A stretch of 64,000 bases of DNA from positions 186,001 through 250,000 of the forward strand of contig JAIYCW010000017.1 in NCBI GenBank assembly GCA_027487815.1, read 5' to 3'. Positions 1-64,000 of the stretch are shown here, one piece after another. How positions within the stretch are numbered: the stretch's first letter is position 1; every line of letters starts with the position of its first letter. The notes below the pieces were generated by a model, which saw nothing but the letters and a program-made list of their open reading frames with translations, had not been told where the DNA came from and ran no database searches. Made by a program: the position numbers and the translations under genes. The DNA is from Burkholderiales bacterium. Its GTDB lineage: Bacteria > Pseudomonadota > Gammaproteobacteria > Burkholderiales > Burkholderiaceae_E.

Positions 1-878
1 GCTGCAGCATTTACCTGGCGGCTACCGGCTTCAACGCTATTGACCGAACCACTGATTAATGTCTTGATCTGGGCAGCAGCTTCGGCCGAGCGTTGGGCCA
101 GGCTGCGCACTTCGCCAGCAACCACGGCAAATCCGCGGCCCTGCTCACCTGCGCGTGCTGCTTCAACAGCAGCATTCAACGCAAGAATGTTGGTTTGAAA
201 CGCAATGCTGTCGATCACCGCAATGATCTCAACAATCTCGGAAGAGCTTTGCGTGATGCTGCGCATGGTTTGCTCAACCTCACCCATGACCTCACCACCT
301 CGCTTGGCCACCTCCGAGGATGAGCGCGCGAGCTGATTAGCTTGCCGTGCGCTTTGCGCGTTGGCGCTCACCGTGTTGGTCATGTTGGCAACACTCGAGC
401 TGGTTTCCTGCAGATTGGCTGCAGCCGATTCAGTGCGTGCGCTCAGGTCGCTGTTGCCAAGCGCCACTTCCGACGCTGCAGTCTCAATCTGTTCGACCGA
501 ATTGCGAACCTGATCCATCACCTCCTTGAGACGCAGGCGCAATCCTTCCATCGCCTCGCCCAGCTGCCGAAGTTCAGCCGCGCCACGAGCCAGCACCGGC
601 TGATCAAGATTATCTTTCTGCATCGCCTGGGCCGCAGACTTTATGTCTTCAACCGGGCGCAATACGCTGCGCAACAAACTCACTATCCAATACAAGGCTG
701 CAAGTCCTGCGCCCATTCCAATCGCAGCTCCGAACAGCAATTCCTCTTGTTGGGCCGCGAGTTTGTCCCAATGCATGAAGGCCGAGACCAGCGGCCCGCC
801 CAATGCCGCGATCACCACCAGGAAGGCAATGATCGATATCTGCCCGCGCGCTGAAAGCGCTGCCTTTGGAGATCGCAC
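1..878 (-). CDS. Methyl-accepting chemotaxis protein, 3' part cut by window edge
   Basis: Chemoreceptor that would control the CheA kinase through CheW. I start it at the GTG at 878, two bases after the cheW stop; the frame is open from there to base 1 (about 292 codons visible). It has two hydrophobic segments (about residues 14-34 and 47-65) separated by only about 12 residues, so the usual periplasmic ligand domain is missing. A HAMP-like stretch follows ([13 protein letters not shown]), then the signalling coiled coil with the conserved hairpin tip ([18 protein letters not shown], then [12 protein letters not shown]). Last visible gene of the cheZ-like/cheY/cheA/cheW string. The C-terminal methylation helix lies outside the window. 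The family call is firm; the signal sensed is unknown. Confidence 0.93.
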
Positions 879-880
879 GC

Positions 881-1372
881 TCAGGCTCCTACGATGGCCA
901 TCTCGGGTGACATCAAAAGCTTCTCGATATCCACCAGAATAAGCATCCGATCATTCATGGTGCCCAGGCCCAGAATGTAGCTGGAGTCCACAATTGCGCT
1001 CATCTCGGGGGCATCCCTGACGGTCGATGGATCAAGCTCCAGAACGTCTGACACAGAATCCACCACCATGCCGATGACCCGGCCACCAACATTGAGGATG
1101 ATCACTACAGTGAAGGTGGTGTACTCTGCCTCACCCAATCCAAACTTCAGGCGCAGGTCAATGATCGGCACAATCACGCCACGCAGGTTCACCACACCCT
1201 TGATGAATGCTGGTGCATTGGCAATCCGGGTCGGCTGTTCATAGCCACGGATCTCCTGCACCTTGAGGATGTCAATACCGTACTCCTCTTCGCCCAGACG
1301 AAAAGTGAGGTACTCACGCGGCCGAACTGTAGTGCTGGCGCGTTGTGGGGATTTGGTCATTTCTGCATACAT
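881..1372 (-). CDS. cheW: CheW-type chemotaxis adaptor
   Basis: Scaffold protein (163 aa) that couples the receptor to CheA in the signalling array. One CheW beta-barrel domain fills residues about 17-157 ([20 protein letters not shown] at the start, then [13 protein letters not shown], the usual receptor/CheA-binding face). Length is normal for the family. It follows cheA by 20 bases and precedes the receptor gene by 2 bases, so the three are surely co-transcribed. Confidence 0.95.
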
Positions 1373-1392
1373 GGGGAAAGACTCCAGACAAA

Positions 1393-3528
1393 TTAGTGAC
1401 GGGCGCGTTTGACAAGGAAACCGACATCCAGGATGAGGGCCACCCGGCCATCGCCAAGGATCGTTGCACCCGACACACCGGGCACCTTGCGGTAATTGGC
1501 TTCCAGATTTTTCACGACAACCTGTTGCTGACCCACCAGCTCATCGACCATCAGGGCCACACGAATGCCTTCGGCCTCGATAACGATCAGGATGGCGCTT
1601 TGCGGCTCCGAATGCCGGGGCACATTGAACAGATCGTCCAGCGCAAGCACCGGAAGATATTCATCACGCACTTCAATCATGCGATTCGCACCGGCAATGT
1701 GGCGCAGCTGTTGGTTATCGAGTTGAATTGACTCAACCACCGATCCAAGCGGAAGAATGTAAGTCTCCTCAGCAACCCCCACCGACATGCCATCCATGAT
1801 GGCCATCGTGAGCGGCAGCTTCACCGACACGCGCGTACCGATACCTTCGGCCGAATCAAGTTCAACCGTGCCCCCCAGGCTCAGAATGTTGCGCTTGACG
1901 ACATCCATGCCCACGCCACGCCCTGAAACATCGGTAACCGCTTCGGCTGTGGAGAATCCGGGTTCGAAGATAAGCTGCCACACCTCGGCATCGGGCATGT
2001 CCTGTGTTACTGGCAAGCCGCGTTCCATCGCCTTTTTCAGAATCTTTTCGCGCGACAAACCTTTGCCATCATCACGCACCTGAATCACAATCGACCCGCC
2101 TTTATGTTCAGCAAGTAATGTGATCTTGCCCATGGCTGGTTTACCCTGAGCCATGCGCTCTTCGGGCGGCTCGATGCCGTGGTCCAAAGAATTGCGAACC
2201 AAATGAGTCAGGGGATCAGTGATCTTCTCGATCATGCCCTTATCCAACTCGGTGGCCTCACCCACGGTTTGCAATTCCACCTGTTTATTCAGGCGCGCTG
2301 CAAGGTCGCGCAGCATGCGCGGAAACCGGTTGAACACGGTGGCCATTGGAATCATGCGGATGGCCATGACCGCTTCTTGCAACTGGTGGGTGTTGCGTTC
2401 GAGATCGCCCAGATTGGTCATCAACTGTTGATGCACCAAAGGATCCAGACCCCGGCCAGTTTGTGCCAGCATCGCCTGGGTGATCACCAGCTCACCGACG
2501 AGATTGATCAATTGATCCACTTTTTCAATCGATACCCGAAGGGTGGCTGACTCCGCAGCCGGTGCGCTTGAAGCTTTTGGCGCCTCGGCCTTGGGGGCAG
2601 GGGTGACCGCAGGCGCAGCTACAGGTGCCTTGGGAGCCACTGAACCTTGAGGAGCTGCCTGTACGCTGGGCAAGGGCTCGAAGAAGCCAAAGCCTTCATC
2701 AGCAGCAGGCTGCGCTTGGACCGGGCTCGCCGCTGGCTTGACGATGGCCTGCTTGGGCATCACTTCAGTGGCTTCTTTGCGGGCAGCTTCAACGATCTCG
2801 ATGGCCTCGCGCGGCACATGAAAGGTAAACAGATCCAGCAACTCAGCTTGCGTGCTGCTCGACACCACATGAAAGCGACGCTTGCCGCGCTCATCCGGCT
2901 GGCCTTGATCAAGAGCCTTGATCGTGCCCAGGCCAGGGATCTCGTCAAACAAATCTGCGATGTTGTCGGCCATGGAGATCTTCTCCAGGGGCCCCACCAC
3001 AAGTTCGAAACCCTCGGTAGGCAGCTCGACCGGTCCGACTGCTGTTTGCATGGTCTGGGTGGCCTTGGGTGATGCTGGCACGACCACCGGAGGGCCGCTC
3101 GCCTCGCCTGTGGCGAGCACTCCAATACGCTCGACCAGTTCATCATTGCGCATTCCGGAGTGATTGCCGGACTGATGCGTTTGCAGCATGGCCTTGAGGT
3201 TGTCACCCGATTCAAGAAGCACGTCGACCATGGTGCTGGTGAGTTGTAACTCATGGCGGCGCAAGCGGTCCAGCAGGGTCTCCATGACATGGGTCAGGCT
3301 GGCCAGGTCTTCGAAACCAAAGGTCGCTGCTCCACCCTTGATGGAATGGGCACAGCGAAAAATCGCGTTCAAATCCTCATCGGAGGGCGCACCAACATCT
3401 AGTGCGAGCAACAAGGACTCCATGTTGTCGAGATTCTCGGAGGCCTCTTCAAAAAAGACCTGATAAAACTGGGTCAGATCGAAGCCGGGATCCTCTCCTC
3501 CGGATGCGCTCGTTTGCATTTCAGCCAT
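1393..3528 (-). CDS. cheA: Chemotaxis sensor histidine kinase CheA
   Basis: Cytoplasmic histidine kinase that phosphorylates CheY on a receptor signal. I start at the ATG at 3528, which overlaps the cheY stop (ATGGCTGA), giving 711 aa. Domains in order: HPt with phospho-accepting His61 ([12 protein letters not shown]); a P2-like segment about residues 170-255; an Ala/Pro-rich linker about 265-330; dimerisation helices ([20 protein letters not shown]); an HATPase domain with N box ([17 protein letters not shown]) and glycine-rich boxes ([16 protein letters not shown]); and a C-terminal CheW-like domain. All catalytic boxes look intact. The linker composition ([18 protein letters not shown]) is typical of a flexible tether. 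Confidence 0.96.
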
Positions 3529-3907
3529 GGGTCGCACCTGCAGGTTGTGGCAATACCTTGGCAATTACATTGAGTAATTTCACCGGATCAAAAGGCTTGA
3601 CCATCCAGCCAGTTGCGCCTGCTGCACGCCCCGCCTGTTTCATTGCGTCACTGGATTCCGTGGTCAGCATCAGGATCGGGGTGCGCTGATAGCCGGGCTT
3701 GCCACGCAGCTGCGCAACCAGAGTCAGGCCATCCATGCGAGGCATGTTCTGGTCAGTAAGCACAAGATCAACCTGGCGATCGCCGAGGCGCTCAAGCGCA
3801 TCAACTCCATCAATTGCCTCGATTACCTGGTGGCCCGCGCTTTTCAGCGTGAAGCACACCATTTGGCGCAACGAGGCAGAATCATCAACAGCGAGGATTA
3901 GAGCCAT
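3521..3907 (-). CDS. cheY: CheY-type single-domain response regulator
   Basis: Receiver-only protein (128 aa), the diffusible output of CheA. The acidic pocket D8/D9, the phospho-acceptor D52 (LTDQNMPRMDG), T82/T83 and K104 (MVKPFDP) are all present, so it should be phosphorylated normally. Its stop codon overlaps the cheA start, implying translational coupling. Whether it drives a flagellar motor, type IV pili or another output cannot be read from this window, which holds no flagellar or pilus genes. Confidence 0.94.
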   Translation of the reverse strand: MALILAVDDSASLRQMVCFTLKSAGHQVIEAIDGVDALERLGDRQVDLVLTDQNMPRMDGLTLVAQLRGKPGYQRTPILMLTTESSDAMKQAGRAAGATGWMVKPFDPVKLLNVIAKVLPQPAGATHG

Positions 3908-3928
3908 TGGAGTGTGTCCCTACACAGT

Positions 3929-4450
3929 TCAAAACAACTCGACCGAACCCGCGTCCATTTCACGCTGGGCTACCGGGCAAGCACGGTTAACAAATTCAAC
4001 AGGTAATGCAGGTTCTTCACCATCTTCCAGTGAAGCCCCGAGGAAATCGACTACGCTGGCCACGCGCTTGTGCACATGCCCGATCAGCTGCGCTGACATG
4101 TCATGAAACTGCAGAGCGATTACCGCCTGATCGATCACCTGCTTGAGATCGTCGAGCTGCTCGGAGTGCGGTGTCATCATGTCCAGCGAGTTTTGTGCCG
4201 CTGCAAACTTTTGCATCAGACGCAAGGCCGCATCGTCAATCAGCTGGGTCAGGCGCTCGAGCTCGGTGCTTGCACTCAGCAATTGATCCTGCAGCTCCAC
4301 AGCCTGGAGCGGCGAGATGCGCAAACTCCCCGCTGCAAGCGGTGGCGTATAAGCGCAGTAGTTTTCGTCTTCGGAACTCAAGAATGGCCTCGTTGAGATG
4401 GAGCCTTCATTTTCATGGCTTGATTGTGTCTGCGAATGGGCCCTGCCCAT
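3929..4450 (-). CDS. CheZ-like CheY phosphatase candidate
   Basis: 173-aa helical protein without signal peptide. Residues 48-135 are amphipathic helix. The stretch ALQFHDMSAQLIGHV (113-127) matches the catalytic pattern of CheZ (FQDLTGQ in E. coli), keeping the acidic residue (D117) and the glutamine four residues later (Q121) that act in CheY-P hydrolysis. The last residues (GSVELF) form a short acidic/hydrophobic tail like the CheY-binding tail of CheZ. It is shorter and more divergent than E. coli CheZ (214 aa). First gene of the che string, 21 bases before cheY, which fits a phosphatase role. Function is inferred from motif and context. Confidence 0.7.
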   Translation of the reverse strand: MGRAHSQTQSSHENEGSISTRPFLSSEDENYCAYTPPLAAGSLRISPLQAVELQDQLLSASTELERLTQLIDDAALRLMQKFAAAQNSLDMMTPHSEQLDDLKQVIDQAVIALQFHDMSAQLIGHVHKRVASVVDFLGASLEDGEEPALPVEFVNRACPVAQREMDAGSVELF

Positions 4451-4469
4451 CCTTCAAATAGCCCGGCTT

Positions 4470-6653
4470 TCATAGGCTTGATGTTGCTATCGAGCCAGAC
4501 GCCGATGCCGGAACGCCTGTTTGATTGAGTCGCTGCACAGTGGCGATCACCTGATCGGCCGGCTGCGGGCGGGCAAAGAAAAATCCTTGGACCAGGTTAC
4601 AACCCAGTGTGGATAGGGCTGCAACCTGAGCCTGGGTCTCCACGCCTTCAGCCACTACCGCGAGGCCAAGGGCATGCCCCAAACTGATGATGGCCCGCAC
4701 AATCGTGTCGGCCTGAGGAGACTGACCTAGTTCGTTGACGAAGCTTCTATCAATCTTCAGTTTTCCCAACGGCAGGCGCGCGAGATAGGCAAGCGATGAA
4801 TACCCGGTTCCGAAATCATCCAGCGACAGGGTTACACCGAGCCGATTGAGTTCATCAAGGCGGGGCCGGATTCGCTCAATGTCCCGCACCAGGTTGGTCT
4901 CGGTCAGCTCAATCTCGAGATCACCTGCGGCAAGTCCATAAGTTTCGACGGCGCTTTGAACCACACGACTCAGCGAGGGATGCTCAAAGTGCTCACTCGG
5001 TACATTGACTGCAACGCTTTGCAGACTCAAGCCTGCAGCACGCCATTGGTGTAATTGCCAGGCTGCCTGACCTATGGCCCACTCCCCCATCGGAATGATC
5101 AGACCGAGTTCTTCGGCCAATGGGATGAATTGGCCTGGAGGAATGAGCTGAGTGTCACGCCGCCAGCGCATGAGGGCTTCAACACCTACAACGCGGTGGC
5201 GCCGGGTATCAATAACTGGCTGGTAGTGAAGCTCAAACTGCCCTTCATCCAGCGCCCTGCGCAATGCAGTGGCCATTTCCAGCCGTATGCGTTGGGGTTG
5301 GGCCTCCTGCTTGGAGTACCAATGGACACCGGAGCGTCCGAGCGCTTTTTGCGTGGCAATAGCCAGATCGGCACGCGAGAGCAACAGCCCACTGCTGTCA
5401 CCATCCCGCGGAAACTGGGCGATCCCGTAGGAGGCCGAAACCACGACACTCTCGCCATTCACAAGAAACGGGCTGACAAAGGCGCGCTGGCACTTTTCGA
5501 TGAGATCATGCAGCCGCGAGCTGGTGTCGGACGCTGGCACCAGGAGTGCAAAGTCATCACCGGCTAGCCGAGCCAGGACAGGCCCCTTGGGCAGCACATC
5601 GGTACCGTAGGCCTGGCTATCGCTGGGGTCGAGATCCAGAAGATCGAGCCACCGACGAGTCAGCTGCACCAGCAAGTCATCGCCTGCAACCTGCCCGAAT
5701 TCGGCGTTGATCATGCCGAACTTGTCCAGATCAATCGCAACTATTGCAAACTGGGCGTCGGGCTGCTGAGCCAATGCTGAGGCACAAAGCAAAAAATGCT
5801 GCCGATTCACCAAGCCGGTCAAACTGTCAAAGTTAACCAAGCGCTTGATCTCTGCTGCGCTGGAATGTTCGTGACTGACATCGCGGGTAATCGCACGAAT
5901 TGACTTCACTCGCTGCCCGCGCATGTGCAAGACGCTCGCCCGATAGTGAAGCGTGCGCAGTACGCCGTCTGCCCCACGTACCTGCTGAGTGATCTCCACC
6001 GGCTGCTTGGTTTGAACCAGCTCCTTGATAGCGCTATTGATGCGATCGAGACCCACCGCCCCCATCAGGTCGGCTGTGACCTTGACCGGCAGCTCGGTGA
6101 TGTCATTGGGCAGCCCATAGACTGCAAACGCCCCCGGAGCGCCCCACATCCGATTGGTTTCGAGGTCCATATCGATGGACCCGATCCGGCCGGCTTCCTG
6201 GGCAATTTCAAGCTGCTGCTGGCGTTCGCTCAGTTGCCCGCTCACGGAGCGCAGGCGAATTACGCTTCGAACGCGCTGCAAGAGAAGACTCCAGCGACTC
6301 GACTTGACAAAAAAATCGTCAAAGCCGGCATCGAACGCACGCTGAACCGAACTATCATCTTCAAGACCGGTCAGCATCAAGGCGGGTACGCTGGCACAAG
6401 TGGGGTCTTCACGGATCAGGCGACAAGCACCAAACCCGTCGAGCCCCGGCAGGTTGGCATCGATCAAGACTGCATGAGGTTGAAACTGTTTGATGACCTG
6501 GTTGAGCTCTTTCGCGTCCTCCCGCTCCAGAACCTGACAACCGCGCTCCTCAAGCCCCTGCGTGATCAATAGCCGCCAAAGAGGATCGTCTTCAACAACG
6601 ATCAGCTTGAGGCAAGGTTCTGTCGGACTGAGGTCAGCAGCAGATTTGTGCAT
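4470..6653 (-). CDS. REC-PAS-GGDEF-EAL cyclic-di-GMP response regulator
   Basis: Response regulator of 727 aa from the ATG at 6653; an upstream TTG at 6668 is less likely. An N-terminal receiver has the phospho-acceptor in LIDANLPGLDG; a PAS-like segment follows, then a GGDEF domain whose active-site loop reads AGDDF, so cyclase activity is doubtful. The C-terminal EAL domain looks catalytically complete: GVEALMRWR, ELTETNLV, LDDFGTGYSSLAYL, LKIDRSFV, VAEGVET. Net activity is probably c-di-GMP hydrolysis controlled by phosphorylation. Only 19 bases separate it from the CheZ-like gene, which suggests co-transcription and a link between the chemotaxis-like kinase and c-di-GMP. Confidence 0.93.
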   Translation of the reverse strand: MHKSAADLSPTEPCLKLIVVEDDPLWRLLITQGLEERGCQVLEREDAKELNQVIKQFQPHAVLIDANLPGLDGFGACRLIREDPTCASVPALMLTGLEDDSSVQRAFDAGFDDFFVKSSRWSLLLQRVRSVIRLRSVSGQLSERQQQLEIAQEAGRIGSIDMDLETNRMWGAPGAFAVYGLPNDITELPVKVTADLMGAVGLDRINSAIKELVQTKQPVEITQQVRGADGVLRTLHYRASVLHMRGQRVKSIRAITRDVSHEHSSAAEIKRLVNFDSLTGLVNRQHFLLCASALAQQPDAQFAIVAIDLDKFGMINAEFGQVAGDDLLVQLTRRWLDLLDLDPSDSQAYGTDVLPKGPVLARLAGDDFALLVPASDTSSRLHDLIEKCQRAFVSPFLVNGESVVVSASYGIAQFPRDGDSSGLLLSRADLAIATQKALGRSGVHWYSKQEAQPQRIRLEMATALRRALDEGQFELHYQPVIDTRRHRVVGVEALMRWRRDTQLIPPGQFIPLAEELGLIIPMGEWAIGQAAWQLHQWRAAGLSLQSVAVNVPSEHFEHPSLSRVVQSAVETYGLAAGDLEIELTETNLVRDIERIRPRLDELNRLGVTLSLDDFGTGYSSLAYLARLPLGKLKIDRSFVNELGQSPQADTIVRAIISLGHALGLAVVAEGVETQAQVAALSTLGCNLVQGFFFARPQPADQVIATVQRLNQTGVPASASGSIATSSL

Positions 6654-6785
6654 GGCAGGCCGGCGCAAGATTCAATTCCATGACGTGAGCTTCGCATGAG
6701 AATTTCTGGTGCTAACTGCGGATAAGCCGTGGAAAAAACCAGCTAATCCGGACCGACGCCAACGCCTGTAATCGTTGTGCGCAAC

Positions 6786-7421
6786 CTAAGATGCAAAATC
6801 CAGATGGGCAAACCGTTGGATCATGCTGCTTGCACAGGCTTCGAGACTGCAAGATTGTTGGTGCGCCAGGTTCTGCAGCGCATTCAAGGCTGCTTCGCGA
6901 TGAATCTGCTGCTCGACCATCAACATTCCGGTGGCGACATCGATTGCGCTAAAGCTGGTTGCAGGTTTCGCATGCGTCCCGCTTTCAGGGGTATGGCTGA
7001 CCATGCGTGACTGCCCAAACTCAATCCAATCCGCTGTGCCCGCTTCGTCGGTGTTTCGCAAACTATGCAACAGCCGCTCGACCGCCTCAACCAATCGCAT
7101 CGAGTTGATGGGTTTGAAGAGGTAATCAAGGGCACCAATCGCCCGCGCCTGACGAATAGTCAGAGGATCGTTGAATGCACTGATAAAGACAAACGGCGTA
7201 CCCACAAAATCCCGCAGGTACGAAGCCACATCCATCCCGGTCGTGCCTTCCATTCGGATGTCGAGAATCGCGAGCACCGGGCGATGCTCGCGGGCCAACG
7301 CAATGGCCTCATCACCATCGTTGGCCTGCAGCACCGAATAACCGGCACCGCTCAATGCTGCCGCCGTAGTGGCAAGCACCAAACGATCATCGTCGCACAC
7401 CAAAACTTTTTGACTGGTCAT
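6786..7421 (-). CDS. Response regulator with ANTAR RNA-binding domain
   Basis: 211 aa from the ATG at 7421. The receiver domain (residues 4-120) has the acidic pocket CDDD at 9-12, phospho-acceptor D54 (LDIRMEG) and K103 (FKPINS). The C-terminal 50 residues (AIDVATGMLMVEQQIHREAA onward) form the three-helix ANTAR fold, which binds paired hairpins in nascent RNA and prevents termination. It lies downstream of a HisKA_2 kinase on the same strand; kinase/ANTAR pairs of this kind are known from EutW/EutV. No ligand or target RNA is identified here. Confidence 0.9.
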   Translation of the reverse strand: MTSQKVLVCDDDRLVLATTAAALSGAGYSVLQANDGDEAIALAREHRPVLAILDIRMEGTTGMDVASYLRDFVGTPFVFISAFNDPLTIRQARAIGALDYLFKPINSMRLVEAVERLLHSLRNTDEAGTADWIEFGQSRMVSHTPESGTHAKPATSFSAIDVATGMLMVEQQIHREAALNALQNLAHQQSCSLEACASSMIQRFAHLDFAS

Positions 7422-7580
7422 TGCTGCAAAAGAAAGGGTCCGCCCAAACCCGACGTTTGAGGCTAAGGAATATGACGAGTATCCCAAATGGCAGAGGCCA
7501 GAGCTATAGCGCTAACGGCTTACGGTGCCCATTCATCGGCGCCTGGGACCATTCGTCAGGAGCAGTGACTTGAACGCTAC

Positions 7581-7608
7581 TGTGACGCTTGTTACGTCAC
7601 ACTTTTTA
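7581..7608 (+). terminator. Intrinsic-terminator-like hairpin, + strand
   Basis: A perfect 7-bp inverted repeat (TGTGACG / CGTCACA, loop CTTGTTA) at 7581-7601 is followed on the + strand by CTTTTTAAT. All genes here are on the minus strand, so it would terminate antisense RNA. On the minus strand it sits across the stop codon of the kinase gene, where the U-tract is lost. The stem has only four G-C pairs, so strength is modest. Confidence 0.4.
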
Positions 7609-9727
7609 ATACTGGAGGTGACAAAACAAGGCACACCCGCACCTGATCCTCATGGTTCCTGAAGCTTAGATCTACGCCTTTGCGTGGCAGCATGGCCTTA
7701 ACCAATCCAAGACCTGTGGCCGAAAGCGGAACCTTCGGAAAATCAAATTGTGCCGGCATGCTCCCGGGGTTGGATAGGGTAATCAAACAAGTGCCCTGAT
7801 CGGCCCAGGCCAAATCAACGCGAATTTCATGGGGATGGTCTTGAACTGTGTGGCGCACTGCATTACCGAGCAGCTCATTGAGTACCAGCGCCAGGGGTAC
7901 CGCCTCGGCTTCGGAAATTCGACAGGTTTGCTGATGTTGCAAAGATGGCTCAAGGTGAAGTGAAAGCGTCAATGAAGACGGCAAGCCCCTTCGAATCACC
8001 TCGCACAGGCCCTCCAGCAACTTGGAAGGCAGCACGTCATCACTGTCCTTCACCTGCAAACCGTGCACCTGTGCAATGGCGTAGATCTGGTTGGCCGAGT
8101 CCTCCAGCGTTGAGCCAATCTCGGGCCGCGAGCGCGCGACTTGCTGAAGCAACCCGGCGACACCTTGCAGGTTGTTCTTAATCCGGTGATGCACTTCACG
8201 AATCAGGCGTTCGCGCTGCTGCATTGCCTCAAGTTGACGGCGTTGCTCAGACTCCCGCAGTTCGGTGATGTCTTCGCACACCAGCAATACCTGATCGTCT
8301 GAGTTCTTCAATACACTCAGGCGCACACGCAACAAGCGATAACCGTCCTGCCCCTTACGCTTGATCTGCAACTCGCAGGCCTGCACACGATTGCGCCGCA
8401 CTACAGCAAGAGCGTTTAGCAGCTCACTGCCCTGAGCCGCAGGCATACAGGACAACAGCAGCCTGGGATCACTGGCAAGTTGTTCAAGGCTCAGCCCGAA
8501 GTGCTCCTCGAAGGCAGGATTGCCGTACGCTAGCCGTGTCAACCCCCGATCGACCACCAACACAGCATCATCAACCGAATCCCCGAGCTGCTGCAGTACA
8601 TCCTCGGATCGCTCCAGAGCCGCTCTTGTTTGGCGATGTTCAAGGCTTGGTGAAAGATCCACCAAACTCAGAATAAAGCCCATTTGAGGCTGGTTCGAAT
8701 CAAGGTACTGGATACCCAGTTGGCAGGGCAACGCTGATCGCCCTTCAAGCTGCAACATGACCTGCGCATGAAACACCGCGTCTTGCTTCAAAACGTTTAT
8801 CGCCTGCGCATGAACTAGGCGCCAATCGGGATCAAGACGCAGCACCTCGTCGACGAGTTTGCCGGTAAGCACACCCTCCGTTTTGGAGGCCCCTGCGCCT
8901 CCAATCATCTGGGCAAATACGGGGTTGACTCGTAGCAACCGGTCATCACCAACATAGGCAATTCCAGCTCCTGCGTTACGCAACAACGCGGATTGCTGCA
9001 ATACCAGCTTGCGCAATTCACCGGCCAGTACGTGTTCGCCAGTTACGTTGACTGCGCTTGTAATGGATCCGGCTGCCGAGCTGGTATCGTTAATACTGCG
9101 GCTGTGCAGATCAAACCAATACACCCGCCCATTGGTCGCAGCAATTCGAATGCGTGCCTGGACTAATTTGTCGGTGTTTGCCACACGCGCCCAGTGGCGC
9201 TCCAGGATTGCTTTAGTCTCATCATCCCCCATGGCAGTGAATGGATCTTCTCGTCCAACCAATTCGGCGCTGTTGCAGCCCAGCTGTCGCAACAGTACCT
9301 GATTAACTCGCGAGACCTTGCCCTTGGCGTCGAGCAAAAGCATGCCAACAGGGGCTTGATCGAAGCTTCGGTTCTGCTGCTCAACCTGCTGCTCAAGCAT
9401 GCGTTGCGCCCAGACCTCCAGAGTGTTGTCAAAGATGCTGACATGAACGATTTCTTGTCCGCCAGCGGCCTTGAACCAGCGGTAAGCAAGGACATAGTGC
9501 TTTTCCCTCCCTTGGCTGTCACGCAGACAACGTCCCTTCAGCACACCTTGAAGCCCGGTGCGATCTGCCTTGCCCTTCAGCGTTTCATCCAGGTGTCTTA
9601 CACGCTCACCTCGAATGAAAGGCTCATCGCCCGGAGCATGAAACTCGATGGGATCTCGCCCGATCAATTGCTCACGCGGGTAGCCGAGATACTCGACATA
9701 GGCGGCATTCACCTCCAGAAGCTTCAT
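7592..9727 (-). CDS. Multi-PAS sensor histidine kinase (HisKA_2 type)
   Basis: Soluble-looking kinase with no clear membrane segment. Four PAS-like regions come first, then a HisKA_2 dimerisation helix with the phospho-acceptor in VHHRIKNN, and an HATPase domain (N box LALVLNELLGNAVRH, G box SATGLGLV). The start is uncertain. The first in-frame ATG is at 9727, but PAS homology (DFFYDSPVPQTLQAADDG) continues upstream to at least 9780, and the open frame runs on into the tRNA-His gene. No ATG, GTG or TTG lies between 9727 and the tRNA; ATT at 9802 or CTG are the only near-cognate choices. It pairs with the ANTAR regulator 170 bases downstream. Confidence 0.88.
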   Translation of the reverse strand: MKLLEVNAAYVEYLGYPREQLIGRDPIEFHAPGDEPFIRGERVRHLDETLKGKADRTGLQGVLKGRCLRDSQGREKHYVLAYRWFKAAGGQEIVHVSIFDNTLEVWAQRMLEQQVEQQNRSFDQAPVGMLLLDAKGKVSRVNQVLLRQLGCNSAELVGREDPFTAMGDDETKAILERHWARVANTDKLVQARIRIAATNGRVYWFDLHSRSINDTSSAAGSITSAVNVTGEHVLAGELRKLVLQQSALLRNAGAGIAYVGDDRLLRVNPVFAQMIGGAGASKTEGVLTGKLVDEVLRLDPDWRLVHAQAINVLKQDAVFHAQVMLQLEGRSALPCQLGIQYLDSNQPQMGFILSLVDLSPSLEHRQTRAALERSEDVLQQLGDSVDDAVLVVDRGLTRLAYGNPAFEEHFGLSLEQLASDPRLLLSCMPAAQGSELLNALAVVRRNRVQACELQIKRKGQDGYRLLRVRLSVLKNSDDQVLLVCEDITELRESEQRRQLEAMQQRERLIREVHHRIKNNLQGVAGLLQQVARSRPEIGSTLEDSANQIYAIAQVHGLQVKDSDDVLPSKLLEGLCEVIRRGLPSSLTLSLHLEPSLQHQQTCRISEAEAVPLALVLNELLGNAVRHTVQDHPHEIRVDLAWADQGTCLITLSNPGSMPAQFDFPKVPLSATGLGLVKAMLPRKGVDLSFRNHEDQVRVCLVLSPPVLKSVT

Positions 9728-9810
9728 GCCATCATCGGCGGCTTGCAGGGTCTGCGGAACGGGGGAATCGTAGAAGAAATCCTGGGCCCAGGCCTCAGGA
9801 ATGGGGAAAA

Positions 9811-9886
9811 TGGGGTGGATGATGGGATTCGAACCCACGACGACCGGAATCACAATCCGGGACTCTACCACTGAGCTACACCCACC
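9811..9886 (-). tRNA. tRNA-His (anticodon GTG)
   Basis: 76 nt folding as a cloverleaf: acceptor GGTGGGT paired with ATCCACC, the extra 5' G of histidine tRNAs opposite the discriminator C, D-loop AGCTCAGTGGTAGAG, anticodon loop ATTGTGATT, T-arm GTGGGTTCGAATCCCAT, encoded CCA. Last of three tRNAs on the minus strand; the kinase coding sequence begins essentially at its 3' end. Confidence 0.97.
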
Positions 9887-9897
9887 ATTGATAACCT

Positions 9898-9974
<77 letters not shown>

Positions 9975-10035
9975 TGAAGGCCGCAACAGGATAAGACTAG
10001 TCGGTGCTCTATGCCCATCGGCGTAGCTTATAGCT

Positions 10036-10112
10036 TGGTCGGGGCGAGAGGATTCGAACCTCCGGCCTCCTGCTCCCAAAGCAGGCGCTATACCAGGCTA
10101 AGCTACGCCCCG
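10036..10112 (-). tRNA. tRNA-Pro (anticodon TGG)
   Basis: 77 nt. Acceptor CGGGGCG pairs with CGCCCCG; anticodon stem CCTGC/GCAGG encloses TTTGGGA, giving anticodon TGG; T-arm GGAGGTTCGAATCCTCT; encoded CCA. First of the three tRNAs; a perfect -10 box lies just upstream. Confidence 0.97.
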
Positions 10113-10120
10113 GCAGGAAG

Positions 10121-10126
10121 ATTATA
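10121..10126 (-). promoter_or_regulatory. -10 element of the tRNA cluster promoter
   Basis: A perfect TATAAT lies 8 bases upstream of the first tRNA-Pro base, so transcription would begin almost at the mature 5' end. The -35 region 17 bases further up (CCAATA) is a poor match, so strength may come from flanking sequence. Confidence 0.6.
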
Positions 10127-10168
10127 CCGCACCTGAAGCGGCTTATTGGTCGACATGCTCAATGAATC

Positions 10169-11512
10169 TCAATTCAGTGCATCGGCGAGTCGCTGCGCAG
10201 CACCATCGGCGAGTGTTTTATCTTGCGCCTCGACCATCAAACGCAACAGTGGTTCAGTGCCCGATGCGCGGATCAAGACACGCCCGCTCGACCCGAGTTC
10301 TTGCTCTACCAATCGCGTTGCTTCACGCAGGCCCGCATGGTTTTTCCAGTCGAGATCGGTACCGATACGCACGTTGATCATCCGTTGTGGATAAAGCACG
10401 AGCTCACTGGCCAACTCAGCAAGCGACAAGCCTGATCGACGCATGGCGGCCAAGATCTGCAGCGCACTTACCGTCCCATCGCCAGTGCTGTGGCGATCAA
10501 GGCAAAGCAAATGCCCGGAGCTTTCACCACCGAATAGCCAGCCTTGCTCACGCAAGGCTTCGAGAACATAACGGTCGCCTACTTTGGCCCGAATGAAATC
10601 CACGCCGAGCTTGCGCAGGCCCTGTTCGAGAGCGAGATTGCTCATCAGGGTGCCAACCACTCCGGGAACGGTCTGTCCGAGGGCGAGTCGATCGCGCACC
10701 ATGATGTAAAGCAGCTCGTCGCCGTTATAAATGCGTCCTGTGGCATCGCACAGCACAATCCGATCGGCATCGCCATCCAGAGCAATGCCAAGATCGGCAC
10801 CATGTTTAAGCACTGCTTCGCACATCGACTCCGGATGGGTCGCGCCGACATGGTCATTAATGTTGGTGCCATTGGGTTGCGCACCGATAACAATAACCTC
10901 AGCTCCCAGCTCGTGAAACACGGCCGGTGCGGTTTGATAGGCTGCACCATGCGCCGCATCCACCACCAGCTTCAAGCCTCGCAAAGTCATGCTTGAGGGC
11001 ACAGTACCCTTGCAGAATTCGATATACCGCTCTGCCGCGCCTTCGAGGCGTTTGGCCTTGCCCAGATTCACTGAATCCACGCATCCCATCGGCTCGTCTA
11101 GGCGTGCCTCAATACGCAACTCAACTTCATCAGGCAACTTGTCGCCCTGGGCGGAGAAAAACTTGATGCCGTTATCGGCAAAAGGATTGTGCGAAGCACT
11201 GATTACCACGCCAGCGGCCAGTCTGAGCGCGCGAGTAAGATAGGCCACGCCGGGAGTTGGCAATGGCCCGGTCATCAACACATCAATACCCGCAGCAGAA
11301 AAGCCAGCCTCGAGAGCGGCTTCCAGCATATAACCGGAAATCCGCGTGTCCTTGCCAATCAGCACCGCCGGGCGATTGGCGCCCCCCGGTTCGCGATGAA
11401 CTGCCAGCTCGCAGCCCGCAGCGTAACCCAGGCGCATGACGAAATCCGGTGTGATCGGTGCTTGTCCGACCGTACCCCTCACACCATCCGTTCCAAAATA
11501 TCTGCGTCCCAT
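10169..11512 (-). CDS. glmM: Phosphoglucosamine mutase
   Basis: Converts glucosamine-6-phosphate to glucosamine-1-phosphate for peptidoglycan and lipopolysaccharide synthesis. 447 aa from the ATG at 11512 ([13 protein letters not shown]). The phosphoserine loop is [16 protein letters not shown] with catalytic S107; the metal loop is DGDADR; the C-terminal phosphate-binding loop is [10 protein letters not shown]. All are intact and length is normal. It follows folP on the same strand, as is usual in proteobacteria, and the tRNA cluster begins 56 bases after its stop. Confidence 0.97.
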
Positions 11513-11534
11513 GCTCGAATCTCTTATCGTTAAT

Positions 11535-12368
11535 CTAATCGACGATAGCCCGCCAAACTCGCAGGGCATCTACCGTTTCCCTCACATCATGTACCCGCAC
11601 AAAAGCAGCGCCTTGCGCCACTGAGGCCAATGCACCGGCAACTGACCCCGCCAACCGGCGCTCAACTGGCTGGCCGGTAAGCTGACCCACCATTGACTTG
11701 CGCGATAAGCCGATCAACACCGGCCGCTCAAACACTTCCAAGCAGGAGAGTTCGCGCAACAAGGCCAGGTTGTGATCCAAAGTCTTGCCAAAACCAATGC
11801 CTGGGTCGAGCACAATCCTTTCCAGCGCAACCCCGGCTAACTGCAGGATTTCCACCTGACGGTAGAGAAACGCGCTGACCTCGTCGACCACGGACCGATA
11901 AGCGGGAGATTGCTGCATGGTTGATGGATCACCTTGCATATGCATGACACAAAGCGCGCACCTGGATGCAACTACCGCCGCCACCGCCTGGGGATCACAA
12001 AATCCGCTGACGTCATTGATCATGTCGGCGCCTTCTGCAAGTACGGCTCGCATCACCGCAGGCTTGCGGGTATCTACCGAAATTGGTTTGCCAAGATCGC
12101 GTACCTGACGCAACACCGGCACCAGACGGGCGAGCTCGTTTTCAACCGAAATTTCCTGGGCGCCCGGGCGAGTGGATTCAGCGCCAATATCGAGAATATC
12201 GGCCCCGGCTTCAATCTGCTTGATGGCATGATCAATCGCTTCGTTGAGCGTGCCGAACTGACCACCGTCAGAAAAAGAATCGGGCGTGAGGTTAATCACG
12301 CCCATCACTAAAGGCCGGCTCAGCTCGAGATCGAACCGCCCGCAGGTCAGGCGAGGCGCTGGTGTCAT
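11535..12368 (-). CDS. folP: Dihydropteroate synthase
   Basis: Joins p-aminobenzoate to dihydropterin pyrophosphate in folate synthesis; target of sulfonamides. 277 aa TIM barrel: [15 protein letters not shown] near the N-terminus, GAESTRPGA (pterin/sulfa loop), [23 protein letters not shown]. All signature loops are present. It starts 21 bases after the ftsH stop and is followed by glmM after 22 bases, in the conserved ftsH-folP-glmM order. Confidence 0.97.
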
Positions 12369-12389
12369 CCAGCCGCCTTCACCCGGGCT

Positions 12390-14300
12390 TCAGGCTGCAG
12401 GGGTACTCGGTGAGGCAGGCCCCACCGCAGGAGTTGCCGCTGGAGCAGCCCCGGTTCCGGAACCACCGCTACTACCATTGCCAGTCGAGGGCTGCTTGGG
12501 AGGACGCGGCGCCCGACCCTGGCAAATATCTTCAATCTGCTCGGCATCAATGGTTTCCCATTCAAGCAAGGCCTTGGTCATCGCCTCGACCTTGTCGCGA
12601 TTACCCTCAAGGATCTTGCGCGCTACACCATATTGCTCATCAATGATCCGGCGGATTTCGCCGTCCACTTTGCGCATCGTCTCTTCGGATACGTTGGTGG
12701 TTTTGGTGATCGAACGGCCAAGAAATACTTCGCCCTCGTTCTCCGCGTACACCATGGGGCCCAGAGCATCACTCATGCCGTACCTGGTCACCATATCGCG
12801 GGCAATCCCGGTGGCTCGCTCGAAGTCGTTCGATGCGCCGGTGGTCATTTGGTCCATGAACAATTCTTCGGCAATCCGGCCGCCAAAGAGCACGGCAATC
12901 GTATTGAGCATGCGATCACGGTCCAGGCTGTAGCGATCAGAATCGGGAAGCTGCATCGTGACACCCAAGGCACGGCCACGTGGAATGATCGTTACCTTAT
13001 GCACTGGGTCTGTTTTTGGCAACAGCTTGGCGACAATCGCATGGCCAGACTCGTGATAGGCGGTGTTGCGACGCTCTTCTTCAGGCATCACGATGGAGCG
13101 CCGTTCGGCACCCATAATGATCTTGTCCTTGGCGCGCTCGAAGTCGTTCATATCCACCAGTCGCGCACTGCGACGAGCGGCAAACAGCGCGGCTTCGTTC
13201 ACGAGGTTGGCCAGATCAGCGCCCGAAAAGCCAGGTGTACCGCGCGAGAGAATATCGGCTCGCACATCCGGACCAATCGGCACCTTGCGCATATGCACAT
13301 TGAGGATCTGCTCACGCCCACGGATATCGGGCAAAGGCACGACAACCTGACGGTCAAAACGACCGGGGCGCAACAGGGCTGGATCCAGCACATCAGGACG
13401 ATTGGTTGCCGCGATCACAATCACGCCCTGGCCGGTTTCAAAGCCATCCATCTCGACCAGCATCTGATTCAGGGTTTGCTCGCGCTCGTCATTACCACCG
13501 CCCAAACCAGCGCCGCGCTGGCGGCCGACCGCATCAATCTCGTCGATAAAGATGATGCAAGGCGCGTGCTTTTTAGCGTTCTCAAACATGTCACGCACAC
13601 GGGCTGCACCGACACCGACGAACATCTCTACAAAGTCCGAGCCCGAGATGCTGAAGAAAGGCACCTTGGCTTCACCTGCAATCGCCTTGGCAAGCAAGGT
13701 TTTACCTGTACCGGGTGAACCCACCATCAATACGCCACGGGGAATCCGACCACCGAGCTTCTGAAACTTGGACGGATCGCGCAGGAAATCCACCAGCTCC
13801 TGAACCTCTTCCTTGGCCTCATCGCAACCGGCCACGTCGACAAAGGTGATGCTGTTGTTGGATTCATCGAGCATACGCGCTCGGCTCTTGCCGAAGGAAA
13901 ATGCTCCCCCGCGCCCGCCGCCTTGCATCTGGCGCATGAAAAACACCCACACGCCAATCAGCAGAAGCATCGGGAACCACGACACAAACACGTTTAGCAG
14001 GAAGCTTTGCTCTTCTTCGGCCTTGGCCTTGACCTGCACGCCATACTTCAGCAGATCGGACACCATCCAGACATCGCTGGGGGCATATACCGAATAAAAC
14101 TGCTTATCACGCGTGGTGACCTTGAGCTGGCGGCCTTCAATGCTGACAGACTCAACCCGCCCATCTTTGGCCTGGACCATGAAGTCGCTATACGACACAT
14201 CGGCTCCGCGGACCTGGCTCTTGTCGAACTGTTTGAACACGGTAAACAGCACAAAGGCAACAACCAGCCAGATACCTGCTTTGGAAAACCATTGATTCAC
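12390..14300 (-). CDS. ftsH: ATP-dependent membrane zinc metalloprotease FtsH
   Basis: Inner-membrane AAA+ protease for quality control and regulated proteolysis. I start at the GTG at 14300, 7 bases after an AGGAG; a TTG at 14306 is too close to that site. 636 aa. Two membrane segments (about residues 9-21 and 101-121) flank a small periplasmic domain; then Walker [11 protein letters not shown], Walker [12 protein letters not shown], the second region of homology [13 protein letters not shown], and zinc motif HESGH. The C-terminal tail is low-complexity Gly/Pro/Ala, as in many betaproteobacterial homologues. Confidence 0.97.
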
Positions 14301-14411
14301 TGACAACTCCTAGAGGGCAGATAAGCCCTAACACGTTGATTCTACGCCGTTTCAATGCTGGTGCGGCCCGCCCATCCCGGCAAAAAGGCGATCAGCCATG
14401 ACAAGACAACA

Positions 14412-15065
14412 TCAGTGGGCCGGTTTGACGAATTTCAAGCCCCGTCCCAAGAGATATGTTTCCGCAGATTTGTCGCGGCTAGCCTTTGGTTTGCGGGGCT
14501 TTACCTGCACAAATACCTGTTTGAAACGCTCCACCAATTGGCTGTAGCCGCTGCCGTGGAAGCATTTCACCAACAAAACCCCATTGGGCTTGAGATGATC
14601 AATCGAAAACTGCAGGGCCATTTCGATCAGGTCGGCCATCCGCGCGGCATCGGCGATCTCTACTCCGCTAAGATTGGGTGCCATATCAGAAACCACCAGA
14701 TCCAGTTTGTTCTCTCCGATCAGGCTCTCCAATTGCGAAAGAACCGCATCTTCACGGAAATCACCCTGAATGAACTCCACATCCGCTATCGGCTCCATCG
14801 GCAACAGATCGAGGGCAACGATTCGCCCGAATATCCCGCCGCCGGGGGCTCCTGCCAGGCGTTCGCGCAGCACCTGAGACCACGCACCAGGTGTGCTCCC
14901 CAGGTCGACCACCTGTATGCCAGGCCGGATCAAATGCTCCTCCTCATCGATTTCCAGCAATTTGAAGGCCGCACGCGCCCGATAGCCATGTTTTTGGGCC
15001 AATTTCACATACGGATCGTTGCGGTGCTGGTCGAGCCAGGCTTTATTGAATTTGTTTTTTTTCAT
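14412..15065 (-). CDS. rlmE: 23S rRNA 2'-O-methyltransferase (U2552)
   Basis: Methylates U2552 of 23S rRNA late in 50S assembly. I start at the ATG at 15065 ([14 protein letters not shown]), 217 aa, rather than the TTG at 15086. SAM site [15 protein letters not shown]; the K-D-K-E tetrad of the FtsJ/RrmJ fold is represented by K in [11 protein letters not shown] in [12 protein letters not shown] in LLVKCFHG and E near the C-terminus ([10 protein letters not shown]). It lies upstream of ftsH in the conserved rlmE-ftsH order and is divergent from yhbY with only 20 bases between start codons. Confidence 0.96.
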
Positions 15066-15085
15066 GTTTCGGTTAAGTTCGGGCA

Positions 15086-15574
15086 ATGACGACTAAACGA
15101 CCTAGTGCGCCAGCCGCGCCTGCTCCAAGCGAACCCTCCGCAGCGCTGACATTATCCCAGCAAGAGCGCAAAGCGCTTAAAGCGCAGGCCCATCATCTCG
15201 ACCCGGTAGTCATGCTTGGTGATTCCGGATTGACTGACGGGGTCCTGGCTGAGACCGATCGATCATTGGACTCCCACGGGTTGATCAAGGTGCGTGTGGG
15301 AGGTGAAAACAAGGAAGAGCGACAAGCCATAGCCCAGACCATGGCTGAAGCACTGCATTGTGCGGTTGTTCAGCAAATCGGCAAGCTGATTGTGCTTTGG
15401 CGCCCCAAACCACCGGAATCCGATAGCGCCAGCCGCCGCAAGCGCTCGCCGCGCGCCAATTTCAAGAAGACCCTGGCGGCTCAGGCAGAACTCGCTCCTA
15501 AAAAAGCCCCGGCCCGCAAGTCATTGGTGGCAATAACAGCAGCGAAAAAGCCACCGGCCCGCAAGCCCCGCTGA
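15086..15574 (+). CDS. yhbY: CRM-domain ribosome-assembly RNA-binding protein YhbY
   Basis: Small RNA-binding protein associated with pre-50S particles. 162 aa. The CRM domain spans residues about 24-111 ([20 protein letters not shown], then [10 protein letters not shown] and a GGENKEERQ loop where the family has a GxxG motif). E. coli YhbY is about 97 aa; here an added Lys/Ala/Pro-rich basic tail (about 112-162, with repeated KKAPARK / KKPPARK) likely contacts RNA. Divergent from rlmE, a common pairing in beta- and gammaproteobacteria. Confidence 0.93.
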
Positions 15575-15587
15575 GCCGAAAAAAGCT

Positions 15588-16064
15588 TCAGAGGTAGCGC
15601 ACATCCAGGATTTCAACCTCGCGCACACCGCCCGGGGCCTGAATCGCTGCAACATCGCCCGCGTACTTGCCAATCAGGGCGCGAGCAATCGGACTGGAGA
15701 CAGAAATCTTGCCAGCTTTGAGGTCGGCCTCATCTTCGCCGACGATCTGATAAGTTTTCCTCTCCCCGTCGGCCAGGTATTCAATATCCACGGTGGAAGC
15801 AAACACCACCCGGCCTTCGGCATCGAGCAACTTGGGATCAATCACCTGGGCATTGCCGAGTTTGCCTTCCAGATCGGCTATCCGCCCTTCGATAAACCCC
15901 TGACGCTCCTTGGCGGCATCGTATTCGGCATTCTCGGAGAGGTCGCCTTGAGCGCGCGCCTCGGCAATCGCCGTAATCACCGCCGGGCGCTCAACGGTTT
16001 TGAGTTTGTGCAACTCGGCCTTGAGCAATTCGGCTCCGTGCACAGTAAGGGGAACGGTTGCCAT
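15588..16064 (-). CDS. greA: Transcription elongation factor GreA
   Basis: Stimulates cleavage of backtracked RNA by RNA polymerase. 158 aa, normal length. The N-terminal coiled coil carries the acidic tip ([15 protein letters not shown], with the D and E that position catalytic Mg) and the C-terminal FKBP-like domain includes [10 protein letters not shown]. Convergent with yhbY (13 bases between stops). It lies 45 bases downstream of carB on the same strand, the usual carA-carB-greA order. Confidence 0.97.
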
Positions 16065-16109
16065 TAAGCTTCTTTCAATATGTGGTTAAGCATGATCAGC
16101 GGCTGCAAA

Positions 16110-19100
16110 TCACGCGGCCAGTCGGCGATGCAGGTCTTGCAGGCTATAAACATCCATGACCCCGAGCTGCTTCATGCCTTGTACTGCGGCCAAGGCTCCG
16201 GCAATCGTGGTGTAGGTCACGACCCGCTGAGCCAGCGCGGTGGTGCGGATCGCGCGTGAGTCAGCAATTGCACTGCGTTTTTCCTCAACCGTGTTGATGA
16301 CCATGGTGATCTGACCATTTTTCATCTGATCCACGATATTGGGGCGGCCTTCCTGAACCTTGTTGATCGCAGTGACAGCAATGCCAGCAGCACTGATCGC
16401 AGCCGCCGTACCCTTGGTGGCCACGAGCTTGAAGCCCATCGCCGCAAGATCGCGCGCCGCCTCCACTGCCTTGGGCTTGTCGGGGTTTTTCACCGAGATG
16501 AACACCGTACCCTGGGTGGGCAAACGCACGCCAGCGCCCAATTGCGACTTCACAAAGGCTTCGCCAAAGGTGGGGCCCACGCCCATCACTTCGCCGGTCG
16601 ATTTCATTTCAGGCCCGAGAATCGTATCCACGCCGGGAAACTTCACGAAAGGAAACACCGCTTCCTTGACGGAGAAGTAAGGCAATTCAACCTCAGCGCC
16701 AACGCCTTGCGCATCCAGTGACTGGCCCACCATGCAGCGTGCGGCAATCTTGGCCAGCTGCAGCCCCGAGGCCTTGGAAACAAACGGCACAGTACGCGAA
16801 GCCCGGGGATTCACCTCCAGCACATACACCAGATCTTCCTGGCCCTCGGCTCCGAGCTGAACTGCAAATTGCACATTCATCAACCCGCTTACATTCAGCG
16901 CTCTGGCCATCAATGCCGTTTGGCGCTTGATCTCCTCGACCAGCGTGGAAGACAGCGAATAGGGAGGCAGGGAGCAGGCCGAATCCCCTGAATGCACACC
17001 GGCCTGCTCGATATGTTCCATCACGCCGCCGATGAACACCCGCTCGCCGTCGCACAAACAGTCCACGTCGACTTCAATCGCATCGTTCAGGAAACGATCC
17101 AGCAACACCGGGCTATCGTTGGACACGCGCACGGCTTCACGCATATAGCGCTCAAGGTCGCGCTGCTCATGCACAATTTCCATTGCCCGACCACCCAACA
17201 CATAGCTGGGGCGCACGACCAGGGGATAGCCAATTTCCTGGGCCAGGGCCAATGCTTCGGCCTCGGTGCGCGCAGTGCGATTGGCGGGTTGGCGCAATCC
17301 GAGCTTCACCAGCAACTTCTGGAAGCGCTCACGATCCTCGGCAATATCAATCGACTCAGGTGAAGTGCCGATGATCGGCACGCCTGCGGCCTCCAGAGCC
17401 TTGGCCAGCTTGAGCGGTGTTTGCCCGCCGTATTGCACGATCACGCCAAGGGGCTTTTCCTTATCCACGATCTCCAATACGTCCTCAAGGGTGAGGGGCT
17501 CGAAGTACAGGCGATCCGAGGTGTCGTAATCAGTAGAGACGGTTTCGGGATTGCAGTTCACCATGATGGTTTCATAGCCATCTTCGCGCAGGGCGAGTGC
17601 GGCATGCACGCAGCAATAGTCAAACTCAATGCCCTGCCCGATCCGGTTGGGGCCGCCGCCCAGCACAATCACTTTCTTGCGATCGGTGGGCTCAGCCTCG
17701 CACTCGTCTTCATACGTCGAGTACATATAGGCGGTGGAGGTCGCAAATTCTGCAGCGCAGGTGTCAACCCGCTTATAGACCGGACGAACGCCCAGCTTAT
17801 GGCGCAGCTTGCGAATCTCATGCTCGTTGGTGTCCAGCAGATAGGCGAGGCGACGATCCGAAAAACCCTTGCGCTTGAGTTGGCGCAGTGAATTGGTATC
17901 CAGCTCAGCCAGGGTGCGCTTTTCCAGCGCCAGCTCCAGATCCACAATCTCCTTGATCTGGGCCAAAAACCAGGGATCGATATGCGTCAGGGCATGCACT
18001 TCATCCAGGGTAAAACCCTGAGCAAAGGCATCGCCCACATACCAAATCCGCTCCGGGCCGGGCTCGCCCAATTCTTCTTCAATCACCTGACGATCCGTGG
18101 TCTTTTGATTCAGCCCATCCACGCCCACTTCCAGGCCACGCAGTGCCTTTTGAAAGCTCTCCTGAAAGCTGCGCCCGATGGCCATCACCTCCCCCACTGA
18201 CTTCATTTGAGTCGTGAGATGGGAATCGGCTTGCGGAAACTTCTCAAACGCAAACCGTGGCACCTTGGTGACGACATAGTCAATCGAAGGCTCGAAGGAA
18301 GCAGGCGTTGCCCCGCCTGTGATGTCGTTACGCAGTTCGTCCAGGGTGTAACCGACCGCAAGTTTGGCGGCCACCTTGGCAATTGGAAATCCTGTGGCTT
18401 TGGAGGCAAGCGCGGAGGAGCGCGAAACCCTTGGATTCATTTCAATCACGATCATGCGACCGTTGGCAGGATTGATTGAAAACTGCACATTCGAGCCGCC
18501 GGTATCAACCCCAATCTCACGCAGGATCGCAATCGACGCATTACGCATCAACTGATATTCCTTGTCGGTGAGGGTTTGCGCCGGCGCAACGGTGATCGAA
18601 TCACCAGTGTGGATGCCCATCGGATCCAGATTCTCGATGGCGCACACGATGATGCAGTTGTCGGCAGTGTCGCGCACCACTTCCATCTCGAATTCTTTCC
18701 AGCCGATCAAACTCTCTTCGATCAGCAACTCCGATGTGGGCGAGGCTTCCAGACCGCGCTTGCAAATGGTTTCAAACTCTTCGGCGTTGTAAGCAATACC
18801 ACCGCCCGTGCCGCCCAAGGTGAAGCTCGGACGAATCACCGCCGGGAACCCATCGGTGCCCACTTCTTCCCCAATGCGGCGCTGAACTTCCCAGGCCTCT
18901 TGCATCGAATGCGCAATGCCTGATTTGGCCGAAGCCAGGCCGATGCTGGTCATCGCATCCTTGAACTTCAGCCGATCCTCAGCCTTCTCGATCGCGGCAG
19001 GACGCGCACCAATCAACTCGACGCCGTACTTCTCAAGCACGCCATGCTTGTGAAGATCCAGCGCACAGTTCAGCGCGGTTTGGCCGCCCATGGTCGGCAA

Positions 19101-19358
19101 GATTGCATCGGGCCGCTCCTTGGCAATGATCTGCTCAACCACCTGCCAGGTGATCGGCTCAATATAAGTGACATCGGCCGTTTCAGGGTCAGTCATGATG
19201 GTGGCCGGATTGCTGTTGACCAGCACCACCTTGAAGCCCTCTTCACGCAATGCCTTGCAGGCCTGAGCGCCGGAGTAATCAAACTCGCAAGCCTGCCCGA
19301 TGATGATGGGCCCGGCACCGATGATAAGAATGGTGTGGAGGTCAGAACGTTTTGGCAT
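16110..19358 (-). CDS. carB: Carbamoyl-phosphate synthase, large subunit
   Basis: Makes carbamoyl phosphate for arginine and pyrimidines using ammonia from CarA. I start at the ATG at 19358 ([18 protein letters not shown]), 1082 aa; E. coli CarB is 1073. Two homologous ATP-grasp halves are visible ([13 protein letters not shown] in the first, [12 protein letters not shown] in the second), an oligomerisation region between them, and a C-terminal MGS-like allosteric domain (about residues 940-1082) where UMP and ornithine act in E. coli. No frameshift seen. Confidence 0.98.
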
Positions 19359-19404
19359 GAGAGGCTCGTTGTTTTGCTTTTTCTTGGCTCGGGGCAGCAA
19401 CTGC

Positions 19405-20574
19405 TTATTGAGGCCGTGGTGTCGCGATCATCAGATCAATAAAGCGGTCAAACAAATACTGGATATCGTGCGGCCCGGGGCTGGCTTCCGGATGCCCCTG
19501 AAAGCAGAAGGCCGGCTTGTCGGTGCGGGCCAGACCCTGAATCGATCCGTCAAACAGGGACACATGGGTCACGCGCAGATTGGCTGGAAGACTTGAAGGG
19601 TCAACCGCAAAACCGTGATTCTGGCTGGTGATCGCGACTTTGCCGCTATCAAGATCCTTGACCGGATGGTTGGCACCATGGTGGCCAAACTTCATCTTGA
19701 GGGTTTTAGCCCCCGAGGCCAGACCCATGATCTGATGGCCCAGACAGATCCCAAAAGTTGGAATGCCACGCTCAATCAGGGCGCGACTCGCCGCAATTGC
19801 GTAATCGCAGGGCTCGGGATCCCCAGGGCCGTTGGAAAGAAAAATGCCATCGGGTTTGAGCGCCAAGGCTTGCTCTGCGCTCGCTTGCGCAGGCAGTACG
19901 GTGATATCGCAGCCCCGATCTGCCAGCAATCGCAGGATATTGCGCTTCACCCCGTAGTCAAAAGCCACCACCTTAAAACGGCGGCCCTGCACGGTAGCGG
20001 CCGAACGATCAGCATGGCCGACCCCGAGTTCCCAGGTACCTTCACGCCAGGCATATGGCTCCTTGACGCTGACCTCTTTGGCGAGATCCATGCCAGCCAA
20101 ACCGGCAAATTCGCGGGCGGCTTGCAACGCTGCCGCTTCGTCGATGACTTCCCCGGGGCCCGCAGCAACCAGGCAACCCGCCTGCGCACCTTTTTCACGC
20201 AGGATTCGGGTGAGCTTGCGTGTATCCAGCCCGGCGATGCCAGGCACTCCGTGTGCAACCAGATAGTCGCCCAAACTGGATTGCGAGCGAAAATTGGACA
20301 GCAATTGCGGCACGTCTCGCACTACCAGGCCAGCGGCATGTACGCCTGAGGATTCTGCGTCCTCATCATTCACACCGACATTGCCAATATGTGGATAGGT
20401 CAGGGTAACGATCTGGCGGCAATAACTGGGATCGGTGAGAATTTCCTGATAGCCGGTGAGCGCGGTGTTAAACACCACTTCACCAACACGCTGCACGGCA
20501 GCACCAAAAGACCAGCCGCGAAATATCGAGCCATCTGCCAGAACCAGCAGGGCGGGGGGATGAGAGGCAAACAC
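19405..20574 (-). CDS. carA: Carbamoyl-phosphate synthase, small (glutaminase) subunit
   Basis: Class I glutamine amidotransferase that feeds ammonia to CarB. 389 aa with a GTG start at 20574; a GGAG lies about 11 bases upstream. The N-terminal CarA-specific domain ([18 protein letters not shown]) is followed by the glutaminase domain with catalytic Cys in FGICLGHQ and the His/Glu pair in QGHPEASPG. carB starts 46 bases after its stop. Confidence 0.97.
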
Positions 20575-20742
20575 GAGAGGGCTCCGAGGCGCTGCTTTAA
20601 CCCCGTTGCCAGGGCAAAACCGCCAGTTACCAAACTTTGATCAACCGGGCTTTGACTCACACAAAAGCGCGCAAAATCAAAACTCGACAACCCCTCATTT
20701 TAGCATGCGGCAAGCCTGCCCCCAGCCGCCTACTCAGCGCGA

Positions 20743-21255
20743 TCAATGATGCTTGTGTTCGCCCGCCTTGGCTCCGCGAGCCTGGCCGCTCACGAGCATC
20801 TCAAGCTGCACCGCGCCCGCTTTTTCAAAATTCAGGGTGATCGGAACCTTTTCACCTTCCTTGAGCGGCTGTTTGAGACCCATCAGCATCATATGCAAGC
20901 CCTCGGGGTGGGACTTGCCCATCACCACGGTCTGGCCAGGCTTGATCTCCACCGGCCCGATCTCGCGCATGCGCATGATGTTGTTCTCCATCTTCATCAC
21001 GTGAATCTCAACGCGCTCGGCGGCGGGGGTTGATGCACCCATCAATTTATCGGCCACCGAGCCCCTGTTTTCCAAAGTAGCCACAGCGCCGCCCGCTTGC
21101 GCGCCCGGAATGCTGGGCGAGGCAATCGCCTGGCGAATCCGCAAATCCTTTAACACCGCATCTTGCGCGTGTACGCCTGATGTCAGCAGCGCAACCGCCA
21201 ACCCAATGCCAGCGATCCCGGCCGGAAGACCCGGCGTAAATTTGAGAAGCTTCAT
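20743..21255 (-). CDS. Periplasmic copper chaperone of the PCu(A)C family
   Basis: Carries Cu(I) in the periplasm, typically to the CuA site of cytochrome oxidase. I start at the ATG at 21255, preceded by AGGA at good spacing (an ATG at 21270 is also possible): 170 aa with a cleavable signal peptide (about residues 1-31, ending SGVHA). The family copper motif is present: HVMKMENN..., a Met about 10 residues on, then HPEGLHMMLMGL. A His-rich C-terminus (GEHKHH) may add metal affinity. Minus strand, 168 bases before carA, and possibly independent of it. Confidence 0.9.
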   Translation of the reverse strand: MKLLKFTPGLPAGIAGIGLAVALLTSGVHAQDAVLKDLRIRQAIASPSIPGAQAGGAVATLENRGSVADKLMGASTPAAERVEIHVMKMENNIMRMREIGPVEIKPGQTVVMGKSHPEGLHMMLMGLKQPLKEGEKVPITLNFEKAGAVQLEMLVSGQARGAKAGEHKHH

Positions 21256-21349
21256 TTTATTGTCCTGCATAAAAACCAGAATGCTACCCCGAGCCCAGGC
21301 GCGATGGGTAAAGGCAGCATCCCCGGCAGGCTTGTCGCTTGAAAGAGCC

Positions 21350-22075
21350 TCAGGCCAACTTCATTAGCTCAGCAGCTAGCTCATTGGGCATGTCGACCAT
21401 CACGTCATGACTAGTGGCAAGCTTGGTGACGTTCCAGCCCGCCTGGCCCGTGTGCTTCGCAGCAAAATGTCGAAACGGACTCGGATCCCAGTTATCGGCC
21501 AAGATATAGGTCTTGGGAAGATGGGCACCGTGCCCGCCGATCAGCAGGGGCATCTCAAAAGTGGCGAGGGATTGTTTGACGCAACGCCGATCCACCCAAG
21601 GTCGGTTTTCGGCTTTGATGCCAAAGACCTCAGCAGGAATCGGATCCATCATGCCACTGTTACCAGCTGCAGCCGCCCCACGAAAACCACCTACAAACAC
21701 CGCAGCAACTTCCGGGGGAAGCGCGGTATTCAACAAGCTGATGAGCGATTGCCCATTCTCAGGCACAAATGCATCCAGGTAGACCAGGTGCTTCAAGCGA
21801 TCTGGTATTCGATCAGCGACACCAGTGATCACCATGCCACCATAGGAATGTCCCAGAAGCACCACATCGTTCAATTCTTCAGCCTCAATCAATCCGCAAA
21901 CATCGCGAATATGGGTTTCCAGCGTGATGTGTTGACCGCCCTGGTGGGCATACATACCGTTGCCGCTCAAAGTGGGCGCCAAAGCTTACTGCCCCTTCGC
22001 CCGTAGCGCCTTGACTGTGTCTCTGTAACACCAGCCGCCGTGCCAAGCGCCATGTACCAATACAAAAGTTGTCAT
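21350..22075 (-). pseudogene. Alpha/beta hydrolase interrupted by an in-frame TAA
   Basis: From the ATG at 22075 the frame reads a textbook alpha/beta-hydrolase N-terminus (MTTFVLVHGAWHGGWCYRD, with the HG oxyanion motif), then meets TAA at 21988-21986 (codon 30) and continues in the same frame, without any shift, through LAPTLSGNG, the nucleophile elbow GHSYGGMV, an acid region and a catalytic His in TSHDVMVD to the stop at 21350. Unbroken it would be 241 aa, close to methylesterase/pyrethroid-hydrolase-like proteins. A TTG at 21982 could start a fragment lacking the first strand and oxyanion loop. It lies 52 bases after recG on the same strand. A recent nonsense mutation, stop readthrough or an assembly error are all possible. 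Confidence 0.85.
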
Positions 22076-22127
22076 GTCTTCCTCGCCCCGTGTTGAGTTA
22101 TGGGACGCTTAGACTAAGCCGGAATGG

Positions 22128-24170
22128 CTAGGCCTGCAAGAAGGCTTCCCGGCCGCCCAGCCACTGGCGTAAATGCTGCTCAACTGCCTGGGCATAGGCC
22201 GCTGGAGCACCCGGGTCAAGAAGTTGGGCAGCCACTTCACGCGCCCGATCCGCAAGCTCAAGATCACGCTCGAGATCGGCGTAGCGCAACATCGGCACGC
22301 CCGACTGACGGGCCCCCAGCATCTCTCCCGGGCCGCGCATTTGTAAATCCCGCCGCGCCACCTCAAATCCATCGGTCGTTTCATGCAACACGCGCAAACG
22401 CTCCCGGGCTACCGCCGAAAGTGGCGGGTAGTAAAGCAGCACACACAAGGATTGCGTGCTGCCCCGCCCTACCCGGCCGCGCAACTGGTGCAACTGCGCC
22501 AATCCAAAACGCTCGGCATGCTCCACAATCATCCAGGAAGCCTGCGGCACATCCACCCCGACTTCAATCACAGTGGTGGCCACCAGAACCCTGAGCGCTC
22601 CACCGGCAAACGCGGCCATGGTTTGCTGTTTTTCTGCGGCATTCATTCGGCCATGCAAGATCCCCACGGGCACCGGACTAAAGAGCGCCTGCAATTCGAT
22701 GTGGGTGTCGATCGCGGTTTGAAGGTCCAGGGTCTCGCTTTCTTCAACCAGCGGACAGACCCAATACACCTGCCGCTCCTGAGCCAGCGCGTCACGCACC
22801 CGCTCGATCAGTTCATCGCGTCGGCCTGCGGATACCAGACGCGTCACTATCGGCGTGCGCCCCGGAGGCAGCGCATCAATGACCGACACATCAAGATCGG
22901 CAAAGTAAGTCATGGCGAGGCTGCGCGGGATCGGCGTTGCACTCATCATGAGCTGATGCGGTAGCAGGGAGGTCTCCTGTTTATCCCTCAGGCTCAGGCG
23001 CTGGCTTACCCCGAAGCGATGCTGCTCATCCACGATGGTCAGGCCCAGGCGCGCAAACTGCACCTTGCTTTCAATCAGGGCATGGGTTCCTACCAGCAAA
23101 TCGATCTCGCCGGCAGCCACAGCCTCACGTACCCGCTTTTTCTCGGACTCCTTGAGCGAGCCCGTCAGCCACGCCACCCGCACACCACAGGCTTTCATCC
23201 AGGGCTCCAGCTTGCGCCAATGTTGCTCGGCCAGAATTTCAGTCGGGGCCATGAGTGCAGCCTGCCATCCAGAGCCCACCGCACAAGCAGCAGCCAGGGC
23301 GGCCACCACAGTTTTTCCGCTGCCCACATCGCCTTGCAATAGGCGATTCATCGGCACCGCGCGCTGCAAATCGGCATGGATCCCCGCCCAGGCTCGCTGC
23401 TGCGCTTCGGTGAGCGCGAAAGGTAATGCATTGAGCAGTCGGACAACCGCCTGCTTATCCCCCATACCGGGCGCGCGTAAGCTATTGCGTTGCCTTCGGG
23501 CCTGCGTGAGGGAAAGCTGCTGGGCCAGCAGCTCATCAAAAATCACCCTGACCCAGGCGGGATCGGTGCGCTCCTGCAAAGCGGCAAGCGACACCTCCGG
23601 CGGCGGCTGATGCAAGCGTTGAAGCGCAGCCCTTGGCGGCATCAAGTCCAGCGATTTACGAAAGGCTTCAGGTAAAGCGTCAGGCCACGCTTCAAGCGCA
23701 AACGCCTGCCTTACCGCCGCTCTTAGCTGCACCTGCGACACGCCCGCTGTGGTGGGATACACAGGAGTCAATCGCTCGGGTACCGCAGTGGCGTCATCGG
23801 CGAGGCGATACCGGGGATGCATCATTTCCTTGCCGAGCATGCCGCCACGCACCTCGCCAAATGCTCGGATCGACACCCCAACAGCCAGCTGCTTTTGCTG
23901 CGAACCGTAAAAATTGAAAAACCGCAGCACCAGCGAGCCACTGGCATCTTCTATTTCCACCAGCAACATACGCCGACCGCGGTAACTCACCTCGTTGCGA
24001 ATCACCCGGCCCTGCACTTGCACCTGCTCGCCAGAGCGTGCTTCAGCAATCAGCGTGATGCTGGTTTCGTCTTCGTAGCGCAGCGGCAAATGCCGCAAAA
24101 AATCAATCGGAGTGTGCAGACCAAGCTTGGGAATCGCCCGCAACCCACCTGACGGAGACTTGACGGCCAT
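22128..24170 (-). CDS. recG: ATP-dependent DNA helicase RecG
   Basis: Reverses stalled replication forks and migrates branched DNA. 680 aa from the ATG at 24170. The N-terminal wedge/OB region contains LPLRYEDETSITLI and VQVQGRVIR; motif I is LLQGDVGSGKTVVA, motif II reads DEQH (the RecG variant of DEAD/H), motif III MSATPIPRSLAMTYF, motif VI QLRGRVGRG. The N-terminus begins at the wedge domain with little extra sequence, so it is slightly shorter than E. coli RecG (693 aa). Starts 15 bases after the ridA stop. Confidence 0.96.
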   Translation of the reverse strand: MAVKSPSGGLRAIPKLGLHTPIDFLRHLPLRYEDETSITLIAEARSGEQVQVQGRVIRNEVSYRGRRMLLVEIEDASGSLVLRFFNFYGSQQKQLAVGVSIRAFGEVRGGMLGKEMMHPRYRLADDATAVPERLTPVYPTTAGVSQVQLRAAVRQAFALEAWPDALPEAFRKSLDLMPPRAALQRLHQPPPEVSLAALQERTDPAWVRVIFDELLAQQLSLTQARRQRNSLRAPGMGDKQAVVRLLNALPFALTEAQQRAWAGIHADLQRAVPMNRLLQGDVGSGKTVVAALAAACAVGSGWQAALMAPTEILAEQHWRKLEPWMKACGVRVAWLTGSLKESEKKRVREAVAAGEIDLLVGTHALIESKVQFARLGLTIVDEQHRFGVSQRLSLRDKQETSLLPHQLMMSATPIPRSLAMTYFADLDVSVIDALPPGRTPIVTRLVSAGRRDELIERVRDALAQERQVYWVCPLVEESETLDLQTAIDTHIELQALFSPVPVGILHGRMNAAEKQQTMAAFAGGALRVLVATTVIEVGVDVPQASWMIVEHAERFGLAQLHQLRGRVGRGSTQSLCVLLYYPPLSAVARERLRVLHETTDGFEVARRDLQMRGPGEMLGARQSGVPMLRYADLERDLELADRAREVAAQLLDPGAPAAYAQAVEQHLRQWLGGREAFLQA

Positions 24171-24185
24171 CGTCAAGCGTCAGTA

Positions 24186-24569
24186 TCAGGCCGCAGCACG
24201 CACCACAATCGCCTCAACCTCGAACACCGCTCCTTTGGGCAGACTCGCCACGCCAATCGTTGAGCGCGCTGGAAATGGCGCAGGCACATAGGTGGGCATG
24301 ATGTCGTTGACCTTGGCGAACTGCGCAAGATCGGTAAGAAACAGTGTGAGTTTGGTGGCATCTGCAAGGCTTGCGCCCGCTGCGGCCGCTACTGCTGCGA
24401 GGTTGCTGAACGCCTGATGCACCTGCGCTTCAAATCCTTCGGCCATGAGGCCCGTGGCCGGATCCAGACCAATCTGACCCGACAAATAGACCGTGTCGCC
24501 AGCTCGAATCGCTTGGGAATAGGGGCCAAGGGCGGCAGGTGCTGAAGGTGTGGAGATGACATGTTTCAT
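24186..24569 (-). CDS. ridA: RidA family enamine/imine deaminase
   Basis: Hydrolyses reactive 2-aminoacrylate-type enamines made by PLP enzymes. 127 aa from the ATG at 24569 ([19 protein letters not shown]); an in-frame start 48 bases upstream is unlikely. Family marks: [18 protein letters not shown], the key arginine in FPARSTIGV, and [12 protein letters not shown] near the end. Upstream of recG, probably one transcript. Divergent from the giant uvrA with about 118 bases between starts. Confidence 0.95.
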
Positions 24570-24687
24570 GACAAGCGGGCCTTTTGCGAAAGGTGGGAAT
24601 ATATCCAGTATATCCAAACCTTACGGCGCTAAACGTTTCGGCGGGGCATTCCCCGGCCTGCAAAACCCTCGGCTATGCTGCGCGGCT

Positions 24688-27600
24688 ATGAATAAACCTC
24701 TCGATCTCCCGGCGCAAGCTCTTCCCGCAACTGATGGGGCCTATTTGGGCCAGGTCATCAAATTGCGTGGTGCGCGCCAGCACAATCTCAAGAACCTGAA
24801 CCTCGATATCCGCACTGGTGAAATGCTGGTGGTTACTGGCGTGTCAGGCTCGGGTAAATCTTCGCTGGTGTTTGACACCTTATATGCCGAGGGGCAGCGC
24901 CGCTATGTCGAAACCTTTTCGGCCTATGCCCGCCAGTTTCTCGACCGGATGGACAAGCCCCAGATCGACCGCATCGAAGGCGTGCCGCCCGCGATAGCCA
25001 TCGATCAGACCAACCCGGTGCGCACTTCACGCTCCACCGTGGGGACGATGACCGAGCTGAATGACCATTTCAAACTGCTGTTCGCCAGAATTGCGACGCT
25101 GTTTTGCCGCCAATGCGGCCAGGCGGTGCAGCGCGACACACCCCGCAGCATCGCGGACGATATTCGCAGCCGGGCCCTTGCTGCAGGTGATCCGCGCCTG
25201 GTCATGACCTTTGCCTTGCATGTGCCGGCCAATTTTGGGCAAGACGAAGTCGATGGTTTTCTTTCAGCGCAGGGCTACACACGGGTGCATCAGCGCCGCG
25301 AAGTCCCGGGGGCAGACGGGCAGATGGCGAGCGAACTCGCCGTGATGCAGGATCGCTTTCGCGCAAGCTCGGTAGACACCGCAAGACTTGCCGAAGCCAT
25401 TGAAGCGGCATTGCGACGCGGCCAAGGCGAGCTTGCAGTGCATGTGCTGAACGACGAGGGCGCTGACCTCGAAGTCTGGCGCTTCAGCACTGCACTGGCC
25501 TGCGCCACCTGCAAAATCACCTACAGCGACCCCACGCCTGCGCTTTTTTCCTTCAACTCTCCGATTGGTGCTTGCGAAACCTGCCGTGGCTTTGGCCGGG
25601 TGATTGGTGTTGATCTGGGCCTGGTAATTCCTGATGAGCTCAAAACCTTGCGGCAAGGCGCCGTCAAGACCTGGCAAACCGCATCGTTCAAGGAGTGCCA
25701 GGCCGATTTGCAGCGCCAGGCCACCGCCATGCAGATCCCGCTGGATGTGCCGTGGCGCGATATGGGTGCCGAGCACAAACGCTGGGTGATTGAAGGCGGC
25801 ACTGACTGGAAAGGCAACTGGACCAAGCAGTGGTACGGCATTCGGCGCTTTTTCGATTGGCTCGAATCCAAAGCCTACAAAATGCACATCCGGGTGCTGC
25901 TCTCCAAGTACCGGGCCTACACCGAATGCGGCACCTGCCATGGCGCACGTTTGAAGCCCGATGCGATGCTTTGGAAACTGCCCGCACTGCAGGGTCGCTG
26001 GCTCGGCGTGCATGAACTGATGCTGCAGCCCATCAGTAAAGTACAAGAGCTCGCGAAATTCTGGCGCAGTGAAGCCGCCAATGCCGGGCGCAGCGCGGTA
26101 AGCCATGAAGCCATGGATATGTTGCTCACCGAAATTGAAGCGCGAGTGAATTTTCTGGATCAGGTGGGCCTGGGCTACCTCACCCTGGATCGGCAGGCGC
26201 GCACGCTTTCAGGCGGCGAGGTGCAGCGTATCAATCTCACCACCGCGCTTGGCACCTCCCTGGTCAACACATTGTTCGTGCTTGATGAGCCCTCGATCGG
26301 CTTGCATCCGCGCGACATGGGCCGAATCATCCAGGTGATGAAGCGACTGCGCGATGCAGGCAACACACTTGTGGTGGTGGAACATGATCCGCAGGTCATG
26401 TTTGCAGCGGATCGGTTGTTGGATATTGGCCCCGGGCCGGGAGCACGCGGTGGCAATATCGTCTATTACGATACCCCGCAAGCGCTTGGTGGAGCGGACA
26501 CGCTTACCGCGCAATACCTGCTGGGTAAAAAACAGGTGGCTGCAATTGAGCCACGAGAGGTGTTACCCAAAACCCCAAAACTGATCCTCGAAGGCGCGCG
26601 TGAAAACAACCTGCGCAATATCAGTATCGAGATTCCACTGCAGCGTATGGTGTGCCTCACCGGCGTATCGGGGTCGGGCAAATCAACCCTGATGCAAGGC
26701 GTATTACTCCCCGCATTGCTAAGAGCCAAGGGCAAAGCAACCGAAACCCCCGGCGTATTTGATCGACTGCTTGGACCCGACTGGCTCGAAGACGTGGCCT
26801 ATGTGGATCAATCCCCGATTGGCAAAACCGCGCGCAGCAACCCGATAAGTTATGTGGGCGCATTTGATGGAATTCGCAAGCTGCTTGCGGCCACCGAAGC
26901 AGCCCGTGAGCGGGGCTATACCGCAGGCACCTTCAGCTTCAATTCGGGCGATGGCCGCTGCCCGACTTGCAGCGGCAACGGCTTTGAACACGTCGAAATG
27001 CAGTTTCTTTCGGATGTGTATCTACGCTGCCCGGATTGCAGCGGCACCCGGTTTCGCGCACAAACCCTTGAGGTCAAACTACCGACGCCCAAAGGCGAGT
27101 ACTCGGTAGCCGATATTCTTGACCTCACCGTGGAGCAAGCACTTGAGGTGTTTGATCCTTCCATCAAGGGCAGCGCTGAAATCCGCGCGCGTCTGCAACC
27201 CCTGGCTGATGTGGGCTTGGATTACTTGAAGCTTGGGCAGCCGGTGCCTACTCTTTCGGGTGGGGAAGCTCAGCGCCTGAAACTTGCGGGCTTCCTGGCC
27301 GACAGCCTTTCCCGCGAGCCTGCCAAAGCGGTGGGGCTCGCTCGCAAAGGCACCCTGTTTTTATTTGATGAGCCCACCACCGGCCTGCATTTTGAAGATG
27401 TGGCCAAACTGATTCGGGCCCTGCGCAAGTTGCTGGCTGCGGGTCATTCGCTCCTGATCATCGAACACAATCTCGATCTGCTCGGCGCGAGTGATTGGCT
27501 GATTGACCTGGGCCCTGAAGGCGGCACTGCCGGAGGGGAGATCGTGGCGCAAGGCAGTGTGGCCGAGATCATGGCGCATCCCAGTTCCCACACTGGATTA

Positions 27601-30411
27601 GCGCTGCGCACTTACCGTGAGTCGCTCGCTTCCCTGGCTGCCCAAGCGCAGCATTTTCAGGATACTGGCGAGGTGCAAGAGCCCCAGGGCCGGCCGCTGC
27701 AATCAGCGCTGCGTGACCGGGCCCGGCAATCCATCGTGGTTCATAACGCGCGTGAAAACAATCTTAAATCGATTGATGTGGAGATTCCGCGTGATGCCAT
27801 GACGGTGATTACCGGTGTATCGGGATCGGGCAAGTCGACACTGGCTTTTGATGTGATTTTTGGTGAAGGCCAAAGGCGTTATCTTGAATCGCTGAATGCT
27901 TATGCAAGGCAATTTGTGCAGCCTGCCTCGCGCCCCGATGTGGATGGGGTGTATGGCATTCCACCTACAGTGGCGATCGAGCAGCGCACCAGCCGTGGGG
28001 GGCGCAAAAGTACGGTAGCAACGCTCACCGAGATTTATCACTTCCTGCGTTTGCTCTTCGTTAAAACTGGGACTGCATATTGCCCCACCTGCAACATTGC
28101 CATCACCCCGCAGTCTTTCGACAGCATCGTCGCGCGGATCAGCGAGCAGTATCGCGGGCAGCATATCGGCTTGCTCGCGCCATTGGTGATCAACCGTAAA
28201 GGTGTTTACACAGACCTGGCCAAATGGGCGGCGGGCAAAGGCTTCACCCATTTGCGCGTGGATCAAAATTTCCTGCCCACTGGCAAATTTCCGCGCATTG
28301 ACCGCTTCATCGAACACTCCATCGAACTACCCGTCGCCGATCTCGTTGTAGGCCCAACAACCGAGCACGAACTGCGGCGGGCGCTCGCGCAGGCGCTGGA
28401 GTTTGGCAAGGGGCTGGTGATGGTGCTGGCTGAGCTGCCCAAGCTGCAAGCCGCGATTGACGCGGGTCAGGCGAACGCTGCCGAGCTTGCGCTACCCACT
28501 CAGCTTTTCTCAACCAAGCGGGCGTGCTCCAATTGCGGCACCTCGTTTCCCGAGCTTGATCCCCGCCTGTTTTCCTTCAACTCAAAACTTGGTTGGTGCG
28601 AAAGCTGTTTTGGCACAGGCATCCAACTACCCTTCACCCCGGAGGTCGACGAGCGCCGAGGCGACAATGATCAAACCAGTGGCGCGGTTGGTGTTTTGGC
28701 GGAGCAATTAGCCGGCAAAGTAGCCGATGAAGAAGGCGGTGGCGAGGGCGCTCAATGCGTAAGCTGCGACGGGCAGCGACTAAATCGCACCGCACTTGCA
28801 GTGAGGATTGGGGATCAATCGATTGCGCAAGTGGGCGCACAGTCGGTGATTGATGCCGGGCAGTGGGTGCAAAGCCTGAGCCTGAGTGAGCGTGATCGTC
28901 TGGTGGCCCAAGACCTTCTTACTGAGATCCAGGCGCGCCTGCAATTTCTCGACAAGGTTGGCCTGGGCTATCTTGGTCTGGATCGCAGCGCCCCCACGCT
29001 TTCAGGCGGCGAAGCGCAAAGAATCCGGCTGGCAGCGCAACTCGGCTCGAACCTGCAAGGCGTGTGCTATGTGCTGGATGAGCCCACGATTGGCCTGCAT
29101 CCGCATGACAACCAGATCTTGCTGGAATGCCTTGCGCAGCTGCGTGCCAAAGGCAACACCTTGTTGGTGGTCGAGCATGACGAAGACACGATTCGTCGCG
29201 CGGATCATGTGATTGATATCGGGCCCGGCGCGGGCAAACTGGGCGGTCGCATCATCGCAAGCGGGCATCATGAGGCGCTGGCCTTGCAGCCGGAAAGCCT
29301 GACTGGCCGCTATCTTGCCCATCCGGTAAAACACACCCTGAAGCGTGAACGCAAGGCGGGCGCTTCTGGCTGGCTGGATATTCAATCGGCAAGCCTGCAC
29401 AACCTTCGCAATGTAAAAGCAAAAATCCCCCTCGGTTGCCTCACAGTAATTACTGGCTTATCGGGCTCGGGCAAAAGCACGCTTGCCCGGGAAGTCCTGA
29501 TGGGTAATGCGGCCAAGCAGGTTCATGCCCGCAATCAGAGGCAGACGGCCCCCGCGTGGCATGGCGTGAAACAGATCGCCGGGCTGGAGCAGATTGATCG
29601 AGTGCTGGAAGTGGATCAAACCCCGATTGGCAAAACCCCTCGCTCGTGCCCCGCCACTTACATCGGATTTTGGGACACCATCCGGAGGTTATTTGCTGAT
29701 GCCAATGAAGCTCGTGTACGCGGCTACAGCCCGGCGCGCTTTTCATTCAACACCGGCAATGGTCGCTGCTCGGGCTGTGATGGGCAGGGACAGCAAACCA
29801 TCGAGATGAATTTCCTGCCGGATGTGAAAGTGCTTTGCGAGGTTTGCAATGGCCGGCGCTTCAATCGCGAAACCCTGCAGATCCAACTGCGTGAGCGCAG
29901 CATCGGCGATGTTCTTGCCATGAGCGTGGATGAAGCGGTGGAGTATTTCGCAGCACATCCCAGCGTGCGAAACCCGCTCGCCTTGTTGCAGGATGTGGGG
30001 CTGGGCTATCTGACGCTGGGCCAACCGAGCCCGACCCTGAGCGGTGGTGAGGCGCAGCGCATCAAGCTGGTGGCCGAGCTTGCCAAGGTGCAAGGCAAAC
30101 TCGCCAGCATTGGGCAGCGCACGCTCTATGTTCTGGATGAACCCACGGTGGGTTTACATATGGCGGATGTTGAAAGACTCAGCGCGGTGTTCCAGCGCCT
30201 GGTCGCCGCTGGCCATACGCTGGTGATTGTTGAGCACAACATGGATTTATGGGCCCAAGCCGATTGGATCATTGATATGGGCCCTGAGGGCGGCAAGGGC
30301 GGAGGCGAAGTGGTTGCTATGGGTTCGGCCGCTGATCTGGTGAAGCGGCACAAGACTCACACCGAGACCATGCTGGCCGAGTTCATGAAAGAGCGAACGG
30401 CAGTGAGTTAG
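24688..30411 (+). CDS. Double-length UvrA with four ABC ATPase modules
   Basis: 1907 aa from the ATG at 24688, twice the usual UvrA (about 940 aa). Two complete UvrA-like halves are fused in one frame. Walker A motifs G-S-G-S-GK lie near residues 51, 657, 1041 and 1588; LSGGE signatures near 507, 855, 1436 and 1782, each followed by a DEP Walker B. Each half also has UvrA zinc-finger cysteines: CRQC near 140, CATC...CETC near 272-298 and CPTC...CPDC near 760-785 in the first; CPTC near 1131, CSNC...CESC near 1281-1310 and CSGC...CEVC near 1693-1720 in the second. From family knowledge it should bind damaged DNA as an intramolecular pseudo-dimer. A normal-length uvrA is probably elsewhere in the genome. 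The stop overlaps the convergent DMT gene. Confidence 0.93.
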   Translation: MNKPLDLPAQALPATDGAYLGQVIKLRGARQHNLKNLNLDIRTGEMLVVTGVSGSGKSSLVFDTLYAEGQRRYVETFSAYARQFLDRMDKPQIDRIEGVPPAIAIDQTNPVRTSRSTVGTMTELNDHFKLLFARIATLFCRQCGQAVQRDTPRSIADDIRSRALAAGDPRLVMTFALHVPANFGQDEVDGFLSAQGYTRVHQRREVPGADGQMASELAVMQDRFRASSVDTARLAEAIEAALRRGQGELAVHVLNDEGADLEVWRFSTALACATCKITYSDPTPALFSFNSPIGACETCRGFGRVIGVDLGLVIPDELKTLRQGAVKTWQTASFKECQADLQRQATAMQIPLDVPWRDMGAEHKRWVIEGGTDWKGNWTKQWYGIRRFFDWLESKAYKMHIRVLLSKYRAYTECGTCHGARLKPDAMLWKLPALQGRWLGVHELMLQPISKVQELAKFWRSEAANAGRSAVSHEAMDMLLTEIEARVNFLDQVGLGYLTLDRQARTLSGGEVQRINLTTALGTSLVNTLFVLDEPSIGLHPRDMGRIIQVMKRLRDAGNTLVVVEHDPQVMFAADRLLDIGPGPGARGGNIVYYDTPQALGGADTLTAQYLLGKKQVAAIEPREVLPKTPKLILEGARENNLRNISIEIPLQRMVCLTGVSGSGKSTLMQGVLLPALLRAKGKATETPGVFDRLLGPDWLEDVAYVDQSPIGKTARSNPISYVGAFDGIRKLLAATEAARERGYTAGTFSFNSGDGRCPTCSGNGFEHVEMQFLSDVYLRCPDCSGTRFRAQTLEVKLPTPKGEYSVADILDLTVEQALEVFDPSIKGSAEIRARLQPLADVGLDYLKLGQPVPTLSGGEAQRLKLAGFLADSLSREPAKAVGLARKGTLFLFDEPTTGLHFEDVAKLIRALRKLLAAGHSLLIIEHNLDLLGASDWLIDLGPEGGTAGGEIVAQGSVAEIMAHPSSHTGLALRTYRESLASLAAQAQHFQDTGEVQEPQGRPLQSALRDRARQSIVVHNARENNLKSIDVEIPRDAMTVITGVSGSGKSTLAFDVIFGEGQRRYLESLNAYARQFVQPASRPDVDGVYGIPPTVAIEQRTSRGGRKSTVATLTEIYHFLRLLFVKTGTAYCPTCNIAITPQSFDSIVARISEQYRGQHIGLLAPLVINRKGVYTDLAKWAAGKGFTHLRVDQNFLPTGKFPRIDRFIEHSIELPVADLVVGPTTEHELRRALAQALEFGKGLVMVLAELPKLQAAIDAGQANAAELALPTQLFSTKRACSNCGTSFPELDPRLFSFNSKLGWCESCFGTGIQLPFTPEVDERRGDNDQTSGAVGVLAEQLAGKVADEEGGGEGAQCVSCDGQRLNRTALAVRIGDQSIAQVGAQSVIDAGQWVQSLSLSERDRLVAQDLLTEIQARLQFLDKVGLGYLGLDRSAPTLSGGEAQRIRLAAQLGSNLQGVCYVLDEPTIGLHPHDNQILLECLAQLRAKGNTLLVVEHDEDTIRRADHVIDIGPGAGKLGGRIIASGHHEALALQPESLTGRYLAHPVKHTLKRERKAGASGWLDIQSASLHNLRNVKAKIPLGCLTVITGLSGSGKSTLAREVLMGNAAKQVHARNQRQTAPAWHGVKQIAGLEQIDRVLEVDQTPIGKTPRSCPATYIGFWDTIRRLFADANEARVRGYSPARFSFNTGNGRCSGCDGQGQQTIEMNFLPDVKVLCEVCNGRRFNRETLQIQLRERSIGDVLAMSVDEAVEYFAAHPSVRNPLALLQDVGLGYLTLGQPSPTLSGGEAQRIKLVAELAKVQGKLASIGQRTLYVLDEPTVGLHMADVERLSAVFQRLVAAGHTLVIVEHNMDLWAQADWIIDMGPEGGKGGGEVVAMGSAADLVKRHKTHTETMLAEFMKERTAVS

Positions 30412-31313
30412 CTGCGCCGCGCCAACCAGGGCGTGAGCGCGACCAGAGCCATTCCGATCAGCGCGATCTGATCGGGGGCCTGGCCAAAAATGGCCCAGCC
30501 AAGGGCAATTGAAAGCAGGAGCTGGGAAAACATCCAGGGTGAAAGCACTGCGGCTGGCGCCAGGGCAAAGGCATGAGTCAGCAGCCAATGGCCCAACATG
30601 CCCAGCACCCCGGTGCCAATCAACACCACTACCACCAGCGGGGGGGCGGCAAATCGTTCAAACCAGAACGGCATCGACAGGGTCAGCACAACACAGCCGG
30701 TGGCCGCGGCATACAGCACCTGCGTGGGAGCTGCATCGCTGAAGTTGCGCGCTCGGGTCAGGGTTTGGTAACTCGCATTGCCAATTGCGGCCATCAACAC
30801 CAGCAACACCCCAAGCAAAGGAAGGGGCTGATCCTGCATCATTCCCGGGCGCACCACCAAGAGCACGCCAGCAAACCCCAGCAGCAGTGAAAGCCAGGCG
30901 CGCAAGGGCACTTTCTCATGCAAAAAGGCCCAGGCCATGAACACCGCCAACACCGGGGTGAGATAAAAAATCGCGGTGGCCTGCGCCAACGGCATGGTCT
31001 TGAGTGCTGCGAAGTAAAGCAGTGTGACCGTAAGCATTAATACGCCACGGGTAGCCTGCAACTTCGGGCTTGAGGTGTGCAGCAATTTACGTAAGCCGAG
31101 GCGGGGTACAAAGATCAGGAGCACCAGCGCCAAGTGACCGCTGTAGCGCGCCCAGGTGGTGAAGGCGACTGGCACGCCCTGGCCTCCCAGCCATTTTCCT
31201 GAGGCATCCAGGCACAACAAACACACCATCGAGGCAAGCAGCAAACCGATCGCAGCAGGCCAACGGGCCCGTTGATCCCGCAGCGCCGCCGCAGCTAGAG
31301 CATTGGAAGACAT
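30408..31313 (-). CDS. EamA/DMT-family transporter
   Basis: Inner-membrane exporter of the drug/metabolite transporter superfamily, 301 aa with ten predicted membrane segments in two EamA repeats (first about residues 20-155, second about 165-297). The first repeat contains AQATAIFYLTPVLAVFMAWA and the second LSPWMFSQLLLSIALGWA, both typical. Its stop overlaps the uvrA stop by 3 bases in convergent orientation, and it is divergent from the carotenoid oxygenase-like gene with about 32 bases between starts. Substrate unknown. Confidence 0.9.
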   Translation of the reverse strand: MSSNALAAAALRDQRARWPAAIGLLLASMVCLLCLDASGKWLGGQGVPVAFTTWARYSGHLALVLLIFVPRLGLRKLLHTSSPKLQATRGVLMLTVTLLYFAALKTMPLAQATAIFYLTPVLAVFMAWAFLHEKVPLRAWLSLLLGFAGVLLVVRPGMMQDQPLPLLGVLLVLMAAIGNASYQTLTRARNFSDAAPTQVLYAAATGCVVLTLSMPFWFERFAAPPLVVVVLIGTGVLGMLGHWLLTHAFALAPAAVLSPWMFSQLLLSIALGWAIFGQAPDQIALIGMALVALTPWLARRS

Positions 31314-31345
31314 CCACGTATCATAGGCTAATGGAGTATAGGCCC

Positions 31346-32791
31346 ATGGAAAACACTACCCTGCCAACCGGCCTGCATGAGGCCAACCCCTTCTTGCTCG
31401 ACGACTTTTTTGCGCCAGTGGCCATTGAAGCGGAAGTGCAACCCAGCGCGCTCCAGATTGAGGGCCACTTGCCCCTTGATCTCGAAGGCGTGTTTGTGCG
31501 GAACGGGCCCAATCCTGCGCTCCCACCGCAGGGCCGATATCACTGGTTTGATGGCGATGGAATGTTGCATGCACTGCATTTCTCCAAGGGCTCGGTCAGC
31601 TATTGCAATCGATATATTCAAACCACCGGATTGGCCGAAGAGCGCAAGCAAGGCCAGCCGATCTGGCGAGGCATTCGGCAAGCCGCCAACCGCGAGCGCC
31701 GCGAGCAGCCCTTTAAGGACACCTCGAACACCGATGTAAAGTTTCATGCGGGCAGCCTGATCACATCCTGGTACTTGTGCGGCACGCCCTACCGACTTGA
31801 TCCGCTCAGCCTGCAGACGCTTGGCCCCGATAACCGCTTTGAGAGCAAAGTGTCCGCGCATCTCAAGGTGGATGAAGTCACGGGCGAGCTCATGTTTTTT
31901 GACTACGGTATCCGCAAGCCCTTCATGACCTATGGCGTGATGAATCGCGAGGGTGTCAAAGTGCATCATGTGCCGATTGATTTGCCAGGCCCACGCTTGC
32001 CACATGACATGGCCATCACCGAGCACTACTCCATCCTGATGGATCTGCCGGTGTTTCAGGACATGGAAGCGGCCAGGAATGGGCGCTGGAAAACCGATTG
32101 GCATCCGCAATTGCCCGCGCGCTTTGGCGTAATTCCGCGTCATGGCAAAAGCGAGGAGATCCGGTGGTTCGAAGCAAGCTCCTGCTACATCTATCACAGC
32201 GCTAACGCTTGGGAAGAAGCCGGTCAGATTGTGCTTGAAGCCTATCGATACAAGCGGCCCTTTGCCGACTATCCCGAAGGCTCCACTGAGTTCGACAAGA
32301 TGTTGCTCAACAACCGGATTGCCGCAACTTTGGTGCGATATCGAATGGATCTCAACACTGGCGCATGCACCGAAGAAGAGCTCACTGCGGATAACGGCGA
32401 ATTCGGCATGGTGGATCAAGCCCGGCTGGGTCGCCCCACTCGTTATGTGTACGGCATTGGTTTTGATGAGCATGAACTCCCGATCCGCTTTGCCAGCTTA
32501 AAAAAATGGGACACCACCAAGCGCGAAGTGCAAACCTTTGCCTTTGAGCCTCACCTGTGTGGCAGCGAGCCCCAATTCGCCCGGCGGCCCGGCGCCACTC
32601 AGGAAGATGATGGCTATGTGGTTGTTGCGCTGGAAAACAACGCGGCTAGCCGTGGTGAGGTATGGGTGTTTAATGCCCAATCCATTGAGGCAGGGCCTGT
32701 GGCCAAAGTGCTTTTGCCGGTACGTCTGCCCGCCGGATTTCACGGGGTGTGGGTTCGAGGCGATCAACTCAACGCCCGGGCCGGACACTAG
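31346..32791 (+). CDS. Carotenoid cleavage oxygenase family protein
   Basis: Non-heme Fe(II) dioxygenase of the seven-bladed propeller family that cleaves carotenoids, stilbenes or similar conjugated double bonds. I choose the ATG at 31346, which has GGAG 9 bases upstream, over the ATG at 31331: 481 aa. The four iron-binding histidines can be placed: H172 (SAHLKVDEVTGE), H220 (PHDMAITEH), H284 (IYHSANAWEE) and H466 (FHGVW). The N-terminal FVRNGPNPALPPQGRYHWFD is a family signature. Lignostilbene-type or apocarotenoid substrates are both possible. The phosphatase gene begins 2 bases after its stop. Confidence 0.93.
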   Translation: MENTTLPTGLHEANPFLLDDFFAPVAIEAEVQPSALQIEGHLPLDLEGVFVRNGPNPALPPQGRYHWFDGDGMLHALHFSKGSVSYCNRYIQTTGLAEERKQGQPIWRGIRQAANRERREQPFKDTSNTDVKFHAGSLITSWYLCGTPYRLDPLSLQTLGPDNRFESKVSAHLKVDEVTGELMFFDYGIRKPFMTYGVMNREGVKVHHVPIDLPGPRLPHDMAITEHYSILMDLPVFQDMEAARNGRWKTDWHPQLPARFGVIPRHGKSEEIRWFEASSCYIYHSANAWEEAGQIVLEAYRYKRPFADYPEGSTEFDKMLLNNRIAATLVRYRMDLNTGACTEEELTADNGEFGMVDQARLGRPTRYVYGIGFDEHELPIRFASLKKWDTTKREVQTFAFEPHLCGSEPQFARRPGATQEDDGYVVVALENNAASRGEVWVFNAQSIEAGPVAKVLLPVRLPAGFHGVWVRGDQLNARAGH

Positions 32792-32793
32792 GC

Positions 32794-33486
32794 ATGGCGA
32801 TTCTTTATCTGGTGCGCCATGGGCAAGCCTCGTTTGGAGCCGCCAATTATGATCAGCTCTCGCCCTTGGGGGTCGTTCAGGCCGGGCATGTTGGGCGGTG
32901 GCTTGCGCAAGTCGTGACTTCCGCCGACCGGCTGGTGGCTGGTTCGCTGGTGCGCCATCAAGACACCGCTAACGCAGCCATCGAAGCTTGGCGTGCTGCG
33001 CATCCGTCGGTCAGCCTGCCCTCGCTGGATACTGACCCACGCCTTAATGAGTACGACCATGTGGACTTTCTCGAAGTGGCACAACGCGAGCTAGACCCCG
33101 CCAGCTTCAAGCTTGATCCGAGTTTGTCGCGCGCTGAGTTTCACCGCATGTTCGAGATCGCTTTCGCCCGCTGGATGGACCCAGACCACGCCCATCAATA
33201 TCGTGAGCCATTCAGCGAGTTTCAAAGCCGGGTGCTGCATGGCCTTGAAGACTTGATGCAGGGCGATCTTCCCACCACGGTTGCTTTTAGTTCAGGCGGC
33301 AGCATTGCCACGATCGTGCAGGCCATCATGGGCCTGGATCGCACTCGCATGATGGCGGTCAACACACTGATGGCCAACGCGGCTGTGACCAAGCTGGTGT
33401 TTAGCGGCAAGCGGCGCAGTGTGGCGTTTTTGAACAACTACGGATTTCTTGAGGCGCTTGATCCAGCGCTGGTGAGCTTTCGCTGA
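32794..33486 (+). CDS. Histidine phosphatase superfamily protein
   Basis: 230 aa from the ATG at 32794, two bases after the upstream stop. Begins with the phosphohistidine motif YLVRHGQAS; a second-site Arg lies in SLVRHQDTA, and a late serine/glycine loop in AFSSGGSIATI replaces the common GH motif, as in some phosphoglycerate-mutase-like proteins. A phosphomonoesterase of unknown substrate. Co-transcribed with the carotenoid oxygenase-like gene by spacing. Confidence 0.88.
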   Translation: MAILYLVRHGQASFGAANYDQLSPLGVVQAGHVGRWLAQVVTSADRLVAGSLVRHQDTANAAIEAWRAAHPSVSLPSLDTDPRLNEYDHVDFLEVAQRELDPASFKLDPSLSRAEFHRMFEIAFARWMDPDHAHQYREPFSEFQSRVLHGLEDLMQGDLPTTVAFSSGGSIATIVQAIMGLDRTRMMAVNTLMANAAVTKLVFSGKRRSVAFLNNYGFLEALDPALVSFR

Positions 33487-33678
33487 ACCAGGGGTTGGCT
33501 TTTGCGAACCAGCCAGCGATTCTGGTCTTAAAAATCCTGCATTCAATCTCGCATTCAATCTCGCAAAAAATTTAGCATAAATACACGATTTCGTTTTAGA
33601 ATCATGTAATTACTAAGTTTTTATATCTCGCGACTTTTTAATCTTAGGACTGATATTGAGTTTATCAGCCATTCCTTA
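33487..33678. other. AT-rich intergenic spacer with a 12-bp tandem repeat
   Basis: About 190 bases without a gene. From 33530 on it is strikingly AT-rich compared with its neighbours (runs such as AAAAAATTTAGCATAAAT and TAATTACTAAGTTTTTATAT). GCATTCAATCTC is repeated twice exactly in tandem at 33539-33562. It probably holds the promoter and control sites of the fic gene, but no clear -35/-10 pair stands out. Confidence 0.6.
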
Positions 33679-34878
33679 ATGATATTGTTTAATCACCCCT
33701 CCCAAATGGAGCCGATGCTTCCGTCGGAGGCCCATAGCGGAGAGCTTTTTGAAGCCGCCAGTGATTTGCTCCGTCACGCGCATCAATTGAGCGCCAGGTG
33801 TCGGCCTGAAGCATTGGAGGGGCTGAGGGAACTGTTGCGGGCCATGAATTCGTACTATTCCAACCGGATTGAGGGGCAGCACACCCTGCCGGTGGAGATT
33901 GAGCAAGCTCTGCGAGCAGACTACTCAACCGATGTCGATAAGGCCTACCGGCAACGGCTCGCTCTGGCCCACATGGCTACTGAGCAGCAGCTCGAGAAGC
34001 TATGGGGCCACTGGCCAAATGAAAAGATATGGGACAGCCAGACGGTGTCTGAGATTCATCAGGATCTTTTCGCCAGATTGCCAGCCGCTGATTTGCATAC
34101 CGCAGGTGTACAGGCCATCCGCCCGGGGGCCTGGCGCGATCAGCAAGTAAAGGTTGGTGAGCATGTCGCTCCTGATGCAAGCTGTTTGGCGAGCTTTATG
34201 TCCAGATGGTCGCAGGTTTATGCAGGCGCTCGGCGCGGAGAAATGGCACTGCTTGCGGCAGCGGCCAGCCATCATCGCTTGACCTGGATTCACCCCTTTG
34301 CTGATGGCAATGGGCGTGTTGCACGACTGCATCTCTTGCTGGTGATTGGGCAACTGGGGTTGAGCAATGGCTTGTGGTCCCCGCTTCGCGGATTTGCCCG
34401 CCAACAAGACGCCTATTACCGGGCATTGGCTCTGGCTGATCAACCTCGCCAAGGTGATCTCGATGGGCGCGGCAATCTTAGTGAAAAGTATCTGATCGAG
34501 TGGATCCGCTGGGTACTCGAGGTCTGTCTTGACCAAGTTCAATTTATGCAACAGGCGCTTGATCTCGACAGCATGCAAGACCGCATCAGCGCCTGCCTGA
34601 GCTTTGAGCAAGAGGTTATCAAACAAGGTGTGCGTAAAGAGTCAGTGCGCCCATTGCATTATCTGTTTGCGATGCAGGGAAGTTTGAAGCGGTCTGATTT
34701 CAAGGCCATGCTCGGCTTGGGGGAGCGCCTGGCCAGCGCCCAAATCAGCGCCCTATTGGCTCGGGGATTACTACGTACCCCGTCGCCCTATGGCGATCTC
34801 AGCTTTGGCGTGCCGCAGCATGCCTTGCGTTTCTATTTCCCACGCCTATGGCCTGAAGCCGAGGCTGGTGCGCAATGA
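33679..34878 (+). CDS. Fic family protein (predicted AMP transferase, autoinhibited class II)
   Basis: 399 aa. The Fic active-site motif is canonical: HPFADGNGRVAR at residues 205-216, with catalytic H205. An N-terminal inhibitory motif, SNRIEG at residues 61-66, fits the [S/T]xxxE[G/N] pattern, so the glutamate should block ATP in cis. A C-terminal winged-helix-like part (SLKRSDFKAMLGLGERLASA) resembles the DNA-binding tail of many such proteins. From family knowledge it transfers AMP from ATP to a protein target. No separate antitoxin gene is adjacent, in keeping with the built-in inhibitor. The AT-rich upstream DNA hints at horizontal gain. The start is uncertain: ATGs at 33706 and 33715 are also possible, none with a strong ribosome site. 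Confidence 0.93.
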   Translation: MILFNHPSQMEPMLPSEAHSGELFEAASDLLRHAHQLSARCRPEALEGLRELLRAMNSYYSNRIEGQHTLPVEIEQALRADYSTDVDKAYRQRLALAHMATEQQLEKLWGHWPNEKIWDSQTVSEIHQDLFARLPAADLHTAGVQAIRPGAWRDQQVKVGEHVAPDASCLASFMSRWSQVYAGARRGEMALLAAAASHHRLTWIHPFADGNGRVARLHLLLVIGQLGLSNGLWSPLRGFARQQDAYYRALALADQPRQGDLDGRGNLSEKYLIEWIRWVLEVCLDQVQFMQQALDLDSMQDRISACLSFEQEVIKQGVRKESVRPLHYLFAMQGSLKRSDFKAMLGLGERLASAQISALLARGLLRTPSPYGDLSFGVPQHALRFYFPRLWPEAEAGAQ

Positions 34879-34966
34879 AGCCACGCAACCTTCTGGCTGG
34901 AAATGCGCTTACCGCAAACGGGGCCGCAATCCCTTCGGCGCGGGGGTCATCGGCTAGAATGACCAG

Positions 34967-36157
34967 ATGAGTTTATCTACCCCACACCCCATGCTCAATC
35001 CGGCCATAGACACCCTGCGCAAGCTGGTGGCTTTTGATACGGTAAGCGCCAGGGACAACCTGCCGCTTATCCATTGGGCTGCAAACTATCTGCAAGCCGA
35101 GGGCTTGCGGGTCGAGGTTCAGGAAGGCGATGAGCCAGGCAAGGCCAACCTACTGGCCAGTATTGGCCCGATCGACCAGCCTGGCCTTTTGTTGTCCGGG
35201 CATAGCGACACGGTACCGGTAGCAGGTGAGGTCTGGACCAGCGATCCTTTCACCCTGACCGAGCGCAACGGCAACCTTTATGGCCGAGGTTCGGCGGATA
35301 TGAAGGGCTTTATCGCCTGCTGTATGACAATGGCGCGCGAGTTCAAACGCGGCGGCCTGAAGACGCCTTTGCATATCGCCATGTCTTATAACGAGGAAAC
35401 CAACATGCATGGCATGAAGGTTTTGGCGCGCCACCTCGACAGCCTGGCGATCAAGCCACTGGGATGTGTGATCGGCGAGCCCACCACCATGCAGGTCGTG
35501 GTTGCGAATAAAGGCGCTGCAATCTGGCGTGTGCAGGTGCGCGGTAAGGGGGTACATTCCTCGTTGCGCGACCAGGGGGTCTCGGCTGTCGAGATCGCCG
35601 CAGAGGTGATTGTCTTCATCAACGCGCTTCAGCGTAAGCTCAATGAAGCCGAGCGCCATGATGGTTTTGAGTACCCCTTCACCAGTGTGCATGTGGGCAA
35701 GATTCAAGGCGGCACCGCGCATAACATCACGGCTGTGGATTGCGAATTTGTATTTGAGGTTCGTGCTTTGCCTGGTGTCAGGGCGGCATTGATCGCGCAG
35801 CAGGTTCGCGATTACTGCACCCAGGTGTTGCTGCCGCCGATGCGAACCGTTTCGGCTGAGTGCGATATCCGCGTGGACGAAATCGTCGATGCGCCCGGGC
35901 TGGACGAGCGCCAAAACATTCATCTCTCGCAGCGCATCATGCCACTATGTGGGTGCCTGGCACCGAGCCGGGTGAGTTTTGGCACCGAGGCCGGAATGCT
36001 TCAGGATGTGGGCGTGCCGACAGTGGTATGCGGCCCTGGGCAAATTCGGGTGGCCCATCAGCCCGACGAGTTTGTCGAGATCGAACAGCTTTCGCGTTGC
36101 CTCGACTTTCTGCAATCCCTGGATGCGCAGCTGCGACTTGCGCCCATGCAGCTTTGA
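34967..36157 (+). CDS. argE: Acetylornithine deacetylase (M20 family)
   Basis: Releases acetate from N-acetylornithine in arginine synthesis. 396 aa. Metal-site residues of the M20 fold: SGHSDTVPV, GRGSADMKGF, YNEETNMHG, GEPTTMQ and a late His in RVAHQPDEF. The dimerisation domain (about residues 185-290) includes the GGTAHNI loop. ArgE is favoured over succinyl-diaminopimelate desuccinylase by overall sequence character (VAFDTVSARDN start). Followed after only 12 bases by ccmI, so it may be transcribed with the ccm operon. Confidence 0.9.
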   Translation: MSLSTPHPMLNPAIDTLRKLVAFDTVSARDNLPLIHWAANYLQAEGLRVEVQEGDEPGKANLLASIGPIDQPGLLLSGHSDTVPVAGEVWTSDPFTLTERNGNLYGRGSADMKGFIACCMTMAREFKRGGLKTPLHIAMSYNEETNMHGMKVLARHLDSLAIKPLGCVIGEPTTMQVVVANKGAAIWRVQVRGKGVHSSLRDQGVSAVEIAAEVIVFINALQRKLNEAERHDGFEYPFTSVHVGKIQGGTAHNITAVDCEFVFEVRALPGVRAALIAQQVRDYCTQVLLPPMRTVSAECDIRVDEIVDAPGLDERQNIHLSQRIMPLCGCLAPSRVSFGTEAGMLQDVGVPTVVCGPGQIRVAHQPDEFVEIEQLSRCLDFLQSLDAQLRLAPMQL

Positions 36158-36169
36158 AACGGGGCCTGT

Positions 36170-37438
36170 TTGTTCGAGTTCTCTGATTTGCTGACCAGCC
36201 CGCTGGGCTTTCTTGCCCTGCTGATCCTGATGAGTGTTGCGGCTATGGCAGCTGTGGCCTGGCCTTTGATTCGCAAACCGCGCGCCACTGACGACGAAGC
36301 GCAGCGATTGATCGTGTTGCGTGATCGACGCCGTGAAATCGAAATTGATCGCGAGCAAGGCAAGCTGAGCGAAGCGGAAGCAGCACTGGCAATTGAAGCA
36401 CTGGCCCAGGATCTTGCCACTGCCCCGGCTGTAGCTCCTAATACTGCTCAGGCCTTGTCGCGCTGGTGGACGGTGCCCATGGTTTTAATCGTGCCAATCC
36501 TTGCCTGGGTTGTGTACGCTGCGGTTGGCGCGCCCGCTATTGTCGGGATCGATCAGCAAGCCATGCAAGGCGAAATGAATCCGGCAAGGCTGCAAGAGGC
36601 GATGCAGTCGCTGCGCGAGCGGGTTGAGAAGAACCCGCAAGATCGCGAGGCTTGGCTGTTACTCGGACAAGCTTATCGCCTGGCGGAAGATTTGCCAGCC
36701 GCTGCAAATGCTTATCGCAAAGCGGCTGATGACCCCAAAGTTTCTGCACGCCTGCTGGCCGAACTCGCCGAGACCGTGGTGCTGCAAAACCAGGGTAACT
36801 TTCAAGGTGAACCGCTGCAGTTGCTTGAGCGCGCTTATCAAATCGATCCCAAAGAGCCTAAAACCATGGGCTTGCTTGGTGCGGCGCTTTATCGCACTGG
36901 CCAACCTGACCGTGCGGTAAAGGTACTGCAAGCCTTGATCGCCTCGCTGCCCCCTGATTCCGAGCAAGCCAAGCAAATGGTGCAGGTGGTTGAACGGATC
37001 AGGGCCGAGGCTGCTGGCGGCCCCTCCGCCTCTGCCCCAGCCCAGACGGCGGCCCCGGTGGCGGCCAACCGTGAGATACGGGTGTTGGTATCGATTGACC
37101 CCTCTGCACTGGCGCAAGCCCCAAACACCGGAGCCTTGTTCGTCACCGCGCGGGCGGCAGAAGGGCCCCGCCAGCCGATTGCTGTGCAGCGCTTACCGAT
37201 CAACGCAGAGTTGCTCAAGCAACTGGCCGCAGGACAAGTCGCGGTGACGCTAAGCTCGGCCAATTTAATGGACCCGCAACGCGGCTTTGATGCGGTGCCT
37301 GCACTCATGATCGACGCTCGACTCAGTGCTTCCGGGCAGGCGATCCGCCAGGCTGGAGATTGGCTCGGCAGCGCCGCGCCACAGCGATCAGATGCGCAGG
37401 AGCAGGCGCGGGTGGTGATCCGCGAGCGGGTGCAGTAA
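36170..37438 (+). CDS. ccmI: Cytochrome c maturation protein CcmI (apocytochrome chaperone)
   Basis: 422 aa, TTG start. Two membrane segments (about residues 9-27 and 101-122) enclose a cytoplasmic Leu-zipper-like loop (LIVLRDRRREIEIDREQGKL). Then comes a periplasmic TPR region (DREAWLLLGQAYRLAEDLPA) and a C-terminal beta-rich domain (EIRVLVSIDPSALAQAPNTG) as in CcmI/CycH, which holds apocytochrome c for heme ligation. It is the first ccm gene here, and its TAA overlaps the ccmA start (TAATG). I recall ccmI more often at the 3' end of ccm operons. Confidence 0.92.
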   Translation: MFEFSDLLTSPLGFLALLILMSVAAMAAVAWPLIRKPRATDDEAQRLIVLRDRRREIEIDREQGKLSEAEAALAIEALAQDLATAPAVAPNTAQALSRWWTVPMVLIVPILAWVVYAAVGAPAIVGIDQQAMQGEMNPARLQEAMQSLRERVEKNPQDREAWLLLGQAYRLAEDLPAAANAYRKAADDPKVSARLLAELAETVVLQNQGNFQGEPLQLLERAYQIDPKEPKTMGLLGAALYRTGQPDRAVKVLQALIASLPPDSEQAKQMVQVVERIRAEAAGGPSASAPAQTAAPVAANREIRVLVSIDPSALAQAPNTGALFVTARAAEGPRQPIAVQRLPINAELLKQLAAGQVAVTLSSANLMDPQRGFDAVPALMIDARLSASGQAIRQAGDWLGSAAPQRSDAQEQARVVIRERVQ

Positions 37439-38103
37439 TGCTTCAGGTGGCGCAACTGGCCTGCGCTGCTGGTGACCGCACCCTGTTTCGGGACCTCAGC
37501 TTTATTGTGCAGCCGGGCGAAGTGCTGCAGCTGCGCGGCCCCAACGGCGTTGGTAAAACCACCCTGCTGCGAGCGATAGCAGGCCTCGGGCGCCCGATCG
37601 AAGGCTCGATATCCTTTGATGGCGAGCCACTTGATGCGACCCCCTACCGATGGGCCGGGTTGATGCTGATGCAAGGCCATCTTAGCGGCTGGAAGCAACA
37701 CCAAAGCGTGTGGGACAACCTGCGCAGCCAAGCCCAGCTGGATACCGCACAGCACACCCTCGCCCCGGAGCTGATCGAACATTGGCTTGGCGAAGCTGGC
37801 CTGAGCAAACAGCGCCACTTACCCGCCGGCCGTTTATCGGCAGGGCAAAAGCGTCGCATGGGCCTGGCCCGGCTCGGCCTGAACCTCGCAGGCTCACGCA
37901 AAGTCTGGCTGCTGGATGAGCCCACCACTGCGCTTGATCACGCGGGTCAAACCTTGCTTGTGGACTTGATCGCCCGCCTTGTGGAATCTGGCGGCATGGT
38001 CGTTGCCGCAACCCATCAGTCTTTGGGCTTGGAAACTCGGGCTATTGAACCCCGAACGCTCGAGATCGAGCCCGCACAGCGCAGGGCAACGCGCCATGAG
38101 TAG
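37438..38103 (+). CDS. ccmA: Heme ABC exporter ATP-binding protein CcmA
   Basis: ATPase of the CcmABCD complex, which releases holo-CcmE. 221 aa from the ATG at 37438 overlapping the ccmI stop. Walker A GPNGVGKTTLL, signature LSAGQKRRMGLARL, Walker B VWLLDEPTTALD, switch His in ATHQS: all intact. ccmB starts inside its last codons (38096). Confidence 0.95.
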   Translation: MLQVAQLACAAGDRTLFRDLSFIVQPGEVLQLRGPNGVGKTTLLRAIAGLGRPIEGSISFDGEPLDATPYRWAGLMLMQGHLSGWKQHQSVWDNLRSQAQLDTAQHTLAPELIEHWLGEAGLSKQRHLPAGRLSAGQKRRMGLARLGLNLAGSRKVWLLDEPTTALDHAGQTLLVDLIARLVESGGMVVAATHQSLGLETRAIEPRTLEIEPAQRRATRHE

Positions 38104-38818
38104 GGCCGGCGCGGGCGGCGCAGCCCCCCTGCAATCCGAGCCCATGGGGGTCGTCCAAGCGATTCTCTGGGCGGCCGGTCGTGATTTACGGGAGGCGATC
38201 CGCAGCCCCGGCGAGCTGGGATTGGTGTTGGTGTTTTTTTTACTCGTAGCGAGCCTGTTCCCCTTGACCATCAACCCCGAAAAACCACTGCTGCAAGCGA
38301 TTGGCCCCGGCGTGATCTGGGTGGCCGCCCTGCTGGCGAGCCTGATGGGCCTGCCGCGCCTGTTTGCTCAGGATATGGCTGACGGCACGCTTGAGCAATT
38401 GGTAATTGCGCCTGCACCGTTAGGTGCGTTGATCAGCGGCAAGGTGCTGGCGCATTGGCTGGCCACTGGCTTGCCACTGGTGGTGGTTTCGCCTTTGATC
38501 GCCCTGCAGTATTCGCTGGATCAAGCGGCGATGCTTGCCTTGGTGATGGGTCTGCTTTTGGGCACACCCATCCTGGCTTGGATCGGTGCCATTACCTCGG
38601 CGCTGACCTTGACCTCGCGCGCGGCCAATGCGCTGTTGGCCCTGCTGGTGTTGCCCCTCGCAGTACCCGTGCTGATTTTCGGAGCTAGCGCGGTTCATGC
38701 CCAAAGCGCGGGCCTGGGCCTGGGCGCCCACCTCTCGATTCTTGGGGCCGGGCTGATCGTCTCTTGTGTGCTCGGGCCCCTGCTGGCTGCGCTGGCCGTT
38801 AGAATTGCGGTCGAATGA
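38096..38818 (+). CDS. ccmB: Heme exporter permease CcmB
   Basis: Six-helix membrane partner of CcmA. 240 aa from the ATG at 38096, overlapping the ccmA end by 8 bases; a second ATG at 38144 would give 224 aa, closer to E. coli CcmB (220). The cytoplasmic motif FAQDMADGTLEQL is the CcmB signature. Hydrophobic segments follow from about residue 42 to the end. The stop overlaps the ccmC start (ATGA). Confidence 0.94.
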   Translation: MSRAGAGGAAPLQSEPMGVVQAILWAAGRDLREAIRSPGELGLVLVFFLLVASLFPLTINPEKPLLQAIGPGVIWVAALLASLMGLPRLFAQDMADGTLEQLVIAPAPLGALISGKVLAHWLATGLPLVVVSPLIALQYSLDQAAMLALVMGLLLGTPILAWIGAITSALTLTSRAANALLALLVLPLAVPVLIFGASAVHAQSAGLGLGAHLSILGAGLIVSCVLGPLLAALAVRIAVE

Positions 38819-39549
38819 TATTTCGCTACTCCTCTCCTGCCGTGTTTTATCCGCTTGCCGGCCGCTTGGCCCCCTGGTTTATGGGGATCGCGGCAGTGCT
38901 CTGCATGATCGGTCTTTACATCGGCTTTGCAGTGGCACCCACCGACTACCAGCAAGGCGAGTCCTACCGCATCATCTTTATCCATGTCCCGGCTGCCTGG
39001 ATGGCGATGTTTACCTATCTGGTCATGGCAGCGTGGTGCGCGGCTTCACTCATCTGGAACACCCGCTTGTCTGCCATGATGGCCCAGGCGCTTGCGCCCA
39101 CAGGTGCGATGTTTGCCTTCATTGCATTGTGGACCGGGGCCTTCTGGGGGCGCCCCACCTGGGGCACCTACTGGGTATGGGATGCGCGCCTCACCTCCAC
39201 CCTGATTCTGCTTTTTCTCTATCTCGGGTTTATGGGTTTGCGCGCCTCCATGGACGATGCCCGCCGGGCCGACCGGGCTTGTGCGGTGCTGGCCTTGATC
39301 GGGGTAATTAACGTACCGATCATCTATTTCTCGGTGCGTTGGTGGAATACTCTGCACCAGGGAGCGAGTGTTTCGCTCACTTCCGCACCAAAAATGGCCC
39401 AGGTGATGTTGAGCGCAATGCTCATAATGGTGTTTGCGGCATGGGCTTACACGATTGCTGTGGCGCTGTATCGGGTACGATCCTTGATGCTGGCTCGAGA
39501 AGCGGACGCCCAGTGGGTGCAAGCCCTCATTGGCCCGCCCCGCCGATAA
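38815..39549 (+). CDS. ccmC: Heme-handling protein CcmC
   Basis: Membrane protein that attaches heme to CcmE. 244 aa, six membrane segments. The periplasmic tryptophan-rich heme motif is present (RPTWGTYWVWDARLTS), as are conserved histidines flanking it (IIFIHVPAAWMAM; WWNTLHQGASVS). Length matches the family. Start overlaps the ccmB stop by 4 bases. Confidence 0.96.
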   Translation: MIFRYSSPAVFYPLAGRLAPWFMGIAAVLCMIGLYIGFAVAPTDYQQGESYRIIFIHVPAAWMAMFTYLVMAAWCAASLIWNTRLSAMMAQALAPTGAMFAFIALWTGAFWGRPTWGTYWVWDARLTSTLILLFLYLGFMGLRASMDDARRADRACAVLALIGVINVPIIYFSVRWWNTLHQGASVSLTSAPKMAQVMLSAMLIMVFAAWAYTIAVALYRVRSLMLAREADAQWVQALIGPPRR

Positions 39550-39569
39550 CTTCGGAATTCATTGACAAC

Positions 39570-39713
39570 ATGACAGATCACAGTTTTTACATTGCATGGA
39601 GCTACGGTGCGTTGGCCGCTGCGATTGCATTGGAATTGCTGTGGTTGAGGCGCTCGCGCCAGCAGGTTCTTAAACGCTTGCACGACGATACTGAAGACGA
39701 GTCCCGAGCATGA
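39570..39713 (+). CDS. ccmD: Heme exporter small subunit CcmD
   Basis: 47-aa single-span membrane peptide ([20 protein letters not shown]...) with a cytoplasmic basic tail ([10 protein letters not shown]). It stabilises CcmC-CcmE and is needed to release holo-CcmE from the complex. Its end overlaps the ccmE start by 4 bases. Identified by position, size and topology; the family is poorly conserved in sequence. Confidence 0.9.
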
Positions 39714-40177
39714 GCCTGAAGCCCCGTCACAAACGCATGCTCTGGATCGCGCTGGGCGTCGGTGCGCTTGGCATCGCGGTGGCGCTTGTATTGAATGCGT
39801 TTCAAAGCAATCTCGTGTTCTTCTTTACCCCAACCCAGGTCGCTAAAGGTGAGGCGCCGCAAGGCCGCTCGTTTCGAATTGGCGGATTGGTGGAGCCTGG
39901 CAGTTTGAAGCGCGAAGCCAGCTCGACCAAGCTGGAGTTTCGCGTCACCGACAACGCGCAAGTCATCACCGTGCGCTATGAAGGCATCCTGCCCGATCTT
40001 TTCAAAGAGGGCCGCGGCATCGTTGCACAGGGCAAGATGACAGCCCCCGGTGAGTTTCGCGCAAGCGAGGTCCTCGCCAAACATGATGAAAACTATATGC
40101 CACCGGAAGCGGCGGAAGCCTTGAAGCGCGCAGGCCATCCGGTGGGCGCGCCCGAGCAGTTTCAGAAAAAACCATGA
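39710..40177 (+). CDS. ccmE: Heme chaperone CcmE
   Basis: Periplasmic heme shuttle anchored by one N-terminal helix (about residues 9-29); 155 aa. The OB-fold includes [11 protein letters not shown] and the terminal motif [12 protein letters not shown] holds the histidine that binds heme covalently and the downstream Tyr ligand. A short flexible tail follows. Overlaps ccmD and ccmF by 4 bases on each side. Confidence 0.96.
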
Positions 40178-42180
40178 TCGCTGAACTCGGGCATTTTTCC
40201 CTCACCCTCACTTTAGGTCTGGCCGTGTTGCTGGGGGTTGTGCCACTGGTAGGCGCGTGGCGCAACAATTCGGCAATGATGGCACTCGCAAGGCCGCTTT
40301 CATTAGCGATGTTTGGTTTCGTAAGCTTTGCCTTCGCGGTGCTGATGCTGAGCTTTGCCAACAACGACTTTTCGATTGAGCTTGTTGCGCAGCACTCCAA
40401 CTCCGAGCTGCCAGTGCAATACCGCATAGCTGCCACCTGGGGGTCGCATGAAGGCTCGATGCTGCTGTGGGTCATGATGCTGGCCGGCTGGACAGGCGCA
40501 GTCGCCCTGTTTTCAGGCAACCTTGCTGCGAGCCTGCGCGCGCGTGTTCTGGCAGTGATGGGCCTGATCCAGATCGGCTTTTTGCTGTTCTTGCTGTTCA
40601 CCTCCAATCCGTTCGGTCGTTTGTTTCCGATGCCCGCCGATGGCCGAGATCTCAATCCCCTGTTGCAAGACCCCGGGATGGTGTTTCATCCACCCCTGCT
40701 TTATATGGGCTATGTAGGATTTGCGGTGGCCTTTGCATTTGCAGTTGCCGGTCTGCTGGAGGGCCGGTTTGATGCCGCGTGGGCTCGCTGGGCCCGCCCT
40801 TGGACCACGGTCGCCTGGGCCTTCCTGACCCTGGGTATTGCGCTGGGCTCCTTTTGGGCCTACTACGAACTGGGCTGGGGCGGCTGGTGGTTTTGGGACC
40901 CGGTCGAAAACGCCTCCTTCATGCCATGGTTGGTCGGCACTGCACTGATCCATTCCCTGGCCGTCACTGAAAAGCGGGGAGCGTTTCGCAGCTGGACGGT
41001 ATTGCTCGCGATCATGGCCTTCAGCTTGAGTCTGCTCGGCACCTTCCTCGTGCGCTCGGGTGTCCTCACCTCGGTCCATGCATTTGCCACGGACCCCGCC
41101 CGGGGCGTCTTTATTCTTGCATTTTTGGGCATTGTGATTGGCGGCTCGTTGGCCTTGTTTGCCTGGCGCGCTCCGAAGATCGGGCTTGGACCGTCTTTTG
41201 GATTGATCTCGCGTGAATCCGCGCTGCTGGCCAACAATGTGGTGCTGGTCGCTGCGATGGGTGCTGTGCTGCTGGGTACGCTCTATCCGCTGGTGCTCGA
41301 CACACTTGATCTTGGCAAGATTTCGGTGGGCCCACCCTATTTCGATGCGGTGTTTTATCCACTCACGGCCCCCGCGATGTTCCTGATTGCGGTCGGTCCG
41401 CTGGCCCGATGGAAACAAGCGGAGGTGCCTGATTTGGCGCGCCGCCTGCGCATGGCTTTGATCATCGCTGTGATTGTTGCATTGCTGGTTCCAATGATCG
41501 CCATGGGGCTGGGAATAGACAACCAAGCGTTTCGCCCCAAGACCAGCCTGGGGATGCTCTTTGCCCTTTGGATTGTTGCCGGTGTTGTGACCAGCGTGCT
41601 CGAATCGCTGCGGGTGCCACCAGGTGGTGTTAATGCGGGCTCGATCAGGCTCGAGCGGATGCGCCTGCATCCGGCCTCCCACTGGGGTATGCATTTGGCT
41701 CACCTCGGCTTGGCGATTTTTGTGATTGGCGTCACATTGGTGAAGAGCTATGAAACCGAAGTTGAGCAACGCATCGAAGTCGGGCAGCAAGTTGCGGTGG
41801 GCGCCTACACGGCCCGCTTCATCAGCCTGGATCAGGTTAAAGGCCCCAACTACGACGGGGTACAAGGGCACTTTGAGCTAAGTCGCTCCGGCCAAGTCGT
41901 TGAAATCCTGCATCCGCAAAAACGCATCTACCGCGCAGGCAAGCAGCCCATGACTGAGGCCGCTATTGACCGCAGCCCCTGGCGTGATGTCTATATCTCG
42001 ATGGGCGAACCGGTGGGAGACAAAGCCTGGGCGGTGCGGCTGCATGTGAAGCCCTTCGTGAACTGGATTTGGGCTGGTTGTGTATTCATGGCTTTGGGTG
42101 GCTTTGTAGCGATTGCTGACAAGCGCTATCGCCGCCGGGCCGCAGCCACTGCGCCTTCCCGGGCAATGCAATCGGCCTGA
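40174..42180 (+). CDS. ccmF: Cytochrome c heme lyase subunit CcmF
   Basis: Large membrane protein (668 aa) that transfers heme from CcmE to apocytochrome c with CcmH and CcmI. About 15 hydrophobic segments. The heme motif [15 protein letters not shown] sits near residue 240, and conserved histidines appear in [19 protein letters not shown] and the C-terminal part. No interruption. A long open frame on the opposite strand (40513-41871) is a composition artefact. Confidence 0.96.
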
Positions 42181-42193
42181 AGGGTTGATCTGA

Positions 42194-42730
42194 ATGTTGC
42201 GTGCGCTCAAGTTCCTGATTCCTCTGGCCGTGTTTGCAGGCATCGGCTGGTTTTTGTTCCAAGGACTGTCCAGAGACCCCAAGGAAGTTCCCTCGCCCCT
42301 GATCGATAAGGCGGCTCCGGCGTTCAGTCTGCCGCTGCTTAACAATCCGCAAACCGAGTGGACTCCCCAGGCGATGCGTGGCCAGGTGTGGCTTCTCAAT
42401 GTGTGGGGCTCATGGTGCGCGGGCTGCCAGGTCGAGCATCCCTTGCTGCTTATGATTGCGCAGCAAAAACAGGTGCCGATCGTTGGTTTGGCCTGGAAAG
42501 ATATGCCTGCCAACGCCCAGGCCTTTCTGCAAAAGCTCGGCGATCCCTACGCCACTGTGGTGATGGATTTTGCGGGCAAGGTGGCCATTGACTATGGAGT
42601 GTATGGCGCGCCCGAAACCTTCCTGATTGACAAGCAAGGCGTGATTCGCCTGAAGCATATCGGCCCCCTGACACCCGAGGCGCTGCAAACCCGCATCATG
42701 CCGCGGGTCAAACAGCTGCAAGCGCTATGA
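42194..42730 (+). CDS. ccmG: Periplasmic thiol:disulfide oxidoreductase CcmG/DsbE
   Basis: Keeps apocytochrome heme-binding cysteines reduced. 178 aa: N-terminal anchor (about residues 5-24), thioredoxin fold with active site GSWCAGCQVEHP, and the cis-proline region GAPETFLID. The Ala-Gly pair between the cysteines differs from the Pro-Thr of E. coli CcmG and should tune the redox potential. The stop overlaps the ccmH start (ATGA). Confidence 0.94.
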   Translation: MLRALKFLIPLAVFAGIGWFLFQGLSRDPKEVPSPLIDKAAPAFSLPLLNNPQTEWTPQAMRGQVWLLNVWGSWCAGCQVEHPLLLMIAQQKQVPIVGLAWKDMPANAQAFLQKLGDPYATVVMDFAGKVAIDYGVYGAPETFLIDKQGVIRLKHIGPLTPEALQTRIMPRVKQLQAL

Positions 42731-43149
42731 GCCAAGCCCTGATTGCGCTCGATAAACCACTCGAGGCACGCTATAAAACGCTGGCCGAGGAGTTGCGCTG
42801 CCTGGTGTGCCAAAACCAAACCTTGGCTGATTCCCATGCCGATCTCGCCATGGATCTCAAGCAGCAGGTGCGCGAGCAGTTAAAAGCAGGTCAAAGCGAT
42901 GCTCAGATCCGCGCCTACATGGTTCAGCGCTATGGGGATTTTGTGCTTTACAAGCCGCCAGTACAGAGCAATACCGCCTTGCTGTGGGCCGGGCCTTTTG
43001 TATTGCTTGGTGTGGGTGCCTTGATCGGCTGGCGCGTGCAACGCGCTGGAAAGCTCAGGCAATCCCAGGCACAGGCCAGCCCGGTTGAAGCACCTTTGCC
43101 AGCTCAGGCGCAACGCCTCAGCGAGGCGCGCGCCAAACTCAAGGACTAG
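42727..43149 (+). CDS. ccmH: Cytochrome c maturation protein CcmH, without visible signal peptide
   Basis: 140 aa. The redox domain with LRCLVCQNQTLADSHADLA (cysteines 25 and 28) is intact and is followed by one membrane segment (about residues 82-101) and a short Ala/Gln-rich tail. Homologues normally begin with a cleaved signal peptide; here only about 20 residues precede the redox motif (MSQALIALDKPLEARYKTLA) and none is hydrophobic. The frame upstream has no ATG or GTG before its stop at 42591, so no longer start is apparent. Translation is coupled to ccmG by a 4-base overlap. Confidence 0.9.
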   Translation: MSQALIALDKPLEARYKTLAEELRCLVCQNQTLADSHADLAMDLKQQVREQLKAGQSDAQIRAYMVQRYGDFVLYKPPVQSNTALLWAGPFVLLGVGALIGWRVQRAGKLRQSQAQASPVEAPLPAQAQRLSEARAKLKD

Positions 43150-43151
43150 GA

Positions 43152-43167
43152 CCGAATCAGGATTCGG
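43152..43167. other. Short inverted repeat between convergent stops
   Basis: CCGAATC AG GATTCGG is a perfect 7-bp inverted repeat spanning the end of ccmH and the stop of the Bug-receptor gene. No T-run follows on either strand, so it is at best a weak bidirectional terminator or RNA-stability hairpin. Confidence 0.3.
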
Positions 43168-44170
43168 CAGTAAACCCGATCTGTTTGACGATCGGCGCCC
43201 AACGATCATGATCGGCCTTCAGAATCCGGCCGAGTTCGGCGGAGGTGGTGCCCACCGCTTCAAGACCCATCAACTCGAGGCCCGCCACATAGTCTGGATG
43301 CGTTGCTGCAGTACGAATCTGGCTCGAAACCGCCTGGACCACGGCATCAGGCGACCCTTTGGGCATGAAAAAACCAAACCATTCGCGCGCTGAAATTGTC
43401 CCGAAGCCCTGCTCGGTGTAAGTAGGTACGTTCGGGGCAAACTTATCGCGCGTTGTTCCTGAGGTCGCCAGGATCCGCAGCTTGCCGGTTTTGAGGTGAG
43501 GCAAAAACTCACCCACTGGTGCGCTCACCGAGGCCACCTGCCCGCCCATCATGTCCAGCACGGCAGCCTGCGAACCCCGAAATGCGACATGCTTGATTTC
43601 AAATCCGGCGGCCTTCTCAAGCAAGGCTCCGAGAAAGTGCGGGACAGAGCCTGCCGCAGGCGAACCATAGTTGGCCTTATCGGGATTGGCTTTGAAAAAA
43701 GCGATCAGCTCACGCACATTGCGCACCGACTCTGGCACCGCTGGGCCCACAGCCAATCCGTGATGAAACGCGCACCCCATCGACACCGGAACCACATCTT
43801 CAAACACGTTGTAAGACAGCTTGGGATAAATGTGCGGGTAAATCATCAGGATCGAAGCAGGGGTGAGCAGCATCGAGCTGCCATCTGCAGGCAAGGTCTT
43901 GAGGGTTTCCACTGCAATCCTGCCGCCTGCACCGGCCTTGTTGTCAACGACAACATTGCGCCCCCAGGTGCCACGCAAGCGCTCTCCCATGCGCCGCGAG
44001 GTGGTGTCCGAGGTGCCTCCGGGAGGAAATCCCACAACAATGCGTGTGTTTTCAAACGGCAAAGCCTGAGCGCGCGCGCCCGAGGCAGTGAGCAATCCAC
44101 CAGCAGCCGCGGCAAGCGTGAGCGAACGACGGGTGGGATCAACCAGATTTTGGGCAAGGGTGGGCAACAT
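43157..44170 (-). CDS. Bug-family tripartite tricarboxylate transporter receptor
   Basis: Periplasmic solute receptor, 337 aa, with an N-terminal export signal carrying a twin-arginine-like RRSLTLAAAAGG (about residues 14-36). The mature protein begins near LPFENTRIVVGFPPGGTSDT, the ligand-loop signature of Bug proteins. These bind carboxylates and amides. Membrane partners TctA/TctB are not nearby, as is usual for the expanded Bug families of Burkholderiales. Downstream of a MetE-like gene on the same strand, after 148 bases with tandem repeats. Confidence 0.92.
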   Translation of the reverse strand: MLPTLAQNLVDPTRRSLTLAAAAGGLLTASGARAQALPFENTRIVVGFPPGGTSDTTSRRMGERLRGTWGRNVVVDNKAGAGGRIAVETLKTLPADGSSMLLTPASILMIYPHIYPKLSYNVFEDVVPVSMGCAFHHGLAVGPAVPESVRNVRELIAFFKANPDKANYGSPAAGSVPHFLGALLEKAAGFEIKHVAFRGSQAAVLDMMGGQVASVSAPVGEFLPHLKTGKLRILATSGTTRDKFAPNVPTYTEQGFGTISAREWFGFFMPKGSPDAVVQAVSSQIRTAATHPDYVAGLELMGLEAVGTTSAELGRILKADHDRWAPIVKQIGFTAES

Positions 44171-44237
44171 GCAGGTCTCCTTTTATTGATTACAAAATAT
44201 AACTACTTTTCACCCGACTGCGCAAGTGGTGCCCCCT

Positions 44238-44302
44238 TAGAGCCCTCGGCCTTCCCTTTAAAGCCCTCGGCCTTCTCCTTTAATGCCCTCAGTCTTACCC
44301 TT
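44238..44302. repeat. Three tandem copies of a 21-22 bp repeat
   Basis: Units at 44238-44258, 44259-44280 and 44281-44302 share the pattern TA(A/G)(A/T)GCCCTC(G/A)G(C/T)CTT(C/A)...CCTT. The first two differ by about two changes, the third is more diverged. The period is not a multiple of three and the frame shifts between units, so it is not coding. It lies between the MetE-like gene and the Bug gene, in the transcribed spacer if they form an operon. Confidence 0.8.
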
Positions 44303-44318
44303 CACAACTCACAGACGC

Positions 44319-45440
44319 CTAGCCCCACACTTCATTGGCGGTATCAATCACCAAACGCAACTTATCGCGCTGCGCCTGCACCGCAATGTTGTTGCCATGA
44401 AAGGTGCTTGAGAAACCACACTGAGGCGAAAGCGCCAGTTGCTCAAGAGGTGCGTACCGGGCCGCCTCTTCGATCCGCCGCTTGAGATCATCCTTGGATT
44501 CAAGCTGATCCAGCTTGGTGGTGACTAACCCGAGCACCACGGTCTTGCCCTTGGGAAGATGGCGCAGCGGCTTGAAATCGCCAGAGCGGGCATCGTCATA
44601 CTCCAGGAAATATGCGTCCACATTCATCTCGGTAAGCAAGGCCTGGGCCACTGGCTCATAGCTGCCCTGCGCCGCCCAGGTGCTCTTGAAGTTACCCCGG
44701 CATAAGTGCACAGCGAGCGTCATCCCGGCGGGTTTGTGCGCGACCACCTTATTGATAAAAGCGGCATAGCGGTAGGGCAATTCATCGGGATCATCGCCCC
44801 GCGACTTGGCAGCCGCCCGCATCCCGTCATCGCACAAATAAGCCAGATTGGTGTCATCCATTTGCACATAGGTGCATCCGGCCGCAGCCAGGCTTTGAAG
44901 CTCAGCCCCATAGGCGCGCGCCACATCGTCGTAAAACGAGGGGTCAAGCTCGGGGTAGTGAGTCTTGCTGATCCCTGCGCGGCCACCGCGAAAATGCAGC
45001 ATGGTGGGTGAGGGAATCGTGACTTTGGCGCGTACGCCTTGCCCTGGCTGGATACAGCTTTGCAGATACTCGAAATCAGCACGCTGAATATCTTTCACAT
45101 GGGTCACCTTGTCCACCACCCGCATGACCGGGGGCGCGAGTTCTTCGCTGCCATCGGGTTTGCGGATCGTGACCGGAATATCGGTTTTCACCCCACCAAG
45201 CTGCTCAAGAAAATCGATATGAAAATAAGCGCGCCGAAACTCCCCGTCAGTAATGCTCTTCAGACCAACGTCTTGCTGAAAGGCCACTATTTCCGCAATC
45301 GCTTGATCCTCAATCACACGAAGCTGCTGCGCCGTGATTTTTCCAGCGGCTTTATCTGCGCGCGCTTCGAGCAAAACTTTTGGCCGAAGAAAGCTGCCGA
45401 CATGATCAAAGCGGGCAGGAAGCTGGGAGGGGGTAGACAT
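44319..45440 (-). CDS. MetE-core (cobalamin-independent methionine synthase C-terminal-like) methyltransferase
   Basis: 373 aa, only the catalytic half of MetE, as in YxjG/YxjH-type proteins. Begins DHVGSFLRPKVLLEA; zinc ligands are visible as His/Cys in VHLCRGNF, Glu in FLEYDDARSGDF and Cys in SPQCGFSSTF. It lacks the N-terminal MetE domain that helps bind folate polyglutamate, so the methyl donor may differ from methyl-folate. First gene of a two-gene string with the Bug receptor; divergent from a GntR regulator across a palindromic operator. A substrate-demethylating or salvage role is inference. Confidence 0.9.
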   Translation of the reverse strand: MSTPSQLPARFDHVGSFLRPKVLLEARADKAAGKITAQQLRVIEDQAIAEIVAFQQDVGLKSITDGEFRRAYFHIDFLEQLGGVKTDIPVTIRKPDGSEELAPPVMRVVDKVTHVKDIQRADFEYLQSCIQPGQGVRAKVTIPSPTMLHFRGGRAGISKTHYPELDPSFYDDVARAYGAELQSLAAAGCTYVQMDDTNLAYLCDDGMRAAAKSRGDDPDELPYRYAAFINKVVAHKPAGMTLAVHLCRGNFKSTWAAQGSYEPVAQALLTEMNVDAYFLEYDDARSGDFKPLRHLPKGKTVVLGLVTTKLDQLESKDDLKRRIEEAARYAPLEQLALSPQCGFSSTFHGNNIAVQAQRDKLRLVIDTANEVWG

Positions 45441-45473
45441 CAGCGAACTCCATAAATAAAAAAATTCTCGCCT

Positions 45474-45485
45474 ATTGTATACAAT
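45474..45485. promoter_or_regulatory. Perfect palindrome, likely GntR/FCD operator
   Basis: ATTGTATACAAT is a perfect 12-bp palindrome in the 55-base gap between the divergent MetE-like gene and the GntR gene. GntR/FCD regulators typically bind sites of this TTGTATACAA kind. It lies 10 bases before the gntR ATG, so it would control gntR itself and, across the gap, the MetE-like/Bug genes. Confidence 0.75.
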
Positions 45486-45495
45486 CGAACCTCAT

Positions 45496-46245
45496 ATGCG
45501 ATCCACCCTTTCATTTCAGGATGCCTCAGCCAACCAGACCCTGCGGGCACTACTCGGACTACGGGAATTGGTGCTTGCCGGAGAACTTGCGCCGGGCGAG
45601 CGAATCGCAGAGCTCAGCATGGTGGAGCAGCTCGGCGTGTCTCGCACCCCGGTACGTGCGGCGCTGCAAAGGCTCCATGAAGAGGGCTTGCTCGAGGCGC
45701 TGCCCACTGGCGGATATGCTGTACGCAGCTTTTCTGCATCCCAGGTGCGCGACGCCATTGAGATTCGCGGCACGCTGGAAGGTCTGGCTGCGCGCATGGC
45801 AGCAGAACGGGGCGTGAGCCAGACGCAACTCGACCTAGCGCAAACCATCCTCAATCAAATTGATGGCATCGTGGCCATGCAACGATTGAATGAAAAGCGC
45901 TTTGCTCATTACATAGCGCTAAACGCTCAGTTCCACAGTCTGCTGCTCGAGATGGCCAACAGCGAGCCCCTTACCCGTGAGCTGACACGCGTAGTGCAGA
46001 TGCCTTTTGCAGGGCCCAACGCGTTTGTTCAGGTGCAGGGGCACGGCCCGGAGGCCCTGGGCGTATTGATCATCGCGCAGGCCCAGCACCGTGCAGTGAT
46101 CGAAGCCATCGCCCAACGCGAATCCACCCGCGCGGAAGCCTTGATGCGTGAGCATGCCCGAATCGCGCACCGCAACCTTGGCACCGCCCTGCAGCAACAT
46201 CGGCAATTACGCCAAGTGCCTGGTGGCACGCTGATCCAGGCCTGA
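45496..46245 (+). CDS. GntR family regulator with FCD ligand domain
   Basis: 249 aa from the ATG at 45496; a TTG at 45475 would lie inside the palindrome. The N-terminal winged helix (RIAELSMVEQLGVSRTPVRA, then GLLEALPTGGYAVR) precedes an all-helical FCD domain with metal/ligand histidines in NAQFHSLL, AQHRAVIEA and REHARIAHRNL. FCD members sense carboxylic acids or sugar acids and mostly repress adjacent uptake and breakdown genes. Divergent from the MetE-like gene and followed after 55 bases by a TRAP receptor. Confidence 0.93.
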   Translation: MRSTLSFQDASANQTLRALLGLRELVLAGELAPGERIAELSMVEQLGVSRTPVRAALQRLHEEGLLEALPTGGYAVRSFSASQVRDAIEIRGTLEGLAARMAAERGVSQTQLDLAQTILNQIDGIVAMQRLNEKRFAHYIALNAQFHSLLLEMANSEPLTRELTRVVQMPFAGPNAFVQVQGHGPEALGVLIIAQAQHRAVIEAIAQRESTRAEALMREHARIAHRNLGTALQQHRQLRQVPGGTLIQA

Positions 46246-46287
46246 GCGCTGCTTTACCCGTGCTCGACTACAACTCAAACCCCAACC

Positions 46288-46292
46288 AGGAG
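46288..46292 (+). promoter_or_regulatory. Ribosome-binding site of the TRAP receptor gene
   Basis: AGGAG lies 8 bases before the ATG at 46301, one of the strongest ribosome sites in the window, in keeping with high expression of a periplasmic receptor. Confidence 0.6.
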
Positions 46293-46300
46293 ACACTCCG

Positions 46301-47395
46301 ATGAGCCTACGCTTCAACCCTTTACCCAACGTTGCTCGTCCGAGCGCAATATTGGCTGGCTGTGCCCTCGCGCTTGGCGCCTGGCTGCCCGTGCCTGTGG
46401 CCCATGCCCAGCCCGCCGGACAGCCAGTCACTTTGAGAATTGCTCACCCCCTGCCCCCGGTGGCCACAGCGCATGCACGCTTTCTCGGCCCGTGGACGCA
46501 AAAGGTCGAAGCGGATTGCGCAGGGAAAGTGCGTTTCCAGATTTTTCCGGCCATGCAATTGGGCGGCACACCACCGCAATTGTTTGATCAAGCCCGCGAT
46601 GGTGTAGCCGATATGGTGTGGACGGTGCTTGGCTATACACCGGGGCGATTTGTTGCCGCCGAGGCCTTTGAGTTGCCTTTCATGACCAAGACTGCAGAAG
46701 GCTCAAGCCGCGCATTCTGGGAATATGCCGTGGCCAATAATCTGATGAGTACCGGTGAACTCAAGGATATCAAGCCGCTGGCCTTGCATGTGCATGATGA
46801 GGGCCTGATTCACACCTCATCCAAGCAAATCCGCACGCTGGCCGATTTCAAAGGCATGAAGCTGCGTGGCCCGACCCGCCAAACCACCAAGATGCTGCAA
46901 GCTTTGGGCGCCACCCCGGTTGGCATGCCAGTGACCCAGGTCGCTGAATCATTGAGCAAAGGGGTGATCGATGGCGCCGTGGTGCCGTGGGAGATCGTGC
47001 CCGCAACCAAGGTGCACGAACTCACCAAGTTCCACACTGAAACCGACCCCAAGGCGCGTGCATTGTATACAGCCACCTTTGTTTTTGCGATGAACAAGGC
47101 TAGCTATGATCGCTTGCCCAACGAGGTCAAAGCCTGTATTGATCGCAATAGTGGTGCCGAGTTATCTGCAGCGGTGGGCAAGATCTGGGATGAATCCTCC
47201 AGTGGCGCGCGCAAGCTCGCAGCAGACCGTGGCAACACGTTTTACACAGTGCCCGCCTCGGAATTGTCGAACTGGGAGAAGGCCTCAGCCGGCGTGGCTG
47301 AAGACTGGGTGAAGGAAGCTGGCGCAAAAGGCCTCGATGGCAACGCCTTGCTGCGCAGTGCGAAAAGTCTGATTGAGCGCTTTGATCAGCGCTGA
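46301..47395 (+). CDS. TRAP transporter solute receptor DctP, orphan
   Basis: 364 aa with a signal peptide (about residues 1-36, cut near AHA-QPAGQ). The DctP fold is clear: LRIAHPLPPVATAHARFLGP, the QLGGTPPQLFDQARDG loop, and KGMKLRGPTRQTTKMLQAL, where the conserved Arg contacts a carboxylate ligand. No dctQ or dctM follows; the TRAP membrane genes of this window (61.5-63.2 kb) have their own receptor. It may use shared membrane partners. Likely regulated by the upstream GntR protein. Confidence 0.93.
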   Translation: MSLRFNPLPNVARPSAILAGCALALGAWLPVPVAHAQPAGQPVTLRIAHPLPPVATAHARFLGPWTQKVEADCAGKVRFQIFPAMQLGGTPPQLFDQARDGVADMVWTVLGYTPGRFVAAEAFELPFMTKTAEGSSRAFWEYAVANNLMSTGELKDIKPLALHVHDEGLIHTSSKQIRTLADFKGMKLRGPTRQTTKMLQALGATPVGMPVTQVAESLSKGVIDGAVVPWEIVPATKVHELTKFHTETDPKARALYTATFVFAMNKASYDRLPNEVKACIDRNSGAELSAAVGKIWDESSSGARKLAADRGNTFYTVPASELSNWEKASAGVAEDWVKEAGAKGLDGNALLRSAKSLIERFDQR

Positions 47396-47424
47396 GGCCA
47401 TAAGGCCGCAAGCCGGCTAGGGGG

Positions 47425-48336
47425 CTAGACGACGGCCTTAAACCGCTCCACGCAAGTGTGCAATACCTCTTGCATGGGGCGCTTCCACCAGTTGTTTTGC
47501 GAAAAAATCTCCACCTCCACGATGCCTTGGTACCCCGCCGCCTCAACGCTGGCTCTTAGCGCTTGAAGCTCAATCACGCCATCGCCCATCATGCCGCGAT
47601 CGAGCAATAAGTCGGTGGTGGGCACGAGCCAATCGCACACATGAAAAGCCTTGATCCGAGCCGCCCCGGCTCTTGCGATTTGCTGATGCACCTTCGGATC
47701 CCACCACACATGGTAGGCATCCACCGCGACGCCTAACCATTGCCCGGAAGGATCGAGCAACTCACATACATCAAGGGCTTGCTCAAGGGTGTTGATGCAG
47801 GCGCGATCAGCGGCATACATCGGGTGCAAGGGCTCAATCGCCAAAGGCATCCCGACTGAGGATGCATAGCCAAGCAAGTCCTGGATACCTTCGATGACTT
47901 GAAGGCGCGCTGCAGCAATATCGCGATGCGCGGGCTTAGCCTCCAGAGCGCCGGGCAAGCCACCCACAACCAACACCAGGCAGGGCGCGCCCATCTCACA
48001 AGCCTCGTCCACTGCACGGCGATTATCATCTCGCGCCGCCTCCAGCCCTGCAGCATCGGCCGCAGTAAACATACCTCCACGGCAATATCCGGATAACTGC
48101 AATCCCAATGATGCGACCAAGGCTGAAGCTCGCTTCAGGCCAATGTCTTTCACCTGATCGCGCCAGGGCGAAACCGCAGAAATGCCTTGCTCCGCACAAG
48201 CATTGAAAATATCTTCCAGGTTTCCTTGGGCTCTGACTGTAGCGGTGTTGATCGAGAGCAGCTGCGGCTGGCTGGCCAGATCGCGCAAACCCGAGGATCG
48301 AGCCTTGGGGGCCGAAGATTCGATGGGGTCAGCCAC
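47425..48336 (-). CDS. Sugar phosphate isomerase/epimerase-like TIM barrel protein
   Basis: AP-endonuclease-2-fold barrel of 303 aa, started at the GTG at 48336, which shares a base with the upstream stop (TAGTG). Metal-site residues are recognisable in LAIEPLHPMY (Glu), VAVDAYHVWWDP (Asp/His), AFHVCDW and VEVEIFS (Glu). Members include xylose isomerase-like, IolE and ketose 3-epimerase enzymes; the exact reaction is unknown. Last gene of the eight-gene operon. Confidence 0.88.
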   Translation of the reverse strand: MADPIESSAPKARSSGLRDLASQPQLLSINTATVRAQGNLEDIFNACAEQGISAVSPWRDQVKDIGLKRASALVASLGLQLSGYCRGGMFTAADAAGLEAARDDNRRAVDEACEMGAPCLVLVVGGLPGALEAKPAHRDIAAARLQVIEGIQDLLGYASSVGMPLAIEPLHPMYAADRACINTLEQALDVCELLDPSGQWLGVAVDAYHVWWDPKVHQQIARAGAARIKAFHVCDWLVPTTDLLLDRGMMGDGVIELQALRASVEAAGYQGIVEVEIFSQNNWWKRPMQEVLHTCVERFKAVV

Positions 48337-49550
48337 TACTCGACACCATGGCAAGCCAATACATGCTGCATCCGGCGCACTGCCGCTTGCGGATCATCCA
48401 GCAGATGAGCCTGGTCGGCCAGAACAAAAAGCTGCGCCAGATGCACGATGCTGCGCGCGCTGTGTTGCCCGTTGATCATGATGGTGTGCGATTGATGGCC
48501 GTTCAAATATGCAAGAAACACCACACCAGTTTTATAGAACCGGGTGGGCGCACAAAAGATGTGGCGCGATAGCGCAACTGTAGGCTCCAGGATCTTCTGA
48601 AAGCCAGCAACATCGCCTCTCCCAAAAGCGCTGAAGGCAGCACTTGCTGCAGGCGCAATCGCATCAAAGACTCCGAGCAGTGCATCGCTGTAACCCTGAC
48701 TGCCGGGGCCATGGCCGTCGCCAGCGATCAGCGCGGCATAGTTGAAATCATCGCCGGTATACATGCGAACTTTTGCAGGCAACTGGCGCCGCATCTGGAT
48801 CTCGCGATCCATATCAAGCAAGGAAATCTTGACGCCATCAACCTTCAACTCATGCGCATGAATAATCGCAAGAAGCGTGGCCATTGCCTTATCAATCGCT
48901 GCATCGCCCCAATACCCCGCCAGCGCAGGATCGAACATATCGCCCAGCCAGTGCAGGATCACCGGTTCGCGAGCTTGGGTAAGCAAGCGGTCATACACCC
49001 GCCAATAATCCTCCGGCCCCCGCGCCACTTTGGCCAGGGCTCGTGAAGCCATGAGTATTAATCGCCCGCCGGTCGCCTCGATCGCCTCCATCTGCTCGAG
49101 GTAGGCCGCAAGCACCTCGTCCACGGTGCTCACCTTTTCAAGATTCAGGTGATCGGTCCCGCAGCCGCTGGCCACCAATGCAAAGCGCCCTTCCCGCTCG
49201 CGCGCCTTGGCTGCACGAGCGGTGCGTTGGATCAACTCAAGCGATGTTGGCCAATCCAATCCCATTCCACGCTGAGCTGTATCCATGGCTTCTGCCACAC
49301 CCAAGCCCAGATCCCATAGGCGCTCGCGATAAGCCAGGGTTTGGTCCCAATCGACTGCACATTGCAGCCAGGGGTCGATGGCGGCCTGAGCATCTGCGAC
49401 CACATGAGCAGCTGAATAGACCACGCGATTCCAGGCGCTGCGCGGATCAACTGGCGCTGCTTGGGCAAACAGCGCCTGACCACGCAACGAATAGCTTTGG
49501 ACCCGTACACCCTCGGGACCAACCAAGGGCAATGGGAGGCTCAAACTCAT
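48336..49550 (-). CDS. DUF993 family protein (dihydrodipicolinate-synthase-like barrel)
   Basis: 404 aa, soluble. I recognise the DUF993 family, annotated as dihydrodipicolinate synthase-like; no member function is known to me. It contains a probable barrel with VASGCGTDHLN, ILHWLGDMFDPAL and a lysine-bearing HELKVDGVKISLLD segment where aldolase-type family members carry a Schiff-base lysine. Position between a Gfo/Idh/MocA dehydrogenase and a sugar isomerase-like gene suggests a retro-aldol or related step on a sugar derivative; this is inference. Confidence 0.8.
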   Translation of the reverse strand: MSLSLPLPLVGPEGVRVQSYSLRGQALFAQAAPVDPRSAWNRVVYSAAHVVADAQAAIDPWLQCAVDWDQTLAYRERLWDLGLGVAEAMDTAQRGMGLDWPTSLELIQRTARAAKAREREGRFALVASGCGTDHLNLEKVSTVDEVLAAYLEQMEAIEATGGRLILMASRALAKVARGPEDYWRVYDRLLTQAREPVILHWLGDMFDPALAGYWGDAAIDKAMATLLAIIHAHELKVDGVKISLLDMDREIQMRRQLPAKVRMYTGDDFNYAALIAGDGHGPGSQGYSDALLGVFDAIAPAASAAFSAFGRGDVAGFQKILEPTVALSRHIFCAPTRFYKTGVVFLAYLNGHQSHTIMINGQHSARSIVHLAQLFVLADQAHLLDDPQAAVRRMQHVLACHGVE

Positions 49551-49566
49551 GTCAATGCACCTTTAA

Positions 49567-50718
49567 TCAAATAGGCAAGGCGGGCACATCAACCCAGCGA
49601 CGTTCGCGCCAGCTTTGCATGGCCAACTCCACAAGCTGTACGCCTTTGGCACCTTCTTCCAGCGTCCATGAATACGGCGCATCTTCAGCCACATGGCGAA
49701 TGAAGGCTTCCCACTGAGTCTTGAACCCATTGTCAAAAGCGGTGTAATCAGGCACGGCCTGCCAATGATCAAAAAAATTAAGGGGCTGCTTCACATCCGG
49801 ATTCCATACGGGCTTGGGTGTATTGACCCGCGCCTGTGAACGCACATCCCACAATCCTGCAACCGCCGATCCATGCGTGCCATCCACATGGAAAGTCACC
49901 AGATCATCACGCCGCACCCGTGTGCACCAAGAGCTATTGATTTGAGCAATCACCCCGCCTTCAAGCTCAAAGGTGGCGTAGCAAGCATCATCAGCGGTGG
50001 CCTCATAAGCGCGGCCCTGCTCATCAAACCTCTCAGGAATATGGGTGGCTCCGAGGCAAGACACTGACTTCACTGCACCAAAGCAGTTATCCAGCACATA
50101 GCGCCAGTGGCAAATCATGTCGAGGATAATGCCGCCACCATCCTCGGCCCGATAGTTCCACGAAGGCCTTTGAATCGGCTGCAAATCACCTTCAAACACC
50201 CAGTAGCCAAACTCACCGCGCACCGACATCATCCGGCCAAAGAAGCCCGACTTGCGCAGCATCTGCAGTTTCTGCAAACCCGGCAAAAACAACTTGTCCT
50301 GCACCACGCCATGCTTGATGCCTGCACTGCGGGCCAACTCAACCAACTCCAGAGCTTGCGCGAGGTTAGTCGCTACCGGCTTTTCGCAATAAATATGCTT
50401 GCCTGAGGCAATCGCTTGTGCGAGCAGCTCGGGACGCATTTGCGTGGTCGCCGCATCAAAGAACACCTGATCATTGCGATTCGCCAGTGCAGCCTGCAGA
50501 TCGGTGCCCCAGCGTTCGATGCCATGCGCTTGCGCAAGCGCCTGCATCCTCTCCGCGCCGCGCCCAATCAGAATCGGATCGGGCATGACCCGATCACCAT
50601 TAGCAAGCGCTACCCCACCTTGTTTGCGGATCGCCACAATCGAGCGCACCAGATGCTGATTCAGGCCCATGCGCCCGGTGACTCCGTGCATGATGATGCC
50701 CAGACGTTGTGTTGCCAT
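49567..50718 (-). CDS. Gfo/Idh/MocA family NAD(P)-dependent oxidoreductase
   Basis: 383 aa. The N-terminal Rossmann fold starts GIIMHGVTGRMGLNQ and the catalytic-lysine motif is IYCEKPVATN. The C-terminal beta-sheet domain has GGGIILDMICHWRY, where the conserved His of many sugar dehydrogenases sits. Acts on a polyol, sugar or sugar acid in most relatives. Follows the enolase-type gene by 2 bases and precedes the DUF993 gene by 16. Confidence 0.92.
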   Translation of the reverse strand: MATQRLGIIMHGVTGRMGLNQHLVRSIVAIRKQGGVALANGDRVMPDPILIGRGAERMQALAQAHGIERWGTDLQAALANRNDQVFFDAATTQMRPELLAQAIASGKHIYCEKPVATNLAQALELVELARSAGIKHGVVQDKLFLPGLQKLQMLRKSGFFGRMMSVRGEFGYWVFEGDLQPIQRPSWNYRAEDGGGIILDMICHWRYVLDNCFGAVKSVSCLGATHIPERFDEQGRAYEATADDACYATFELEGGVIAQINSSWCTRVRRDDLVTFHVDGTHGSAVAGLWDVRSQARVNTPKPVWNPDVKQPLNFFDHWQAVPDYTAFDNGFKTQWEAFIRHVAEDAPYSWTLEEGAKGVQLVELAMQSWRERRWVDVPALPI

Positions 50719-50720
50719 GC

Positions 50721-52133
50721 TTAGTTCCTTGTAATAGAAAATGACGCATCATCTGCCTGAAGCATTGGCCTGACATGCCCAGCAAATCCGACCCCGGCCA
50801 GTGAATCAAAATGCAATTGGCCGTGCTTAATGTTTAGCTCCACCCGGTCACCGTTCATGGTGTACAAATCCGGATACTCGCGGCAAAAGGCCATCCGCTC
50901 CTCGCGTGGCGCTATTGACATTCCATCGCCGTAAAAATGACCGTTACGCTCGACATGCTCAAGCCCTATGAAACTTGCCAAAGCCAGGTCCTGTTGCAGC
51001 GCAATCCCGGGCTGCATGGTGAGATCCTCGCCTGAAATAAACAAGGCTGTACCATCGCTTGACAGGACATCGCAGCGCATCCGGTTGATGAGAGCCTTGT
51101 AAAGGCCTTTGCAGCTTTTGCTTGATACTGCTCGATATCCACAGGCGATGGCTTGAGGAAACCTTGCCAGACTGTCATCCGATTCATCAATCATGATTGG
51201 CCAGGGCATATTGGGGAGCGGGCCTTCTAGCGCAACATCACGATGCAACGGCTGCTCCACGTACATCAATGCCCTCTTAATACTTCGCAGATCGGGGCGG
51301 TTCGAGATTGCGACTAAAAGTTCCTGGCAAGTATCGGCACTCTGGAATTGTTCGTTACCGTCGAGCGTGCACTGCCAACCCGGCGCAGCCTTATCAAGCA
51401 CAGAGGAAATCTCAAGCAAGCGCTCAATATCCGCCGGGACATCGCCTTGAAGTTTTAGCTTGAAAAAATGATGCTGCCACTGGGTGGTGGCTTGCTCAAG
51501 AGTCAGAGGTAAACCATCAGCGCTTTCAGCCTGATCTGGGCTCGACAATACGTCGGCCAAACCAACAGTATGGCGCGCATGAATGCTGGCACGCGGCTGG
51601 CGGGCGGCCAGCCAAGCGCCCACATCCATGCCTTGCAAGTCTGCAGGCAAGCCAGGTGTGTTTATCCCCATCAGGTTAAGCTGCAAAAGCTTGCTCCAAT
51701 CGACATCACAAAGCTGCGCCAAACCATCAAGCACCGCCCTTTGCAGGATCGCAGGGCCAAAGTGGGTAACGAGACCAGGCTCCTCCAAACCTGCGGCCAA
51801 AACACACTCGCTTTCGACAGCCAGATGAAGGTCCCAGGCACTACGCGGCAACGGTTGACCAAGCCCGGCGTTCGCAGCACGCTGAACCGAGGTGCGAAGT
51901 TGATCGATGTTTTGCTCGGCAGTCAATTGCGGCCGCTTATCAAACCATTTCGGAATCATCATCTCTGCGGCATACCCCATCACGCTTCGTCCGCGTTGAT
52001 CAGTCACTCGCGCTGCGATGAACAGCTGGGGCGCCTGGGTCAGAGTAATCACACCAAACCGAAACGGCAGGCGCAATTGCACCAACCTTTCCCAGCACAG
52101 GACTTCCTCAATTCTCAAGGGCAAGGCTTGCAT
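50721..52133 (-). CDS. Enolase-superfamily enzyme (mandelate racemase/muconate lactonizing-like)
   Basis: 470 aa. No close family name comes to mind, but the barrel residues of the enolase superfamily are visible: K225-x-K227 (FKLKLQ), metal ligands D258 (LDGNEQF), E293 (YVEQPL) and D316 (MIDESDD), and a lysine on the opposite face (K339 or K342, SSKSCKG). The capping region (residues 1-130) and overall length exceed the common 350-400 aa. Such enzymes remove a proton next to a carboxylate, giving dehydration, racemisation or cycloisomerisation. Start overlaps the ABC ATPase stop (TGATG). Confidence 0.78.
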   Translation of the reverse strand: MQALPLRIEEVLCWERLVQLRLPFRFGVITLTQAPQLFIAARVTDQRGRSVMGYAAEMMIPKWFDKRPQLTAEQNIDQLRTSVQRAANAGLGQPLPRSAWDLHLAVESECVLAAGLEEPGLVTHFGPAILQRAVLDGLAQLCDVDWSKLLQLNLMGINTPGLPADLQGMDVGAWLAARQPRASIHARHTVGLADVLSSPDQAESADGLPLTLEQATTQWQHHFFKLKLQGDVPADIERLLEISSVLDKAAPGWQCTLDGNEQFQSADTCQELLVAISNRPDLRSIKRALMYVEQPLHRDVALEGPLPNMPWPIMIDESDDSLARFPQAIACGYRAVSSKSCKGLYKALINRMRCDVLSSDGTALFISGEDLTMQPGIALQQDLALASFIGLEHVERNGHFYGDGMSIAPREERMAFCREYPDLYTMNGDRVELNIKHGQLHFDSLAGVGFAGHVRPMLQADDASFSITRN

Positions 52134-52951
52134 CAGTGATCCAGGCTGCCTTGCGAAAAAAAGTGCGCGCGAATCTGGCGCGAGTACTCGCCAAATGCTG
52201 CACTCGCCATCACCTCGAGCGTACGCGGGCGAGGCAAATCGATCCGGTACTCGGCCGCAATGCGGCCCGGGCGCTCACTCATCACCAACACCCTATCGGA
52301 AAGAAATATGGCTTCCGGAATGCTATGGGTGATCAGCAGTACCGTCTTGCGTGCTTCAAGCCAGATACGCTGCAATTCGAGATTCATCTTTTCACGGGTC
52401 ATTGCATCCAGCGCTCCGAAGGGCTCATCCATCAGCAGCAATGGCGGGTCATGAAGCAAAGCCCGACAAATCGCGGCGCGTTGCTGCATGCCACCGGACA
52501 GTTGCCAGGGATACTTGCGCTCAAAGCCCGCCAGGCCCGCCATCTTCATCAGTTCGGCGGTACGCTTACGCGCCGGCTCCATCGGCAAATCACGCATCTG
52601 TGCTTGTAGAAGGATATTGTCCTGCACATTTCGCCAGGCCAGCAGCACGGCACTTTGAAACACAATGCCTACTTGGGTCTGTGGTCCTTTGACCGCTTGC
52701 TCGCGAATCGTAATTTGTCCACCCGACACAGGCAGCAACCCGGCTATGAGTTTTAACAGCGTGGATTTGCCACAACCGGAAGGGCCCACAATCGACACAA
52801 ACTCGCCTTGGGCAATCTCAAAGCTCAGCGGTTTGAGCGATTCCACAGGGCCATCCTTGGTGGAATAGATCTTCGTAACCGCATCACATCGAATCAGGGG
52901 TAAGCGTGTGGCGGTGTCACCCACCACACGAAGTTGCGCTGGCGAATTCAT
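52133..52951 (-). CDS. ABC importer ATPase (NitT/TauT/SsuB type)
   Basis: 272 aa. Walker A GPSGCGKSTLLKLIAG, signature QLSGGMQQRAAICRAL, Walker B LLLMDEPFGALD, switch His in ITHSIPEA. The MTREKMNLEL helix after Walker B is typical of nitrate/sulfonate/taurine importers. Begins directly after the receptor gene stop (TAA-ATG) and is coupled to the enolase-type gene downstream. Confidence 0.95.
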   Translation of the reverse strand: MNSPAQLRVVGDTATRLPLIRCDAVTKIYSTKDGPVESLKPLSFEIAQGEFVSIVGPSGCGKSTLLKLIAGLLPVSGGQITIREQAVKGPQTQVGIVFQSAVLLAWRNVQDNILLQAQMRDLPMEPARKRTAELMKMAGLAGFERKYPWQLSGGMQQRAAICRALLHDPPLLLMDEPFGALDAMTREKMNLELQRIWLEARKTVLLITHSIPEAIFLSDRVLVMSERPGRIAAEYRIDLPRPRTLEVMASAAFGEYSRQIRAHFFSQGSLDH

Positions 52952-53965
52952 TTACTGAGGCAAAAACTCATTGGTGTAGTAGTCCTCAGCCTTACCCGAG
53001 TTTTTCTCCAGGCCGCCAAACTCCTGCAGCATGCTGAAAGACTCCGCCATGTTGCGCGCCGAAACGCGGAAGGGCTTGCCACCCTTGGTATCGTCTGCGG
53101 TGTATAGCGGAGTGGTCATGCGCAAGCCTGCAATCAAGGTATCGCGCTGGCCTGCTTTTGCATTCGCCTTAAGCATGGCATCTACCGCAGCTTCCGGGGA
53201 TCGCACGGACTCTTCAAAAGCACGCGACGAAGCGCGCATAAAGCGTCGAATGAGATCAGGCTTGTCCTTGATCATGTCACGATGGGCAATCACCCCCGAG
53301 CTCACCAGGTTCACCCCGTAATCTGCAAACCGGATCGCATTGGTGGGCTTTTTGGTGGCATCGGTGATCCGCATGGTTTGATCCATTACATAGCCCAGCA
53401 AAAGATCAGCCTGCCCATTGATCACCGCATTGAGTTTGGTTTGGCCGTCACCGGAAACAACTTTGTAATCGCTCTCCACCAGGCCGGTCTTTTTCAGGAA
53501 CAGGGGCCAAATCTGCGACATCGAATCGCCCGGTGTCATGGCGACGGTTTTACCCTTGATATCGGCAGGCAGGCGAATATTCTTTTCGCTCAAGCCAATC
53601 ACTGACATCGGCGAGGTTTGCAAGGCCACGCCCACCGAGCGCACTGGAGCGCCCTTGGCCGCAATCTTGATCATCGTGGGCACATCAGCGTAACCAAACT
53701 GCACGGTGCGGGCGGCTACCGCCTGAACTGTGGGCCCGGAGCCGCGCCCTTCCTGAATCTCAAGATCGATACCTTCGGCATCAAAAAATCCACGCTCCTT
53801 ACCCAGAAAAAACGGTGCATGTTCGCTATACAGATACCAGTTGAGCATCAGCACCACTTTTTCCTTGGGCTGAGCCATCACCGGCAAGGCACTACTCAGT
53901 ATCACGGCGGCAGCCACCCCTCGAAGGGTATTGCGCTTAGAGAGCTTCGGGACCAGGTTCATCAT
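52952..53965 (-). CDS. ABC importer substrate-binding protein (NMT1/THI5-like, NitT/TauT type)
   Basis: 337 aa with a signal peptide (about residues 1-31, cut near VMAQPKEK). The mature fold starts VVLMLNWYLYSEHAPFFLGK, the typical opening of NMT1-like receptors, followed by GIDLEIQEGRGSGPTVQA. The paired ATG codons at 53965/53962 are both possible; the second has better spacing to AGGAGA. Binds the unknown substrate of the operon; relatives bind thiamin precursors, sulfonates, nitrate or aromatic acids. Confidence 0.93.
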   Translation of the reverse strand: MMNLVPKLSKRNTLRGVAAAVILSSALPVMAQPKEKVVLMLNWYLYSEHAPFFLGKERGFFDAEGIDLEIQEGRGSGPTVQAVAARTVQFGYADVPTMIKIAAKGAPVRSVGVALQTSPMSVIGLSEKNIRLPADIKGKTVAMTPGDSMSQIWPLFLKKTGLVESDYKVVSGDGQTKLNAVINGQADLLLGYVMDQTMRITDATKKPTNAIRFADYGVNLVSSGVIAHRDMIKDKPDLIRRFMRASSRAFEESVRSPEAAVDAMLKANAKAGQRDTLIAGLRMTTPLYTADDTKGGKPFRVSARNMAESFSMLQEFGGLEKNSGKAEDYYTNEFLPQ

Positions 53966-53989
53966 GTCTCCTTCGTCGTTATGAAATAT

Positions 53990-54778
53990 TCAAGCTGAGG
54001 GCAACACATCGGCACGCTGGGAAGCATGCCAGGGAATCATCATCCGTTCGACCACATCAATGGCGATAAACAGCACCACGCCGATCAATGACAACACCAC
54101 CAAACCGGCGAACATCAGCGGCAAATCAAAATTGCCATTGGCCTTTTGCAACAGATAGCCGATACCGGAGTTCGAGCCGACAAACTCGCCCACAACGGCA
54201 CCAACGACGGCCAGCGTGATGCACACCTTCAAGCCAGAAAAAATCGACGGCAATGCCTGGGGCAGGCTAATGCGCCAAAACATCTTCCAACGAGAAGCGC
54301 CCATGGATCGGGCCAGATCAATCATGTCGGGCTCCACCGATTTGAAGCCCATCACTGTGGACACCACAACCGGGAAAAAACCGAGGAGGAAAGCAGAAAT
54401 AATCTTGGGCACGATGCCAAAGCCGAACCACACCACAAACAATGGTGCAATGGCGATCTTGGGAATGCTTTGTGAAAACACCAGCAACGGATAAACAAAA
54501 CTCTCCACCACCCGCGACCACGCAATCAGCATCGCAACAGGAATACCAAAAAGAATAGACAGTGCAAAGCCACCGAGGGTTGCCCAGGTGGTCACCATGC
54601 ACTCGCGCAGCAAGGTGGGCCACTCCTTGATGATCTGTTCCACCACCGCAAGCGGCGTAGGGACCAGGTATTGCGGAATCTTGAAGAGGCGTATGGCGAG
54701 ATCCCACAAGATCAACAGCAACACAACCATGATGATCGGCCGCATCCATTGCGCTGCAAACAAGCGTTTCAGGCTCAT
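53990..54778 (-). CDS. ABC importer permease (NitT/TauT type)
   Basis: 262 aa, about six membrane segments. The coupling-helix EAA motif is present (DLARSMGASRWKMFWRISLPQALPSI split over the loop, with the conserved Gly). Lies 24 bases before the receptor gene and 9 bases after the oxygenase gene on the same strand; with the ATPase it makes a complete importer. Confidence 0.94.
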   Translation of the reverse strand: MSLKRLFAAQWMRPIIMVVLLLILWDLAIRLFKIPQYLVPTPLAVVEQIIKEWPTLLRECMVTTWATLGGFALSILFGIPVAMLIAWSRVVESFVYPLLVFSQSIPKIAIAPLFVVWFGFGIVPKIISAFLLGFFPVVVSTVMGFKSVEPDMIDLARSMGASRWKMFWRISLPQALPSIFSGLKVCITLAVVGAVVGEFVGSNSGIGYLLQKANGNFDLPLMFAGLVVLSLIGVVLFIAIDVVERMMIPWHASQRADVLPSA

Positions 54779-54787
54779 ATCAGACCC

Positions 54788-55546
54788 TCAGGAGACACGC
54801 CGCTTCAGGCTATGATCATAGGGCAGCGCGGGCTGGGCAAACACCGTATCACGGCGAACATAGTGCAAGGCCACTGCGCGACGCCAATGCCTGGAATGGT
54901 TGGCCCCGGATTGGTGGAAAGTGTTGCCGTGATGAAATGACACACCACCTCGCGGCACCGGCGCTGGCTGCATCGGCTGACGGGCCAAAATCTGCTCGGG
55001 TAACTGGAGATTAAAGGGCTCATCATCCGGCGCGAAGTGTTCATATACCGGACCAAGATTGGTACCGTCGCCGAAATACAGGCAGCCATTGTGCAAAGTG
55101 GCGTCATCAAGCGCAACCCAGGCTGTCACCACACCATCGAGATCATCAGGGCCAAAATAAAAATTGTCCTGATGAGCCGGCTTGGGCCCGCCGCCTTCGG
55201 GTGGCTTGAAAAACACCTGACTGAAGTACAGATCCACCGGACCCTGAACAAAGGCTTCCGCGATACGCACCAATCGGTGATCACATGCCAAATCAAACAC
55301 GGCATCGCGATGCGCATGAGGATTATCGAGCTTGCGCAACACCGTGCGCGCACTGACACCGCCATCAACATACCAGGCACGTTCTTCGGGCGCGAGATCG
55401 GTCAGGAACTGCTCACCCCACTGCTCAATGTCATGGACCACATGTTGCATTTGTTCGGCCCGGAATACTCCAGGCACAGTCAGATGACCCTGCAGCGAAT
55501 AAAGGGTTTGGTGCATGGCATTGATCAATCCGGCCTCCTGATTCAT
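54788..55546 (-). CDS. Phytanoyl-CoA dioxygenase family Fe(II)/2-oxoglutarate oxygenase
   Basis: 252 aa. Iron ligands: the HxD pair in AHQDNFYFG and a distal His in GNTFHQSGANHS, with a nearby Arg (HWRRAVALHY) for 2-oxoglutarate. The family hydroxylates or oxidatively demethylates small carboxylates, phosphonates and quaternary amines. First gene of the eight-gene minus-strand operon, just ahead of the ABC importer; its promoter region contains one copy of the 24-bp repeat (55580-55603). Confidence 0.9.
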   Translation of the reverse strand: MNQEAGLINAMHQTLYSLQGHLTVPGVFRAEQMQHVVHDIEQWGEQFLTDLAPEERAWYVDGGVSARTVLRKLDNPHAHRDAVFDLACDHRLVRIAEAFVQGPVDLYFSQVFFKPPEGGGPKPAHQDNFYFGPDDLDGVVTAWVALDDATLHNGCLYFGDGTNLGPVYEHFAPDDEPFNLQLPEQILARQPMQPAPVPRGGVSFHHGNTFHQSGANHSRHWRRAVALHYVRRDTVFAQPALPYDHSLKRRVS

Positions 55547-55579
55547 ACGGATTCAAAACACACGGACTTCACATCCGTT

Positions 55580-55603
55580 TTGTAACTATTTGGTGAAAAG
55601 ATG
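55580..55603 (+). repeat. 24-bp direct repeat, copy 1
   Basis: TTGTAACTATTTGGTGAAAAGATG, identical at 21 of 24 positions to the copy at 55706-55729. It lies about 34 bases upstream of the oxygenase start, where a regulator could control the eight-gene operon. Its last three bases are the start codon of a 10-codon leader frame. Confidence 0.85.
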
Positions 55604-55633
55604 CGCCTGTCGTCCTTGGATGTCAAGCGTTAA
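55601..55633 (+). CDS. Possible 10-codon leader ORF
   Basis: ATG at 55601 with GGTGA five bases upstream, encoding MRLSSLDVKR and then TAA. Its initiation region is the same 24-bp sequence that initiates the MetE-like gene. It may be a by-product of the repeat being an operator. The promoter proposed for the MetE-like gene lies downstream of it, so it would need its own transcript. Confidence 0.2.
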   Translation: MRLSSLDVKR

Positions 55634-55671
55634 TTCATGCTGCACCGCGCAATACGAGGAAAACTTACCCA

Positions 55672-55701
55672 TTGACGAAGGAGAATTGATAGGAGCACAA
55701 T
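55672..55701 (+). promoter_or_regulatory. Candidate sigma-70 promoter of the second MetE-like gene
   Basis: TTGACG (5 of 6) at 55672-55677 and CACAAT (4 of 6) at 55696-55701, 18 bases apart. The predicted start, near 55708, falls inside repeat copy 2, so a protein bound there would block initiation. Confidence 0.45.
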
Positions 55702-55705
55702 TTAC

Positions 55706-55729
55706 TTGTAACGTTTTGGTGAAAACATG
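55706..55729 (+). repeat. 24-bp direct repeat, copy 2, over the start codon
   Basis: TTGTAACGTTTTGGTGAAAACATG; its final ATG is the start codon of the MetE-like gene and its GGTG the only ribosome-site candidate. It contains an inverted repeat GTTTT-GGTG-AAAAC (55713-55726). Likely operator; the adjacent TetR protein (56728-57429) is the first candidate to bind it. Confidence 0.8.
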
Positions 55730-56731
55730 GCCCATATTCAGACTACAGTTGTTGGTTCCTATCCGATCCCAGACTGGCTGGTATCCGCCCCCAGCGAACA
55801 AGCCTTGATTGACGCCACGCGGGTGGTGATGAGCACCCAGGAACAAGCGGGTATTGATCTTGTTTGCGACGGCGAGCTTTATCGCTTCGATATCAATCAT
55901 CCTGAAACCAATGGAATGATTGAGTACTTCGTGCGCCCACTTGATGGGGTACGCACGCGTATTGGCTTTGAAGAAATGATCGCCTACACCCGAAATGCGG
56001 GAATGAGGTTTCGCGCCAAGCCTCCCGGCGTCGTTGAATCAGCACTGGGCAGTGGCACCCTTGATTTACCGGGGGCTTGTGCACGTGCGCTCAAGCTTAC
56101 CTCGCGGCCCCTGAAATTCACCGTGACCGGGCCGCATATGCTGGCCAAAACACTGATCGATCATCACTATGGCTCCATAGAAATGCTCACCCAGGGCATT
56201 GCTGATGTGTTGGCGGCCCAGGTCAGTCATTGCAATGCGCAAGTGATCCAGGTGGATGAAGCCAATCTGCCGGGCCATCCCGAAGAGTGGCGTTGGGCCC
56301 TGAGAGCCATGAATACCGTGCTGGATACGATTCCTGGCAAGTCGGCAGTTCACTTATGCTTTGGAAACTATGGCGGCCAAAGTGTGCAAAAAGGTGCCTG
56401 GGATGCCCTGATGGAATATCTCAACGGCCTGCATGCTGACCATATCGTGATGGAGGTAGCGCACCGACCTCCTTCGGAGCTGGCAGTGTTCAAGGAGTTG
56501 CAGCCACATATTGGGTTTGGTATGGGCGTTGTGGATATCAAGCGCACCGATGTGGAAACGGCCGAACAGATTGCCAAAGCCATTGAGCAGGCCGAAAAGT
56601 TGTTGGGAACCGGTCGTGTGTCCTACATCCATCCCGACTGCGGATTCTGGATGCTCAAGCGCTCAATTGCTGATGCGAAAATTCGCGCGCTGGTAGCCGG
56701 GCGGGATCTCTTTGAACGCGCAGGTGCCTAG
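55727..56731 (+). CDS. Second MetE-core methyltransferase
   Basis: 334 aa catalytic MetE-like domain alone (opens TTVVGSYPIPDWLVSA). Zinc ligands: His/Cys in VHLCFGNYGG, Glu in IVMEVAHRP, Cys in IHPDCGFWML. It is a distant paralogue of the protein at 44319-45440. Divergent from the oxygenase/ABC operon and convergent with the TetR gene (stops overlap by 2 bases). A role in moving a methyl group from the operon's substrate is inference; a methionine synthase using another donor is the alternative. Confidence 0.9.
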   Translation: MAHIQTTVVGSYPIPDWLVSAPSEQALIDATRVVMSTQEQAGIDLVCDGELYRFDINHPETNGMIEYFVRPLDGVRTRIGFEEMIAYTRNAGMRFRAKPPGVVESALGSGTLDLPGACARALKLTSRPLKFTVTGPHMLAKTLIDHHYGSIEMLTQGIADVLAAQVSHCNAQVIQVDEANLPGHPEEWRWALRAMNTVLDTIPGKSAVHLCFGNYGGQSVQKGAWDALMEYLNGLHADHIVMEVAHRPPSELAVFKELQPHIGFGMGVVDIKRTDVETAEQIAKAIEQAEKLLGTGRVSYIHPDCGFWMLKRSIADAKIRALVAGRDLFERAGA

Positions 56732-57429
56732 CGCACCAAATACCCAAGCACCAGATCATTCATATGCGACAAGCGCTCAAGCTGCGCTTTGGGGGCCAGC
56801 AGGTTGCGTCCAAAGATGGCACTCAGGGTATGGCAGTTACCGATATAAAAATACGATAAAGATGCTATCGAAATATAAAGCTGCACCGGATCGACGCCAG
56901 GCCTGAATACCCCGTCGCGACGACCCCGCTCCAGCACAGCATCGATCATGCTCACAAACGGCGAGTGCATTGTTTTGACCCGGCTGGATTGACTGAGGTG
57001 CACCGCCCGGTGCAGGTTTTCAGTGTTAAGCAGGCTGAGAAATTCCGGATGCTGCAGGTAGTAATTCCAGGTGAATGCGATCAGGCGGCGAATAGCTTCC
57101 ACCGGGTCTACTTCATCCAGTTTCAGGCCGCGTTCCTGTTGGCGAATCGCTTCATAGGCATGCTCAAGAACCGCTGTAAACAACTCGTCTTTGCTTCCGA
57201 AATAATAGTAGAGCATGCGCTTGTTGATGCCTGCGCGTTCGGCGATCAAATCGACGGTGGCGCCATTTAAGCCATGCTCGGCAAACTCGGCTCCTGCAGC
57301 TAGCAAGATCGCTTTGCGGGTGGCCACCGGATCACGCGTTGTTGGCAGGCGGGTGGCCGCTTTTTTTACTGCGGGCTTGGCCAGCGGCTTGTCCTTGGCC
57401 AAAGGCTTTTCTGTTCGGCGTTGAGTCAT
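56728..57429 (-). CDS. TetR/AcrR family regulator
   Basis: 233 aa. A basic, Lys/Ala-rich N-terminal extension (about residues 1-30) precedes the TetR helix-turn-helix (GAEFAEHGLNGATVDLIAER, then AGINKRMLYYYFGSKDELF). The ligand domain follows, with a TetR_C-type pattern (AIRRLIAFTWNYYLQHPEFL) as in RutR-like proteins. By position it could govern the divergent MetE-like/oxygenase promoter, or the MFS and gpx genes upstream on its own strand. Confidence 0.92.
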   Translation of the reverse strand: MTQRRTEKPLAKDKPLAKPAVKKAATRLPTTRDPVATRKAILLAAGAEFAEHGLNGATVDLIAERAGINKRMLYYYFGSKDELFTAVLEHAYEAIRQQERGLKLDEVDPVEAIRRLIAFTWNYYLQHPEFLSLLNTENLHRAVHLSQSSRVKTMHSPFVSMIDAVLERGRRDGVFRPGVDPVQLYISIASLSYFYIGNCHTLSAIFGRNLLAPKAQLERLSHMNDLVLGYLVR

Positions 57430-57470
57430 GGGCGCTCATGATACTTCGCGCAGCAATTGACGGGCAGCAG

Positions 57471-58652
57471 TTAAGGGGCAGCATGAAGCGCACGCCCCAT
57501 GAGCCAAGCCGCCAGGATCACGCCGCAGGAAAATAGTGAAGTCGCGATCCAGGTGTTGCCCCAGCCCAGCGATTGAGCCGCGACCACAGCAATGATCGGA
57601 GGCCCGAGTCCTTGCCCCAATGCACTGCCCTGCTGCATCAGGCCGACGGTGGTGGATACTGCAGCCGGCGATGCTGCAAGCCGCGCGCTCATGATGAAGA
57701 GCGTGCCGGGGATCAGGCCACCCACTGAAGAAAACACCAGCAATGCACCATAGCGCCAGGCAAGACCCACCTCGACCGGTGCACCGAAAGTAACCCAGGC
57801 ACAAGCGCTCATTAGCAGAGCCGTCAGCATGAGCACCCGTGAAGGGGAAATCCAGCGATTGACCCATCCGGCGGCACCATTACCTACTGCGTTAATCAAT
57901 GCTGCAAGCGCGGTGAGCGCGCCAGCAATGGCCGGTGAAATCCCCGACTGCTCATAGATCAATGGCAAGAAGGTAAACACCGACATCCATTGCGCGGCAT
58001 AACATCCAAAGGCTAATGCGAGCGTCCACGGACCCAGGCGTCGGACAGTCATGAGCACCAGTTCAAGCCATGCTGCGGGTTGCCCGTGTTGCGTGGGCTG
58101 AGGGTCGCGAGGCAAGGTCCTCATCATGATCAATGGCACAAGTGCCATGGCACTGGCCACCCACCACGCGAGCCGCCAACCACCCTGTTCGATAAGCAAA
58201 GGTCCGATCAAAAGCATCAGGCCCATGCCGAGCGGCATATACATGCCCCAGGCACCAAGCCATCGGATGAGTTTGTCGGGAGTCACCAAGCGCCTAAGCA
58301 ACATCGGGCCCGGGAGCACAGCCAGCAAAAAGCCTGCACTTTCCAGAGCACGCAAGGCCAGCACGGCAAGCGCGCTGTAGGCAAACGTCGAGAGCGTACT
58401 GGCGAGCACGATGATCGCGAGCCCAAGACTCATCACCCGGCGCGCGCCAAAACGATCAGCCAGCATTCCGCCGACAATGCCCACCGATACCCCGGCCGCC
58501 TGAAACATCGTGACGAACAGACTGGCCTGAACAATCGACAGGCCAAACTCAAGCTTCAGTGCTGCGAGAGCGGGCGGCAGCTTGCCGACCTGCATTCCTG
58601 CGGCAATACCAGCCAATAGGACCAGCCCCGCAGCAAGACGTGGCGAGGTCAA
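57471..58652 (-). CDS. MFS transporter
   Basis: 393 aa, about 12 membrane segments. The first cytoplasmic loop carries the MFS motif A (GGMLADRFGARRVM). Resembles cyanate/CynX-type or sugar/acid MFS carriers, substrate unknown. TTG start at 58652, 8 bases after the gpx stop; no ATG lies before residue 20. TetR gene follows after 41 bases, so gpx-MFS-tetR may be one transcript. Confidence 0.9.
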   Translation of the reverse strand: MTSPRLAAGLVLLAGIAAGMQVGKLPPALAALKLEFGLSIVQASLFVTMFQAAGVSVGIVGGMLADRFGARRVMSLGLAIIVLASTLSTFAYSALAVLALRALESAGFLLAVLPGPMLLRRLVTPDKLIRWLGAWGMYMPLGMGLMLLIGPLLIEQGGWRLAWWVASAMALVPLIMMRTLPRDPQPTQHGQPAAWLELVLMTVRRLGPWTLALAFGCYAAQWMSVFTFLPLIYEQSGISPAIAGALTALAALINAVGNGAAGWVNRWISPSRVLMLTALLMSACAWVTFGAPVEVGLAWRYGALLVFSSVGGLIPGTLFIMSARLAASPAAVSTTVGLMQQGSALGQGLGPPIIAVVAAQSLGWGNTWIATSLFSCGVILAAWLMGRALHAAP

Positions 58653-58660
58653 ATCCTGAT

Positions 58661-59266
58661 CTAACGCGAGGCGGCTAGCGCCGACTCAATGGCCTTGGTC
58701 ACCGAGGGTGCCAGCGGATCGGTTGAGGACTCAAAGCTCACCACTTTGCCTTGCCGGTCAATCAGATACTTGTGGAAATTCCAGCGTGGCGACGAGCCGC
58801 TTGCCTTGCTAAGCTGGGCAAACAAGGGGTGCTCGTTGATCGGCTGCGCGAGCTTGCCGAACATGGGGAACGAAACCCCATAGTTGATAGCGCAAAACTG
58901 CGCGATCTGTTTGTTGTCTCCAGGTTCCTGGCCGGCAAAATCATTGGCTGGGAATCCGAGAACTACCAGCCCGTGACGCCGATATCGGTTGTAGAGCGTG
59001 TTCAGGGACTCATACTGAGGCGTCAGGCCGCATCGACTCGCTGTGTTGACGACCAGAACCACCTGACCGGCGTATTCGCAAAGTGAGCGGGGCTTTTCCT
59101 CGAGCAAAGGTGTCGCCTGAAACTTCAGGGCTTCAGGACACCCGCCTGCCGGTTTTGGAAGCGCCGAAGTGGCTCCCGATAGTGGATTGGCCTGGAGCGG
59201 AGCGCTTAGACAAACTGCGCTTAGGGCTGCAAGACCGATTAACCAACGAGTACCGAATATTTTCAT
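58661..59266 (-). CDS. Exported glutathione peroxidase-like protein
   Basis: 201 aa from the ATG at 59266. A signal peptide (about residues 1-26, ending PLQA) sends it to the periplasm. The thiol-peroxidase fold has the peroxidatic Cys in NTASRCGLTPQYESL (Cys, not selenocysteine), then GFPANDFAGQEPG (conserved Gln region) and WNFHKYLID (Trp). The longer open frame up to 59941 runs antisense into the PEP-CTERM gene and is not used. Bacterial members generally use thioredoxin rather than glutathione. Confidence 0.92.
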   Translation of the reverse strand: MKIFGTRWLIGLAALSAVCLSAPLQANPLSGATSALPKPAGGCPEALKFQATPLLEEKPRSLCEYAGQVVLVVNTASRCGLTPQYESLNTLYNRYRRHGLVVLGFPANDFAGQEPGDNKQIAQFCAINYGVSFPMFGKLAQPINEHPLFAQLSKASGSSPRWNFHKYLIDRQGKVVSFESSTDPLAPSVTKAIESALAASR

Positions 59267-59618
59267 GGTGGGCGATTGTGCCAATAAAGTAGTCAAAGGG
59301 AAACGCGCGGACGTTGTAATTCGTGCACTTTGTAGTCCCATTGACTTGAAAGCTCCGTAAAAACCGCGGAGGTTTGCTTCCGAACTCACTTCAGGGGCAT
59401 GCTGCTTTTCCAGGCAACCGTGGGATAATTTTGTTGTCTTGAGGGGCGGCGAGCTTGGAAAGTTCCGATTTGAAGCTGCCCTGATGACAAAAGTCTTGTC
59501 GGCAGGAATTACACTTACCTGGTGGCCCGACTGTAAAGAATCCTGTAAGTCATTGATTTTTTGTGATTTCCATAAGTGGCACAATTCTCGCTTGGGTAAG
59601 CCGAGAACTCGGAAAACC
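59267..59618. other. Intergenic region between divergent gpx and PEP-CTERM-like gene
   Basis: 352 bases without a gene. It holds the sigma-54-type promoter at 59577-59592 near its right end, a small hairpin (CCGAG-AA-CTCGG, 59601-59612) in the predicted leader, and a GGGATAATTTTG stretch near 59421 that might be a -10 box. Nothing else recognisable. Confidence 0.6.
59577..59592 (+). promoter_or_regulatory. Sigma-54-type (-24/-12) promoter
   Basis: TGGCAC at the -24 position and TCGCT at -12 (consensus TTGCW; one mismatch). The invariant GG and GC are spaced exactly as required. Predicted transcription start is about 59603, only 16 bases before the ATG of the PEP-CTERM-like gene. Such promoters in front of PEP-CTERM proteins are known in exosortase-bearing bacteria. 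Confidence 0.6.
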
Positions 59619-60614
59619 ATGAAAAAAAGCGTTGTCATCTTTGCAGCTGTATCCATGACCGTGGCGGGCGTCACCCTGGCGTCGAACGTGTCTCTGGGTA
59701 AGCGCGCCGGTGCGATGCTGGCTGAGGTCTTCGAATTTGTGGGGCCCATGAGCGGTTTGATCAATGCCTTGGTAAAGCCCAACGATCCGCCGGCCAAGCG
59801 CGCCATCGTAAGCTTTGAGCCGGAGTCACCGGTATCCAGCACGCTGGCCCTGTCCAACTCTGCACAGCGCGGAAAATCCGCGAGTCCATTTGAACTGCCG
59901 CTCTGGCAATCGATGTCGGCTGCCAATACTGCCCTCTTCAACGATCCGTCGCGCTCAGCCGAATCGGGGAGCCGCGCCAGAGAATCCAGCGCTCGTGAAT
60001 CGGTTCAGGTGCTTGCCGAAGGTCCGGCGGTGAGCCCGATTACTCTGGCGGCCAACGGTCAATCGGGCAATGCGATTCAAACCGCTGAAAAGCTCGCCTT
60101 GATGGACAACGTCTTGAAGTCGCTTACAGGTGGCGGCCCGGCTTCCCTGCAAAAAACTGATGATGTTTGGGCGTTTATGACCCAGCGTCCCTCCGCCTTG
60201 GACAGCTCGGTTGGTGCGCTTGCTGCCAACTCGGAGCGTGCATCCAAGGAATCTGTCGGGCAAGTCACGATTCCTTCGCTCGCCGCCAACGGTCTGACCT
60301 CAAGCACGTCTGCGCTGAGCGGTTCGGATGCAGGCCAGATTCTCAGCAAGGCAAACGAAGCGGCTTCTGCCAGTTCGGGAAATACCGGGTCACCGGGCAG
60401 TGGGTCGGCCGCAACCGGAGCGTCGGGCACCCAGACAGGATCACCAACCGATAACGCTCAACCAAGCGCCAACAAATCCACGGTGGCCAAGGTGCCGCTA
60501 CCCGGCACATTAGCCTTGATCTTGCTGGGCATGGGAGCGGTGGGACTAGGTGCATATCAACGTCGATCCAGCGCCGTGGCATCATCACGGCATGAAGCTT
60601 CCACCCGCACCTGA
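59619..60614 (+). CDS. PEP-CTERM-like sorting-signal protein, low complexity
   Basis: 331 aa from the ATG at 59619. The N-terminal signal peptide (KKSVVIFAAVSMTVAGVTLA) is followed by a Ser/Ala/Gly/Thr-rich, cysteine-free body without recognisable domain, most repetitive at about 250-290 (SSGNTGSPGSGSAATGASG). Near the C-terminus comes VPLPGTLALILLGMGAVG, then AYQRR: the PxP-type motif, hydrophobic helix and Arg cluster of an exosortase target. Unusually, about 17 residues follow the Arg pair. Predicted to be exported, cleaved and attached or released at the surface; no exosortase gene is in the window. The end overlaps the next gene by 23 bases. Confidence 0.82.
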   Translation: MKKSVVIFAAVSMTVAGVTLASNVSLGKRAGAMLAEVFEFVGPMSGLINALVKPNDPPAKRAIVSFEPESPVSSTLALSNSAQRGKSASPFELPLWQSMSAANTALFNDPSRSAESGSRARESSARESVQVLAEGPAVSPITLAANGQSGNAIQTAEKLALMDNVLKSLTGGGPASLQKTDDVWAFMTQRPSALDSSVGALAANSERASKESVGQVTIPSLAANGLTSSTSALSGSDAGQILSKANEAASASSGNTGSPGSGSAATGASGTQTGSPTDNAQPSANKSTVAKVPLPGTLALILLGMGAVGLGAYQRRSSAVASSRHEASTRT

Positions 60615-61491
60615 TTCCCGGCCGGCCGCAGCCGATACTGCAGCCTCGGCTGCGTACTACGATTCCCAGTACAACAACCGCCTGAGGGTTCCTCACGCAC
60701 CCGAGCTGCTTGCCAGCTGGACAACACAGTCCACGCAGGTAAGAGCAGCCAGCCCGCGCCTGCGCGAGTTCGGATACGGGGCACCGGCTAGCGAAAGACT
60801 TGATTTTTTCCCGGCCTCAAGCCGCGGACGCCCTTTGGTGATGTTCATTCACGGAGGGTATTGGCGCTCGCTCGATAAAGACGACTTTTCCTTTATCGCG
60901 CCCGCTTTTGCGCAAGCTGATCTCAACCTGGCGGTCGTTAACTACTCGTTGGCACCCGAGGTCAGCGTCCGGCACATCGTTCAGCAAATGATTGCCGCAC
61001 TGGTATGGCTTTATAGAAACGCCAAAGCCCTGGGCGCGGACCCGAGGAATATCCATGTGGTCGGGCACTCGGCGGGCGGGCATCTCAGCGCGATGATGCT
61101 GGCTGTGTTGTGGAAGCAGGTCGCGCAAGATTTGCCCAGGCAGCTGGTGAAAAGTGCGGTGGCGATGAGCGGGCTGTTTGATATGCGACCCATTGCCTCG
61201 TGTCCTTACCTCAATGTGGATCTCAAGCTCAGCCAGCCCGAGGCCGTCGCGCTCAGTCCGGCCTTAATGCCACCTGCCAGCCGCTCGCCCTTGCTTCTGG
61301 CTGTTGGGAGCGAGGAAAGCCCTGAGTTTCATTGGCAAACTTCAGCTATCGAGACAGCTTGGAGTGGGCACACCGCAGTGAGTCGGGTTGCCCAACCCGG
61401 GCACAATCACTTCACCATCTGTGAGGCGCTGGCCGAGCCCACAAGCCCGCTATTCGCCGCGGTGCTTGCTCAAATTAACGCTAAAGATTAA
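60592..61491 (+). CDS. Alpha/beta hydrolase, arylformamidase-like
   Basis: 299 aa from the ATG at 60592, inside the end of the upstream gene. The oxyanion motif HGGYWRSLDKDD and nucleophile elbow VGHSAGGHLSA (catalytic Ser) are typical of kynurenine formamidase-type and related esterases; a late His sits in PGHNHFTIC. No other tryptophan-breakdown gene is nearby, so the substrate could be a different amide or ester. Convergent with dctM (ends overlap by 11 bases). Confidence 0.88.
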   Translation: MKLPPAPDSRPAAADTAASAAYYDSQYNNRLRVPHAPELLASWTTQSTQVRAASPRLREFGYGAPASERLDFFPASSRGRPLVMFIHGGYWRSLDKDDFSFIAPAFAQADLNLAVVNYSLAPEVSVRHIVQQMIAALVWLYRNAKALGADPRNIHVVGHSAGGHLSAMMLAVLWKQVAQDLPRQLVKSAVAMSGLFDMRPIASCPYLNVDLKLSQPEAVALSPALMPPASRSPLLLAVGSEESPEFHWQTSAIETAWSGHTAVSRVAQPGHNHFTICEALAEPTSPLFAAVLAQINAKD

Positions 61492-62773
61492 GCAGTTTGG
61501 GTAACCACAGGGTAATCGCCGGAAAGGTGATCAGGATCGCCAGGCGCAGGATGTCGGCGTAAAGAAACGGCATGACCCCGCGCCAGATACTGGCGGTCGG
61601 GACGTCAGGCAAGACGCTGCGCAATACAAACACATTCATGCCCACCGGCGGGCTGATCATGCCGATTTCAACAACGCACACAATCAGAATACCGAACCAG
61701 ATCGGGTCAAACCCCAGATGCACGATCAGGGGAAAGAAAATCGGCACCGTAAGCAGAATCATGGAGAGCTCCTCCATGGCAGTGCCCAAAAGCACATAAA
61801 TCACGCAAATCGCAATCACTACCGCCAGTGGATGAATCTGAAACTGCGTCACAAAATCGCGCAGATCCACCGGCAGGGTGGTGAAGTTCATGAAGTTGGC
61901 AAATATCGAGGCGCCAATCACGATGGTGAAAAGCATCGCTGTGGTTCGCGAAGAATCCACCAGGGTTTGCATCAAGGTTTTGAAGGTCAGCGCCCCCCGA
62001 GCCAGGGCAAACAAAAAACCGCCCATCGCTCCAACCCCGGCAGCTTCGGTAGGTGTAAAAAAGCCACCGTACATCCCGCCCATCACCAGGCCGAAAAGAA
62101 GTATCACCCCCCAGATGTTGCGAAGCGCAATCCAGCGCTGCCGCCAGCTTGAGCGCTCTCCGGGCGGCCCCAGCTCCGGATGATGCTGGGTCACGACACC
62201 TGCAGCAAAGATATAAAGGCTCGCGGCGAGGATTCCTGGCACGATGCCCGCAGCGAACAAGGCACCGATGCTGGTCTCGGTCATGATGCCGTAGATCACC
62301 ATGATCACCGAAGGCGGAATCAGAATGCCCAGCGTGCCCCCCGCGGCGATTGAACCCGCTGCGAATGAGTCCGAATAGTTAAACCGGCGCATCTCAGGCA
62401 TTGCGACCCGCGCCATCGTGGCAGTGGTAGCAATCGATGAGCCGCAAATGGCACCAAAGCCTGCGCACGCCGCGACTGTTGACATAGCCAGCCCGCCCCG
62501 CCGATGGCCAATAAAAGCGTAAGCGGCTTGATATAGCTCTCGCGACAACCCTGCGCGAGTGACGAAGTTACCCATCAGCACAAAAAGGGGGACCACCGAC
62601 AAGGTGTATTTGGCGATATCGAGAATTTCGGTAGTGGTGCTGGATACCGCAGCGGGCCAGGACCGTATCAACCCCAAGCCAATCAGGCCAACCAGGCCCA
62701 TGGCAAAAGCAATCGGCACACGCAGCGCCATCAACAAAAACATAGCGGCAAAACCGAGCGCGGCTTCAATCAT
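61481..62773 (-). CDS. dctM: TRAP transporter large permease DctM
   Basis: 430 aa, about 12 membrane segments; the large subunit that carries substrate in exchange for sodium. Typical stretches: GLSRELYQAAYAFIGHRRGG, ASGTI-like AAGGTLGILIPPSVIM, TPTEAAGVGA, GMISPPVGMNVFV. Its start overlaps the dctQ stop by 4 bases. Confidence 0.95.
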   Translation of the reverse strand: MIEAALGFAAMFLLMALRVPIAFAMGLVGLIGLGLIRSWPAAVSSTTTEILDIAKYTLSVVPLFVLMGNFVTRAGLSRELYQAAYAFIGHRRGGLAMSTVAACAGFGAICGSSIATTATMARVAMPEMRRFNYSDSFAAGSIAAGGTLGILIPPSVIMVIYGIMTETSIGALFAAGIVPGILAASLYIFAAGVVTQHHPELGPPGERSSWRQRWIALRNIWGVILLFGLVMGGMYGGFFTPTEAAGVGAMGGFLFALARGALTFKTLMQTLVDSSRTTAMLFTIVIGASIFANFMNFTTLPVDLRDFVTQFQIHPLAVVIAICVIYVLLGTAMEELSMILLTVPIFFPLIVHLGFDPIWFGILIVCVVEIGMISPPVGMNVFVLRSVLPDVPTASIWRGVMPFLYADILRLAILITFPAITLWLPKLLNL

Positions 62774-63243
62774 GCGCCCTGCTCCTGGGATTCACCGCGA
62801 GGCTGAAACGCAAGCCAGCCATGCGCCGCGGCGCACGCCAAAAGCATAAGGGCAGTCAGGTAGTAAAACGGGCCTAGCGGAAGATGCAGGGACGAGGTGG
62901 TATCACCCTGCTCAAGGGTGCGACCGGCACGCACCCAAACCAGCCATGCCGACGCCGCCAGCAGCCCAACACACAAAAAATTAGCCAGCCGGTGTTGCCA
63001 GTCCAATGCGCTTTCTGGCAAAAACTTGTCGAGCAGATCAAACAGAATATGCTCGCCATGCAACGAGGTGAGCGGCATCGCCACAAAAATCAACAAGAGC
63101 ATCAACAGCTCGGTGACTTCAACCACGCCAGGAATCGATGAACCAAAAGCCTTGCGGCCCACCACGTCGCAAAAGGTCAGCACCATCATGGCAAACAACA
63201 TCAGGGCTGCCACCGCACCAAGGGTGGTTCGCAAGGGCTTCAT
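62770..63243 (-). CDS. dctQ: TRAP transporter small permease DctQ
   Basis: 157 aa from the ATG at 63243, four membrane segments (about 10-27, 38-58, 80-103, 123-141). The first periplasmic/cytoplasmic boundary carries FCDVVGRKAFGSSIPG, the DctQ signature. Partners DctM and DctP flank it. Its gene is separated from dctP by a terminator-like hairpin. Confidence 0.92.
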   Translation of the reverse strand: MKPLRTTLGAVAALMLFAMMVLTFCDVVGRKAFGSSIPGVVEVTELLMLLLIFVAMPLTSLHGEHILFDLLDKFLPESALDWQHRLANFLCVGLLAASAWLVWVRAGRTLEQGDTTSSLHLPLGPFYYLTALMLLACAAAHGWLAFQPRGESQEQGA

Positions 63244-63256
63244 GGGGGAGGTTCCG

Positions 63257-63283
63257 AAAAGAGCCCGCCTCACAGGAGGCGGG
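63257..63283 (-). terminator. Terminator/attenuator hairpin between dctP and dctQ
   Basis: Perfect 8-bp G-C-rich stem (CCCGCCTC / GAGGCGGG, 4-base loop) followed on the minus strand by CTCTTTTC. It lies after the dctP stop and 21 bases before the dctQ start. A partial terminator here would give more receptor than membrane subunits. Confidence 0.75.
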
Positions 63284-63321
63284 GATACTCTAAAAACATA
63301 TCAAAGAAGCAATAGCACTCT

Positions 63322-64000
63322 TCAAAGCTTGCTGATTTCGGCGCGATACTCTTTCAACACGGCTTCGGGATTACCAAGGCCCTTGGCTTTGGCGTCGGTA
63401 GCCCACTTTTGCTCCAGGCCAGCAGTTTTTGCCTTCACTTCCTCAACAAACGCTTTGGAGGCAGGCGTTACTTGTACGTTGTTGGCCTGCATGAAGGCTG
63501 CGCCGCGCCGATCCACCTGGTCCCAACCGCGCCCAAACAAGCGCGCTCCAGCCTCGCCGCTGAGCTTGCTGATGATGTCCTGATCCGCTTTGCTGATTTT
63601 GTTCCAGGTGGCTTCATTCATCACGAATGCAAAGCTGGTGTTGTAGAGGCCGCCAGGAAATGTGGTGCGATGCTTGACCAGCTTTTCAAGCTTGAAAGAC
63701 TCCACTGATTCGGCAGGGAAAAACACCCCATCCATCACACCGGACGAGAGCAGCTCATAGGACTCAGGCGCAGGCTTCAGAGTGACATTGGCACCAATGG
63801 CTTTGCCCATTTCATTGACCATGCCGCCGCCCACACGAAACTTCAGACCTTGCATGTCAGCCAGAGAATTCACCTGGCGCTTGGTATTGATGATCATGCC
63901 AGGGCCATGGGTGAACACGGCGAGCACTTTGAGCCCTTTGTGTTCATTGAGTTTGGCCAGATGCTTGTCAAACACGCGCTGATAGGCCACCGAGGTTGCC
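63322..64000 (-). CDS. TRAP transporter solute receptor DctP, 5' part cut by window edge
   Basis: C-terminal two thirds of a DctP receptor; the frame is open to base 64000 and the signal peptide lies outside. Family marks: RQVNSLADMQGLKFRVGGGM (Arg-containing ligand loop), APESYELLSSGVMDGVFFP and the closing helix VEEVKAKTAGLEQKWATDAK. It is the receptor of the DctQ/DctM pair downstream. Which carboxylate or sugar acid it binds is not readable. Confidence 0.92.
   Translation of the reverse strand, partial: ATSVAYQRVFDKHLAKLNEHKGLKVLAVFTHGPGMIINTKRQVNSLADMQGLKFRVGGGMVNEMGKAIGANVTLKPAPESYELLSSGVMDGVFFPAESVESFKLEKLVKHRTTFPGGLYNTSFAFVMNEATWNKISKADQDIISKLSGEAGARLFGRGWDQVDRRGAAFMQANNVQVTPASKAFVEEVKAKTAGLEQKWATDAKAKGLGNPEAVLKEYRAEISKL

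Follow-up and report, generated by a model that had tools for sequence, protein, structure and literature searches.

A Burkholderiales gene set around DUF993 and an enolase-like enzyme, with operator-like palindromes and a candidate TetR-family repressor

Eight closely packed genes and a divergent MetE-core gene in a Burkholderiales genome raise the questions of whether they form one functional unit and what compound such a unit would degrade. An open reading frame (ORF) check of the window, i.e., the whole 64,000-nt stretch analyzed, confirmed all coordinates given in an earlier note on this DNA, which had described eight minus-strand genes with gaps of 24 bases or less, several overlaps, and METE running in the opposite direction. 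The TetR-family gene and the two operator-like sites listed below were not part of that description.

47425-48354, minus strand: ISO, xylose-isomerase-like TIM barrel (PF01261, 124 bits; 355 bits to 3ju2 [SMc04130] and 3qc0)
48336-49550, minus strand: DUF993, DHDPS-type barrel, candidate class I C-C lyase (PF06187, 580 bits; 501 bits to 4dnh; Z 28.8 to DHDPS)
49567-50718, minus strand: GFO, Gfo/Idh/MocA dehydrogenase (Pfam; 647 bits to 3oqb)
50721-52133, minus strand: ENO, divergent enolase-superfamily enzyme (by fold; invariant K225, K227, D258, E293, D316, and K339)
52133-52951, minus strand: ABC transporter ATPase (PF00005, 112 bits)
52952-53965, minus strand: NMT1-type solute receptor (PF09084, 161 bits)
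53990-54778, minus strand: ABC transporter permease (PF00528, 126 bits)
54788-55546, minus strand: PHYH, PHYH-family Fe/2OG oxygenase, not a conserved member (PF05721, 107 bits; 65% identical gene in locus L138)
55580-55599, no strand: operator-like site before the PHYH operon (23.7 bits when the window was excluded from the matrix)
55672-55701, plus strand: promoter-like site before METE (weak evidence; the region has 3 such sites versus 6.1 in shuffles)
55706-55725, no strand: operator-like site before METE (17.1 bits)
55727-56731, plus strand: METE, MetE-core enzyme (PF01717, 73 bits; seven functional residues kept)
56728-57429, minus strand: TetR-family regulator, candidate repressor (PF00440 and TetR_C_29 above cut-off)

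Conservation of the gene set

The minus-strand genes are read in the order PHYH, permease, receptor, ATPase, ENO, GFO, DUF993, and ISO, separated by 9, 24, and 0 bases, an overlap of 1, then 2 and 16 bases and a final overlap. The ISO ORF as listed begins at TTG 48354, but translation more likely starts at GTG 48336, which overlaps the stop codon of DUF993 (TAGTG). Pfam matches above cut-off were obtained for PhyH, BPD_transp_1, NMT1, ABC_tran, GFO_IDH_MocA, DUF993, AP_endonuc_2, and Meth_synt_2. The TetR gene, whose end overlaps that of METE by 4 bases, is part of the gene set.

Among 399 genomes of the order, DUF993 was found in 28 and ENO in 15, 14 of which also had DUF993. A METE orthologue was present in 10, nine with DUF993 and the tenth with ENO (the p values for co-occurrence take no account of kinship). 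We also collected gene neighborhoods picked by DUF993, by plasmid hits, or by ENO, leaving 88 unique ENO loci after seven duplicates were removed. Genes in them were called by codon usage, which agreed with the annotated genes of one locus (L057) apart from some starts; a longest-ORF caller, which chose frames on the wrong strand, was not used further. Of the loci picked by ENO alone (77, i.e., 80 minus two duplicates and L095, in which no ENO gene was called), 32 had GFO, DUF993, and ISO all within nine genes of ENO, and these four genes make up the core. None of GFO, DUF993, ISO, or the second isomerase ISO2 was nearby in 20 of the 77, some of which were truncated at contig ends, and 12 of the 88 loci, all from Rhizobium, have GH39 and lack DUF993. 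As computed, the unit is conserved, which supports the earlier note's reading of one unit; homologues co-occur far beyond the bacterium's own genome, so the note's own counterargument, that they might not co-occur elsewhere, fails. The grouping exceeds chance by neighborhood, by co-occurrence, and by a common operator-like site.

The core also occurs in Sinorhizobium meliloti as SMc04130-SMc04133 (represented by 3ju2 and 4dnh), if, as we infer, the genes of the annotated strain correspond to these SMc numbers. Like the window, this locus has the GFO, DUF993, ENO, and ISO genes and an identical palindrome, and its TetR is related (58% over 180 residues); it differs in its CUT1 sugar transporter and additional Gfo genes. 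The 19 kb examined there gave no match to METE or PHYH.

An operator-like palindrome and a candidate repressor

A new element of the analysis is the palindrome GTAACC-N4-GGTTAC, which the window holds in two copies, one ahead of each divergent transcript; these are its only sites of at least 12 bits. Genome-wide, the palindrome had one additional match, 21 bases ahead of a distal TctC receptor gene, and a reversed control pattern had two. The ten best relatives found for this TctC, 71 to 77% identical, are encoded within these clusters or next to DUF993 or GFO. Eight additional records or genomes were searched for the exact palindrome: four contained it once each, always 18 to 52 bases before a DUF993 operon, and the other four lacked it; the reversed control pattern was matched in one of the eight.

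With a matrix that excluded the locus being scored, the site was found before METE at 11 of 14 unique loci (missing at three), compared with 27 of 673 control genes. For the other genes, which had been used to train the matrix, the site counts are circular in part. Among the 27 controls above threshold, several adjoin the clusters and may be true targets.

The regulator scores well above cut-off for both of its domains (TetR_N, 58.9 bits versus 24; TetR_C_29, 153.6 versus 26.2), and a TetR gene lies within nine genes of ENO in 41 of the 88 loci. In two loci (L030 and L031), TetR and a glycerate-kinase-like gene have one site in common. This co-location links TetR to the palindromic sites, which it may bind; as a repressor, it would control the PHYH-to-ISO operon, METE, and the distal TctC gene.

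Enzymes, transporter, and competing readings

The earlier note's assignment of ENO to the enolase superfamily stands by its predicted structure, a two-domain fold of that superfamily (pLDDT 90.6; Z 30.4 and rmsd 2.7 over 353 residues to 3q45), but not by Pfam, where MR_MLE_C scored 20.4 bits, under the gathering cut-off of 29.4. Muconate-lactonizing-type enzymes have a KxK motif with an opposing lysine and three acidic metal ligands. The corresponding residues of ENO (K225, K227, and K339; D258, E293, and D316) are invariant in 29 sequences, with roles assigned by motif, and by this pattern ENO is predicted to retain such an active site.

DUF993 has a DHDPS-type TIM-barrel fold (rmsd 2.4 over 290 residues to DHDPS at the Z score given above; TM-score 0.60 by query length). 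In Pfam, at E values up to 0.001, only PF06187 matched it, and PF00701 did not. Its K241, set in a similar motif, is invariant in 26 sequences, and hhalign left it unpaired with the DapA lysine. The class I lyases of the DHDPS/NAL type have an active-site tyrosine, and H200, likewise invariant in the 26 sequences, aligns with that position. The C-C cleaving role earlier proposed for DUF993 is plausible because of the DHDPS-like fold.

What these enzymes act on is most likely a small carboxylated polyol, i.e., a sugar acid, a glycoside acid, or a cyclitol-like acid. An alicyclic or aromatic-derived carboxylic acid, degraded by a muconate-lactonizing-type enzyme, a dihydrodiol-type Gfo dehydrogenase, and CoA-dependent steps, is an unlikely though possible substrate. 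It would fit the BenE-family gene that follows the distal site-bearing TctC gene, the dihydrodiol dehydrogenase among the weak matches to GFO, and a second enolase-like gene, related to muconate cycloisomerase below cut-off, at 4 of the 88 loci. On S. meliloti pSymA and in Roseateles, the DUF993 operons preceded by an exact palindrome also include genes for acyl-CoA dehydrogenase, SDR, and ETF, and genes for CoA-transferase, enoyl-CoA hydratase, and glycerate kinase lie near them. However, GFO is nearer to anhydrofructose, inositol, and levoglucosan enzymes (it misses the equivalog cut-off of the levoglucosan dehydrogenase model, with 58.2 bits versus 650), the second isomerase of relatives is nearest to sugar epimerases, and the S. 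meliloti core is flanked by the sugar transporter and Gfo genes noted above. In the bacterium's own genome, an isomerase of this second type was represented only by a weak match of 22 bits.

The transporter varies among loci, being an NMT1-type ABC, a TTT, or a CUT1 sugar ABC system, and this exchangeability fits an acidic carbohydrate-like substrate without naming it. For the receptor, permease, and ATPase of the window, the best-scoring models are SsuA, Sao, and Tau, as they would be if the unit imported a sulfonate-like or nitrogen compound from which the enzymes freed sulfur or nitrogen. Yet all of these scores are under the curated cut-offs (SsuA, 68.6 versus 163.5; Tau ATPase, 225.7 versus 357; TauC, 103.2 versus 342), TTT transporters lie near 30 of the 88 ENO loci, and no enzyme cleaving C-S or C-N bonds was recognized in the window unit. 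We regard such scavenging as very improbable.

The earlier note had inferred hydroxylation or demethylation after import, with the methyl group passed on by the MetE-like enzyme. In such a scheme, PHYH would first hydroxylate a methyl ether or N-methyl group, the remaining enzymes would degrade the demethylated acid, and METE would dispose of the methyl. We regard this oxidative demethylation as quite improbable. PHYH does head the operon, PHYH and METE diverge with the sites between them both in the window and at L138, and a TauD-type oxygenase occurs in other clusters (4 of 88 loci). However, a PHYH orthologue was found in only 1 of the 399 genomes and at 2 of the 88 loci, so that PHYH is unsupported as a general first step and rejected as a conserved one; with METE in 10 of the same genomes, METE is therefore independent of PHYH. 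Hydroxylation would, moreover, yield formaldehyde, for which METE has no known use.

METE itself keeps the zinc ligands H641, C643, E665, and C726 (Escherichia coli MetE numbering) in 17 of 17 sequences and the homocysteine residues S433, E484, and D599 at every position that a sequence covers (the first is missing from two short gene calls). All seven would also be kept by an ordinary methionine synthase lying beside the operon by chance, a very improbable reading given that DUF993 or ENO co-occurs with METE in 10 of 10 genomes, that DUF993 is on the same contig in nine of the nine having both, and that 11 of 14 METE loci share the site. A housekeeping role was also rejected, as the genome has MetH, and no full-length MetE was found in it above cut-off. 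METE scores below the cut-offs of all ten methionine-synthase models listed (best, PRK04326 of NCBIfam, 149 bits versus a cut-off of 406), and its best solved relative is 3rpd, named MesD in the accessible portion of PMC7857596. METE thus belongs to the gene set, as earlier supposed, by co-occurrence, linkage, and the common site, and it may act in methyl-group salvage. It lies near only 12 of the 88 ENO loci and is therefore outside the core; it is probably a homocysteine methylase with a donor tied to the pathway, on a co-regulated side branch.

A proposed pathway and its relation to known systems

We propose, at about an even chance of being right, a substrate-induced catabolic regulon controlled by the candidate TetR repressor at GTAACC-N4-GGTTAC-like sites and degrading a likely carboxylated polyol. 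In the order that we infer, ENO would abstract the proton adjacent to the carboxylate (by dehydration, beta-elimination, or cycloisomerization), GFO would form a ketone by oxidation, DUF993 would form a Schiff base with this ketone and cleave a C-C bond, and ISO would isomerize an intermediate or product. METE, on its side branch, would probably methylate homocysteine from the pathway-tied donor. In some relatives, the products would probably enter metabolism via tartronate-semialdehyde-reductase-like and glycerate-kinase-like enzymes, the former encoded at 7 of the 88 loci. A TPP enzyme of some relatives was rejected as a glyoxylate carboligase; its best model was PRK08199 (794 bits), and no glyoxylate carboligase model was among the 25 of 53 models listed.

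The glucarate route is one non-phosphorylative sugar-acid pathway. Another example, as far as the extract of PMC11778176 goes, pairs the D-xylonate dehydratase YagF with the DHDPS-family YagE. The proposed pathway resembles this type in its dehydratase-type and DHDPS-fold enzymes and, in some relatives, in the reductase- and kinase-like genes just mentioned. It differs in that DUF993 is unmatched by PF00701 and has His in place of the DHDPS Tyr and, judged against that extract, in an added, obligate-looking Gfo step and a PF01261 isomerase. Such a Gfo/Idh/MocA and PF01261 pair is shared with the levoglucosan pathway LgdA-LgdB-LgdC, in which a PF01261 enzyme then acts on the ketone from the dehydrogenase; the accessible part of PMC10066097 mentions no enolase-like or DUF993 enzyme.

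In the open-access literature searched, we found no function assigned to the S. meliloti operon or the pathway. SMc04129-SMc04133 appeared only as a table entry, the text retrieved on SMc04134-SMc04139 nowhere names a substrate, and pSymA genes gave no match under guessed gene numbers. The PDB codes returned only an unrelated match, no paper on DUF993 was found, nor anything joining 4-O-methyl-glucuronic acid with catabolism, demethylation, and operons, and nothing naming this pathway was among the partial matches listed for combined pathway terms.

From its fold, DUF993, a domain of unknown function, can be given a reaction class; the analysis also supplies its four-gene core, an operator-like site with a candidate regulator, and a computed regulon. 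The unassigned catabolic pathway is thereby directly testable. The gene set is widely conserved, and the computed regulon spans many proteobacteria, including the laboratory strain S. meliloti. A doubtful but conceivable joint claim is that METE represents a further folate-independent methionine synthase family, taking its methyl group from the catabolic substrate or a pathway intermediate, and that DUF993 forms a new family of class I C-C lyases with the GFO-made ketone as substrate. If METE does use a pathway-derived donor, this would bear on the methyl-group source of core methionine synthases, a question raised in the portion of PMC7857596 available, and the breakdown of a methylated natural compound would feed a methyl group straight into methionine. 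According to the excerpts of PMC7857596 and PMC7005905, the core methionine synthases MesA-MesD consist of the catalytic MetE domain only. METE likewise has this domain alone, with the zinc and homocysteine residues retained, but unlike them it lies below every NCBIfam methionine-synthase cut-off and is tied to a catabolic regulon.

Gene layout and conservation of the unit

The positions of the nine reading frames proposed in the earlier note were confirmed, with intergenic gaps of 24 bases or fewer within its operon, and all of its family assignments scored above the Pfam cut-off except the enolase-like one, which fell below it. The genes considered here are as follows:

47425-48354, minus strand: TIM-barrel isomerase (ISO)
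48336-49550, minus strand: DUF993
49567-50718, minus strand: Gfo/Idh/MocA dehydrogenase (GFO)
50721-52133, minus strand: enolase-like gene (ENO)
54788-55546, minus strand: Fe/2OG oxygenase, first operon gene (PHYH)
55727-56731, plus strand: MetE-core gene, divergent from PHYH (METE)
56728-57429, minus strand: TetR regulator

ISO probably starts at a GTG overlapping the DUF993 stop codon, and the adjoining TetR gene belongs to the unit. The TetR gene is preceded, 41 bases upstream and in the same orientation, by an MFS transporter gene (57471-58652), with which it may be cotranscribed.

Scanning an ENO alignment against species genomes gave at least 571 relatives among at least 592 matched stretches. 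We retained 80 loci and counted 77, after setting aside two duplicates and a locus in which no ENO gene was called. The loci came from Variovorax, Ramlibacter, Halomonas, Rhizobium, Azospirillum, and MAGs that carry the labels of other phyla. Within nine genes of ENO we found GFO in 42 loci, DUF993 in 38, a second isomerase in 36, ISO in 35, TetR in 33, and METE in 9, with GFO, DUF993, and ISO occurring jointly in 32. GFO, DUF993, ISO, and the second isomerase were all absent nearby in 20 loci, some of which are truncated at the edge of a contig. Eleven of the 77, all from Rhizobium, combined GH39 and 2-hydroxyacid dehydrogenase genes and lacked DUF993. In L059, L071, and ten further Rhizobium loci, ENO stands beside GH39, TIM-barrel, and 2-hydroxyacid dehydrogenase genes and an oligopeptide-type ABC transporter, again without DUF993.

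Across 399 genomes of the order Burkholderiales, DUF993 was present in 28, ENO in 15 (E <= 1e-30), and METE in 10 (E <= 1e-80). DUF993 occurred in 14 of the 15 ENO genomes (hypergeometric p = 2e-17, kinship ignored) and in 9 of the 10 METE genomes (p = 1e-10, kinship likewise ignored); the tenth METE genome carries ENO. All nine genomes with both METE and DUF993 have them on one contig. The earlier grouping of these genes stands as one conserved unit by co-occurrence, neighborhood, and site family, as does its inclusion of METE, by co-occurrence with DUF993 and ENO, the common contig, and the upstream site. Computation shows the single unit, its single site family, the co-occurrence, the folds, and the residues; the unit is real and conserved, a probable catabolic regulon made of known superfamilies and, in the searches made, undescribed in the literature.

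An operator-like palindrome

The 180-base gap between METE and PHYH holds a 20-base direct repeat (55580-55599 and 55706-55725), which in other genomes takes the form of a palindrome, GTAACC-N4-GGTTAC, upstream of the cluster genes. With at most one mismatch, AACC-N4-GGTT occurred at 0.59 per kb of intergenic versus 0.20 per kb of coding sequence. Using a matrix built without the tested locus and without the window, sites of at least 10 bits preceded 11 of 14 unique METE genes versus 27 of 673 control genes (Fisher p = 1e-12); the METE genes of L048, L112, and L131 had no site at this threshold. At 12 bits or more, the 64-kb window contained just the two known sites. A promoter-like TTGACG-18-CACAAT, of a kind not commoner than in shuffles, ends four bases upstream of the METE site, a spacing such as a repressor would need.

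Scanning the whole genome with up to three mismatches gave three matches, versus two for a reversed control pattern. The third lies 21 bases upstream of a TctC receptor gene whose ten best relatives found (71-77% identical, six from named Variovorax loci) all lie within these clusters or adjoin DUF993 or GFO. This unlinked gene (L154, contig C26, 7884-10128) has a BenE-family transporter gene 17 bases downstream.

We also searched eight further records or genomes for GTAACY-N4-RGTTAC. Four had one copy each, 18-52 bases from an annotated start: upstream of GFO-DUF993-ENO-ISO in an S. meliloti record, of an acyl-CoA dehydrogenase-SDR-DUF993 operon on S. meliloti pSymA, of GFO-DUF993-ISO in Pseudoroseomonas, and of an acyl-CoA dehydrogenase-SDR-DUF993-ISO operon in Roseateles. 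No copy was present in the other four, and one of the eight gave a match to the reversed control.

In L144, L062, and L146, too, DUF993 shares an operon with acyl-CoA dehydrogenase and SDR genes, and genes for CoA-transferase, enoyl-CoA hydratase, ETF, or glycerate kinase are close by; two of these three loci carry the exact palindrome.

Enzymes and a possible pathway

The predicted DUF993 model (pLDDT 83.5) matched 4dnh (Z 50.6) and DHDPS (Z 28.8). Across 26 sequences neither Lys241 nor His200 varies, and His200 aligns with the DHDPS tyrosine. By motif, Lys241 is a candidate Schiff-base residue, although in the profile comparison it was not matched to the DapA lysine. The ENO model (pLDDT 90.6) resembled a dipeptide epimerase (Z 30.4) and muconate-lactonizing structures (Z about 29), and the expected pattern of lysine and acidic residues is kept without change in 29 sequences. 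GFO scored 647 bits to 3oqb, an oxidoreductase whose function is not named; its matches to anhydrofructose, inositol, and levoglucosan enzymes were far weaker. Because GFO (46) or an SDR (6) lies within two genes of DUF993 in most of 65 unique DUF993 loci (neither in 13), we read the neighboring dehydrogenase as making the ketone that DUF993 needs.

In the pathway we propose, TetR would repress until the substrate releases it, ENO would abstract a proton, GFO would oxidize, and DUF993 would cleave via a Schiff base; an isomerization would also take place, with C3 acids passing to glycerate and the methyl group salvaged through METE. The substrate classes named earlier, a methylated sugar acid or cyclitol, do not yet stand. 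Nor does the scheme with PhyH acting first: among 88 unique ENO loci, PHYH occurred in 2 and a TauD-type oxygenase in 4, and a PHYH orthologue was found in 1 of the 399 genomes (E <= 1e-40). Given this scarcity, we rejected the oxygenase as a core step and regard it as a local addition.

Accessory genes and METE

Transporters varied among the 88 loci (ABC permease in 26, TTT gene in 30), and the S. meliloti operon differs in having a divergent CUT1 sugar transporter. The same loci held an SDR (12), a TPP enzyme (10), a tartronate-semialdehyde-reductase-like gene (7), and a second enolase-like gene (4); DHDPS-family and GNAT genes were other extras, and a glycerate-kinase-like gene adjoins TetR in two loci. 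In L036, L078, L122, and L138, an SDR gene follows METE with a 4-base overlap, and a GNAT gene comes next. A glycerophosphodiester-phosphodiesterase-like gene lies inside or beside three of the clusters (L046, L077, and L116).

Of the MetE residues for zinc and homocysteine given in PMC7857596, METE keeps all seven, and it scores below the cut-off of every NCBIfam methionine-synthase model. MetH is encoded in its genome, where no full-length MetE scored above cut-off. The most economical reading is that METE is a specialized, co-regulated homocysteine methyltransferase. A neighboring gene group (43157-47395) includes a second MetE-core gene (44319-45440), which also keeps the seven residues; TctC and DctP receptor genes and a GntR regulator gene complete the description of this group. 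Its close relatives occur in 37 of 389 genomes of the order, 13 of which fall among the 15 ENO genomes, kinship being ignored.
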